Shown: positions 1 through 64,000 of the stretch, in pieces | Layout: every line of letters begins with the position of its first letter | Position numbering within the stretch: position 1 is the first letter of the stretch | Program-made: the position numbers and the translations under genes | Source: Branchiostoma floridae | Taxonomy: Eukaryota > Chordata > Leptocardii > Amphioxiformes > Branchiostomatidae | Direction of reading: 5' to 3' | Length of the DNA stretch: 64,000 bases | Assembly: GCF_000003815.2 (NCBI RefSeq) | Contig: NC_049993.1 | Location: 7,295,089-7,359,088, forward strand | Notes under the pieces: model-generated | What the model saw: only the letters and a program-made list of their open reading frames with translations | Told to the model about the DNA's origin: nothing | The model's database searches: none

Positions 1-441
1 TTTTTGTCACCCAATATTCCATATGACTCGAGTAAGTTACAACTATCCATTGTTCTAGAGCGGGTACTTCTGTATATTCGTGGGACTTTACAGAAACAAA
101 CAAAAAAATACATAGAAGTGTTTTTAGTCCATGAAAGATGCAATTGTATTGATAGGGTGTGTCTCTCCAGGCAAGCAGGTTAGATTACACAAGTACAGTA
201 ATAAGACTCCAAGTCTTTTCAAATTTGGCGCGCGAAAAACCAGACTCATCAGCTGTTCTATTCATATGCAAATGAGCGTCCCCCGTTGCCAGGGCCGACC
301 AGTCCATGTGTTCGGTTGTCTCAGCTGAGCGCTTGCTTCCGCTGTCTGTGCCAGGCTTTACAATCTACATTACCCACCTACTTGGCGATGTAGCGTGTGA
401 AATTGTAATCGGATTATCAAACCAAGAAAGTCAACTGTAAA
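1..441 (+). promoter_or_regulatory. 5' flank of the CIMAP2-like gene
   Basis: This stretch precedes the CIMAP2 start codon and shows no convincing coding exon. An octamer-type motif ATGCAAAT lies at 266-273, inside a small palindromic context, about 170 bases before the ATG. No TATA box is obvious. Treating it as the promoter is inference from position; the transcription start cannot be seen. Confidence 0.35.
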
Positions 442-3400
442 ATGGCCAAGAAGAATTTCACGGGGGCACCGTTTGGCGTCCAAACCGCCAGGTAAGTTTT
501 GTGTTGGTGTAACCAAATCTTATCCGCTTCATTTGGCCCACTTTCAATCACGGTCGAATATGTCGCGCACTGCTACTTTCTCTGATTGTATCTCGACCTC
601 TGTTGCCAAACATGGGGAATATTCGCAGTAGCATTTGTCTCTGGAAACTTTTTTGTAATACTTCTTATTTCAGGGATTGTCGTTGTCGTCTAGTGTTCCG
701 CTGTTTTGTTTTTAGAACGCCCCTTTTCACTAGGGTCACAATTTACTAGTAACTGTGAATGTGTTTTCCTCTTTCAAATTGATTATAGCTTTTGACAAAC
801 ATAAGCTTATTTTACTGTTTATTCTTACTTCCTCTAAATCCTTCACACGAAAAGCTAGGATTTATCAATTCCATGGTCTGATGTTTACAAAAGACTTATG
901 CCGTGTTGTTCCTATCTAGACAGTTAATTATTTACGCCAAAACAATACACGTCTCTCTTTCCCAGTTGAAGTAACAAAGAAGTCCGTCGATACAAAATTT
1001 CCTGTGTTGCCAGGGAACTTCTTGTGCCGTGTCGCTATGTTTAAAACGCATTCAGATTTCAGAGTCTTTCGAGGTCGCAAGTTGAATGTATAAACCATGC
1101 AACAATACAACATATACTTGATACTGTGACCATAACACCAGTGGCACCTTCAAACACAGTAAAACTTGGACCCGTGACTTTCACTGCATATCTTTGCATA
1201 CTTGCAGAAAATGACATACGAAGAACAGGCATAATAACTCGTGTATACTTGTAACTAGTGTCAGGTTGTAAGAAATAGTTGTGCCACAATGCAAGCTAAT
1301 CATGTGAACCACATTCAAGGCACGCAAAGCAAAGCAAAGGGAAGTGATTCTTAAATGAAGATTTGTGCAAACTGTCAAGCAAGTAGCTATACCATTTGGA
1401 ATTGATTTAGCAAGACAATACAAAAGCACAGTCCACCTTAACAAGTGCTGGTTCATTGATAGGATAGGATATTAGTATAGTTTATAAATATTACCGGTAG
1501 TTTATTGAGTTCTAAGTCTAAATAAGGCTACACAAAATGTGGATGGGTAGTGACTTAGTAGCAACCAGAACCTATAGCTAGAAACCAACCTGCAAATTTG
1601 AAAACTAATACTTTGTGAAATATCTGTTTTGCCAAAACATGACAAAATGAATAAAAAAGGTAAGATAGTTTAGTGTCCTTGAAAAGTACAGAGGGGGTCG
1701 CGCTGTGTGTTTGTTAGGTAGGCAAGCCCATTCATCCCTTTATAAGGCAGGTATTGTGTTCTGGAACATAATCATATTACATGAGGAATAGCATTACAAA
1801 AACTCACTTCAACCATGGCATTACCATGGCATAAAAGAATCTGTGGATACTAAATAGCCATGTGACCCTCAACTATAGAAATAAAGAGACCAGCCTGTGA
1901 GAATGTGTAAATTTATGAGACAAAACAAGCTTTGAACGGGCAATCCCAAGTAACATTGGTATGTACTACCTATCTTGCTAAAAGTGACTTATTTCTTATC
2001 CTTCAGAAGAAACATCACTTCTTTTAATCATGTTTCCCTGCAAAATAAGCCAGGACCAATTGCCTGAGTCCATGACATTAAGATTGAATAACCTATTAGA
2101 CAAACCATATCTTCTCCCATTGATATCAGTGTGAGCAATGGTACCTCACTGACAGCACTGCATTGTTAGGTGAACATGGCCATGAATTATGCAACGTTAC
2201 ATCTCCCGTGGGAATTTCTTGCAAACAGTGATATCATAATATTCTCATGTGTCTTCCTTTTTGCTGCCAGAATATGTCTAGGCATATCTGTACAAGTCAG
2301 ATGGTATAATATCACCAGTATACCAGGGTCTGTGCCTGCCAACTTCTGTGTTAAGCTTGGTTTAGGCATACAAATTTCATTAGTATTACAGTATGATTGA
2401 CATCTTTCTAAACTTCTTTGGATGTACAATACTAGTCCTGGGTATTAAGCGCTGTTACTTAAGCAATCAGTATTGTTTAAAAATATGTTTTGCATCCAAA
2501 GACCTCAAATAGATTTCCATGTAAATAGGGAATTAGTCCTGGTTTTACATTCACAATTTCTTATCGTAAACTCTCACTATTTAGGCCTGCAGGCATAGAG
2601 AAGAAGAAACATCATGAAAAAGACTATACAATCATGTATTTCACTCCTGTACCTGTGGCATAGAGTGAACTGTAATAGCAGAAGTCAGCTTCGCCTACAA
2701 TGCAATTATAGTATGATTCTTTACCGATTCCCCTCCAAACATGTGAGAATGGACTATCCCATACAGGTACCTGACACCTGTTGTACCTGCAGTGCCCAGC
2801 AACCAGCATGGCACTGATTACAGAACCTCAACTCCGCTCAACCAGAAAACAAGCAACCACTCCCTATTAGATTAAAATTCTCCAGACAAAAAGACCAGGT
2901 ATTTGGCTTGATCCAGGGGGTACATCCAATATTGTCTTTAACTGTTACTTATGGTCACCAATCTTCACTGCAGACATAAGCACAAAGGATCAGGTGTTTG
3001 TCTATGAATTTAGGCCAATAGTATAAGGATCAGGTCGAGTACCTGATTTCCTATCTGTTTCAGACACAAACCTGTATAAACAACATCTGGTGTGTTGAGG
3101 TTATGTGGTAGAGAAAGTGGTAAACTTGCTGTAATTGGTGAAGTCAATTTCATTCTGAAAATAAGAAGAATAAACATTGCAGAATACATTTTCAGCCCTG
3201 TAGAATTGCAAAACCTTCCGATTCCCAGTATTTTCTATGATGCATTCACTACCACTGGCATATCTAACTACAATCACATTTTTTAGTCTTTTGTTCAGAA
3301 TTAAAAGGTTACAGTTTTGACAGTACCTTTCTTGATGGCTCACTCGCCCCCTTTCTCTCTCTGTTTGCTAAAACACATGCATTTCTGCAATCCATACAAA

Positions 3401-6400
3401 CATGTATTGTCTATTTTACTAGTAAAAAGGTTGTTTCTATAAGTAAAGCTTTTATGGGAGCAAGTATTTTTTTCACTATTGTGTCAAACAGTAACAAAAG
3501 CATTAAACACAAGAAAGACTGGACACAGTTCACTTAGTAAGTGCCGTTACCAGGACATCAGTGAAACTTTATGGTCAAATGTAACTGTAAATGACAGGTA
3601 TATACACATATACAGGCCCTATAGGGGGTATGTGACACATAGTAACCATCCCACTCTAACAAACACACCATTCAACTACTATTGAACAAGCCATATTAGA
3701 ATTCACAGTAAACACTTGAATGTTTTTTTGCCGGCTACCACTCCAAAAGATCCCATTAGTCATCTACCAACAAGAAACCAAGAAGTACCTGTAATGTTTG
3801 CAATGTATTTCCCAAGAGCTGACAAAATTCAAATCAACCAGATGTAACTAAGGATTATTATATGTATGATTCACTGTACACTGTAGGCTCAAACCATTAG
3901 CTATTTTCCCTAAGGGGTTAGCACATAACTGTATCCTTCTTGATGTATCCACCTCGAGGGTGCACAGCTGTGTCCCTGAGTACCATTTTACACCACTTCA
4001 CATTCTATCCAATCACAGTACACACCACTTCATCTAACTCAGTGGTCTCTCATGGGGACAAATAAGTGTGCCTTGTGAATCAAACAAGGCTATTTTAAGC
4101 TAATTTCTTGTCTTATTAAAAGACTTGAAGAAGTTAGCACTGAGAAAAGGAGATTTATGACACATTGTACTTGCCCTCTTTGAGAAAAGTCTAAAGAGCA
4201 GATGTCAAGAGGGAATAGAAAGGGACCTTGAGATTTGGCATTATACTGTAAATAAATGCAGAAATGTGGATGTTTTATGTTTGCATTTTTTGTGAGGCAG
4301 TATTACCGCGAACTTATAACCACCGCAAACATTTTTCCAGTATGTGATTACACTACAGTGCATGGCACTACAGCAAACTTAAAACCACCGCGAAGACTCT
4401 ACTTTCCCGCTAATCTTAATGCATTTACAGTTACTGTTACAGAAGTTCTCAGGTCATGTGTACTACCATGAACTTTGCAGAAGCAATATTTGTAGTCTAA
4501 CCTGTCAATGGCTTCTTTACTTCTGGAAATCTTATTGTATTAAGCATCACATCTATACTATAGACAAGTTTGACTATTTGTGTTGACAAGGTTGATTGAT
4601 TGCATTCTTATGTAAATATAAGATGCATTCTAGTATTGTTTATCATTGTGTGTGTACATCATCCATTATATATGATGTTATTTTGCTGCAGGTTTGATGT
4701 TGCTGCTGTGCACCCGAAGAGTAAGAAGCCAGGAACCTTCACACAAGTTCCCTACGACAAATACTCCACAACTGAGCTGGTGAGAACACAAAGACTTTGT
4801 TCCCCCCTTTTTTTCTTTGATGCTTTGTATACCAACTTTTCAAAAGCATGAAGCATTTAACATAGAGCCTAGCTAGCATATGTAATATTTCCCTAAGAAG
4901 ATTCTATAAAAAAATTAATGTGGTCTTCCCCAATGCCAGGTTGTTTGGTATCAAACTCTATGTCTAGACATTTAGAGGGCCTGCAAGGGAATATGCATGG
5001 CAAATCAAGCAAAAAGTGAATTTTTCTAATTACTTTAATGCTACACAACATGTAATAGAGTTCAGGAACATCCCATTTATCCCATTTATGAATGGATTGT
5101 GCTTTACATTGAGTTGGCGTCATTGCATTATGAATGGTGTTAAAACAAAAATGCCAAAGAATGTTGCCAGAATTAAGGGAAGCATGTAGGCCAAGCAGCT
5201 GATCATACCTAACAGAAGAAAGCTCTAAAATGCATATCCTCAGCTAACTGTATGTGACCCTGTTGCTTGTACAGAAGAGGAAGCTGGGTCCAGGTGTGTA
5301 CGAGGTCTACCCTATCATCGGTGCCTTCAGCCAGAGACAGGTGGAGGAGCGGGCTGACGGGCCGGGGTGGGAGCGGGCCTACGAGACCCAGCGGATGGCC
5401 GCCCTCCCACACCTACTCAACAGGGACCACTGGGAGAGAAAACAGAGACAAGTAAGTGTCCTTGGGTATAGGCAATTACTCTCAGTAGAAATGGGTATGA
5501 AGGGGTCTGGTAAAAGGCGGTGGAAGGAGAGGCCAGAGATGGGCCACATGTATCGACATCCAGTACTACACATTATGAAAAATTTATATGTAGGATATAT
5601 CTATATCCTGTGTAACACTGTAAGAGAAATCTGTTAGTAGTCTTCAACTTATCCATGTTTACACGTTGGGAAGAACAGGCTGGAATAAAGTTTCATGGTA
5701 CTAGACTAATTATATTTGCTTGCTTATCACTTAGTTAGAACATACCGGTATATGCTACATGTAATTTCAATGTTACACCTTTTAATAAAAGCTTATGTTC
5801 ATTTCCCAGAAAAAAATGCTGGGACCCGGCACCTATGAGGTTCATGCTCTGGACTTTGTCAATGCCCTGGACCAGAAACCTGCCAGTGTGCGAGGCATCA
5901 TTCAGACTAAAGAGCAACGATTCAGGGAGAGAGTGAAGGTAAACCTAACATCATGTTCTTCATGTCCATATACAGAAATGACATTGACATAGATAACAAC
6001 AGCCCAACACGACCACTCAGTCAAAAAAAACATTAAACCCATGCAACATTGAGACAATATGTCTGATCACAAGTCTAGACATAGAGTAAGACATCCTGTA
6101 ATGATAAAAGACAGACAAGGACAAATGTCTGTTCACTTGTTAGACATTGACTGATAGAATTTTGTACCTATTGCTACAAGTTCTGATGACACTCTCTCAA
6201 ACCTGGTATAATGTTGAACCTACATAGAGAAAAACATAGACACACCATGACCATATCATCATTGCCTGTTTGTTGCTGTGAGGTATGATAACTCTAATAA
6301 CTCTCAATTTTCCACCCTGCCCAGTGGGAGGAGACCCCCGGCCCTGGCACGTACGGGAAGGGAGGAATCCCTGCTGCTGCTAAGGAGGAGAAGGCCCAGG

Positions 6401-9400
6401 AGTCTGCCAGCAGGGTGGGGCTGCTGAGCTCCGGGGCTCCCTCATCCAGGACACTGCCTATTGTGGTAGGGCTGCTTCTTTTGTCTGGTTAAATCCCTAC
6501 TGAGAACAAAACTGATTAATAATTGTTGTTTCATAAAAGAAATAGTAATTGAGAGAAGGTTAGTTACATTCCTTGAAAATGACAAGAGTGTAACAATATA
6601 TTTGATTATGTAAATTAATGACAATGTAGCTATGGAAAACTTTTCTATCTGGAACATCTTTGAAGTCAATATCTTCCAGCATCCGTAAGTTCTATAGCTA
6701 GAGACTGCCAGCATGCTGTATACTATAGAAAAAGAAGTTAAGCTTGACATCCTTGAAGATATAAACAGATTAAAATTGACCACAATGTAATAGAATAATA
6801 CATTGTACCACTAATACTGTATCGGAAATAGAATCATCTTTTCGTCATACTGTACTTGTTAATCTAATTATACTTGATGCCAATTGTTTCGTTTAGGGTA
6901 CAGACTTGGCACCCGGGAGGTACGAGAGGAAGAGTTTTACGGAGGAGCTGTCGGACAGGATCGTGAGCAAACGGGGACCGTACGACCTCTTCACGGGAGA
7001 GCGCAACAAACCCATCACCGTGGGACACTTCGCAGTGCCTGTGAGTCAAGTCATCATTAGAGCTTGGTATTTATGTATCAGAGGATATTTTAGTCCACTG
7101 TGTGGTTGGTAACTTATTGTATTTATTTATTGGTTTGGCTGTTTGGCACACACAGCCAGGGCTGCCCAACTATAATCTCCAAACAGATCCACGGTGCGAA
7201 ATGTATAGTATCAAGATCCACGGTGCGTAATGTATAGTATCAAACTTCCCGTAGGTGTCCGTTTGACTCCCTTGGCCGGCTACACTCCTTGGCCAGCTTT
7301 GATACTATCTTATGGCACCGTAGGATCTGCTTGGAGATTAGCCCAACTAGCCTGTGGACAAGATGGACTACCGTAACCATCATACCAATCTGTACACCAG
7401 ATTTGTAATTATCGCATTGAAGCCACTGTATGCATATTATCTGTTGTCAGTACCTCTCCTAACATGTGACCTCTACAGTAACATCAAACTTGAAAATTAA
7501 TTTCCAAAATGAATTTGTAAATTAATTTTCAGTTTGCCTTATTACTGTCTACTCAGATTTTATCACAGCATCAATGCAGTTTGTCATCATACCATCATGA
7601 CAGTGTTAGTAACTGTAACACTAACAGTAACTGCTCCATGCAACTGCATACATCAAAGCAACAACTAAATTTTCAGCATCATGTTCTAGTACTACATAAA
7701 AGTTGATAGTAGATCAGTTGTGATAGTAGTTCAGTTACTGAATTTCTAATGTCTTCATTACCAGTTAGTGTATTTCTAATGTCCTTAAACATTTACTATT
7801 GTACAGTACCGGTAGGACACATACTACTGCAGTCCTGGTTTGTTCTAGGCAAACGATTATGACAAAATAGGTGACATAATGTGTATTATATGTGTTAAAA
7901 AACACCAGAAAACCACCAACCTGGGCCCTGGCGAGTACGAGCTGAAGAGTTTCCTTGTGAAGTGGGCGGACGAACACAACACGCACAAGGGCAAGTTCAG
8001 CAAGCTCGCCCAGCATCCCAAGATTCCCGGCGACAGGATATACTGCCACACGCTGTCGCAGTGCCCCAGACCTGAGGTAAACAAACAAACAAACAAACAA
8101 ATGATACACCACACTCTAGAGCTGAATCAAGACAGTTACTGTATTTTTTTCTTTGCATTGCAACCTTACACACCACAATTGATATAGATATGCCATTGTA
8201 AAAGAATAATAATGCTGTACAAAGTTTGATATAGACAATATCTTAATAAGCATAGTTGATTTTAGATAGCAGTATAGTATGTAGAGAAAAGATGTAATGT
8301 TGTAGTGTAGTAAGGTTGTCAATCTGATTGTATTTTTCAGTGCAATTCAGTGCATGTGTTTGCGTGCACTGCAAAACTGTAAAAATAATAAACCATCAAA
8401 TCAGGCAGGCAAACCATTCCAACAGAAAATGTGATTTTCCATCCCAACATCTGCTTAGAGATTACTAGTAGTATGTTCACCCAATGCAAATGTGGAACAC
8501 AGCCATCACTATATTTTCTTCTCAAATACCATCAAGATGCACCATATGATTGTGCTGTTTTTTTCCTTCAGTTCTATATGCTTGCTAAATTGCAACTTGC
8601 CAATGAGTAACTTTTGTACCAAATAGACCATTACCTTAATGACAAACATTCATCACCATGTTTTCTTCCTTGTGATTACAGGGGACCCCAGGCCCAGGCA
8701 CACACTCACCCAAAGAGATCCCCACAGCCTCTGCACACCACCTGCCACCCTTCAAGTCTTCTGCTGAGCGCTTCGACAAACGAGCAAATAAGTTCTTCCT
8801 GGGAAGTACAGTAAGTATGACTATATTGTTACTGATGAAAAAGGTCTTATTTGTGCTCAGTTTTCTTTTATGGTATCTTTTTCATTGCTTTGAGTAGAAA
8901 ACGTCTGGGACTTTGTTAGTAACTGTTGAATGAATTCTAGTGACAGTAACAGTCATTGTTCCAGAATTGCCTTTTTTTACTTCACAATACTCTTACAGTT
9001 CATCATTGGTCAATACAGTCGTGAATTATGAAAGGAATCTTAATTGGTAGTTTCTACAAAGATTTATCACCTATCAATTTCCCTTCCCAGAATCCTGTAG
9101 GCCCAGGGCGGTACGAGGTACGACGGTGGGAGCGCGCTCAACACGTCAACGCCAACAGTAGTGTCTTCAACTCCAAGACATCACGGCAACAGAGCCTGGA
9201 CAGGAAGAAATTCATGAAGTGAGTCGCTTTTAACATTTTCAAGCACAGTAAAAAAGATGTAATGATAGACATTAAATTTGCAACAAATTACAATGTAGAT
9301 GCAGGTCAAGTAGAAGTTATACATTTTTATAGAAAAGCATTTGCAACTTATTGTGCCTTTCACACTGTTGTTTTATTGTTGACAAATGTAAATATATGAA

Positions 9401-9686
9401 ACAATATTTCATTGAAATGCAGGACATATACATGTATTTATGTTTCTATGAAGGAAAGCTGTAACTGTAATTCAGTGTTATCATTTCCAAATATCATTTT
9501 TACTCCAATTTAGTTTTTCATAAGACACAAGTCCATTTGCATTTCTGACCATCAACATTTTTTTACAGTGAGAGAATCCGAATGAAGGATGTACGTGTAC
9601 CAGACAGAGTCTTCATCGTAGAACCACAAACACCTGATACGTACCTGATGAACATGAACCAACCACAGGCCATCGCTGTAGCTTAG
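442..9686 (+). CDS. CIMAP2: CIMAP2/LEXM-like ciliary microtubule-associated protein with seven STPG repeats
   Basis: Ten exons join in frame: 442-491, 4692-4779, 5275-5451, 5810-5938, 6325-6465, 6897-7040, 7909-8076, 8682-8810, 9091-9218, 9569-9686. The product is 423 residues, close to the roughly 410 expected of vertebrate LEXM. The N-terminus (MAKKNFTGAPFG, then RFDVAAVHP and GTFTQVPYDK) has the family signature. Seven GPGxY-type repeats follow, one per exon: LGPGVY, LGPGTY, PGPGTY, LAPGRY, LGPGEY, PGPGTH and VGPGRY. STPG proteins bind the lumen or surface of axonemal microtubules in cilia and sperm tails; LEXM was also named for lymphocyte expansion in mouse. The start is the first ATG, directly before the conserved N-terminus. 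A poly(A) signal follows 17 bases after the stop. The last exon was partly copied to 16527 by the tandem duplication. Every intron is GT-AG. I am sure of the family; exact ends rest on splice reading. Confidence 0.93.
492..4691 (+). other. Long first intron of CIMAP2 (4.2 kb)
   Basis: The sequence between coding exons 1 and 2 holds only short AT-rich open frames with no recognisable protein similarity. Apart from a candidate X-box near its 5' end I see no gene, RNA or clear transposon. Its length, against 0.3-0.9 kb for the other CIMAP2 introns, leaves room for regulatory elements. Confidence 0.6.
1006..1018 (+). promoter_or_regulatory. Candidate RFX X-box in CIMAP2 intron 1
   Basis: The 13-mer GTTGCCAGGGAAC matches the degenerate X-box consensus RYYNYYN(1-3)RRNRAC at every position. 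RFX factors bind such motifs near the start of ciliary genes, and this one lies about 560 bases after the start codon of a ciliary gene. The match is seen; the function is inferred, and a consensus this loose also occurs by chance. Confidence 0.35.
7171..7341. mobile_element. MITE-like inverted-repeat element in CIMAP2 intron 6
   Basis: The left end (TAATCTCCAAACAGATCCAC) is nearly the inverted complement of the right end near 7322-7341 (GGATCTGCTTGGAGATTA). The left arm contains a local direct duplication of about 29 bases that repeats the CACGGTGC and TAGTATCAA motifs. No coding capacity is seen. It fits a short non-autonomous DNA transposon. Confidence 0.65.
8079..8101. repeat. (AAAC)n microsatellite directly after a splice donor
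   Basis: Five to six units of AAAC start within the donor region of CIMAP2 intron 7, two bases after the GT. The donor reads GTAAAC, so the repeat forms part of the intron's first bases. Confidence 0.85.
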
Positions 9687-9702
9687 TTGTAACAACAATA
9701 CA

Positions 9703-9708
9703 AATAAA
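9703..9708 (+). terminator. CIMAP2 polyadenylation signal
   Basis: A canonical AATAAA lies 17 bases after the CIMAP2 stop codon. Another AATAAA near 10097 and one near 10386 could give longer 3' ends. Confidence 0.6.
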
Positions 9709-9978
9709 ATTGTTACAACAATTTTGTAAGGAATTGTTGAATAATGTTGATAGTACACGTAGTCTGTAATATTGTCTCCATCCATTTCACACCTGCAATG
9801 TGAATATCTGAGTCATCGTGTTAAACTACACAAGGATGTATCTGAATGAAAAGAGGTTATTTTTACATTGTTGAAATATATCTGTACAAACGATGAAACA
9901 GAGTAGAATGCTGCTACGGGTTTCAAAGTTATTGCTGCTAATGACTGACAGTGAAAAAAGTGAACATAATGAGGCGTA

Positions 9979-10076
9979 TGAAATATTTTGGTACAACTTT
10001 TATATCCAGTCTGAAAATACAGGTGAATGAAATATTTTGGTACAACTTTTATATCCAGTCTGAAAATACAGGTGAA
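9979..10076. repeat. 49 bp direct repeat, two copies
   Basis: Two adjacent, essentially identical 49 bp units begin TGAAATATTTTGG at 9979 and 10028 in the 3' flank of CIMAP2. The paralogous region near 19730 holds only one degenerate copy, so the doubling probably followed the segmental duplication. Confidence 0.85.
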
Positions 10077-10487
10077 CAATTGTCTTCTGTTAAGAAATAA
10101 AAGAATTATGTTTCTTTAATATAACCGAAAAATTTGACATCAAAGCCACTACTAGGTGAATTCTGGGAAAGTGGTATTTGAAATACCAGAGGAATGTTTG
10201 GAGTGTAAAGCCATTGTTTTATGTTGTTGTGTGCTTTTGCTGCTACATACAGTAGAGACTAGAGATATCATCATATACCATCTGTAAATATATAAGACCT
10301 AGTCCAATAGTATTGTTCATTGCTTCTCAATTTCTTTGTGGCAATGAACTGTTAAATACTGTCCCTTTTCAATGTTTTGCGGGAAAATAAAGACTTCTTG
10401 TAATAATCACAAACCCTCATGTGTACAGTGTGCTTAATGGGCTTGAAAGATTCTTTCCTAAAATTCCAATCTCTGTGAAGACGTAAT

Positions 10488-10571
10488 GCTAGTTCACCTT
10501 TATCAGTCCAAGGGCCAACCAATATCCATTGTTTTTGAACACAGGGTATTGGTTGATAAAGATGAATTAGC
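10488..10571. mobile_element. Short MITE, GCTAGTTCACCTTTATC family
   Basis: An 84 bp stretch with imperfect inverted ends (GCTAGTTCACCTTTATCA against its complement on the right) and an internal palindrome around the CCAATATCC and GGTATTGG arms. The same end sequence appears in the larger element at 62875-63099. Where the paralogous copy continues near 20345, this insert is missing. Confidence 0.6.
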
Positions 10572-10820
10572 TTTATCAGTCATTGGCTTGTGACAGCTGC
10601 AGGCACATGTAGTAATAAACATCATAGCACAAGGATCCCAAGTTTTGACACATCATATTGTAATTATCCCAGAACAGAAGGGAAGGGAGGAACAGGTATG
10701 GTCAACTTTTTTGCCTTAGACAGCAATTTTTAAGTTTTAATCAAATTGACACATAAATATGCAAAAAAAAATTTCATTTGCAATTATTCTAGATGCAAAT
10801 GTACACTATAAAACATCATA

Positions 10821-11331
10821 GAGGACATCATTCAGATACATGTAGATTGCAAAAGACTGCAAGTTGGTAACAGTAAAAGACTGCAAGTACCAAGAGGACA
10901 TCATTCAGATACATGTAGATTGCAAAAGACTGAAAGTTGGTAACAGTAAAAGACTGCAAGTACCAAGAGGACATCATTCAGATACATGTAGATTGCAAAA
11001 GACTGAAAGTTGGTAACAGCAAAAGACTGCAAGTACCAAGAGGACATCATTCAGATACATGTAGATTGCAAAAGACTGAAAGTTGGTAACAGCAAAAGAC
11101 TGCAAGTACCAAGAGGACATCATTCAGATACATGTAGATTGCAAAAGACTGAAAGTTGGTAACAGTAAAAGACTGCAAGTACCAAGAGGACATCATTCAG
11201 ATACATGTAGATTGCAAAAGACTGAAAGTTGGTAACAGCAAAAGACTGCAAGTACCAAGAGGACATCATTCAGATACATGTAGATTGCAAAAGACTGAAA
11301 GTTGGTAACAGCAAAAGACTGCAAGTACCAA
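10821..11331. repeat. 73 bp minisatellite, seven copies
   Basis: The motif starting GAGGACATCATTCAG recurs at 10821, 10894, 10967, 11040, 11113, 11186 and 11259, exactly every 73 bases; a broken eighth start lies at 11332. Units differ at only a few positions, for example GTAAAAG versus GCAAAAG. Each unit holds two related halves (GCAAAAGACTG and GTAAAAGACTG), so it may have grown from a shorter repeat. It lies about 470 bases downstream of the ZNF copy 1 stop codon and is absent from the paralogous flank of ZNF copy 2. The rest of the 9687-11798 spacer shows nothing else recognisable beyond the listed repeats. Confidence 0.95.
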
Positions 11332-11798
11332 GAGACATCAGTCAAAATCTCTTCATACCTACATTCACTATTTCACTTTGTAAACATTTTGTCATCCCAA
11401 TTTGATAAACAAATGTATTGAACAAATAATGGTTTCATCTATTAAACAGGCCAAGTACATGTCATATGCCCTCTAATAGTCTAAAGAAAAGTTTTCAAAA
11501 TTAAAAATCAAAATCTCAGACACTCAATCATACAAAAAGGGAGTGGAGCAAACATTTCCTCAAAACACTTGTAATAAGGGACTGCTGTTGCTAGTACATT
11601 TAGTAGTATTAGCTTTAGTTTGACATGAGTGTGTTTCTGAAGTATAATCCTAGTCCAAACCAGTGTGAAGGAGAAGTATAGATAGGATTAAATCTAGGAT
11701 ATAATATACCACAGTAATGGTATATCAGATCAGTCTATTTATATTATCTTTGCTGTCCCATAATAGACAATGGGCTCCGTTCGTATTGTACATGTACA

Positions 11799-14700
11799 TC
11801 AGGTGAAGACTTCAAGTACATTATAGTCAAGTTGTACTGTCTCTGTCTCTCCAATGATCAAATTCTGTATGACTGAAGCAGCTGCATTTCCTGACTCTTG
11901 GGAACCATGCTCCATGTTCATGTGTCTGTTACTTCCTGTGTCTTGGGAACCATGTTCCATGTTCATGTGTCTGGAAAATCCTAACTCTTGTGAACCGTGT
12001 TTCACGTTCATGTGTCTGGTCAGGCCATACTGACGAATGAACCGCTGGCTGCACACCTCACACTTGTAAGGTTTCTCACCTGTGTGAGAGCGCTGGTGCC
12101 TCTTAAGAGCACCCAATTTTCGGAATGCTTTGCAGCAGTCCTCACACACAAAGGGTTTCTCCCCATGAGATTTCATGTGTCTCTTCAGATCACTCCGCTT
12201 ATTGAACTGCTTGCTGCACTGCTCACACTTGTGGGGTTTCTCCTCTGCGTGGTTCCACATGTGACACGCGAGATCACCCTTCCGATGGAACTGCTTGCTG
12301 CACTTGTCACACATGTAGGGTTTTTCCCCCGTGTGAAGCATTCTGTGCTGGTTTAGATGACGTTGATTATAAAACTGCATTTGGCACGTCTCACAGCTGT
12401 AATGTTTTTCCCTGGGAAGTCTGGGACCATGAGTCTTTAGGTGAACGTTGAGACTATCCAACAGACGAAACTGAGAGCCACATTTCTCACAGACAAAGGG
12501 TTTCTCCCCAGAGTGAGTTGACTTGTGCCTCTTCAAATTAGCCAGCCGACTGAACTGCTTGCTGCACTCCTCACACCTGAAGGATCTCTCCCCTTGGTCA
12601 CTGCACACGTGTGACTTCAAATCAACTGGCGTCTTGAACTTTCTTTTGCACTCCTCGCAAATGTATCTGTTCTGGGTGTAAGGTTTCTCCCCTGTGTGAG
12701 TGCGCATGTGAATCTCCAAATTCCACCGGCTGCAGAACTGCTTGCTGCACTCCTCACACCTGAAGGGCTTCTCCACTAAGTGAGTCAGCAGATGTTGATT
12801 TAGATGCTTTTGCTTCAAGAACTCTTTGCTGCACTGCTCACAGCTGTACAGTTTCTTCCCTGTGTGAGCGTACATGTGCTTCTTCAGATCACTTGGCACA
12901 CTGAACACACTGCTGCATTCTTCACATTTGTATGGCTTTTCCCTTATGTGAATCTGCATGTGTCTCCTCAGATGGGGCTTGCCACTGAACTGCTTGCTGC
13001 ACACCTCACACCTGTACGGTTTCTCCCCTGTGTGAGTGCGCATGTGACTGTTAAGACTACGAGAATCAATGAACTGCTTGCTGCACACCTCACACCTGTA
13101 CGGTTTCTCCCCTGTGTGAGTGCGCATGTGACTCTTAAGATTACGAGCATCACTGAGCTGCTTGTTGCACACCTCACACCTGTAGGTTTTTCTTTCCCCT
13201 TTGTGAGTGAGCTTGTGTTGCTTTAGGACCTTCAGATGCATGAACTCCTTGCTGCACTTCTCACACTTGTAAAGTTTTCCCTCTGTGTGAGTGTACATGT
13301 GTTTCTTCAGATCACTTGGCGTGCTGAACTGACTGCTGCATTCCTCACACTTGTAGGGCTTTTCCCTTGTATGAGTCTCCTTGTGTTTCTGCATATTGCT
13401 CCAGTCACTGAACTGCTTGCTACACTCCTCACAGCTATAGGGTCTCTCCTTTGTGTGAGTGCGCATGTGTATCTTCAGATTTCCCCGGGTACAGAACTGC
13501 TTGCTGCACACCTCACACCTGAAGGGCTTCTCTACTAAGTGAGTCAGCAGATGTCGATTTAGATGCCTCCGATCCAAGAACTCTTTGCTGCACTTCTCAC
13601 AGCTGTACAGCTTCTTCCCTTTGTGAGCATACATGTGCTTCTTCAAATCACTTGGCATACTGAACTCACTGCTGCATTCCTCACACTTGTATGGCTTTTC
13701 CCTGGTGTGAATTGTCATGTGTCTCTTCAGATCACGCTTCTCCCTAAACTGCCTGCTGCACTCCTTGCAGCTGAAGGGTTTCTCCCCTGAATGAATGAGC
13801 ATGTGATTCTTTAGATGCCATCGCCGACTGAACTGCTTGCTGCACCCCTCACACCTGAAGGGTTTCACCCCAGGGTCTCCCGAATGTCTGTCCTTGGGGG
13901 AACTTTGATCAGATGGTGCTGCTACAGCCTGATTGTCTTCCTTCTGATGCACTTCTGATGAGGATTCCTTGAGCAGAATGAAAGAGAAATCGAACAAAAG
14001 CCAAGTCAAACTCTTATCCATGATATAGCATTGGAAGAAAACCTAGTTATATTTTTTTTAAAGATTTTACGTTCAAATGCTATTCATTTGTAAGTTTAGG
14101 CCACACCAATTTCATTCGTTGCTTCTCGGATTTGGCTGCTAAAAACAATGTCTTTTTTCAGAACATTAGTTCAAAATTAGAATCAAAGGAAGGTATTCAG
14201 GCAGATGTTTTTTGGTGTTATTTAACTTTAAGCCGTGTATCTTCACCCAGACCTTTTGAAAAAATTATCTTTATTTCTTTGGACCTGTCAATCAATTTTT
14301 TTTCAATAATTATAAGCAACAAATAAATTTGGTGTGGCCTTATCAAGACTCTAAGTAGTAAAATTCAATTTACATATACATGTATGGCAATTCACCTCAT
14401 TGGCTGGTGTTACTGAGTCCTGTACTGCTTTTTCATCATCTTCTAAGATGGCTTCATCACCACAGTCATCACTGTCTCCTCCTATCCCATCTTCCATCCT
14501 GTCATCTGATTCACTCTTCTTCTCCATCATTTCCTCCATTCCTCCATTCTGTCTGTTTCTCAGAGAGGGAGAGGGACACATGGTAACAGTTACCAAGGGA
14601 ACCTCCATCACAGACCCTTGCTGTTGAGAGCACTGTGCCAAATTTAAGGAGGAAGTCCTAACAGGTACAGATCTGACTTCACTCTCAGATAGTCTTCTTT

Positions 14701-15313
14701 CTGTGTAGGTATGGTCTCCAGCCAGGTGAACAGAGGTTTTTGCAGAAGAAGCTGTTGAGTGTTGTAGTGCAGCAAAATTTGCTGTGTTACCTGCAGGTAC
14801 CCTGTCAGTGCTTGTAGTTGTATCCATCATGTTTGTGGACCCAGAAATGTTGCCTTCCTCCACCGCTGACCCCTCCCTGTTGGTGTCTTTCATATTCGTC
14901 TGCATATGGGTTTGAGGTTGGGGGGTGGCATTTTGTTGATTTGCTGATCCACTTTCTTGACCATGCTCTTGTGAAGCAGAGTCAATCAGCTCTTCTGAGG
15001 TTATAAGAACTTTTACATTGGTTTCTCCACTCTCGTGCTGTGATCGGGAGTTGAGCGGGTTTTCTGACATAGTTCTGTGTGAGATTTCTTCTTGTCCTCT
15101 TTCATCAGCCTCGCTGTACTCTAATGTCATAAGGTTCTGCAGCAGAGCAACCAGGTTGCGCTTGTCTACGCCCTTTCTGCCTACCTCAATCTTACGCCGG
15201 CGGAGCTCCAACATGACCTCCTCCATGTAGAGCCTGGGCAGCACTGCCAGGGAAACCTCCTTACACAGGCCACACAGGCCTTTGTTGACCAGATCACTCA
15301 GAGAAAAGGCCAT
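11799..15313 (-). CDS. C2H2 zinc-finger protein, copy 1 (about 22 fingers)
   Basis: Two coding exons on the minus strand, 15313-14396 and 13967-11799, join in phase 0 (donor GAG|GTGAAT, acceptor CTCAAG|GAA) and give 1,028 residues. A compact N-terminal domain (about residues 5-70) contains LCKEVSLAVLPRLYMEEVML and a basic ELRRRKIEV stretch. A Ser/Thr-rich linker ends in an acidic run (GGDSDDCGDEAILEDDE). Exon 2 encodes 22 tandem fingers with TGEKP-type linkers from about residue 340. Finger 15 lacks its final zinc-binding His (SHVCSD). The N-terminal domain is not KRAB, SCAN, BTB or ZAD as far as I can judge. The protein is probably a sequence-specific nuclear DNA-binding factor; its targets are unknown. 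A non-coding first exon is inferred: donor at 16085/16086 and acceptor at 15372, both conserved in copy 2. The gene is divergent from a dead WDR83 exon 1. Confidence 0.9.
11890..12030 (-). repeat. 45 bp (15-residue) tandem repeat at the ZNF copy 1 C-terminus
   Basis: Three units, phased every 45 bases (a landmark TTCATGTGTCTG on the plus strand at 11917, 11962 and 12007), encode RHMNxxHGSQ followed by five variable residues. The first unit is the end of the last finger's helix, so the tail of the finger appears to have been copied twice. Copy 2 keeps only eroded versions. Confidence 0.85.
14096..14342. mobile_element. MITE inside the ZNF copy 1 intron
   Basis: The ends are inverted: TAGGCCACACCAATTTC on the left and AAATTTGGTGTGGCCTTA on the right. 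The element fills over half of the 428 bp intron between the N-terminal and finger exons. The same intron in copy 2 (22740-22930) is only 191 bp and lacks it, reading through an AGTTTATC empty site. A TTA or TA target duplication fits. The TAAGGCCAC terminus matches the element at 35087-35609. Confidence 0.8.
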
Positions 15314-16085
15314 GGTCTGAGCAGGGATGAGTACAATTACACCTCAGTTTTGCTGCAGCACCCTGACTTCTCTGTAACACAAACCACACAGTTTACATTG
15401 CAGACTATTGTTTAAACATATTGACAAAGCAAAATATCTGGGCTCTGAGCTTCTCTCCTTCTCTAGAGATTTCTCCAGAGTTTGCATTTAATAGCCCTGA
15501 ATCATGGAAGGCATCTACATTCCAAAGATCATTCTGATCCATCAACCCCTTCACGAGTTATTCCCCTCAAACGTGATGATGCAAGTATGCAGGCGCGGAA
15601 AAATTCCTGTAGAATTCCAGAAATATTCCAGGCTTTTCATTTGACATCATCTGCGCCATGTTGGATTACCTTCAACAAAGGTGCCATTGCTAAATCCGAT
15701 TATCCACTAACATGGTCGCCGGGGGATTCAAATTATAATCATTATGACGTCAATGAATGTCTGTATGCTATACTGTTAGGCAACCCCCTGAGGCGTTGCC
15801 AAAAACTGTTCATTCTGTTGTTTTCTACCAGTACCAGTACAACATACTCTGCCTGTGTGTGCATACAACCTTCCTGAGCACTTACCGTAATACGGTAACT
15901 TCTTTGAGGGCCACACTTTTTCTAGAGGATGTCATCCATATAATCAAATCAACGTAGCCTTCCCTTGATCAAATATTTTCGTGACAGAAACCTTGGTCAG
16001 AGCAAGGAGCTTTTGGTCAGAGAGATATAATTTATGTGACCGCTGAACGTCGCCGAATTCTCAGTGTGTAACGCCTTGAACGTAC

Positions 16086-16365
16086 CTGCAAGTTATCCTG
16101 TATACGACGGTGTCTTAAGTTGGCAATGATGACTTAAAAAGCTCCTCAAAGACTTCTCAGAATCTCAGATTTACACTTTATTTGGTTCCTTGTGTGGACA
16201 TGCTGAAAGTTACGCTTCGTTCTGATCGAACTTCCGGTCACCCGAAGTGGAAGTGTCTGTGGAATTGTGGGTAAAAAAAAACATGGCCGCCCCCTGTGTT
16301 TATTTTCCCGTCTTTTCCGCTGCATTCTTGATATTTCTTTGATTTTTGTGATACATGCAGAAAAT
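16086..16365. promoter_or_regulatory. Bidirectional promoter and 5' non-coding exon of ZNF copy 1
   Basis: Between ZNF copy 1 and the WDR83-like exon lie an ETS-type ACTTCCGG at 16230-16237 and a YY1-type ACATGGCCGCC at 16281-16291. Both are conserved in the copy 2 / WDR83 arrangement. On the minus strand a donor TGCAG|GTACG at the 16086 boundary ends a likely 5' UTR exon, matched in copy 2 at the 24265 boundary. Transcription starts are not visible. Direction and sharing are inferred from the head-to-head layout. Confidence 0.55.
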
Positions 16366-16452
16366 ATGACACCCAAACTCCTAACCAAAGTTGTAAAAGC
16401 TATTGAGTGCAAGCAGGGAGCAGTAAGAGCAGTCAGATTTAATGTCATGTAG
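16366..16452 (+). pseudogene. Dead duplicate of WDR83 exon 1
   Basis: The frame beginning MTPKLLTKVV and ending CKQGAVRAVRFN aligns with the real WDR83 exon 1, whose last 12 residues it shares. The splice donor is lost: the real exon continues GGTATGT, here TCATGT, so the frame runs into a TAG after 28 codons. No later WDR83 exons follow; the sequence leads into a CIMAP2 fragment. It is a by-product of the tandem duplication. Whether the intact promoter still drives a short transcript is unknown. Confidence 0.9.
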
Positions 16453-16526
16453 CAGAATTTCGATGTAGGTAATACACCCCCCTCCCTTTTGATTTGTTTA
16501 CATGCTTCGCAAAATGAGTTTTGTCA

Positions 16527-16580
16527 GTAGAACGACAAACACCTGATGAACCACAGGCCACCGATGTAGCTAATGGCTAT
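16527..16580 (+). pseudogene. Fragment of duplicated CIMAP2 exon 10
   Basis: GTAGAACGACAAACACCTGAT followed by ACCACAGGCC and GATGTAGCTAATG matches CIMAP2 exon 10 from 9618 to the stop region. About 23 bases are deleted between these blocks. The similarity continues through the CIMAP2 3' flank to 16701, stops at the LINE, and resumes at 19654. It marks the start of the second duplication unit. Confidence 0.88.
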
Positions 16581-16852
16581 GTTATGATTTTGCTATGATA
16601 TCGTTACAATCATTTTGTTAAAGTTAAAGGAAATGCAAAATTATGTGAATATTTGAGTTGTGATTTTATACGTCAAGGATATATCTGAATAGAAAAGAGG
16701 TCTATAAGAAAGGGGAACGCTATCGTCCTGAGAATTACAGGCCAATTTCCCTTACCAGTATTCCATGTAAGATAATGGAGCATATTGTTACTAGTACGAT
16801 TATGTCTTATGTAGAAGAAAATGAAATCATATGTAAAGAGCAGCATGGGTTG

Positions 16853-18400
16853 CAGGGCTCATGACTGCGACTAGATTTGGTCGCATAGCGCCTAGATTTT
16901 TAGGAAAGCGACTAGAATAGAAATCTCGGTCGCACGGTGCGACTATAAAAATACAGGCAAAAATTTATGCCTGCGCAAATGTAATGGTTGCAGAACCTTG
17001 GCAGAACCAAGGAGGTTAAAAGCTCAAAGCCGACTCTGAAGAAAACAAAGCTTTACGTTTGTCTACTGGTTGCCTAAACCCGCCCGCTGGCTTTAATTTA
17101 AATACTACAGTCGGAAAACCAAGGCCCCGCCCCATCCCTGCGATCAAATCAACCGGCTAGCAGGCTAGCACGTGCCACATGCTATGGCTGTTCCAAACAA
17201 ATTGCAGCAAATTGCCCCCTATTTCTGGTTTGTTGTGTAACCGGAGACACTCTTGGAACAACTAAAATCTTTCAGTTTTAAGCTTGGCAAGCATGACTTT
17301 GTTGAAAAGAAAATAGAATTGTCCTCTATCCACAATTCACCTGCTCCAATTCAATAACTCCGTAAAAAAACTGAAATTTATTGGAGGGACTTTATATCAG
17401 GGATACATTGTCAGACACACAAACCTTCTGATATATATGGGTAACGATGCTAAAGGTAACAGCCAACACAACGCACTTCAAGAGTTCACAGGGATATCAG
17501 TTTCACAAGCTAGCCAGGCCGGCTCCGCTTCAAAGATAGGGGGCGTGGCTATGCAGTGCATGCAGCCAGTTCATGCATATTGATATATCAGGGGAGGCCA
17601 TACTAATTTTGTCACAACTTCGTAACTTTTCTGATGATTAACATGGCCAGTTTATAATTTTTACGTCTCTAGATAATTTATTCTAGTGTTGCAAAATACA
17701 AAACATGTCTTTTGTGTTTTGGAGAAACATGACTTTCTTAGTTGACAAGCACTATTTTCCCTACTGTATCAAAGTGAACTCTTCTGAACACACCGGGTCT
17801 GGGTTGCCCCTCCCATCTTCCCCCAAAGATTTGCATACTACTATGCAAGGTGAATGACCCGCCGTGCGTGCGTCACTTGAGCAGCCAAACATGGGCTATT
17901 TTCTGTTGACTTAAACGTCGTATTTCACATAGAAATACCGGGACTCGAACTTATGTAATTTTGTTAGGTCTTACATGATAACTTTTTGAATGTAGCCTTT
18001 GCAGAATTGTATTATAGCAGGTGATGATCGCTTGCAGTCCACTTGTTTTGTTGATCGCCGTGAAAACTCTATCAACAAATGTTATTATTGTTGCGTTCTC
18101 GCATCGGACTCTGGTTTTTCTCCATTAACATTTATTCAATATAAAAAAAATGACAAGGTCAAATTCTTTTTTTAACAGGATTGTGCCTTTGTCTTTCACA
18201 TTGTACATTGATACTTTATTCCAGGTCAATTAGAACATTGATAAATAGGAGTACTCACTCACAGTGTCTTGGTAAGGCAAAGACTTTTGCTTGTGCTCCC
18301 CACCTTTTATAGTGGTGCGCCTAGATTTTTGCTGATGCGACCAAGTTTTAGGAGTTAGGAGCACAGCGCTCCTAGGTCAAAAAATTAGTCTGGAGCCCTG
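16853..18400. mobile_element. Non-autonomous DNA transposon nested in the LINE
   Basis: A perfect 8 bp terminal inverted repeat, CAGGGCTC and GAGCCCTG, bounds 1,548 bases. Subterminal motifs also recur inverted (TTGGTCGCAT, GCGCCTAGATTTTT). Removing it restores the LINE frame across GGGTTCAGACG. A 4-5 bp target duplication (GGTT) is possible. CAGGG ends recall hAT elements, but no clear 8 bp duplication and no transposase are visible, so the superfamily is uncertain. Confidence 0.8.
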
Positions 18401-19552
18401 GGTTCAGACGCCGCCATTCCTGTGAAAGCCAGTTACTCGGACTTGTGGATGACTTGTCTGTTGACCTTGAACAGGGGAGACAAACAGATGCCCTGATAAT
18501 GGATTTTAGCAAGGCGTTTGACAAAGTTTGTCACTCCCTTCTCATCCATAAGTTAAACTACTACGGCATCACAGGGTCGCTGCAGACCTGGATCCAGAGC
18601 TTCCTCACTGATTGCCAGCAAGCGGTAGTAGTGGAAGGCTCAATTTCAAGTTTTGTACCAGTAGATTCAGGAGTGCCGCAGGGATCTATTCTAGGCCCCA
18701 CCCTGTTTCTGTTATATATAAACGACCTCCCTACCAGTTTGTCGTCTATTGCTCGTCTGTTTGCAGACGACACCTTGGCACACAAAACTATCAGCTCGAC
18801 TAGGGATCAGGAAGTACTTCAAGAAGACTTGGATCGTCTTGCTGAGTGGGAGCAAACCTGGATGATGAGTTTCCATCCAGACAAGTGCCAAGCACTCCAT
18901 ATCACAAGGAAGAGGGTCCCCCAAACAATGAACTACAAACTTCATGGTCACACTCTTGTCTCAACCAAGGAAGCCAAGTATCTAGGAGTGACAATTACCT
19001 ACAATCTCACTTGGTGTACGCACATCGCAAACATCACCAACAAGGCCAGCAGAACCCTAGGTTTTCTGAGAAGAAACATAAAGGTAGGATCCAAAAAGAT
19101 AAAAAAAACCTTGCTTATGTTACATTAGTCCGACCATTACTAGAATTTGCTAGTCCCGTTTGGGACCCCTATACAGCAAAGGATATAGCGAAGCTCGAAG
19201 CGGTCCAGCGTAGGGCTGCCAGGTGGGTGTCAAACAGGTATCGACGGTCCTCCAGTGTCAGCGAAATGCTTCACGACCTTGAGTGGCCAACACTCCAGGA
19301 GAGACGACGGAGGGCCAGATTGGTCACTTTTTATAAATACCACTCAGGGGATCTGGCTATTAACTGCAAAACGAGTCCCGCTCCACAAGCTAGAAGTTCG
19401 AGATCGACCCATCCCGCAGCATACAAGGTACCGACTAGTAGAACCCAATATAGGCAAAATGCCTTCTTCCCACGTACAATTAGAGACTGGAACGGCCTCC
19501 CAGCGGAGGTGGCGCTATCGCCATCCTTGTCTATGTTTAAATCCAAAATATA
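18401..19552 (+). pseudogene. Reverse transcriptase remnant of the LINE
   Basis: In frame from 18403, the translation shows MDFSKAFDKV, GVPQGSILGP, YINDLP and the catalytic FADD box (LFADDTLAHK). The frame stops at 19126-19128. The continuation (LVRPLLEFASPVWDPYT, VQRRAARWV, IRDWNGLP) lies in another frame from about 19110, after an A-rich run where a frameshift occurred. It is a decayed reverse transcriptase of a non-LTR element. Confidence 0.9.
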
Positions 19553-19653
19553 ATCCCCCCTCAGTCTGCGCAGTGAACCTCTCCATGTTGCCACGGCTGC
19601 AGAATCCTCAAAAAGATGAGGTTGGCAGCCTAACCGAAAGAAGAAGAAGAAGG

Positions 19654-21026
19654 AGGTTATTTTTACATTTACTGTTGAAACATGATGAAACAGTGTAGGA
19701 TGCTGCTATTGGCCAACATAGTGAAAGAGGCATATGAAATATTTTGTTACCTTTTTTTAATATCTCTTATTAAAAAGATACAGGTTTGTCTTATTGCCTA
19801 GAAATAAAAGAGTAAATATTTCTTCAATGTACAAACAGATCTTTGACATCTAAGTCATTGAACTTAATTGGTTATTTGCCTTCTCAGAAGGTGGTATTTG
19901 AAAGGGGTTAACATAGAGATGTTGTGTTGTTTTGCTGCTACATACAGTATATATTTAGTATTTTCTGTAAGGGTGTATAAATACTAGTATACCAGTTCCA
20001 TTAGTAGTGTTTATTGCTTTTCAATTTCTTTTTGGCAAATATTATTGAATTCTGTCCCTTCTTTAATTTTTTGTGAGAAAATAGAATAGACTTATTACAA
20101 AACCTTGATGTGTACAGTCAGAGCCTTTATTAAAGCTCCTTGGTACAGTGTACTTTTTCCCTGCAGTGTTTATACATGCATGGCACAATACTGAAAATAG
20201 ATATATAATGCAATGCAAACACATTTCCAACGCTAATTAACAGACACACAGCCATACAAATCACAAAAATATGTACAGAATATCTTTCTTAATCATAACT
20301 TATGTGTAGTGTACTCTATGCTTACCCAAAATTCCATCTCCGTGGAGATGCAGCAATCTATATTCTGTCAGTCTTCCTCAGGTATTAATAAATACCAAAG
20401 CTGGCTGTTTCTTTTACGTCTGCCAGCTGGCGGACTGGAAGATCAAGAAAATCAAGTGCATCAAGAAAAACAGTCTTTTATTTGCAACAACAATGATATA
20501 ATAATATGACACTCTAGATCTATAACATGGTTTAGGTAGACAGTAAACTATATGTTGGTAATAAACAATCAAACTCAAAATATCTATACCTACATCCACT
20601 AATGCTACAAATGATACATTACAATGGAGGAGAATGTTTTGCATCCGTTTTGTAAGCCCATATATGGCCTCTTTCGGTCAATATCGGTATTGACCATATC
20701 ATACCCAAACATGTGCTAAACAATGTTGAGAAAAATAGAAACACTGACTTCCTGTCACTAATCTGTTGAGCAAAGAAAGTTCTACAAAATCTCATAGTTA
20801 TAGCACAAACATTCAATCCTACAAAAAGTGAACTAAGTGGCATGAACATTTCCTCAAAAAGAAACACTAACACTTGCAAAATAGAATACTACTTGTCCAA
20901 GCTATGAAAGAGAAGTTTGGATAGGAATAAATGTCCAGAGTGATGGTATCTAAAGGATCACTCTATTCTTCCTCCTTGCTGTCCCACAACAGACAATTGA
21001 CCACTTTTGTATAGTGCATTATAACA
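19654..21026. other. Second copy of the CIMAP2 3' flank, downstream of ZNF copy 2
   Basis: Diverged similarity to 9855-11798 can be followed in blocks (GATGAAACAG, GCATATGAAATATTTTG, TTGCTTTTCAATTTCTTT, CCCAAAATTCCATCTC). The 73 bp minisatellite and the 10488 MITE are missing. No gene is seen; short open frames here look random. Confidence 0.75.
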
Positions 21027-23881
21027 TTAGATGATGACAAGTGCATCGTCAAGTGGCACTGTCTCTGACTCTCCAATGAGCTGTAGGAGTGAAGCTGCTG
21101 CATTTCCTGACTCTTGGGAACCATGTTCCATGGAACTTCCTGAGCCTTGGAAACCTTGTTTCATGTTCATTTGTCCGGCACTTCTCGAGTCTTGGGAACC
21201 ATGTTTCATCTTCATGTGTCTGGTGAGGCATTTTTGACGACTGAACGGCCAGTTGCACACCTCACACCTGTAGGGTTTCTCACCTGTGTGGATGCGCCTG
21301 TGTAAGGTCAGAGCAACCAAGTGGTGGAATGCTTTGCAGCACTCCTCACACACGAAGGGTTTCTCCCCATGAGTTACTTCATGTCTTGTCAGATCAGATG
21401 GCTTACTGAACTGCCTGCTGCATTCCCCACACTTGTAGGGTTTCTCTTCTGCATGGATCCTCAAAAAGTGATGCTGGAGATCATTCTTGCGAAGAAATTG
21501 CCTGCTGCACTTGTCACACATGTAGGGTTTTTTCCCTGTGTGAATCATTCTGTGCTCCTTTAGACGATTTGGACAATAAAACTGCTTTTTGCACGTCTCA
21601 CAGCTGTAAGGTTTCTCATTGGAAATTGTGTGAGTCTTTAAGTGAGTCTTCAGACTATACAAATAACGAAACTGAGACCCACACTTCTCACAGACGTAAG
21701 GTTTCTCCCCAGTATGTATTTGCTTGTGTCTCTTCATATTAGACAGCCGACTGAACTGCTTGCTACACTCCTCACACTTATAGGGTTTCTCCCCTGTATG
21801 AGTGCGCTTGTGTGTCTTCAGAGCGAATGCTGTTTCAAAATGGATACTGCACTCCTCACAAATGTGTCTCCTTAGTACGTAAGGTTTCTCTGTGTGGATG
21901 CGCATATGCAACCTCAGATTTGCCTTGCTATTGAACTGCTTGCTGCACACCTCACACCTGTAGGGCTTCTCCCCTGTGTGAGTGTACAAGTGCTTCTTCA
22001 GATTTCCCTTTTTACTGAACTGTCTGTTGCACTCCTCACATGTGTAGTGCTTTTCCCTTGCATGAATAGTCTGCTTGTGTCTCTTCAGATGGCCCTTCCA
22101 ACTGAACTGTCTGCTGCACTCCTCACACGTGTAGGGCTTTTCCCTTGTATGACTCTGCTTGTGTCTCGTTAGATGGCACTTCCTACTGAACTGTCTGTAG
22201 CACTCCTCACACGTGTAGGGCTTTTTCTTTGTACCGGTATGATTAATCTGCTTGTGTCTCTTCAGATGGCCCTTCCCACTGAACTGCCTACTGCACTGAT
22301 CACACCTGTATGGTTTCTCCCCTTTGTGAGTCAGCTTATGTTGCTGTAGAAGCTTTCGATCAATGAACTCCTTGCTGCACTTCTTACACTTATAGACTTT
22401 CTCCTTTGTTTGAGTGCACATGTGTTTCTTCAGATCATTCGGCGTACTGAACTGACTGCTGCATTCCTCACACTTGTAGGACCTTTTCCTTGTATGATGA
22501 ATCTTATGTTTCTGCATACTGCTCAGGTCACTGAGCTGCCTGCTGCACTCCTCACCATTGTAGGGTTTCTCCCCTGTATGAGTGTTGTTGTGTTGATCTA
22601 GGAGACATGGCTTACTCAACTGTTTGCTGCGATCCCCAGGGTGTTTCCTGTGAGGATGTCTGTCCTTGGGGGAGCTCTGATCAGATGGTGCTGCTGCAGC
22701 CTGATTGTCTTCCTTCTGATGCACTTCTGATGAGGATTCCTTGAGCAAAGAGAAATAGAATATAAACATGTCTTAATGTTTTGTTTTTGCTAAGTCTAAC
22801 TTTTATCCATTATACAGCATTAGAACGAAACCTAGTTTGTTTGTTTTTCAGAAGATTTTACATTCAAAAGCTTTGTTTTAGTTTATCAACTCTCAGTAGT
22901 AATATTCAATTTAAATATATAAAAATTCACCTCATTAGTTGGTGTACACCATGATACTGGATCCTGTGCTGCTTCTTCATCTTCTTGTAAGATGTCTTCA
23001 TCACCACAGTCATCACTGTCTCCTCCTATCTCTCTTTCCATCATGTCACCTGACTCCTTCTTCTCTATCATTCCCTTCTTCTTTTGTGAATTCTGTCCCA
23101 TCCTCACATAGGTGGCAGGACAGGTGGTATCAGTTGCCATGGGAACCTCAATTGCAGGCACTTTCTGTAGACAGCCTTGTGCAAAATCCAAGACATAGGA
23201 AGGCCTAACAGTAGTAACAGGTTCAGATCTGACTTTACTCTCAGACAGTCCTCTTTCTGTGGAGGTATGGTCTCTAGCCTTTGGAACAGAAGGTTTGGCA
23301 GGTGAAGTTGTCGAGTGTTGTATTGTAGCAAAGTTTGCTGTGTTACCTGCAGGTACCTTGTCAGTGCTGGTAGTTGTATCCATCATGTTTGTGGACCCAG
23401 AAATGTTGCCTTCATCCACCACTGACCTCTCCTTGTTGGTGTTTTCTTTATTTGTCTGCATATTGTTTGTGGCCTGAGGTTGGGGGGTGGCACATAGTTG
23501 ATTTGCAGACTCCTCCGCACTTTTCATACATATTTCTTGGCCATGCTCTTGTGGAGCAGAGTCAACCAGTTCTTCTGAGGTTATACTAACTTCTTCATGG
23601 GTTTCTCCACTGTCTTGCTGTGGTAGGGTGCAGACTGGGTTTCCTGACCCAGTTGTGCATGTGCTTTCTTGTCCACTTCCATCAGCCTCGCTGTACTCTA
23701 ATGTCATGAGGTTGTGCAGGAAGGTGACCAGGTCGTGCTTGTCAATGCCCTCACTGGTTACCTCAATCTTACGCCGGCGGAGCTCCAACATGACCTCCTC
23801 CATGTAGAGCCTGGGCAACACTGCCAGGGAAACCTCCTTACACAGGCCATGCAGGCCTTTGGTAACTAGAGATATGGGCAT
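21027..23881 (-). CDS. C2H2 zinc-finger protein, copy 2 (about 14 intact and 3 eroded fingers)
   Basis: Two coding exons on the minus strand, 23881-22931 and 22739-21027, join in phase 0 at the same donor and acceptor as copy 1, giving 887 residues. The chosen start (MPISLVTKGLHGLCKEVS) aligns with MAFSLSDLVNKGLCGLCKEV in copy 1; an upstream in-frame ATG at 23965 lies across the probable 3' splice site (TTACAG at 23948) and is rejected. The N-terminal domain is almost unchanged from copy 1, while the linker and fingers have diverged. The first finger region has lost its cysteines, the next has NGEEC in place of the first Cys, and the third ends HMCTQ instead of His-x3-His. The remaining fingers are canonical. 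It is probably a nuclear DNA-binding protein with altered specificity. It is divergent from WDR83, with a foldback transposon in the shared promoter. Confidence 0.9.
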
Positions 23882-24264
23882 GGTGTGGACAGGGTCACAG
23901 GGATGAGTACAACTCAACCACACTTTTGCTGTAGCACCCTGAGGTCTCTGTAACACAAACCACACAGAATTTAGTCCATTGCATTGTTTAAAATCAAATC
24001 ATGCATGTGCGTGTGACGGGAATTCTGGGTTACAATATTCGACTCTGTGAAAGAGATTATACACTGTAGAAACAGGGCTTTGAGCTTCCATCAATCTCTA
24101 CATCTTTGTTCACTTTTACTTTTTAATCATTCAAACAAATAACTTAATAGATATGCCAATTTTTACGGTTGCGGAGAACAAGAACTTTGCATAAAACTGA
24201 GGTCAGAGATTTCCGTGATCGCAGTTCGACACCAAAATCTCGGTGTGTAAGGACCTAAACGTAC

Positions 24265-25464
24265 CTATAGGTTATGCTGGATACAGACGTGTCTTGAGTG
24301 GAGAGTTATGACCTATAAGTTGAGTATAAAACCTTTTAAATCTCAGATTACTCACTTAATAATAATTTTGGCTCCACGTTTGGAAGCAACCCTTGGTTCT
24401 GATCGAACTTCCGGTCACCCGAAGTAGAACGGGACAGTCTTAATACCGGAAAACACAGGAAACCACAGTTAACCACCGGAAACCACCGGAAAACACATGA
24501 AGGAGTGTATAATCTACTTGAATACAGTATGTTTTGATGAGTAAACATGACAGGTCGCTATGTTTTTGCACAGAAATATCTACATATGGGCCCTGGAATG
24601 AAGAAATCGTCAGAAAATGCATGAGACGACGGGCCGGACCGACGCCACCCGGCGGCCATGTTTGTTTGTTTAGCGGGGTCTGATACTTTCACAACAAGAC
24701 AGCTGATATCTACCGAATTTCAGTGCAAAAATCTGTTATATATTGGCATAAATATAATATATATGAATCTACTCTGTTTGTGATAAGAATCTGTTTTCTG
24801 TGTTTCTTAATAAAGCTTGCTTCTTCTAGCCGTCAACGTTACATAATTTTGCACAATCAGCACGTCCAGTCCGCCGGGTGGCGGCGGCGGTCCGGCCCGT
24901 AGTCTTATGCATTTTCTGACGATTTCTTCATTCCAGGGCCATATGTAGATTATTCTGTGGCAAAACATAGCGACCTGTCATGTTTACTCATCAAAACATA
25001 CTGTATTTCAGTAGATTATACACTTCTTCATGTGTTTTCCGGTGTTTAACTGTGTTTTCCTGTGTTTTCCGGTAAAAAGGCTGACCGAAAAATACAACTG
25101 TTTTCAACAGACAAAAAAAACGCCGGGTGGCGTCGGTCCGGCCCGTCGTCTCATGCATTTTCTGACGATTTCTTCATTCCAGGGCCATGTGTAGATTATT
25201 CTGTGGCAAAACATAGCGACCTGTCATGTTTACTCATCAAAACATACTGTATTTCAGTAGATTATACACTCCTTCATGTGTTTTCCGGTGGTTTCCGGTG
25301 GTTAACTGTGGTTTCCTGTGTTTTCCGGTATTAAGACTGACCGAAGTAGAACTGTGCCCGTGGAACTGTGGGTAAAAAACATGGCCGCCCCCAGTAAATA
25401 TTTTCCGTCTTTGTTGCTGCATTTATAGATATTTATCCGATTTCGTGAAACTTGCACAAAGAAG
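24265..25464. promoter_or_regulatory. WDR83: Shared ZNF copy 2 / WDR83 promoter, split by a transposon
   Basis: The ETS-type ACTTCCGG lies at 24407-24414 on the ZNF side and the YY1-type ACATGGCCGCC at 25379-25389 on the WDR83 side, 86 bases before the WDR83 ATG. In copy 1 these motifs are only about 45 bases apart. Here a 910 bp foldback element separates them. A minus-strand donor at the 24265 boundary (CTATAG|GTACG) ends the probable ZNF 5' UTR exon. Confidence 0.55.
24431..25340. mobile_element. Foldback-type transposon with three long arms
   Basis: The left arm (24431 to about 24650) is the inverted complement of the right arm (about 25122-25340). An extra inner copy in the right-arm orientation lies at about 24873-25075. 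Arm landmarks are TACCGGAAAACAC, GACAGGTCGCTATG, GGGCCCTGGAATGAAG and a GC-rich inner end with CGGGCCGGACCGACG. Both flanks carry CCGAAGTAGAAC (24419-24430 and 25341-25352), a 10-12 bp target duplication. The copy 1 promoter near 16243 is the empty site. No transposase is seen. Confidence 0.88.
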
Positions 25465-28400
25465 ATGGCGACTACACTCCCAACTAAGGTTGCAAGAACG
25501 CTTGAGTGTAAGCAGGGAGCAGTAAGAGCAGTCAGATTCAACGGTATGTAGCAGAATTTCATCCTTGGATGTAGGGAATACCCCCCTCCCATTTGATTTG
25601 TTTACATGCATCGCAATGTATGTTTACACGCCTCGCAATATATGTTTCGTTCCATATATCTTGCCTTTGTTAGGATTCCGAAACTGAAGTCGGAATAAAA
25701 TGAAAATCATTTGAATGTTTGGTCTTCATGCCTTGCATTGGTTCAGGAATCGAATATTGCTGAGAACAAGGAGTTTGTAATATATGTAGACCTCCAGTTG
25801 CTCAGAAAGAAACAAACATGACGACACCGGGGATCGAACCCGGGGCGGCGGATTACAAGTCATGACCGCTATCGCTGTCGCCACAAAAGCTGTAGAGCAG
25901 TTGGGCAAGGACGGTAGGCGGTATTTGAACACCACTGTTACAGCAGCACAACAGGTCGAACTTCAGAAAATATGTCTGTTGAAACCCCGTTACCATGTCA
26001 TTGATGGGACTGTGTGATGAAGGTTGTGGTGTGAACGGATCTGAACTCTCGCCTATACTTCAGGCGAATATACAAATGCGAGCTGTTTCTCTAGTAGGAG
26101 TGTCAGACTATTCTGTAGAGAAATGATCAAAGGCTCAAACATTGCTAGATTAGGAAGCTTACTAGTAGGGGTACCACCACCAAGCTAATGTAGGGCTGTA
26201 CTGTAAGTCTGTTACTACATGTCCCACCTACATGTACTTCCCCAGATGATGGGAACTACTGCCTGACATGTGGCAGTGACAAGTCCATCAAACTGTGGAA
26301 CCCACACAAGGGAACCCACATCATGACGTACACTGGACATGGCTATGAAGTCCTGGATGTTGCTGCGTAAGTATCATTGGTTGGTTTATTGAGATACCCG
26401 TTAGCTCAGATTGAGCTTATCTTTCAGGGCTCATACAAATAAAGAAAAACATATATACAAATAAGTAAGTATCATGTTCATAGCTTTTTTCATTGAGTGC
26501 TACTCTAGAATACACTCTGGTGGTGCGAAAAGGGACACATCATCAGTGATGAACCCAGTTTCAGGTCTAATCAGACACCCTCTCCTGGGCGACCCAGCTG
26601 AGGTTGATCATTCCCTGACTTGTGTCCGTGTGGCTTCCACGGCTCCCCATTTATGTGTTTTCTTCTCAGGTCATGTGACAACAGCCAACTCACATCTACT
26701 GGGGCAGACAAGATGGTAATATTATGGGATGTCTCTACAGGGAAGATGGTGCGAAGGTTCAGAGGTCATGTTGGGGTGAGTCTCCTTTGTAATAGAAACA
26801 GTTGTGAATTTCATGTACATTTACATGTATATTCTGTATATGTTAATTAATATTGTTATGTTCCTGTGTGTCATGTAGTTTCGTCCATTTATGAATGTTT
26901 ATAAGGACCACAGGAACAGAAGCTGTAATGTACATATATATTTTTAAGCTAGATTTGAATAAATTCAAAATAGTTCAGAATAATTTTTGATATTATGAGT
27001 ATTTAAAACCTAATGTGTTCCCAACATATTTCCAGCGTGTGAACTGTGTGAAATTCAATGAAGAGTCAACTGTCATTGCATCAGGTATGTGAACACACTA
27101 GGATGGTGCCTCAACTCTTGAGTTGAATTTTTTAAGATGCCCTTTTGCACATTTTCAAGGATAATCTTCTTGAGGACATCTGGACAGAAAGTCGGACAGA
27201 AATTCAGTTCTAGGCCTTGCCAGCAGTTTAGTCCATTTCTTTATGTTATACAAAATTTATAACCACCCCCAACTACTACTAGCACATTTTTTTTGGTACA
27301 CTTAATTCAGAATCTGTACTACGGTACCTGAATCTGTGCAAGATGCACATTGTGAACAGTTGAACTTGATGCAGAGAAGATTTCAGGAATAACCTCACCC
27401 TGTTTCCTATCCAGGATCCATTGACAACACCGTGCGACTGTGGGACTGCCGTGCCAAGTCCAAATATGACCCCATCCAGATTCTGGATGAAGCAAAAGAT
27501 GGAATTTTCAGCATAAAACTATCGGACCATGAAATCCTTACAGGGTCAAGTCTCTTCTCTATTTCAGGAGCTGGATGATGTTTTTGTCACTTTGTCCTTT
27601 CATTCATGTTGCAATTTGAACTGCTAGTATATATGTACATAGTTGCTGCATGAAGTTGTTTGAAGAAATTAATGGAGTTAAGTTGAAAGTTGGTCAGGGT
27701 TCTCTCCAGTGTGCATCTTCTGTCTATGGACATCAAAATCTTCACTACAACCTGCATAATATGGTGCTGGGTGGTATAGACTGGGCGTTGTAACACTGAT
27801 GATTCTTGATTGTGCACTTCAGGTCAGTGGATGGCAGAGTCAGGAGATATGACCTGCATGTGGGAGAACTCCTTGTGGACTACATAGGAAGTATGTGTTT
27901 ATTTCCTTGTTCTGTGAGATACAACTACCAACATGGGCTCATGGAAAATAATGTTCTTTATTGCCGACCAAGATATGTAGAATGTCAGCAGACAATTAAG
28001 TGACCTTCTGTCACATTCCTTAGGGCAATACTGACTGTTTTTTACTGCATATAATACATACAACCATGTGTATGTGACAATCCTTACATTTGTTCAGCGC
28101 TCTGTTAACTCATCCAGCTGTACCAAAGCTTCAGGTGAGATAGCCCTTAAAAAATGAGTACTACAATCCCTTTCATGTTACATCTTTTGTTTTTTCCTGC
28201 TTTTTACCTGCAGGCCCTGTGACCTGTGTGTGCTTCACCAAGGATGGCCAGTGTGTGCTGAGCTCAGCATTAGACAGTACCCTCCGACTGTTGGACAAGG
28301 ACACGGGCGAGCTGCTCGGGGAGTAAGTCAGACTAGCAGGGCTGTTTCCAGGACCTGCCCTTCTGTTCTGGGACGGAAAATGTCTCTCCTCCCAAAAACT

Positions 28401-30423
28401 CACCCCATCTGTCAAAAAAAAATCTGAATATGAAATTGGTCAACATGTATTTTCGTAAGCTTAAAATTACAGATTTAACAAAGAAAATAGAAAAAATGGG
28501 TGGGGCGGAACAAAATTCAAAGCTGGAGCCAGTCCTGTCAAACTGCAAAAAATATGCCATATTTCAAGCTGTTTTATTTCACCCCTTTCCCATGGAGGGG
28601 TCCATGTAAGCTTGCCTTGTTGTTTGGACATACAGACTGTAACCTTCTTAAGTTTTCTAAGTATCTGTAACCCTAAGACGTTGTCTTTGCCACTCCACTT
28701 TGAAGGATATCTCCAAATGTGCTCAGTGCAAGAAGGGGCAACCAAGTGATGTGTTGGTTTAAGATTTTTACCTCCATGAAATGTCATGGAGGTTATATTT
28801 TACCCTGCGTTTGTGTGTGTGTCTGTCTGTCAACAAGATAACTCAAGAACGGCTGGATGGATTGGTTTCATACTTGGTGTGTTGGTAGGGTGTGATGAAA
28901 GCTGAAAGTGATTAGATTTTGGGCCCCCTAGCGGCTTCCCTTGGTACTGCAGCGCAACTTCCGGTTTTGCTATCTCGTGTTCTGACCAAGCTATGGTCCC
29001 AATTTTTGGGTGTTAGATAGCTCTTGCGCTCAGGAATAAGTGACATAAGTTTGGGCCCCCTAGCGTCTAGTTTTGGGATAGCAGGGGCATTTTTGTCAAA
29101 AACTTCTGAAGACGATAACTCAAGAAGGGAACAGCGGATTTTCATGATTTTTGGTATGTAGGTACCTCAGACAATGTTGTACAAAATGAAATATTAATTA
29201 TGCAAAATTATATTACATTTGCATAATTAATGAGAATATTCTATCATAGCAGTTTTTTCTATGTATCTCTTGTCCCTGACGTGATATGGTCTTGACATTT
29301 TTGTGATAGATAGCCTTTGGTGTCATGACAAAGTGGGGCAAGTTTCAGCCCCCTAACATTTAATTTGGGAACTGCAGGGGCGTTTTTGTCAAGACATTCC
29401 AATGAGGATAACTGCAGAAAGGATTGACGGATTGGCATCATATTAGGCATGCGGGTACCTTAGGCAAAGATGTTCATAATGATATACATGTTATGCAAAT
29501 GAGAGCTTAATTTGCATAATTAATGAGGAAATTGTATAATTCCATTTTTTCAATAACTGGACTTCAATAAATGTAACACATGTTAATTATGATACATGTA
29601 GGTAGAATATAAGCAGATACCAAATCTGGTAATGAGGAACTATTTGCATAATTTATGTAAAATTGCAAAACCGCTGTATGATNNNNNNNNNNNNNNNNNN
29701 NNNNNNNNNNNNNNNNNNNNNNNNNNNNNNNNNNNNNNNNNNNNNNNNNNNNNNNNNNNNNNNNNNNNNNNNNNNNNNNNNNTTATGAAAGCTCTAAATT
29801 TTCATGGAGGTATGAGGTCGCCGAACTCTAGTTGTATCTATTCTCAGGTACACGGGTCACAAAAGCACAGAGTTTAAGACTGACTGCTGCCTCACCAACA
29901 GTGATGCTCATGTAGTCAGCGGCTCCGAGGATGGCAAGATTTACTTCTGGGACCTGGTAGATGTAAGTAATGGGATGTCTTTGTTTCTGAAGTCGTTTGC
30001 TCAGAATATAAGTCCATGCTTTCTCTCTGCATGAAAGTTCCTGCATTGCACAACTGTCTTAGATTGTAGCCTAAATCATGCTCCAAGCGGTCTGCAAAGT
30101 TACCTAAAGTAACTTCCACCAGAGATATGGTATATCATGGCTACCCTTTTTACTGACAGCTACTTGTAGGCTCGTATTTTACCAGCTTCGTTAATCTAGC
30201 TTTGTTCCTCTTTGCTCTGGAATAATGCTGTGTTCTTGTTCAGTTGTAAAAAAAATTTCTTTCATATTCTTTTTATTTTCAGGGCAAAGTTGTCCACACA
30301 CTTTCCAAGGCAGGAAAAGGTGTTGTCCATTCCCTGAGCTACCATCCCTCCCTCCCCTGCATGCTGTCAGCTGCTGAGAACCTGGTCAAGGTCTGGAGGG
30401 AGGAAGACTACCAAGAGGACTAG
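25465..30423 (+). CDS. WDR83: WDR83 (MORG1) WD-repeat scaffold protein
   Basis: Nine exons join in frame: 25465-25543, 26246-26366, 26670-26775, 27036-27084, 27415-27544, 27823-27890, 28214-28322, 29848-29962, 30283-30423, giving 305 residues against about 315 in human. Seven WD blades are visible with ends LWNP, LWDV, LWDC, RYDL, LLDK, FWDL and VWRE. Diagnostic blocks include CKQGAVRAVRFN, NYCLTCGSDKS, GHGYEVLDVA, SVDGRVRRYDL and LLDKDTGELLGE. WDR83 is a beta-propeller scaffold linked to ERK signalling and HIF prolyl-hydroxylase regulation, and is also found with the spliceosome. The start is the ATG in AAGATGGCG, just before the conserved region. The gene is divergent from ZNF copy 2 and convergent with the RhoGAP gene. 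The scaffold gap lies in intron 7 and does not touch an exon. Intron 2 (26367-26669) and intron 4 hold nothing recognisable. Confidence 0.97.
25820..25882 (-). pseudogene. tRNA-like remnant in WDR83 intron 1
   Basis: On the minus strand, GGCGACA at the 5' end pairs with TGTCGTC at the 3' end like an acceptor stem, and CCGGG-TTCGATC-CCCGG forms a perfect T arm. A CTTGTAA loop would give a TGT (Thr) anticodon, but its stem pairs poorly, the D arm is shortened and the total is only 63 bases. It is more likely a tRNA pseudogene or the head of a tRNA-derived repeat than a working tRNA. Confidence 0.45.
28770..29811. mobile_element. Inverted-end repeat element in WDR83 intron 7 (contains the gap)
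   Basis: ACCTCCATGAAA at 28770 is matched by its complement TTTCATGGAGGT ending at 29811, and the left end carries its own hairpin to 28793. The interior has loosely repeated blocks (GGGCCCCCTAGCG, GATAACTCAAGAA, TTTGCATAATTAATGA). No coding capacity is seen. Its true length is hidden by the run of Ns. Confidence 0.6.
29683..29782. other. Assembly gap of 100 Ns
   Basis: Exactly 100 Ns lie in WDR83 intron 7, inside a repeat element. The round number suggests a gap of unknown size. WDR83 exons 7 and 8 on either side join in frame, so no exon is obviously lost. Confidence 0.99.
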
Positions 30424-30797
30424 TCCACAGGCAGTTTTTTTTCATTGCTCCATTTTTTTTTTCTGGCACGGTCACATTCAATGTACGTCATAGGATTTTG
30501 ATGTTGTAGGATTTTCAAGCAGGCTGTGACAGAACCAACAAGGATGTTGACCTATTTTGTGTCATGGAAATCTTTTAGCTTCCTTAACCACAATATACAA
30601 ATGTACTCCTTAAAACTCTATATAATGCCTTTGCCTAAGTTTGCTTTATTCTCAAGTTACACATTGAAACGTTACATAGATGCATTCAGCACTGGAATGC
30701 TGTAAAAACGTCAGCTCTGGACTACTTGTGCTGTGGTTTGTAAAGAACTAGAATTTCCCAGTGTTCTAAGAAGTAAAAAGACAAGAACATTTTCTGA

Positions 30798-30803
30798 AAT
30801 AAA
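30798..30803 (+). terminator. Probable WDR83 polyadenylation signal
   Basis: AATAAA lies 375 bases after the WDR83 stop codon. It is the first canonical plus-strand signal after the gene. Confidence 0.55.
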
Positions 30804-30807
30804 TGGA

Positions 30808-30813
30808 TTTATT
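30808..30813 (-). terminator. Probable polyadenylation signal of the RhoGAP gene
   Basis: TTTATT on the plus strand reads AATAAA on the minus strand. I found no other canonical minus-strand signal between here and the RhoGAP stop codon at 32486, which implies a 3' UTR of about 1.7 kb. Confidence 0.45.
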
Positions 30814-32485
30814 TTTGTACAGGATAAATTAGTGTTGATGTTTTTTTTTTTACAAAAGGTGGTAGACAAAAATGAGTGAATAAAAAATGTATCTACAAAA
30901 GTTGCCTTCACTTTCATTGGAAGTTATACGAGTGGCAACCATAAACATGACCCCAATAAAATCAAGTCACCATCTGTTTCTATCTCCTAACAGTACTTTC
31001 CATAGTTACACACCTTTTCTCTTAACATTCTGTTTCTGTAGCAACATTCTATTTCCAGGGAACACATTGCCAAAACTACTGATCTGTAAAATACTTTGCC
31101 AGCTCTTGCAGGGAATGATAGTACCATGTATGTTGAAATTCACAGCCAAAGAAACCTTAGTAAGAAATCCGTATTGACTTGACTTTGCTTACCCTACATG
31201 CACCTGGAATGGCAGCTTCAAACTTCTCTCTCATCCTACCAATATGTCTAACAGGAAGTAAATGCTAGGTAATGTAGTCATGATCGGTAATACAAATGAC
31301 ACAGCTAGCTCTTGGGACACAAAGCATATAAAAGTTTCAAATGCCGTCAACCTCTGCTACATACAGCGTGCCAGGATTCCTTTGTTTACACATAGGCAGC
31401 ATCATGAATGTCATGGAATAAAGATGTGGAAGGTAGGTAAGTCCTATCAGCAACATTTCTCTCCTAACGTGTTCTAAATTCTCTCTGCTACAGTCAGATA
31501 CCTCTTAGATGATCATTGCAAAAAGATTTATCTCAGCAGTAAAGAAAACTAGCATTACCGGTATTGAGCAGGATTCAAATATGCATGAATACACATGACA
31601 AGGGTAACATCAACTCTCACAGAAAACTCTCAGGACAGTAGGCCAGTGAGGTAGTGGTAGTGTTGGGCACATATCAAGATTGAGAAGTACATGTAATATA
31701 ATAGTAGTTTTGCACATGATCAAAGGAAATATTGCCTTCTAACACTGGTGGGCTTTCTGAAGTACAGTGTGCATGGCAGTACTACAGTTATGCTTCAAAT
31801 ATTTCCTATGTCATGATTTTACAACACTCCCAACAGGCTTTCCATACAATACTCATACAGGCTCCAAAACTACATGCATTCCTTACTTCTAAGTCGAGTT
31901 ATTGCAGGAATTAAAATTTTTATGATACAGTTCCATACAGTGCATAATATCATATAAATCTATGTACAAAAGGCTACTACAGTGGACACAACTTACTTTG
32001 TACACAGGCCACTTGTATAAAAATGATAGGTTCTTGCTCTATAGATAGGCCATAAAGGATACATTGTTGTACAATGCATTTTAAGTACAATGGTCTTTTG
32101 GTCTCCAATCCTTGCTTACAAATACAATGGTGTATTAATAACAAAGAATACATTGATAGCAAGTGTCATGGAACATATAAAAAGTATAAAAGCCTTGACA
32201 TTCATGTTTTGAAATTTCTTTTTTTCTTTTCTGAGCTACGGATATAAATGATAAGTGTACTGTAAGTTCATATAGCAATACTCCTACCGAAATGGAAGTA
32301 CAAATTTTTTGCTGTATCGGATAAGGCACAGGAAATATTCATAGACATTGTAATTTATGGAATGACAATGTCAATGTACAGTTCTCCTAAAACAGTCGCT
32401 TTCACAGCAATAACTACTGTTCTAACGGTCCCCTTAGCATTCGATGCAGGAAATATTGCTCACTGAAAGCTTAGCCTCTAAATTC
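30814..32485 (-). other. 3' UTR / intergenic sequence between WDR83 and the RhoGAP gene
   Basis: This stretch is AT-rich and has only small open frames without recognisable similarity. It is best read as the long 3' UTR of the minus-strand RhoGAP gene. No RNA gene or clear transposon was seen. Confidence 0.5.
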
Positions 32486-35400
32486 CTACACAAAGCGTGG
32501 TTCTCTCTGTCCATTACTCGAGCTGTCCGGACTATTATTTCCAATATTCTCCTGTGAAATGGCGGCTGCTGATCCAACATTTCTAACTCGCGAACCCGAC
32601 AAACTTGGCGAAGTGCCCTTCAGCTCAGGTATGTTGTACCTGGCAGAGTGAAGAAGAGAGTACGATGTTGGTGTGTAACCAGGGAATTTCTGTTGCTGTG
32701 TTTTGGGAGTTGATGTTCCACCGGACCATGACAAACTTGTCCCTGTTTTCCCAGCGGGAGTGGAAGCGTTTGGCTTGGGAACACCTGTGCTGACAGTTGG
32801 TCTGCTTGGGAGGGCAGACGTGCTCATGAGGGGCGACTTCAGGGGCAGGTTTGCCGTCAGTTTGAAGTCTCCTGTGCTGCTGCTCCTGCCTAGAGACTTT
32901 GGTACATTCGTCACGCTGCCCGTGTTGTCCACGGCCATGTACATCGAGCACCGCTTCTGTTCCTCCGTTAGGAAGTCGCTCGAGTCGCTGGAAAAGTCAG
33001 TCTGGCAGTCCTGGTCTGTTTTCATCTTCACCTCATACTTTTTGGCCGAGGGAGACAGAGTCGTTGGAACGGACTCGGCGGGAAGACAGGACTTCCTCCT
33101 GGGAGGGGGGACAGGACTGGAACTGTCCGGCAGGTCAAGGTCAAGGTCGTCTAGGTCATTTGCATCCAGGCTGTTGGGAGAGTCGGCCTTGTCTACATAG
33201 GAACAAAGGCAAACCTGTCAGGTCCTGATTCATGTACAGGCATTATGAGAATGGTTTGCAGACATATGGCAGGGACTCTAATTATATTTCAGCCATACCA
33301 TAGGTATGGTGAAATATATTGTATTCGTAATGTTTCTTTCTTTCTTTCTTTCTCCTGTCAAATCTTCAAATCAAATCAACTCCGCCATTTTTTAACCGAT
33401 TGACTTGAAATTTGGCACAAAGGTAGAGTAAGCCAATACCCCCAGGTGTTTTTTTCATTTTTTTCATATCTGCCTTTAAAATGATTTTATTGAGGTTTTT
33501 ATCAATTTTTATGTATATTTCGGGCTCCTGTACCCTGGTATTACAGCCGAATGACATGAAATTTGGTACAGAGGTGCCTTGATCATATGCTCACCTAGAT
33601 TCAATAACAGTTTTGGCATACGATACAACAAAATGCTTAATTTTGCGATTTTTGGCCATTTTTTTTACCAAAAAAGGACATTTTTGGCTCCTGTAGCCTC
33701 GTTTTACAACCAAATGATCTGAAATTTGGTATAAAAGTGCCCTTCAATTATGTGCACATAAATTCAATAAAAGTTTTCCCATACGGTACAACAAAATACT
33801 TAATTTTGCGATTTTTTGCCATTTTTTGACCAAAAAAGGACATTTTTGGCTCCTGTAGCCTCGTTTTACAACCAAATGATCTGAAATTTGGTACAAAAGT
33901 GCCCTTCAATTATGTGCACATAAATTCAATAAAATTTTTCCCATACGGTACAACAAAATGCTTAATTTTGCGATTTTATGGCCATTTTTTGGACAAAATT
34001 TGGACATTTTTTGCTCCTGTTCCCTCGATTTACAACCTAATGACCCGTAAATTGGTAAAGGGGTGCTCTAGATATCTATTCAAATGACCCATGTATAATT
34101 TTTGGCATGGACCACTTTAAAATGATATGTTTGGGATTTTTTTGGTCATTTTCCAATGGCCAAAGGGGTCAACGACCTCAAGGCCTATTGTTGCATGAGG
34201 GAGATGGCTGAAATATGCTGTATTTGCTCTCAAGCAAATGTCGGCCTTTCTAGTATTCATAATCAAGTACTGGATACTACTAATACAGCGTGCTATTCTC
34301 ACTACTAATGATTTAATAACACAATACAGTGAAAGCCGCTTACTTGCACACCCAAATTTGCCAGCAAATGCCGTGCAATTATCCGGCGTGTGCGATAATG
34401 TGAAGTTACCCAGTTGGGCCGCACCACCACCGAATTTGGGGATTCCGTGCAATTGACCAAAGTGTGCGTTTATCCGACGTGCAATTAACTGGCTTCCACT
34501 GTACTGCATACACTAGAGTGGTAAGATACATGTAGGCTTAGAATCCATTCAACATACTGCTATATCATCAGCAGCCTGTGCATACAGGACTTATTGCCAC
34601 AGCAATTACATGTACATTACCTGTTTCTCAGAGTTGCCACAGAATTTGGTCATGAAAGACAAAGTCTTCATAGAAATTTTTTTCAAAATTTGATGTTTCT
34701 TGTTCTAATGTTTTTGTGAGAATCTTTGAAAAACTTAGAAATCCTACTATATCAAATAATCATTTTTGCACTCTTGATTCAACGTTTCTGTGGCATAACC
34801 TGGGAAGCAGCTCAGTGAACTGCCTAAACTGCAGATAAAGCCCTGATACCTTTGCTTAAGGAAAGCTCCACCAAGCCAGAGAAATTGTCCTCTATATTTT
34901 CTCCCCTGCCCTCTTCATCTAGCTTCATACTGCCTGGTAGCAGCACACCCTGGGGAGGGAAAAATGCTGGGTTATGCAAGGCAGGAATCCACAACCAGCA
35001 ACTTACACCAGATAATGCTACTTATCAGCCACCTGCTACAAGTAACCACATTTCTACTGGACTGCTTAGACTAGACTGTGTTGACTTAAGGCCACAGCAA
35101 GTAAAATTTATGGATGACATCAGCGCGCGCATTAATTTTCGCCTGATTTAAGAAAAAAACAAGAATTTTTTTCTTCTGCAGGGATGGTCAACATGACGAT
35201 AAAGTACCAAAATGAGCAAATATGTTGTACTGTAGCCTAATAATTGTACTTGTAGAAGTGACACTTGCGAGGTACCCAGGGCTGTAGTTGTAGAAATGAA
35301 ACTTATTGGATAGTTGTAAAAGTGACACCAATATGGAAGCCATGAGTATGGTTACCAACTATGTTGGTGATGCCAGTCTACCACACTAGTGTCACTTTTA

Positions 35401-38400
35401 CCACACCAGTACATGTCTTGAATAAAGGAATGAATGCCTTGTTGGCCCTGATACCATGTTTTGTCCCTTTAATTCTTGTTACAACATTCATCACAACATG
35501 TAGCCATCTTTTTTTTCTTCACCCATCTTGTTTGTTTTTTTCGCCCTATTGCACTATTTTTGCAGTCTGCAGAGGATGTCATCCATAAAATTTACTTGCT
35601 GTGGCCTTATGATGGGAACATCATACAAAGTATGACTAAGAAGATAACAAAACAAAGCATGATCAGGCTGCATATCTATGTTGTAGAAAGGGTTGGATCT
35701 AGAGTAAACTGTTAGTAGAAACTCTCGTACTGTATACAATGGTGAAAGTCAGAAACATCTCTTATACCATACTGGTATCTTTTACTGACTACTGGTATGT
35801 GGAGATATATATATATATATATACAACAAAATAGCACAAATGAAATATTGAATAGGAAAGTCTTGAATTCTGCATGCAGAACACTGGAAGGAATGTGGAA
35901 GAATCGTGATATGGTCTATATTCAAGATGTGGTATAAAAAAACACATAGAAGTGTCTATTGGGACGACAAGAAGGTGTGTGTTGACAGATATGAGTACAG
36001 ACAAATGTACATGTTTGGAAAAAAAAAAGATAGGCATCATCACTGCTAGTAGATGATACCTCCTCGTGTCAAGATCAATACTTGAATAGCATTTCATTTC
36101 AGTAATCATTGTAATGGCCTGAGTTTATACTGGCTGGCAAAATACACCAGATATTATTATATAAGACTCAAAAGACCATTTCTCTGAGAAAGATCTGCAT
36201 CTCCAGAGCACAATATGGAATACCTGTAACCAAACCATCACCAGCACTAATGCAAGGGGTCTCCAAAGTTTTGGGGACAATTCAGTCAACTTGATGAGTT
36301 TGAACGAACAGTAGGTATTTCGAGATTGGATACATGGAGAATTCTACATGATTGAAAAATGCATGTCACAAAAAAGAGGCTAAGGTCTAACTAACCTAAC
36401 ACTTGCAATGATCTATATGAATAGTTTTAACAGGTTAGTAAGTCACTAAATAAAGAGACTATTTTTACACAACCGTTGTTTTATTTTAATGCACATTTTA
36501 GTGACGTCTGTCACCTTCATCAGGGTAGTTCTGACCATCCTAATTGCCCAGAGGATGATGACAGATGGCCACTGAAATGCCCATGCAAATTAATAAAACA
36601 GCGATTGTGTAGAAAGAGTCCCTTTATTCACTATATCTATTACTGTTGACTTCTACATACTAGTATCTCCCATCACCACTAAAAGCACCAAGTACAAGAA
36701 CTGCCCATGGCAGCATTACCCTTTTCTTTCTCAAGACTCTCTGATTGCTTGAAACATTCACCTGTGGAATCTGAACAGGTACAGGTTTGTTACAAATAGT
36801 CATTACTGCATTCAGTGCACACTGTCAGGACTCGAAGTACGGGGTTCATGTGCTATACATTGTACATAGTATTGGGGAAAACAATGTGTATTTACATGCA
36901 TTATCATCCACTCTGGTAATGGACTAGTTAAAGTGAGTGTCTATGACACACTGGTAGTTATGAGTACAGTACACATGCAAGGATATATGGAATGTAACAT
37001 AAGGGATAGGAAGAAACACTGACAACAGAATACACAGACAATTACAGCACCTCAGAAAGAAGGAATTTCAATTGTTCACAGGAAAAGATACATTTTCTAT
37101 AGTCTAAGACAAAGAGTTCGAATAGCCTCTGTAAGGAAGAATATCCCACTTCTGATGAATACGAGAAAGTGAAGTATAGCGTAACCATATTCCTGACCTG
37201 TTCTGAAGGGGACTCCACTCTGTCCTGGTTGTGCAGCTGACTCAGCAAGTCGTCCCCACCGTTCTCACTGGATGCTCTACACCAACATAGTCACATTATT
37301 GTTAGACTTAGTGATCAATCTGCAATGCCCTCTTGTGACGTTGATATGAACTGCAGGTTAAAAATCTCGAATGGTTTGATGTCAATTCATCATCTTGCGC
37401 ATGATAATCGTAGGGAATCATACACTTTCATTTGTGTATGTCATGAACAGATTATTCCTGTCACAAGACACAAAACAGAATCCATCCTTACACTTTGTAT
37501 GACACTTTATCTTCCTCAGCCACACTTCATGACAGCTAATGCAGACTAACACTACATGTCTAAAATGCTGTGCAGTTAGTAAACCTTGGTTCAGTAACAT
37601 TACATCTCACGAAACAATATATGTATGACCCACCTTGGTTTTGTCCCCTGTTCCGACACTTGTTTCTGAGTTGCCCCTGTGTCCCCCTCACTCAGGGGCT
37701 CCCCCTCAGGGTTGGAGTCCTTCCTGCCGGCACCCCCCTCCCCTGAGGGGATGACCTCAACAGGTGTAGCAGGGATTTCCTTGGGAGGAGCCAGCCCCAA
37801 GTCTGTCAGGTCCCCGAAGATCTCCTACAGCAGAAACAACACAAGTCAGCTACTGCCAGGAGTATAGAATTTTGTTTCATTTCACAATCTATTACACAAT
37901 CTACATTGATTTTGCAATTCAGTATTCCTTATTCCATGTTTGTCTTAACATTAACAACAATACCAGCACACAACAACAGCAAACATACCAATGTACATGT
38001 ACTCACATATGTGAACAATGTTGAGTTGTGTGTTTCCATGATTCATTAAAGAAAGTATTTTGTGTCAGAATTTGATAAGAAAGATAGGTATTGAGCTTAC
38101 AGAATGCCCAAATCTGGACAATTCCCACTTCTGCAAACTTTTCTTATCACAAAAACATCTATGCCCCATCCAACTGTCCATCCCTTTAAGGTCCTACTGA
38201 TATATGTAGGTGCCCAGCTTGTCTCCCTTACCTCTGCATTTGTGATGAGTTGCTCTATTGCACGTGTCTGGTGGGGCATGTCAACCAGCGAGGACAGAGT
38301 CACATGGGTCTCGCTGTCGGGCAAAACACAGACATGTTCATCACATATCATGTACTGTACCTTCTATCACAATGCTTACATCACTGTCAATAGAAAAACA

Positions 38401-41400
38401 GAACAAGATGGAAAAAGCTGTGAACAAACATACCTTGGTCTGAGAAGAGTTGGTCCGAACACGATGCCCAAGTTGCTGGCAGTCATCTTGTTCAAATCCT
38501 CATTTTCGGCAACCCTGTAATAGCACAGGTACAGAAATCAACACAATTTTCAAAAGGCACACTGGAAAATCACATCTGAAAATGATAAACAGGGCTCACA
38601 AACAATGTACATGCACAGTGGCTTGCAGATGAGACCACTGTGGACAATTGAGCATCACAGTTCCATTTAAATATTCCACTGCATCAAAAAACTTATGTTC
38701 ATAACAATCTACATCTAGTCAGCCTTCAACATTGTGTAAGAACTAACCTCTTGAGATGGTGCATGAGGAGTGCTGTTGTGTTGAAGTTAGGTTTGGGGAG
38801 TTTCCTGACCAGTTCTCTCATGGAGGCTACAGCAGTATTGTGGGCACTCGTCAGACTGTTCCCTGTTCCCTTCCCACTGGCTACAAGGGTACTCAAGCTA
38901 CTCTGGCTGTCCTGTGGGGGAAAACAAAAGTTAGTCCAACATGATACAGCCCTCCAAACTGCTTCCATCCTAGGAGCATTATGTTCAAAACATTTTTTTC
39001 TTCATTTTTATAAGGAATTTCTTGTACAACCATAAACCCTTGCACAGATTACACCTTTGTCACAAAACTAAAACTCCGCTACAAATCATTCTGATACAAG
39101 GCAGGCCAGTTTTGGAAACGAAAAGTTGACCAAAGTTATGTACTAGCACACAACAAAATCAAGTTAAAGACACACTGACTCTTTCTGTGTTACAGAACCC
39201 AGCAAGAAGAAGAAAAAAAAAAAGAGGCAACACTGCACCAGACAAACAAACAACCAAACACAGAGAGAAACAGAAATTGTGCAAACACTTAATTTCTTAG
39301 TCCACTTTTAATCAAAGGTGCAATCTGAACTGCAACAATACACAAAGGATGAAGCACAAAAGGTTTGAAAACTGCAAAAGCTTGCTCCTTATAGTCCCAT
39401 ATTGTCACCAACACACCAAACATTTTATCCCAAACACCATCACCAGCAGTGGCTGCACAAAGAAGTGGTTGGCACATGGTATAACCTTGTTTCTGTCCAG
39501 TTCCGTAAGGTTGGGTGTGGATCCAGTCAACAGTACCCTACTGGACTTGGTACTGAGAAAGTACTCCTGTAACAGTCACACCGGGTCTCAAACACGAGGA
39601 GATTGAAATCTAGCGGAGATTCTCTTAAACTTAAAGATAAATGTTTCTGGAGTCTTTTCCTTTTACAAAGAGGTAAATAATATATGCCAAATATTTTGAA
39701 ATCTTTATCTAATATACCATCTTGTAGACTTTTGTGTCTGAATTGTGTTGATATAGAATTCAAATATAAGGCATCTAGAAGCGACAGTAGTTGATAGAAA
39801 TATTCCCCTCCTCCAGGTCTTGTTTCCTAAACTGTACATATAAACAGCAGCACTGTAAGTAACATCAGATCTGTAAATAAGGTCTTTCCAAAAACAAATC
39901 TTTGCCCTGCTTCAGCTTTGTTACTTTGTGAATTTTCAATACAATGGTTTTTAGCACTGCAACAGAAAAGAAACTTCATGGTGATATTCTGTTGTAACAT
40001 TTTCTTTTTCATCTTTCTCATATTTAAACTTGTATCATTAACTTGTAGTACAACTGACATCTTGTATGAGCAGCCCTTCGTCATTTTGATGGCTAAACCC
40101 CGCTAGTCTATTGAATTTGATTAAAAAAAGAAAATTCCACAGCCTGTTGCAACCAGTGCAAGTACTAAATAGAAACCTACATAAACCCTAGATAAGGTAC
40201 ATGATTTGAGGACCTTACCTTGGCTGCCTTGACAAACTCTGGGTAGAGTCTGAAGGTGAGCAGAGGTTCGGGGAGTTGCCTGATGTACAGCTTCAGCACG
40301 TTAGCGATGTCATGGGGCGGACAGTTGGACAGGTCCACCAGGTTTGCTGCGTTCTCAAAACTCTGGCAGAGTCTCTCCACACGCGACTTCACTCCGTTTA
40401 CTCTGTAGATACCCTGGTGGGGGGGGGGGGAGACAATAGATACATGAATTGAGCATGAAAAGAAAGAAAAAACAAACCGCAATTTAAAGATATTATCTAA
40501 TAACTTTCTGGAGTCACAATTCAAATTTTGTCAGTGTCTTCAGATCTATCTTAAGATACAGAAACTCATTAAGCACTAAAGCCAAAAAGAGAAGGCATCT
40601 TCACTACCAACACTGGCTTTCTACCCAATCTTCTACCTGCCTCACACTACAGCAGAAAAATGGCAGTCTTCACCATGAAAAAAACACATTTATTGTATTG
40701 TTGGAGACTATGAAATCAAATAGAGCATAGATTTACCCAACAAATATTTCCCATTGAAGACAACAATGTGTACCAACAGTACATCCTGTTGTGACTGCCC
40801 TATGTAGCAGAAGTATAGAAATGGCAAACAGATAAAAACTCACCTTGACCATGAGCGCCCTGCTGTCTATCTCCTCTATACACTTCTGTATTACAAAGGG
40901 CACCTGCGTATGGGTGTTACAGTGCAGATGGAAGTCCACTCCAAACAGACTCAGCTTCCCTTGGAGCTTCCTGTGGCCACACTGGATAGCCAGGCTCTCC
41001 AGACACTTCTTATGGCATGCCAGCATGCACTGGGGGTGGGGAGAGAATGGTATCAGTTAGATCACATCAACATAATGTGCTGTGATGTACTTTGTTTTAC
41101 TCAGGCCTCAGTTTTTCCACAATTTCTAATGCATTGTTCAGACATTCCAGTCTCCGTATTCTTTGCCTAGACACTTCATATGGCATGCCAGCATGCACTG
41201 AAGGGTGGGGAGAGAATAGAGAATTGTATTACATAAGTTGCTCTTTGTTTTAGGTTAGACCTCAATTCAGGGCTATCTGCAGCTTTTGCCCATGCCACTT
41301 GCTTGGTTGCTATGTTAAAATCTGTTGTTAAATTTGTTATCTTTTGCTTCCTTAAAAACTTTTTTTTTCAATAATGTCATGGCATGAAATCTATATTTTT

Positions 41401-44400
41401 TTTTTATGAACAGGGTGAAATTTTTGTCCTGCAAAACAAGCTAATCTTCATCCCAGGACAGAGATATGGGTGCCGGAAATAGGCCTGCCTCAGTTCATCC
41501 ACAACTACTGCTGCATTGTCCAGGCCACGATTACTTAGTTACTGATGTCAATAATCATTTGTTGACTCTCACCTCTTCACATTCTGCACCGTTGAAGTAG
41601 ACGTAGCTGTCACACTCCCGACACTTGGAGGGTGTACGCAGCTTCCTGAACTGGTGGGTGTGCGCGGCCTTGGACAGGACCAGGTTACGGAAGGGTCCAG
41701 GGGAGGCGTCTGGGGTCATACCGCTGATGAACCCTGAAGAAACAGTGCTTATGTTAGCTGTGATACAAAACCCTACCCGGTACTTCACTTTTATCTGTGG
41801 GGTAACCTATATTCCTTGTAAATGAGGCATTTAGGGATATGAAGCTGATGGGACTGAACTGAGTTGATGGACAGTGGTTTCAAATTGCAATATTTAAAAA
41901 ATCTTGCACTTTGAAACACTGACTATTCATTGACTCAATACCCACTAAGACTGTAATCGAAAACAAAAGATAAAGTTTAGTCCACGAATAATGGTGAACT
42001 AGAGTTACAACTTTTATAATGATGATATCTGAAAAAGTTGGTAATCTTTCATAGATAAACCCCAAAATATTTGATATCATGTAGCCAATCCATGAAACTG
42101 GAAGATTTGCATTCCTAACATAATTTGAGAATACTCTGTCTGTCGGTCGAGGACATGATCTGATGCCTACTCGGGATACTACAAATGTATAAGGGGATGT
42201 CATCTAATATTGCACAGAAATTCTTCACTACTAACGGACATTAATCCAGAGAGAGACAGAGAGAGAGAAAGAGAGAGAGAGACAGAGAGAAAGAGACAGA
42301 GAGAAAGAGAGACAAAGAGACTAATACACTGAACCATCACTGGAATAATGAATCTGATCACCAAATCAACTACACTGTACAAAATCAACATGGAAAACAT
42401 AGGACCAAAACCTACTGGGGTCAATGCCAATCCCCGGGCTCTCCTGCTCGTCTAACAGTTCATCTCCCGATGACATTGTCCCCGTGGAGGGAGCGCGGGG
42501 AAGTTTCCTGGGCGGATCCCCGGGGCTCGCTGACGGAGAGGGGTCCAGCGACCTGGTACTACTGCCGCTGGCGCTGTCCGTATCGCTCCCGGGGATGGCC
42601 TGGGGAGAGTGCGCCCAAGCCTTGATGGGGTGGGGCGTGCTGTGTTTGTCGATCGGGCTGTCGTCCATCGAGGAACTGAACTCGGCGCTGCCCGCAGACA
42701 CGCTGCTCGCTCTTCTCGGCCGCTGGGTCTGGTAGCTGCTGACGGAAAACATCAGAGTTTCTTAATGATTTAGCTTGTAAATATTGTACTAGTCACTATC
42801 ATCTGCTTCTCTTCAAAAGTAACTTCTAACAATCACTTGAATAGTACTACCTACTGCTCCCCTACTTGGCATACAAAATATGTTATCTTTGCCGAAAACT
42901 TGCAATTTGTACACATAGCTATCTTTTGTCCTTACATATTGTTACAAAGCTTTGAAGTATGCTTAAAACACTGAAAATGCCCAAAACCTACTGAGATTTC
43001 TTTACACGTTAAATTAGAGTAAAAAAACAGAATTCTGATTTTTGGATATTCTACATAAATGCTTTTATCAATGTCATAGAACACTATGTGACTTTCTGAA
43101 CCCAGGAGAACCAAAAAAGGCAACTTCTGTGTGATTTATCTACCTTGAAGATGCTGTGTTTACCTTAGGCAGGAATGCTGCCTTGACACATCCATACCAT
43201 CCTTGGCAGGACCTCAAATTTATCTGAAGGTACTACGCAAAGGTGCCATATCCATCTGAATGTTGATGCATCATATCCTGCTACAGGCTTCATTTCAAAT
43301 TTGGCTAAAACAAACATCAACAACAACAACAAACAAGTGCCAGCAACAGATGAACCAGACACATACATAGCTGTGTGTATACATGTATGTAAGCACTGCA
43401 TGATACATTAGACTTTGAGATACTCACCCAGTGTATGGCTCGAACTCGTACACAACATTGTTGTTGAAGTTTGAAGACAAGGGAGGAAGCCCCTTGACAA
43501 ACTCTCCAAACTGAGTGCCTGGTTCGTACAGCTTGGAGCTCTCACACAGCGTCTGGAACTGTGGGGAAAATACCTCATTTATCATAGCGATCCTAATAAC
43601 ATACAAGTCAGAGCAGTGAATCTGAAGTCTGATGAAGGTCGGCGAGATAGACTGAAAATTCATGATGAGTTCTATGGAAAAATGCTAACACTGGAATTAA
43701 CACTATAGGGACTTACACTCTAAATTTTTGGACGAACTCCGTCGACCTTGTTCACAGAATGAATGACCTTTCTATCTCCAGCAGTGACATCAGGGGGGCG
43801 TAAGTATCAGAAAGTATCATTCTGTGAACAAGTCGACAAAGTTTGTCCACAAATTTAGAGGGGAAGTCCGTATAGTGTTAATTCTCATGTTGGATGTAAA
43901 GTGTTAGCATTTTTCTATAATGTTTTCTACCAACACAGGTAAACTTTCATGCTATGATGAGTGTTTTTGTTGTGTTGGCCACAAGACTGCCTGTATGGTT
44001 CTGACCAGTGTAGAATATTATAAAGGAAAATATACAAGGTCTTTTACCTGTACAGGGCTGGGTGCTGCCATAGTATGCTGCATCTGGAAGTATCCTACTG
44101 TCACCTAGAAAGCACAGAGGGAAATATTTAAGATCGCTTTACACACAATGATAAGGAAGAACATCCTGATACCTTCACAGAAATGCTGGTCATTTTTGCT
44201 TTGTGTTGCTAACTGAGTGAAAGGCAAAATGAAGAAATGGTGTGATCTTTGTCAAGTTCAAACAGGGCTATCTCCAGCTTTAGATTTTTTTCCCATCCCC
44301 CCTTGTTTAGAAGCCCATGTTGTTGATTTTCCTTGTCAAATCTTTGATTTAAATGTCTCGTTTTGTGCTGATAAAAACACATTTTTCAACAATTTCATGT

Positions 44401-47400
44401 CGATTTTTGGGCCGACGGGATGACATTTTCATCTGCCCCAACAAGAAAATTTCCATCCCCAGATGGAAGGACGGTTCCATGACAGTCCTGAGTAAAAAAC
44501 GCCAACTCACAGCCTTCATGGTCTGGTCACACTGGTAGATGAGTTCCCTCAGTCCTGACAGGACCTGTGCCTTCATCTGTTCCAGCGCCTGCTGTCTGCT
44601 GTTAGCCTCCACCACGCACGCCTTGTATGTCGTCTCTGCTTCCTCGGCCTGGATAACATATGTTCACACAATTTGATGAAACTATACCAGATTATAATGG
44701 AAGCTCATCTATGTTGATAGTAATCATAGTACAAAGCTAAACTGTCTAACAACACAAAAGTACACAAGGATTGAATTTTCCGAAGGAGGAGACAGTGGTC
44801 GTTGAAAATTTGACCTGTGTACTTTTATGTTGGTAGAAAGTTTAGCATTGTACTATAAAACTATACCAGTTTATAAAATAACAGAATTTCAAAGAAAGCC
44901 CTGCACTTTCCCGATGTACATGGAATCATATGCCATTGGCAGCCTGTCAAAAGTAGACCTCTAAGTGACATTTGGGGCAACCTGGTTACATGGAAAAGCA
45001 CAAATGGGATCCTTAATGTAGCCCTGGAAGTAATTAGATTGTCTCACATGACTTGCTGAAGCCCCATCAAAATCACACTTTACTTCCAACTGCAGACAAA
45101 GCTGTTACAGCACAACTAGTGACCACCTCTACATGAAAACCACCTGGCTCTGGTGGACACATTTTTGTGATGCCTTAGAATATTTTCCTCACAGTCACAA
45201 GCATTTAGAACCCTGTCTATGGTGGCCACCCATCTACATGTAATTTGACCATTTTCTTTCAGTCCCCTGTGTGGTCACTGCAGGCAGTTTTGACAAGTTC
45301 CTGAATGCTATACAACAGATCTACATCTAAATCACACCTTGTGTAGACAGTCCTCTTCTATCTTCCTCTTCTTGTCCAGCTTGGTTCCTCCCCCCGTGCT
45401 CTTGGTGCCCAGACTGGGAGTGCTGATGCTACTGTTGATGGTCTCAGTCTCAGCCTTGGCTGCAGACTCCTTAGCCTTCTCATACTCCTGCTGTCTCATC
45501 ACGTACTGCTGACGGGACTTTCTCAGGTTCGACAAGGAGTCGTGCTGAAGAGAAAAAAAATCAAAGAAATACAAAATCTTTTTAGTATACAGTAACTGGT
45601 TGTTTTCACAAATGAATGAAGCGAGGAAAGTTGTGTTAAGTGCCTTTGCCAAGGTCACAATGTCTAGTCAGGAATACCAGGAATCAGACCTGTGGCCTCT
45701 TCAGTGTCATGTTTGCTAGCCTAGCTACTTGGCCATTTGACACCACAGTTCTTGAACTAAAGCACTTTGAAAAAAATTATCTCGAATGACTTGAACTCAC
45801 CAATCTCTTCCTCTCATGCTGCCACTGGTCCTTAAACTCTTTTCTTCTTCTCTCGTGGTCGTTTCTCCTCATGGTGAGAGGCTGTACAAGTATAGTAAAA
45901 TACACGTCAAATACACAACTTCATTTATGTCTTCAAGATTAACGCCCATGTCTTATCAAAGCCCAAGCTGGAACAGATAACCTTTCTTCTGGCAGTCTTG
46001 AATGATCTCCTTCAAATGAAATGTTGGCAACATTTTTCTGTTAGTTAGTTATCTTTAATAAAGTGAACCTGGTCCCTTGCTTAAATGAACATTGACCTCA
46101 ATGCAGAGAATTCATTAAGTTTGCCACACATAAAGTTCAAAGCCTGGCAAAAATCCAAGAGTTCCCAATATCTTTCAGTGAGGAGTTGAAATATTACTTC
46201 CAATACATTCAAACAATAAACATTAATGATACATTAAATATTTCAAACTTTGAGAATCTTACCTCGACAAACTTGTGCCCTTGTAGTAAGGTACATGTGG
46301 CCTGGCATGTGTTATAATGCTCTATGTCCTGCAACAGCCAAAAATGAATATTAATTTCTCATAAGTAGAAAAACATGTCAGTTAATTGGAAAATGCACAA
46401 AACTGAAAGTACTACAAACTTGATCGAATAGTTCTTAAATTGGTCAAATACCTGATCTAATGCTGTACAATATATCGACTGGAACGGTAGAAAACTCTGT
46501 GAACAAAACAAGAAAATCACATTTAAATAATGCAGTTTTGCTCTCAACAGCAAATTTGAATTCATTGCCAACAAATATGAAAGGAAACATTGACGAGATA
46601 AGTTAGCCTCCATAGCAACCTAGGACAAAAAGAAATGGCCAGTAAAAGTGTATTCATCCTCCTAAGCAGGGACATCCAACAGCAAAACCGCCTGTCTGGA
46701 TATACCCTGCTTTCTCAACCGTCACCCTTAGTTCCTGACCGCCCTGCTTATAAATATTAATGATCTTACCCTTATATATGGGAGACCCCTTTTGAAAACT
46801 GAAAGGTCTTTTCTCTGATTGGCTGACAGCTGGTTTGGGGGAGACGACCACAGGAACTTAGAGTGATGGTTAAGAAAGCAGGGTACATCCAGACAGGCGG
46901 TTTTGCCATAAGATGTCCCGAGTAGGAGGATGAGTGTATTATGAGCCAAAAAAAGGAGTACTCACATCTTCTGTAATAACTGCTCTCGTGTTCTGTGCTA
47001 GCTTGGCTATGCTCTTTGCATATTCCATTTCTGTAAGATTCATACAGAGAAATATTAATCATGTGATTCAATAAACTTCAAAGTAAACTTTTAGTTTTGA
47101 CACAAAGTACAAGATGCAATTTATAGCAACAGAATTACTTCAAACACAAGGAAGAAACTCCATATTTGGGAGGACATGGTGACTGTAGACTTTTGAACTG
47201 ACACATGTACAGTGTATATCTATGGAATTCCTAACAGTCCATAAGACTACTTTCAACTGGTCTCCTGTACACTACATAATGTAGCCTTTGGCTTCAGATC
47301 AACAATGGCTGAAATGGTGTAAATCTTAAAGAAAACAGATCCCCAAGTGCCTATCAACAGAGCTAAGCAAGCAGATGTCTTTATGGGAGTAAATCTAACA

Positions 47401-50400
47401 GTTGACTTTGGGTAGGATCCAAGAGACCTTTAGTCTCTCTAAAAGTGACAATCCCTGAAGTAAAAGCCAAGGATTTACAATGGTGGTAACCAAGACCCCA
47501 TTCACACTCAGAAAAACGATTCGAATAAAACATTTATCCGAATAAAAATTTTTCTATCCGATCCAAAATTGTGTTCACACTGCTCTTCAGCAATCCGATT
47601 AGTGCGCCCTCAGTCTTATCTGAATAAAACATTAACGGCAGTTAGTTGCGTTTCACAGATGTATCGCTACGTCTTGTGGTAGTTAGCGGTGAGTTTCTTC
47701 ACTTTATTTCTGCACTGGTCGAGGGATTTCTCAACTCCATGCTCCGCCATTCCTTCGGATATATCTTCATATTATAATGTTCCTGTTTTTATGAACCTTC
47801 TCGAGCTTTTTCTGCGTCTCCTCCCACCCCCAGATGGAAATAAACAGCTTCGTTTGTTACGGTGTCCACTTGGCGAATGATGAAGATTTCCCTTTCTTTC
47901 CACTTATTGTTGTTGGAAGTAAAATACGGCGGAAAATGCTCGCTGAAAAACGAAGCAATCAGGCGTGTGTAGTGTTTCGAAGTATGACCCCAAGCTCCCG
48001 GATGAATGGCGTTACACCCCGGAATAAGCGGAATCCTATCCACTTGCGCGTTCACACTGCCGAATCGCACGGATCGAGACTCCCCGCGGCGCAGTTTTAT
48101 CCACTTCCCGGAGTTTTACCCACCTCCCCGAGGTGGATCGCGAGGGATTCGAATCGATGAAATCCAAGTGATTTGGGAGCGTTCATACTGCTAAGTTTTA
48201 TTCGGATCGGGTAGTTTTATTCGGATAACATGTTTTATTCGAATCGTTTTTCTGAGTGTGAATGGGGTCCAAGTGATAAACCACAATACAGGATCTTACT
48301 CTTGACATGTATCTGTTAAAAGATTCAAGTTGCTTTTAGGGGTGTAATTATGCAAATGCACCTTGTCAGCTTTACATATTCTTGTAAAAAGTTCAGGAAC
48401 TTAACTCTAACTATCAGATCGTCTGCACTTTTTCTGTGACTCACATTATCAGATTCAAAGGTTGTGCCCCTTGCACCACAAATGAGAAACCAATGTTAAG
48501 GGGTAGTAAACTCAAATTGTAGAGGGATTTGCCTTTAATTGTTTACCTGGATGTCTAACCATCATAAACATAGGTGATAGACATCCTTTCTAGTGATATC
48601 GTAATACTATAGATGTCAATAGAGAACAACTGAGAAAATAACAACGGAAATATGATTGACCTAAGTGTTGTCAAGCTTGTTTAGATAGATCTTTAGAAGT
48701 TTACTTTCACAAAAATGACAAAATGATTTCATATTCAACAAAAATGAACTGGTGACATGTCAGAAATCGAACAAATGTTGGCTTTGAAAATCCAGTCCAG
48801 CTGTAACATGTCAGCCTTTCTCCCTGCTGACCCACCACTGGCCTGGTCCCAAGAAACTACTTAACTCACCACTGGCTGTCACTTAGGATTGTTGGTGTGG
48901 GCACCATTGCCTAGTCAACCTGACAAACATCAGGCTGGATACATGTTCATATAGGGGCCTTTCTCGACCATGTCATCAATCTATGGAACACCCAAACATC
49001 AAATCTCCGTCCGGTCTTTTAAACTTTAAAAAAGCAATCCACTATTGGTTTACACGTTACGTTAATAGTTTTGCTAGTTTTCTATCTGACAGTATATATC
49101 ATATGCTATGATGCTATGATCATGTTATATGTTTCTTTTAATCTTGCAATCTTTGTGTCTGTATGTCTACTGTATATTGTTCAAACTCTTAGCCCTGATA
49201 CTGCTAAAGGATATCATAATAACCCAAATACAAGAATAACTACAAATCTGTCTGGAGTTTGCTTAGGTCAAAACATGGCTACTTCTCCTCAGTTTGGGAC
49301 TTTAAAAGTGAGACTATTCTACACAAAGTAGGGGGGGAAAGTGTGGTACTATCACCAAGATGTTTGCCAATCCCTGTTGGTGGGTGAGACTGGCACTGTA
49401 CTAGTTCCATCCCCATCCATGGGTTATCTCTTACTCACCTAAGCTGGCTTTTTTCTCCACATAAGTGATGATATCCTTGGCATATTTGGACCAGGCTTTG
49501 CAGCGCTGAAGGGCGAGGTCCACCCCTGACTCCAGCCTCAGGAGGGTGTTGTCAATCTCCTCTGCAGGTAACGCCCCTACACAGGACAAAACATCACGGG
49601 TCAACAGATAAATTACAAGATCTAACAGCTTTAAGGATTGCTAGTGAATGTGCTAATCATTACAGTAACTGTATAAGTGCATGTACTACATCTACAGTCA
49701 AATCTTTAAGAGAGACCACCCCTACTGAAAGACCACCTGGCCAATGTGTCCACTTTTTGGAGAACATTTTACATTTTTTTTTCAATCAAAACAAGCATTT
49801 ATCCTACCAATAGTGACCACTTGCCTAGCCTGGATTCCAGACTGTTTCAAGGGCATACACAAGCCAACTTCTTGGCTCTATGGCCCACATGCCCCCAAAG
49901 AAATTATTTTATTAGTCTTTTAGTGGTCTTCTTGGGCAGCTTTGACAGCTCCTTCATGAATCATTTAGTCTTACTGTTACAATGTACATGTCATCGTCAA
50001 AAACTTCAAAACTCAATTGCAATGGAGAAAAGAGCAACTGGACAACATCTTATCTTTTAAGATTTGTCAATTAGTTGATATTTACACCTTTCTTCAATGC
50101 TGACGAAGTGAAACAAAACAAAAGGGTCTTTGACGAAGTATTTCAGTGCTTCAGGCTAAAAACTTTTCCACAGACCACACAGTTGCCACAAATATGGGAC
50201 TGACGTAACATGTAACATTCTTCCCCGGTCAGCATGCAGTTCAGTCATGTGCTTACAATACTGTATTGTATCCATGCAACAGGTTAGATGGCACACAGTT
50301 CATAACATACCATAGATCATTACATGCAAAAGAATTACCTGCCATTGACTTTAAATCTGCACTTTAAGATCATCACTATCTGAGTGTCCAGAATTTGGGA

Positions 50401-51340
50401 TATTGTGTACACATTCTGCTATCTATTTTGAAATGAGAGATTTACAAGCAACCAGAAGGTTCTGTTGTACGGAGATTGAGCTAGATTTAACAGACATGTC
50501 AGAGCCTTGGAATTCTGAATACCCTTCTTACTACTAGTATGTGTCTAAACCTTTGTTGTTGAAATCAGCCTGCAGGTCACTTTTTCTTGAGGTCATGTGG
50601 GATGATACCTTTACGGTCAGATAAAATAGATAACTGATTATCTGTAGGACTTGCATCATGACATGATGATAGGAATTTGAAATTCAACAGTTGGTGATTG
50701 TTGTGGAACCTGACAGCTAGATTAAAGACCCTCCATACAATGCAAGCATAGATTTCCTGGAGCACTTGTAATTCTGGACCAGGTTTGCTTCTTAGTACAG
50801 TTATGCCTGCCTCAGTTGTAAGTCTAAATAATACCTTCTGTGTTTACACATCACCAGAGCACATACCTCGGGCAATGTCAACGGAATACTTCTTCTCAAC
50901 CATGTCAAGATTTTTCTGTTACTAATTACACACTTTTCCATAATCACTTATGTTTCAAAGATATTGCCTATATGATTAACTAACCAGATTAACAAGTGTT
51001 TACATGCCTGTAATGATTACATTTTCCTTTCCACAATGTGTTCCTGTATGTTAATGTGTTACCCTTATCAGTACTACTTTTCTACTATAAACCTTCACTG
51101 TACATTTGTAATATGTTTGAACACAGACATTTTACTACACCTAGGGTGGACTAGGTTAGGACTCAGTAGGAGTATGAATGGGCTTTTTACAATGCTGTAC
51201 TGTTCACATTAATACTACTGCAGTAATAGTTAAAGGTATATCAGCCCCCCTTCCCCCTCACCTCCCCCTACCCCCTACTCCACACACACACGCACACACA
51301 CACGCACACCCACACCCACACCCACACCCACACCCACACG

Positions 51341-51385
<45 letters not shown>

Positions 51386-54300
51386 ACAAACACTATCCTT
51401 GTCCAGCCTGTGGCAGTAGATTACTAATTGCTGCTCACCTGTGTCAGGTGTGTGTTCTTGACTGGGATGTCTGCTGTGGGAGTTCTCCTGGATTGCACCT
51501 GCTGAAGACAGGTTTTCGTGCGACTGTCAGGAAAAACAAAAACTCATTAGAATGGAAAAATATTCAAAATTACACATGACTTTGACTCATAAAATTTTTT
51601 CCTCATAGAAACATTGTATTCATTTTAACTGAGAAAATACTGTCAGGACTTGGTGCAGGCACTAGGCATATTTCAGGCAAGTGGAAGGACAATAAAGTTT
51701 GGCATCATTTTCTTCACTTCCTTTTTCAAATCCTTTTTTTTGTTTGTACATCATTGATATATCTTTTGTCAAACCTAAAAGCATCATAACCTGGTCTAAA
51801 ACTGAAAGTAACAACGATCAAGTCCTACTTGTACCATGAAGACTGAACACTTGCTGGGTGACAAGGTGAGATGTGTGTACGTGTGCAACAACAGGTGCAT
51901 GTGATGTCATGCTCATTCCTTTGCGCTAGCCCCTTTGTGCACATCTTACAAGTCTAACTAATAAACAAGTTTCAAGTCGATCTAAAGCTTAAGAATCACA
52001 CATCCAACACAACTTCTACAGGAAAGGTATTATAATATATCATTTTGCAACAATATTTCTTTAAACAATACATTCAATGGGAAACACTGACAAATGCAAT
52101 AGCAAGACATGCAAGGTAAGCATAAGGAAATGTGGCGCATGTTCAGAACCATCAATGGATGAAACTACATAGAAGACTTACCTTAAGAGCATTCCGTAAA
52201 GTGTGTTGTTGAAAGAGATACCTACTTCTTGCCATATTGTTCATGGCAGAAATTGATAATTTTGAGTGACGAGTTTTACACCACATTTTCAAAAATCGGT
52301 TGAACTTTTGAACAGTTGAACATGTCTTAAAGTTCTGAGGAGGAAGTTTGCCAATCCTGTGGTGGCAATATTGCGGATGTTTACCACTTTGTCATTGGTG
52401 ACCCGGTGGAGGGGAGGGTCATCCCACTTGTCATGGGAGGTTGAGAAGGGAAGCAGGGTTTGAAAAGTTTTCTAGAGTTCACTTGTCCAATCGGACAAGT
52501 ACACAAAGAAAATCATGTGCCCGACCCAACTTTTTACTTGTCTGAAATTTAAATGACATTTTCTATGTATTTTCACTTCCAGCAATAGAATGTTTTTTTA
52601 TTATAGGCTTCATTTTTCTGTGTTGACCAATTCTTGATGCCATGACTGTGAAAAGAAAATAGTATCAAAATCTTACTCATGGAAAAATCGTACATGTGGT
52701 CTGACATGCGTTTGCCCGATCATCACTTTCACTGGCCTGGGACAGGGTTGGACAAGTCCACTAGCCCTACATGTATTGTCCCGGGCAAGTAAAAATGCCA
52801 ATCGGGCAAGTGCATGTCCTACCCCACTTGCCCGACTGGGCAAGTTAGATTTTTCCATTGAGTTAGATTTTTATATACTTGCTACTTTTCACAGTCAGGC
52901 ATCAAACATTGGTCAACACAGAAAAATAGAGCCAATAACAAGAATTCCATTGATGGAAGTGAAAATACATCAAAAAATTGAATTACATTTCGGGCAAGGG
53001 AAAAGTTGGTTCGGGCAAGTAAATTTTTTATGTACTTGCCCGATAGGACAAGTGAATTTTAGAAAACTTGTCCAACCCTGTGGGACAATCGGACTACCGT
53101 ATATTCTCGATTTAAGTACGCACCCCAATTAAAGTACGCACCCCCGATTTAGGGCAAGTCTCAGACAAATTTGCCTCACTGAAACGTAAAATGGAAAAAC
53201 CTGAATAAAGTACGCACCCCTTCTCCAGCGATCTTGAACACCTTTTGCACCAGACAAATTCTAAATTAATAGTGTTTAATCTCTTTTCTGATGGTAATTT
53301 TGCCTAAATCAAGGACTTCTGAATTTATGAAAACGCTATGTTTTCTCCGCCGGCAAATCCGTCTCTGCAAACTTGTAAATCGGCTATGGCATGTCAAACA
53401 AAGTTCTCAAATTTGGCACTGCAACACCTGATTTACAGTTCATTTGAACATGAAAACATCCTGAATAGTTTTCCATCCTTCCCAAAACTGGTCTTGATCT
53501 TGATCCACTTCAAAGAAAACGATGTTTTGTGCTTTCCGACCGTCTTTTGTGAAGAAATTGCCGCCGAAATGCTTCTGGAGACGTCGACTGCTGCATGTGA
53601 TGTTCCATTCGTAGCATGGGTAACCATGCTGTTTGTTGACAAAAAACACTAATGCCTTATAGTTTTCAAATTGATAAACGTACAATCAACTTATTGTCAA
53701 CGTTTATCACCTTTATTCAAACGACAAATATAACAAAAAAAATTCGACGGTTTACGGAAGAAATAATCACCCCTCAGAAAAGTTCTACCCATACAATAGT
53801 AGTCTGTCCCAATGACCCCAATAACCCCAGCGCCATCTTGGAATAGATCCACCGTCACGCGCTCACGTAAACAATCCATTTTATACGCCTATTATCATCT
53901 AAAATCGATGTCTCCATGGCTTAAAAATGACATGGTCATTTTCGGCAGGGATCCAGTGCCATGTGGCATTGTAAATCGAGCTGGTTCCTGCAGTTGTTCC
54001 TGTTGTTTTCAGTTGTTGTTTTCAGGCAAGAATGGTGCCTTTACGGGCCATGTGTGCTGTGTGTTACGCGAATTTCAGCTCCTTTTCCCATTTTGTCCGG
54101 AAGCCAACCTCAAATAAAGTACGCACCCCGACTTTGGCAATGACTTGGGACACTTTTTGAATTTTGAAAAGTTTAAAAAGTGCGTACTTTAATCGAGAAT
54201 ATACGGTAGTATTGAACCCTGGGAAGGACTCACCCTTGTTTTGCCGGACTGTGGGGCGGTGGGTGTGGTGGTCTGCTCCACATCCCCCATCAGGTACTCC

Positions 54301-57300
54301 GACACACTGGAACACACAAGCAAGTCAAAGTTGATGTAAAATCATTTTCTGCTTTTACTTTCTCCAACGTTTCATAGCGAACAGACACAGTACGTCAACT
54401 GGCAGCCAAATTTCTATAAACTTATCAGTCATTTGTACTATCTCTGAATGATATACTTGAAAATATCTTTTAAAAGTATATGCAAAAAATTCAGGCACCC
54501 TATAGAGACAATGGCACAGCCATAAGATTAAGAAGAAGCACAAGATACATATCAAATGTACTCCCATATGTATATGGTGTCTCTGATCAGATATCAGAAC
54601 ACTGATAGAAGCATCCTCCTCTTTTCCCAAAGGGACATTAGTACTTAGATATCACTGCTTTTTGCTACTAATTGTTTATACAGGCAAATACCCATGATAA
54701 AGATAAAACATATCAAAGAGCTACACTTTACATATCTATCTCTTTAAAGGTTTAAGTTGGCATTCAGAAATAGCAACCACAAATTTGTAATTCCACTGCA
54801 ATACAGTTCACTGAAAATGTAATGTGTTCTCACCACATGTACATTTTCAGACTGCTTATGCCAGTGAAAAAATGAATAATTTTAACATTTAAGTATAAAA
54901 GTGGCTGACAAATGCGCAGAAGTGTATAAACCTTCCCATCTTTTTTTAAAGCAAATCGGTAGCACTAAAAATAAAATGACTTAGGGTAGAGCTACTTGTT
55001 TACTTAGCTTATCCTACCATGGTAAACTGGGTATAATTTGATTATGGCTTCTGTGTCAACTATGCCACCCAGGTATTTCTGGGTGGTAAGTTCTCAGTAA
55101 ATCTAGGGAACACAAGGTAGATCTTTCGAATCCTTGGAAATCTACTGACAGAGTATGACACAATAATTAGAGGTAAATATATCTGACTTCTTAATTAACA
55201 ACATTTCCCTTCCATATTATGTTATCTTTATTTCTGTCATTACTTTTTCAAAGTGATTGAGACTTTTTTATCTTGAAGTTGACTGAATTTTTTAAATTCC
55301 TCACTGTGAGTGAGTAACAGCCAGACCAGGTCTACCCTACAATACAAATTTTGGAATTCAATGCATGAATATCTAGTTTGAACTATTGTACACATTAGCT
55401 AGATAGGTTAGCAGGCATCACTGGCTGCCATCAAGAACTATAGAACAACGGTTACATTATGGGTAAGCCTGGAATGTTGCAGTCATGCAGACATATATGA
55501 GTCTGGTAAAATTTTGAGCAGGACTTCCTTTTAAAAAAGTCAAATTGATGATTTCAAAAACATGAAACCTATAATCAATACTGATTTTCCAAACCTGTTT
55601 AAGTAAAGGTAAGAGTGACCACTGAAAGGCCCGTTTTCTGGGCTACATGTGTGACATTTAGGGCAACCCATATCGTAATCATATTTGGCATTTGACATCC
55701 CATTACTATGGTATCAAAATGGCATCAAGTATCACCCCCCATACAGATGGCCCCATAATGTCACCAGACCTTGACCTTGCATACTGTCTTTCGTAAACAT
55801 TTGCCAGAAGAAAAATAACAGTCAACATTCCTCTAATACCAATCCAGAAATTCATATATGTAATTATGTTGATTATGAACTGGTTATGGATAAGGAATCA
55901 TTGATTGATGACTTTATTTTTGTATCATATTTTTGTACATACAGCTTATCTGCCGTGCTAATATGGTAGCATATGACATCAATTTAAGTAATGAAATCTG
56001 TACCATTGAAATTGAAGAGGTATAAACAAAAATATGATAATAATTGTACTGTCATATCGTGACTTATAGTATAAAAGGGAGGATCTCTAATATGCACATA
56101 ATTGAAAAAGGGTGATTAGACAAACCGGTAATCAAATATTACAAACTTAGCTGGGCTAAGTATAGATTTCTATAAAGACAAAAATGGCACATGATTGTGT
56201 TCTCTCATATCATATGAATATGAGTGTAACAGTATTACATTGTACAGGCTTTTCTCGGGTAAAAGTGCCTGTGCAACTATTTACAAAGCCAAAGGGCAGA
56301 CAATGAAAGAAACTTGTAGATTTGTACTCACAGTTCACAGAAAAGGAAACAGTATTATGTAGCTTAAGCGTGAACAAACATAGTGTAACACATACCTAAA
56401 GAGGTGCCAGGAACGAAACGTCATTCTGCTTGAGCTACACATTTAGAGGAAGTTCGCGCTAACCCGGGAACAAATCTTCTGTCAATGAGTAGGTGCTTTC
56501 GGTGGAGGCAACCAAAATATGGCAGCGCAGTCGCCATATTTCAAATACATGGCATGGCAGGCTTTATCAAGACTGGGCTCTGTGACAGAGGGCTTACATG
56601 GGGTCTCCCAAAACTCGACATCTTTGGTGGTGCAGATTTTAGTTGTCATTACATGATGTACGACCGTGGCTAATATATCTGATAGATGGCAGCACATGGC
56701 TGAATTGTTAACTTCTTTTTGAACTTAAGATGGATAACTGCAGGATTCTACTTTCAAACAATTGTTGCAGGTCAACTAAGTAAACATTTAACTTAATATT
56801 ACCAGTCTTGAAACACAGCCAAGGTACAACAAGTGTATAAACTATAGCAGCCTTATTCATACAACTTTGTAAAATGCAAATAATTGTACCATTACTAGTA
56901 TTAGACTTTTTCGTGAACTTGATCTAAAGTTTTCCTGTTTCTACAAATGTGACAATGTGGAGTTCGAGACACCTGGTAACATCATAATACTCCCTGTAGG
57001 AACCAAGAAGACCCCTCACTCCCCCCAAACATTCTCCAGATTTTTCTGCAGGTTGGGTTTTGTTACAAAAACAGAGGGATTCTCAGAGCCTGCCAACTTG
57101 GAGAGAGCACGTGTGAAGGACACGGCTAGGACTCTTCATGATCTGTTGTCTACATGTACAATTTCCTTTGGGATGAGTATCATACATGTGTAAGTCTACA
57201 GTATTAGGTCTAGATGTCAAGGCTGTCTCCAGCTTTAACTGTTTTTCCATCCCACTCATTGAATGATTGAGAGCCCAAGTTGCTCATTTTCTTTGCTAAG

Positions 57301-60300
57301 TCTACCTTATGCTTTCGTCAATGTCATGTCACTAAGTTAAGATTTTTAGGACAAACAGGGTGGCATTCTGTCCAACTAGCAAACATCTGTCCCAGGAAGG
57401 AGGGATGGGTCATGGAGACAATCCTGGTTTAAATACAGCTTAAGAATACTCTTGGGGAAGGGGAAGAGCTGAGAAAAATTTCTGATATGAAGCGGGAATT
57501 CAAATCAATTAACACATTATGAGATGGTATTGACAATGTTAAGGGGAAGAACCAATATTGGAAAGATTCTTCATTGGAAACAATGAAGTTACTTGCTACT
57601 AATTAAAGAAAGACAACAAGCTGGACAGGATGAAAAGATTGAGGTGTCTAGTTTTCTAATGATCAGCCTAGGTACAATCTGATTTCTACCAGGCTCTCAC
57701 ATTTGTGTAAGGAACCTTGGTGGAAATTGGATGGTAACCAGGCTATTTCATGATTTCACCTGGTGTTCAAATCCTTTATGATTCTGCCATCTTTATCAGT
57801 CCAACAAAGTATCAATTGACTAGGGAGCTTGTTGAACATGTAAAAGACAGATAGAGAGAGTTGTTGAAAAAAAACTAGCAGACCAACCTGCTGCTGAAGG
57901 CCAAGGCCAGCTGATCGATGGCGTCGTAGAAGTCAGAAGGCACTTCTCTCTCCTCCTCATAGTTGTAGCCTGGAGAAACAAACAACAAAAGATCTTGTTA
58001 AGTCAAGTTTTCAAGACGCTGCCACAAAGAAGGAAGTCCTTTCCTCAAGTACATTGTACATAGTCTTTGAAAACGTAACAAGACATTTGCTGTGACAATT
58101 TGTGCCATATCAAACTTTGAAAGGGATGCCTATAAAAGTGTTTCCTCAGATTGCCTTCACGCTAACTGACGCCATCTTGAGAATCGTGTCTGAAGCCTTG
58201 ATCCACCTCACCCACTGACATTTCGGAAGAACTGAAAACATCCATGGAATAGGAACAGAACTGGTGACATGAGCCAGACCATGTGCTGGTTTCTATATAG
58301 TATAAGTTCTTTAAAGTAGCCTATATTATAGCCTATATATATGTACAAAACCCAGCCATCTACTGAAATTATGTTGAGGGAAAGATTAAATTTCCTTTGA
58401 AAAATCTTTTATTACTACATAGTCGAAACTGCAACTTGGCAAACTGTTTCTGAACTGTATCTGTCAGCACAGCAAGGACAATCTATAACCCTAAGTGAAT
58501 TCATATTGCCCTTGGACACTTATCACAAGTTAAGACAATAATTATTGCATGACGTTGTGGAGATATGGTGAATTATGTCATTGTCCCTTGAAAAAAAATA
58601 TGGAAGATTCAGATGTTGTAATGTATAGCTCTGAATGGGCACCCTGAAGCATGATCTTTCTTTGTGTGACTCTATTGTGAATATTGATTAGCATAACTTT
58701 CTTCTCAGATGTCTAATAGAAACCAATCAAAGTCACCCCAAGTGTAATATTTGTAATATATTTCAATTGTTGCCAAACAATGATGAATTCTTACAAATAT
58801 TCATAATTTTGAAAAAGGCAAATATAGGTGTGCTATGTTTTAGAAATTGTTCTCATAATTTGCAAGCATTCCTAAAGTTGCGATCAATTTTTAAATCAAA
58901 TTTCAAATATCAAAACATTTGTTTGAGGTGCAGGACAACACTTTGTATGACTTTGTATGACTTTGATGAAGGAACAACACACTTCTCAAACCTATAGTCA
59001 GGCCACAAGTTAACCTTGACTTTACCAAATTACCGGAAAATTGCCAGTTTAGATTATAACTCTGCCTCTTTCCACATAGCCCATTACCTAATTAACTCTT
59101 ATCAAATCAGCCTTGGTACAGACAAACGGCCTTGCCTGTTACCAGCAAAGCTGGAAAAGGCATCTGTAATTTCTCAAGGGCCGCCATGGCCAGTGTTGAG
59201 AGGTGGTTCAAGTGCCTGATCAAACACTTGACGGTTATGACAAACAGCATGAAACAGATTTGCTTCCATATATGGCATGTTTTGCTGGTAATTGGATCTC
59301 CTTGTCATGACATAACGAATGGGGACGGTTTTCAGACTTGATGTCTGCTATGCTCAGAATGAAGTAAAACATTTTAAATACGGTAAAGTCATTTTCTTAG
59401 TAGATGTAATTTAGTCATTTACAGGTTTGACATGGATGACTCTGTCACAGTGGTGAATGGTGATCCAAATGCAGCTCATGAGAGAAGCTATTTCAAAAAT
59501 GCCTGATCACAAAAAAAAGCACAGACTTTTCTGTCCACCTGTTAGCACAACACAATCTTCTTGATGCCATGGAAACAGTCTTTCCTTGGCCTACCTTCGC
59601 ATCCATCATTCAGTGTGTCTTGGTGGGAGAAAACTTTACTGCTCGGGACAGAGGTGAACCACATTGTCCTCTTGACTGGTAAAAATCAAAACTTCCTGAT
59701 ATTACATTTTCACCAACTCATTAACAATGCCACAAAAGTTAGTCAAGTTTCGAGCTTGGTCAACAGATACTCACTTTGTGGTACGAAACCTAGTAGGCTA
59801 GTAGTAATAGATTTTTGCACATGTTTGCACTAAAATCTTTACTCTTATTATCTTATGACATCAGAAGAGAAAGAACCATATGTCCTTTCCTGAGAAGTGT
59901 ACAATGAAGATATGAACTTCAAGCATGACAGAAGTTGTACTTGACCTTGTTTGGATCTGTGGGAGGGTGAAAAGAATGTCACTGCCAACTGACTAAGTCA
60001 ACCGAATTAAATGCTGAATAACACATGTCCTTGTTGACATGTAGTTTTAGAAGAAGAATGCAAAACAAAGGCTTGGATTTCCATATAGAAAGGGATTAGC
60101 AAGTCTCTGGTCCAACTCAGGTGGACAGCCCTCTGTTTGTAGTCACTTCTGCATAGTCTTGTCACTCTTGTGGGAGGGAATGACCTTACATTGGTGCATG
60201 GGCTATTTAAATCACACCTGTTCTTAATTGTGTCTTGCACAGTTTAAGGACACAGACTGACAGAGATCTCTTGGTTCAAGGAACTTACAGAAGAAAAAAA

Positions 60301-63300
60301 AAACTTTGTAGAACACCTGGTTTTAATCTGGCAATTCAGGGAAACAAATTTTACTAACTGTGCCCTTGAAACTTCAGTTGGAACTTGAATTAAAATGATA
60401 GAATATTTCATAACACAAGTAAGTTCACCAACAAGTTGCCTTTCCATACAGCATAAGGTTACTCTATTATGATTTTTGTTGTAACTGAAAACTCTACTTC
60501 TTTTTCAATGTAAAGGTGGTTTGGAAGAAGATGAATAACAAATAAAGTAACTGACAATAATTCAAATTTCATAATGACCTCAATGAAAAGTAAGGACAAA
60601 TGCAAAATGCACATTTCAACTAGAACAGACCTACCGCATAGAAACAGATAATTTACGAAGTAGAGCAATAGTCATAATGTAGACAGATGCACTTCCCTTG
60701 TTTAAACCAGTGTTGGGAAACCTTGGTAACAGTCCTGTCCAAAACACTTACCTTTTCCGTTTGAAACATGTGAAAATAGCACACCTGTATCACTGTACTG
60801 AGTCTAATAGCAGGTGCAAAGGCCAACAGGTGCTACAATTATGCTAATGAGGTGTGAAGTAGGTGGAGCAAACAGCCACAATTACCTTGCGGTCCTTCCT
60901 TTAATGACAGTAAGCAGGAGGGAAAAGATGAAAGCAAGACCTTCATGATTAGTGTAATATATGACTTAACAAGGGATATTGGTTTAATGACAGTGAAAAG
61001 AGGGGACCTTCTGAGCATGAATAATTTACTTGCCTAGTAAAAGAAAGTGCTGTTGATTTACTCTCATGATAAGATGTTTTTTGGGACAGCACTCCTTGTT
61101 CTGGTGATACTTTTCCATACATTTTGTAGAGACATGACTATGATGAGATCATAGTAAATTTGAAAATTGTTTTTTTTTTTTGATAACAATTTTTCCTTAG
61201 CTCTCTTTTCCTTGGTGTTCTTCCACTTCTAAAAGTAAATGGTCCCCAGAGTCAGAAACAAAAGTGAAGAAGAGTGTTATCAACTTTGCAGTGTGAAACT
61301 TTCTTAATCTTATACCATTCATTCTGTTTAGCACAGAAGTGGCTATTCCAAAACCTTCTATGAGGGGTGAAAGCAAACATTTTAGGGGACACCTATTAAA
61401 AAATGTTATTTCTGGGGATAGAAGTCAGATGTGTATACTATGGCCCCCTCTGAGTGGAGGAATGTTGGAGGTACAGACAGGTCACACCTATGCACTAAGT
61501 ACAGTAACATTGGTAAAGAAGATCGAGCTACAAGCTTCGTGGTTGAGACAAAGCGTAAAGCTTGACAAGAAACTCTTGAACCCAGGACACATCAAAATCA
61601 AATCAACTCAACTCACATACAGTGTACTTCCATTACACGGCAATATCGCTCACTCTGAGTAGGCAATACTTCAAACAGCATGTATATCTTTTGAACAAAG
61701 TCTTCTTCGTAACACAACCTTCTTTAATTCTTCAGTAAACGTTTTGAAAAACCATCTGTCATCTTCATCAATACAAAATCATTAAGGAGACAAATTGTCT
61801 GATTTTGTACTGATGAAGACGACAGATGGTCATTGATACTATCAGTGCTATATGAACTAGACAGAGTCAGTGCAATCCAAACTTAACATATTGTGTTGTG
61901 ACGTAATTACTTGACATTGGAATGCTCTCGAACGTGATACGTTAAACATCCTGCAAGCACTGATAGTATTCGTCTCATTCTGTACTGATAATGGCAACAG
62001 ATGGTCGTCGAAATGTTTACTGAAGAAATTAAAGTTGAAGAATTAAAGAAGGTTGTGGAATAAAGAAGACTTTGTTCAATTGATCTACCAACCTGATGAA
62101 ACTATTTACAGAAGCATACATCTTGTCATTACATATAAATTATAATAATAATCCTTTCTCAATCAGCAAAGCATATAAACCTGCTCATAAATACATATTC
62201 ATAACATCAAAAACACAATATATGGAGTAAGTTAAATTGCAGTTACTGGTGATGATTTATCAAGAATGTCTGCATACAGAAGTTAAAAGCTACATGTAGC
62301 TGATTTCAGTTGCCATTTCCACAGTAAAAATACCATTTTGAATACAGGTTAACCCCAAACTATGCCCAAACTATGGCTAGGTAGAACTAATGAGTGGGAC
62401 TAGTGTTCTGATTCTAATTGTTTATTATAATAGAGGGCTTGACCCCCCTCCTCGCAGAAGTGGGCACACCTGTTGTCAACAAGTTTCACCTGTCCATCTT
62501 CACACCTACCCTACTTCAGGTTCCTAACAAAGAACAATCAAATTCCTACAGTTTCCCCTTTGAAAGAAGTAAATAGATTTAAAATTTTCATATTGATTGC
62601 TCTATACTGATTTTTTCTCAAATTGTTGTCAAAGTGCATGCAATGATGATCATTGTAGTGCTGCCTTACGTAAAATCAATACAATTCAGCCCCTGTTGTC
62701 AGGGCTGCAAAGTTGATTGGAAATAAAAGTTTCAAAAAGTTTCAAAGGCCTTCAACCTGTATATATCTGTAAATTCAAAATGTAGTTACTATATCTACAG
62801 TCTGGCATCCATCCTTCTTTTAGCTCCAGTCTGTTGGCCCTACCCTCAGGATGGATACCAGACTTGTAACGCTAGTTCACCTTTATCCATTGGGTAACCT
62901 ATATCCGTTGCTTTTTAAAAACAGGGTCATCTGAGATATCACACCGACGGACTTTGGTTTAAAATTGCAATATTTTCAATATATTGCAGCTTAAAATTAC
63001 CATCCATCGGCTTGATCATCAACTTGATGTTCCTAAATACCCTGTTTTAAAAACAACGGATATAGGTTACCACGCGGATAAAGGTGAACTAGCGTTACAT
63101 ACCAGCATTTTTAACTGGTTGGCAAAAACTTGTTTGTGAAAGGGGTACTATAGAACTGTCTGTCCTATGCCACACTTTTGTACATTGTTGAGCAAGAACT
63201 CAACAAATGGATATACACCTGAATGACCAGCCTCTCAGAGTCTCATAAAATTCAAGAAAAATGTTCTAAGAAATTCCACCGTCCAAAGACATAGTCTCAT

Positions 63301-63660
63301 TCCATACTACATAGTTCCTAGTACAGAAGATCAGTTCCCTCTAGTTAGTAAATTAACATTGGTTGCCACATGTTATAACTTACATAAATGTTGGGCAATA
63401 AATCAAGAACTGTTTTATTGTTATCATATCAAGTTTGCATGCTCCTTGGTAACACATCCTTGACATCAGGAAGTGCTATCTAGATTTTCTATAATAAGTA
63501 TAAACAAGAATCTGACCTTTAATCTTGCTGATGAGAGTGCCTGCTGCAGTGAGGATCTCGGTGGAGTGGAGAGGGGGATACTTCCCCAGCACACTCTTCA
63601 GGATGCACAGGACCTCCCCGAGTCTCTCGTGTGCCGCCACTCGTCGTGTGTCGCACTTTT
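32486..63660 (-). CDS. ARHGAP29-like: F-BAR / C1 / RhoGAP protein of the ARHGAP29-ARHGAP45-GMIP family (5' end outside window)
   Basis: Twenty-six minus-strand exons chain with matching phases: 63660-63517, 57969-57888, 54306-54234, 51501-51439, 50915-50867, 49576-49439, 47030-46966, 46496-46452, 46328-46263, 45881-45801, 45544-45338, 44648-44511, 44104-44048, 43558-43428, 42738-42416, 41733-41573, 41029-40844, 40413-40219, 39566-39486, 38911-38748, 38514-38434, 38313-38232, 37824-37634, 37276-37198, 34949-34850, 33192-32486. They give 1,228 residues. In order: a helical N-terminal segment, an F-BAR coiled coil (about residues 120-446), a Ser/Pro-rich linker, a C1 zinc domain ([17 protein letters not shown] then CHKKC, about 570-622), RhoGAP (about 635-875) and a disordered tail with a PVPPPRRK motif. 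The catalytic arginine is in GIYRVNG, and [19 protein letters not shown] is intact, so GAP activity is expected. Family members stimulate Rho GTP hydrolysis at membranes. It looks like an ancestor of all three vertebrate paralogues; which one it is nearest to cannot be settled here. Confidence 0.95.
33284..34216. mobile_element. Element with perfect 13 bp inverted ends and an internal tandem repeat
   Basis: ATATTTCAGCCAT at 33284-33296 is the exact complement of ATGGCTGAAATAT at 34204-34216. Inside, units of about 150-165 bases recur (GAAATTTGGTACA-type landmarks near 33407, 33557, 33721, 33883 and a degenerate one near 34045), with TTTTTGGCTCCTGTAGCC and ACGGTACAACAAAA blocks. No open frame of note. 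It lies in the RhoGAP intron before the last exon. Confidence 0.75.
33333..33353. repeat. (TTTC)n microsatellite
   Basis: About five TTTC units near the left end of the 33284 element. Confidence 0.9.
34327..34501. mobile_element. Pogo/Tigger-like MITE with TA target duplication
   Basis: CAGTGAAAGCC on the left and GGCTTCCACTG on the right form inverted ends. Both are flanked by TA, and inner motifs TTGCAC and GTGCAATTAACT also mirror each other. The 175 bp length and TA site fit the Tc1/mariner-pogo superfamily. Confidence 0.75.
35087..35609. mobile_element. MITE with about 34 bp inverted ends (TAAGGCCAC family)
   Basis: TAAGGCCACAGCAAGTAAAA at 35087, continuing through TTTATGGATGACATC, is matched in perfect complement by the segment ending GTGGCCTTA at 35609. 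The interior carries no coding signal. The first nine bases match the ends of the element in the ZNF copy 1 intron. Confidence 0.85.
36441..36636. mobile_element. Imperfect inverted-repeat element in a RhoGAP intron
   Basis: The left part (AGTCACTAAATAAAGAGAC, ACACAACCGTTGTTTTATT) is an imperfect complement of the right part (AATAAAACAGCGATTGTGT, GAGTCCCTTTATTCACTAT). Arms of roughly 90 bases flank a short centre. It is a likely MITE relic. Confidence 0.65.
41169..41218 (-). repeat. Duplicated exon edge: decoy acceptor beside the C1/RhoGAP exon
   Basis: A 50 base copy of the 5' edge of the exon at 41029-40844 lies about 140 bases upstream in the same intron. It includes the acceptor (TTCAG) and codons for CMLACHMKC. 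Splicing into it would run to a TGA about 20 codons later. It appears to be a local duplication left in the intron. Confidence 0.8.
42248..42320. repeat. (GA)n-rich microsatellite
   Basis: A GAGA/GACAGA-rich run in a RhoGAP intron, about 95 bases downstream (in transcript order) of the donor of the 42416-42738 exon. It forms a polypyrimidine run on the plus-strand complement. Confidence 0.9.
43672..43919. mobile_element. Long-armed inverted-repeat MITE
   Basis: Left arm landmarks AAAAATGCTAACAC, TTAACACTATAGGGACTT and TTGTTCACAGAATGA are mirrored on the right by ATTCTGTGAACAAG, AAGTCCGTATAGTGTTAA and GTGTTAGCATTTTT. Arms reach about 90 bases around a small centre. Most arm mismatches are single bases. 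Confidence 0.85.
44726..44856. mobile_element. Small inverted-repeat MITE
   Basis: ATAGTACAAAGCTAAACTG with AAAAGTACACA on the left mirrors TGTGTACTTTTATG and AAAGTTTAGCATTGTACTAT on the right, about 40 bases per arm. It lies in a RhoGAP intron. Confidence 0.8.
45612..45747 (-). mobile_element. tRNA-derived SINE
   Basis: On the minus strand, TGGCCAAGTAGCTAGG resembles a pol III A box. About 40 bases later GGTCTGATTCC resembles a B box (consensus GGTTCGANTCC). The downstream body reads CTTGGCAAAGGCACTTAAC, a SINE-like tail block. It lies in a RhoGAP intron with the same orientation as the gene. No intact tRNA fold is claimed. Confidence 0.5.
46647..46941. mobile_element. Inverted-repeat element with about 90 bp arms
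   Basis: CAAAACCGCCTGTCTGGATA on the left is mirrored by ATCCAGACAGGCGGTTTTG on the right. The outer ends AGTGTATTCATCCTCCTA and TAGGAGGATGAGTGTATT also match. The loop is about 110 bases. It sits in the intron between two short F-BAR exons and ends only about 25 bases from the donor of the 46966 exon. Confidence 0.88.
47495..48268. mobile_element. Non-autonomous DNA transposon with about 36 bp inverted ends and 5 bp target duplication
   Basis: ACCCCATTCACACTCAG, continuing through AAAAACGATTCGAATAAAAC, is mirrored exactly by the right end (GAATCGTTTTTCTGAGTG, then TGAATGGGGT). CCAAG flanks both sides as a probable 5 bp target duplication. A minus-strand open frame (48070-47789, 93 codons) fills a third of the element but resembles nothing I know. 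It lies in a RhoGAP intron. Confidence 0.88.
51281..51388. repeat. (CA)n microsatellite with CCCACA variants
   Basis: A run of CA, GCAC and CCCACA units ends about 50 bases from a 63 bp RhoGAP exon (51439-51501), inside its downstream intron near the donor. Confidence 0.95.
52454..53080. mobile_element. CAGGGTT-ended inverted-repeat element
   Basis: CAGGGTTTGAAAAGTTTTCT on the left mirrors AGAAAACTTGTCCAACCCTG on the right, with further matched ACTTGTCC/GGACAAGT blocks and repeated CGGGCAAGT motifs inside. Arms exceed 150 bases and are imperfect. CAGGG ends suggest a hAT-like relative of the 16853 element, but no target duplication is clear. Confidence 0.75.
53097..54206. mobile_element. 1.1 kb pogo/Tc1-like element with TA target duplication
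   Basis: CCGTATATTCTCGATTTAAG on the left mirrors TTTAATCGAGAATATACGG on the right, each flanked by TA. AAAGTACGCACCCC is repeated directly near the left end and again near 54116. Open frames of up to about 104 codons inside show no recognisable transposase. It lies 28 bases from the 54234-54306 RhoGAP exon. Confidence 0.82.
56396..56560 (-). promoter_or_regulatory. Candidate internal promoter and alternative first exon of the RhoGAP gene
   Basis: On the minus strand a good donor (TTTAG|GTATGTG) sits at the 56396 boundary. Just upstream is a CG-containing block with an ETS-type GAACTTCCTC, a CRE-like ATGACGTTTCG and a YY1-like AATATGGCGACT. The stretch has no continuous open frame joining the known exons, so it would be a 5' UTR exon splicing to 54306. 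This is inference from motif clustering. Confidence 0.3.
61691..62080. mobile_element. Inverted-repeat element with about 90 bp arms
   Basis: TTGAACAAAGTCTTCTT, CAACCTTCTTTAATTCTT and ACCATCTGTC on the left mirror GACAGATGGTC, AAGAATTAAAGAAGGTTG and AAGAAGACTTTGTTCAA on the right. An extra ACAGATGGTC copy lies in the middle, so arms may be nested. No coding capacity. Confidence 0.78.
62875..63099. mobile_element. 225 bp MITE, GTAACGCTAGTTCACC family
   Basis: TGTAACGCTAGTTCACCTTT and GGTAACCTATATCCGTTG on the left mirror CAACGGATATAGGTTACC and AAAGGTGAACTAGCGTTACA on the right. The centre is AT-rich and contains a palindromic ATATTTTCAATATATT. The shorter element at 10488 carries the same end motif. 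Confidence 0.88.
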
Positions 63661-64000
63661 CTGGAAAACACAAAGGAACAAAAAACATAAATTGTCATGT
63701 TTTCAAACTTTAAAAAAAAAACACAAGGTGATTTTTCATCATTAATCGATCAACTGAGGTTATGATGAGATGAGCAACAAGCCAGGAAACTTCTTTTAGA
63801 ACAGTAGTTGCACCTGTATTCTTGTTTGACTCGTCAGCATGAGAACAAATAAGCATGAGCAAAAACTTGAGAACAAATAAATGACCCATCATCATAAAAT
63901 ACACTAGCAACAACCACGCAATGACCAATGACCAAACATGACCAATAAATCCCTTTCCTACAGCAATCTTTCTTCCCTTTTTTCACCCACCCATCCCACT

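Follow-up and report, generated by a model that had tools for sequence, protein, structure and literature searches.

Two collinear units in direct orientation

The presence of two similar zinc-finger genes side by side between a SHIPPO-repeat gene and WDR83 raises the question of how the second gene arose in amphioxus. The window analysed is a 64,000-nucleotide stretch of the Branchiostoma floridae genome. The pair is almost certainly the product of a single DNA-level tandem duplication that began in the last SHIPPO-gene exon, took in the zinc-finger gene and ended in intron 1 of WDR83, with both zinc-finger copies retained.

Self-comparison supports the tandem duplication proposed in the initial annotation. 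Nine collinear segments were found, all on the plus strand and in identical order in both units: 9798-9857 with 16643-16701, 9850-9916 with 19650-19708, 10027-10148 with 19734-19857, 10225-10429 with 19920-20118, 11517-11565 with 20806-20859, 11641-13387 with 20883-22594, 14340-15416 with 22883-23992, 16030-16252 with 24209-24429, and 16242-16510 with 25341-25614. The 72 self-matches at E<=1e-3 all lie on the plus strand, and none of 50 dinucleotide-preserving shuffles gave a match. The self dot-plot thus has the collinear diagonal whose absence had been named as evidence against a duplication. This diagonal is continuous apart from gaps, because the right unit contains a LINE and an inverted-repeat element. 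The left unit extends over 9618..16520 (plus strand; end uncertain within 16512-16521) and the right unit over 16527..25622 (plus strand; end uncertain within 25616-25622), so that the extents first given, 9618 to about 16510 and 16527 to about 25612, were right within about 15 bases. Both units contain, in the annotated order and orientation, the tail of the SHIPPO-repeat gene, a minus-strand zinc-finger gene, and the first exon of WDR83.

The units have diverged considerably. The chain includes 3819 of 6893 left-unit bases, leaving 45% uncovered. The uncovered part includes the beginning of the finger exon as far as 14081, alignable in overlapping matches, as well as a left-only 73-bp repeat, a MITE, and stretches for which no partner was detectable. 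The right unit departs from a simple copy, as it holds the LINE of about 2.95 kb with a nested element and the inverted-repeat element of 0.9 kb. Non-coding K2P distances are 0.163-0.284 (about 15-24% difference) in nine of eleven aligned segments; the two others are short (44 and 67 sites), with values of 0.071 and 0.079. These divergences broadly match expectation from one event.

Intact neighbours and dead exons at the junction

The genes on either side are complete. The left neighbour (442..9686, plus strand) was assembled by hand as a GT-AG chain of 10 coding exons in one open frame of 423 amino acids, and its last exon (9569-9686) contains the start of the left unit. The protein matches Pfam SHIPPO-rpt at 35.4 bits (cut-off 20) and has no PDB match at E<=0.01. 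The domain identifies a SHIPPO-repeat protein, for which CIMAP2 is a putative name. WDR83 (25465..30423, plus strand) has a chain of nine coding exons encoding 305 amino acids, and its working exon 1 (25465-25543) sits within the right unit. Its name is confirmed by PDB 9s2f chain WD, "WD repeat domain-containing protein 83", which matches residues 4-303 of 305 at 470 bits.

At the junction (16512..16527), WDR83 intron 1 sequence gives way to the SHIPPO-repeat gene midway through its last exon. The alignment therefore agrees with the annotated fusion of WDR83 intron 1 to CIMAP2 exon 10, with both breakpoints readable, and the heptamer GTAGAAC assigned to the CIMAP2-side breakpoint is located at 9618 and 16527. 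One dead exon from each neighbour lies at the junction, as had been described. The WDR83 exon 1 copy (16366..16443, plus strand) is open for 28 codons and has lost its 5' splice site (AATGTCATG versus AACGGTATG), while the SHIPPO-gene fragment (16527..16575, plus strand) has no acceptor in the unit, an internal deletion, and no stop codon. Each neighbour thus has one intact copy, outside the junction, and one decayed edge copy. Because the unit has its start within one gene and its end within the following one, the outer neighbours both remain whole and the inner edge copies are debris. A chimeric WDR83/SHIPPO gene at the junction was considered and rejected: the frame of the WDR83 exon closes after 28 codons with no 5' splice site, and the copied terminal SHIPPO exon has no acceptor.

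The zinc-finger gene pair

Each unit contains one open zinc-finger gene, in agreement with the claim that the duplication created a second one. The left gene encodes 1028 amino acids, with a first coding exon of 306 codons (14396..15313, minus strand) that has no Pfam match and a last coding exon (11799..13967, minus strand) with 21 canonical C2H2 fingers. The right gene encodes 887 amino acids, with a first coding exon of 317 codons (22931..23881, minus strand) and a last coding exon (21027..22739, minus strand) with 14 canonical fingers and degenerate ones; its first fingers have lost a Cys or His. Finger number is thus unequal between the copies. Pfam zf-C2H2 scores are 288.7 bits (left) and 167 bits (right), and TGEKP-type linkers lie between the fingers. 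Neither N-terminal exon ORF has any Pfam match at E<=0.1, and so none to a KRAB, SCAN, BTB, or ZAD-type effector domain, and the first 80 residues have no PDB match at E<=1. Residues 15-44 are identical between the copies.

The coding intron, the predicted UTR splice sites, and the promoter region are kept in both copies. The predicted 5'-UTR introns, both on the minus strand, are at 15372..16085 (donor CAG/GTACGT, acceptor TTACAG/AGAAG) and 23948..24264 (donor TAG/GTACGT, acceptor TTACAG/AGACC). They are nearly unalignable, with 715 and 318 bases and a best local match of 40 bases. A putative head-to-head ZNF/WDR83 promoter region was located in the left copy at 16230..16291 from motif positions and alignment. 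It has ACTTCCGG at 16230, presumably an ETS-like motif, and AACATGGCCGCC at 16280, presumably a YY1-like motif, 50 bp apart. In the right unit a 912-bp element sits between these sites, beside the working WDR83. The promoter region would have been copied along with the zinc-finger gene and later split there by this element.

The reading frames suggest that both genes apparently work. Neutral simulation of stop codons (0.11 divergence per lineage, 300 simulations for each ORF) gave an expectation of 12.5 stops for the 1028-residue ORF and 10.7 for the 887-residue ORF, with simulated minima of 4 and 2, so both frames are evidently under selection. Structural finger positions have a Ka of 0.04, versus 0.25 at the remaining non-contact positions. 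For the first coding exon, Ka/Ks between the copies is about 1 (0.97, 95% interval 0.71-1.35).

Divergence is uneven along the pair. Ks is 0.215 in the first coding exon (95% interval 0.15-0.28) versus 0.50 in twelve paired fingers (0.34-0.71), and the finger exon opens with 84 bases at 96% identity. Identical sites are clustered across the 1209 aligned sites that span the start of the finger exon and the first coding exon: the longest run is 60 (p 0.01), and none of 2000 shuffles reached the sum of squared runs. Such a pattern calls for local constraint, gene conversion, or mispaired fingers. Change at DNA-contact residues is weakly raised. A search for positive selection there gave Ka 0.43 above Ks 0.30 over 48 codons, with weak tests: differences fall at 24 of 48 contact residues and at 64 of the 156 remaining non-structural positions (Fisher p 0.32), Ka was as high in 173 of 2380 position sets, and Ka minus Ks was as high in 115 of 2380.

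Transposable elements in one unit or the other

The insertions are reciprocal, as each unit holds its own elements and the empty site is preserved in the other. The LINE (16704..19655, plus strand; reverse transcriptase RVT_1, 92 bits) has an empty site near 9860 in the left unit. Its flanks established no clear target duplication, and a nested element lies inside it at about 16852-18399, flanked by GGGTT. The 912-bp inverted-repeat element (24431..25342), presumably Mutator-like, has ends GGGACAGTCTTAATACC and GGTCAGTCTTAATACC and a 10-bp target duplication, GAAGTAGAAC; its empty site is at 16244-16253 in the left unit. The left zinc-finger intron contains a 241-bp MITE (14099..14339), presumably PIF/Harbinger-like, with GGCCACACCAA terminal inverted repeats and a TTA target duplication, and the right unit has the empty site near 22883. 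Both the LINE and the inverted-repeat element are confined to one unit and are younger than the duplication. LINE-mediated recombination was rejected on the confinement of the LINE to the right unit. Transposon capture by the inverted-repeat element was likewise rejected: both ends of the element fall within the right unit, and the left unit retains the unoccupied target site.

Origin of the duplication

The breakpoints point to end-joining or a replication-based process, which is likelier than crossing-over between repeats since the breakpoints have no detectable shared sequence. A search for homology between 201-bp windows around them found an 11-bp low-complexity match only (score 17, where shuffles averaged 16.1; p 0.30). 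The outer flanks are unique, save a weak match right of 25616. The left outer end is sharp (106 of 300 shuffles score as high as the flank left of 9617 against the other unit), and the right outer end is nearly so (2 of 300 for the weak match). Homology in WDR83 intron 1 is secure up to 16512/25616 and possibly extends some 10 bases further. Repeats promote rearrangement, and a 22-bp tandem repeat (25599-25647) spans the WDR83-side breakpoint, which would favour unequal crossing-over between breakpoint repeats. This origin is unlikely given the lack of similarity between the windows, even though homology may have decayed, and the event is older than both the LINE and the inverted-repeat element. 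Retroposition is ruled out, as introns, predicted UTR splice sites, and the promoter region are shared by both copies.

High heterozygosity is a setting prone to haplotig errors, and the units could in principle be two haplotypes of one locus placed end to end. Amphioxus genomes are highly heterozygous, at 3.2-4.2% (PMC12862219), and a single N gap (29683-29782) is present in the window. However, the gap falls outside both units, and in nine of eleven non-coding segments the units differ by about 15-24%, several times that heterozygosity and too much for alleles. The reciprocal filled and empty sites and the paired intact and decayed edge copies also argue against an artefact, so misassembly appears unlikely from the sequence and the end-to-end placement of haplotypes is barely credible. 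A further alternative is that one zinc-finger gene is a pseudogene and the duplication merely debris. The degenerate first fingers of the right gene and the Ka/Ks near 1 would fit it, but that gene retains 887 open codons in which 10.7 stops are expected under neutrality, 14 canonical fingers, and consensus splice sites, making a pseudogene improbable.

The tandem duplication may be reconstructed as follows. Long ago about 7 kb would have been copied, from the interior of the SHIPPO last exon across the minus-strand C2H2 gene and its promoter region to just inside WDR83 intron 1, and the new copy would have been set in direct orientation adjoining the old one. As the copy took in the entire gene, its introns and its promoter region, the new gene was probably expressible from birth. 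The copies now differ in finger number, and each unit has gained its own transposons.

Relation to known systems and significance

The pair resembles other poly-C2H2 genes in some respects. Repeated duplication with functional divergence is described for such genes in mammals and other lineages by Emerson and Thomas (2009, PMC2604467). As there, a multi-finger gene has been duplicated, and finger number also differs between the copies here. Unlike those genes, this one has an N-terminus with no Pfam effector domain, and change at DNA-contact residues, strongly concentrated there in PMC2604467, is raised here only to the degree given above. Tandem duplicates are reported to be commoner in B. 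lanceolatum than in vertebrates (PMC9673378), and the present case is likewise a tandem duplicate; zinc fingers have no occurrence in the main text of that paper. The head-to-head arrangement with ETS-like and YY1-like motifs recalls the NRF-2/YY1 bidirectional promoters of the PREPL-C2ORF34 type reported in PMC2713978. In contrast to PREPL-C2ORF34, the promoter here is a putative one based on motif matches, and one copy has the 912-bp element between the motifs. A term search of PMC10547256 found no mention of amphioxus or tandem duplication in the text covered. Nothing on this locus was found among the literature matches listed (titles and abstract starts), which does not prove its absence in print.

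The duplication is ordinary in kind, and it leaves existing knowledge of zinc-finger gene multiplication as it was. Now in a late stage of decay, it can be read cleanly, with breakpoints, dead gene edges, and reciprocal insertions in one window, and the retained duplicate is likely a transcription-factor gene. More tentatively, the pair may belong to a lineage-specific poly-ZNF family with an undescribed effector module as its N-terminal region (about residues 8-70), and this family would multiply together with a bidirectional ETS/YY1 promoter in a mode proposed to be similar to that of the vertebrate KRAB zinc-finger genes. If so, the locus would be a natural experiment, in which a whole promoter copy beside a dead WDR83 exon is set against a transposon-split copy beside the working gene. 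As an example for teaching or calibration, the locus may also illustrate the multiplication of zinc-finger genes together with a shared promoter region.

Gene layout and the extent of the duplicated units

Two C2H2 zinc-finger genes lie between a SHIPPO-repeat gene and WDR83. The left neighbor (442-9686; 10 exons, 423 aa), called CIMAP2 in the initial annotation, has SHIPPO repeats, and WDR83 (25465-30423; nine coding exons, 305 aa) matches the WDR83 chain of PDB 9s2f over residues 4-303 (470 bits). Both zinc-finger genes are on the minus strand: the left (15313-14396 and 13967-11799) encodes 1028 aa with 21 canonical fingers, and the right (23881-22931 and 22739-21027) encodes 887 aa with 14 canonical fingers plus degenerate ones. 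These four gene models are hand-built predictions from splice consensus and open frames. Downstream of WDR83, a minus-strand RhoGAP-domain ORF (40177-40530, 71.5 bits) is probably an exon of another gene. The region 33523-34057 is a tandem array with a 162-bp unit, present in 3.3 copies that are 87% alike.

The initial annotation proposed a tandem duplication joining WDR83 intron 1 to CIMAP2 exon 10, and alignment bears this duplication out. The left unit runs from 9618 to about 16512/16521 and the right from 16527 to about 25616/25622, with the junction in 16512-16527. Nine collinear plus-strand segments are shared, spanning 3819 of the 6893 left-unit bases, and none of 50 dinucleotide-shuffled versions of the left unit produced a match (E<=1e-3). 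Part of the uncovered remainder, the finger exon up to 14081, is aligned by overlapping matches. The flank left of 9617 resembles the other unit no better than chance (106 of 300 shuffles equal or higher). A weak match right of 25616 (2 of 300 shuffles equal or higher) suggests that homology may extend about 10 bases beyond the right-unit end first annotated; this end falls in a 22-bp tandem repeat (25599-25647).

Dead edges and the putative promoter region

Each neighbor left one dead exon at the junction, as had been claimed. The left-unit copy of WDR83 exon 1 retains a 28-codon open frame, but its donor GT is altered (AATGTCATG versus AACGGTATG), so it cannot splice as WDR83 does. The right-unit copy of the SHIPPO terminal exon is cut mid-exon and thus has no acceptor; an internal deletion is also present, and the stop codon is gone. 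A chimeric protein gene at the junction is therefore not expected.

The zinc-finger gene and WDR83 are arranged head to head, and we infer that the region between them functions as a promoter. In mammals a bidirectional promoter with NRF-2/YY1 has been reported (PMC2713978). Both units retain an ETS-like motif (at 16230 and 24407) and a YY1-like motif (at 16280 and 25378). The distance between the two motifs is 50 bp in the left unit and 971 bp in the right, in which they are separated by a 912-bp element. Thus the promoter copy that remains unsplit faces the dead WDR83 exon, and the split copy belongs to the working WDR83. Another YY1-like sequence, GGCGGCCATGTT at 24651, lies inside this element, adjoining the WDR83 promoter region.

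Probable selection on the zinc-finger genes

Both zinc-finger frames are open, versus 12.5 and 10.7 stops expected. Twelve fingers were paired between the copies according to position and linker; in these, Ka is 0.04 at structural positions, 0.25 at other non-contact positions and 0.43 at contact positions, where Ks is 0.30. This weakly suggests raised change at contact positions: by residue the Fisher p is 0.32, and among position sets 173 of 2380 have an equal or higher Ka and 115 of 2380 an equal or higher Ka minus Ks. For the first coding exon, Ka/Ks (NG86) is 0.114/0.192 in the first 72 codons and 0.241/0.223 in the remainder; YN00 gives 0.230/0.169 for the entire exon. Ks is 0.215 in this exon versus 0.50 in the paired fingers, with non-overlapping intervals, and identity between the copies is clustered. 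Both patterns may stem from local constraint, from gene conversion or from an exchange of fingers.

In the left finger array, about five fingers form a block that is doubled within 12677-13871 (13438-13871 versus 12679-13112, 85% identical), and the right array has a different expansion. The N-terminal regions of both proteins (14396-15313; 22931-23881) have no Pfam or PDB matches at the thresholds used. Conservation between the copies is strong over residues ~8-70, which by eye resemble a SAP-like helix pattern.

Insertions, age and origin of the duplication

Three insertions, each with an empty site in the opposite unit, record separate histories of the two units after their split. The right unit contains what we take to be a LINE (~16704-19655; reverse-transcriptase domain RVT_1, 92 bits), for which a clear target duplication was not established; nested in it is an element (~16852-18399) flanked by GGGTT. 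The right unit also holds the 912-bp inverted-repeat element (24431-25342, 10-bp target duplication), in which a ~220-bp arm occurs three times (two inverted arms 96%, the third 87-90%). The left unit has, in the zinc-finger intron, a 241-bp insertion that is presumably a MITE (14099-14339, TTA duplication). Between the SHIPPO and zinc-finger genes the left unit also carries a 73-bp tandem repeat (10820-11344; 7.2 copies, 98% alike); the tandem-repeat listing has no matching array in the right unit.

K2P distance between units was calculated over eleven segments that were counted as non-coding; one of them contains the coding end of the SHIPPO last exon. Nine segments give 0.163-0.284, and the other two, which are short (44 and 67 sites), give 0.071 and 0.079. 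The 5'-UTR intron (715 versus 318 bases) can hardly be aligned. If the mutation rate given for amphioxus, 5.89e-9 per base per generation (PMC12862219), applies here, a divergence of 0.16-0.28 corresponds roughly to 14-24 million generations, which is probably too low because only alignable sequence was counted. If the two units were a haplotype artefact, the combination of this divergence with unit-specific insertions would not easily arise. As to mechanism, crossing-over between repeats is less likely than an end-joining or replication-based process, since the breakpoints have no sequence in common beyond chance.

The tandem duplication is real, the initial annotation read it carefully, and the kind of event is ordinary. 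Poly-zinc-finger genes are well known to multiply by duplication. Tandem duplicates are described as more numerous in B. lanceolatum than in vertebrates (PMC9673378).
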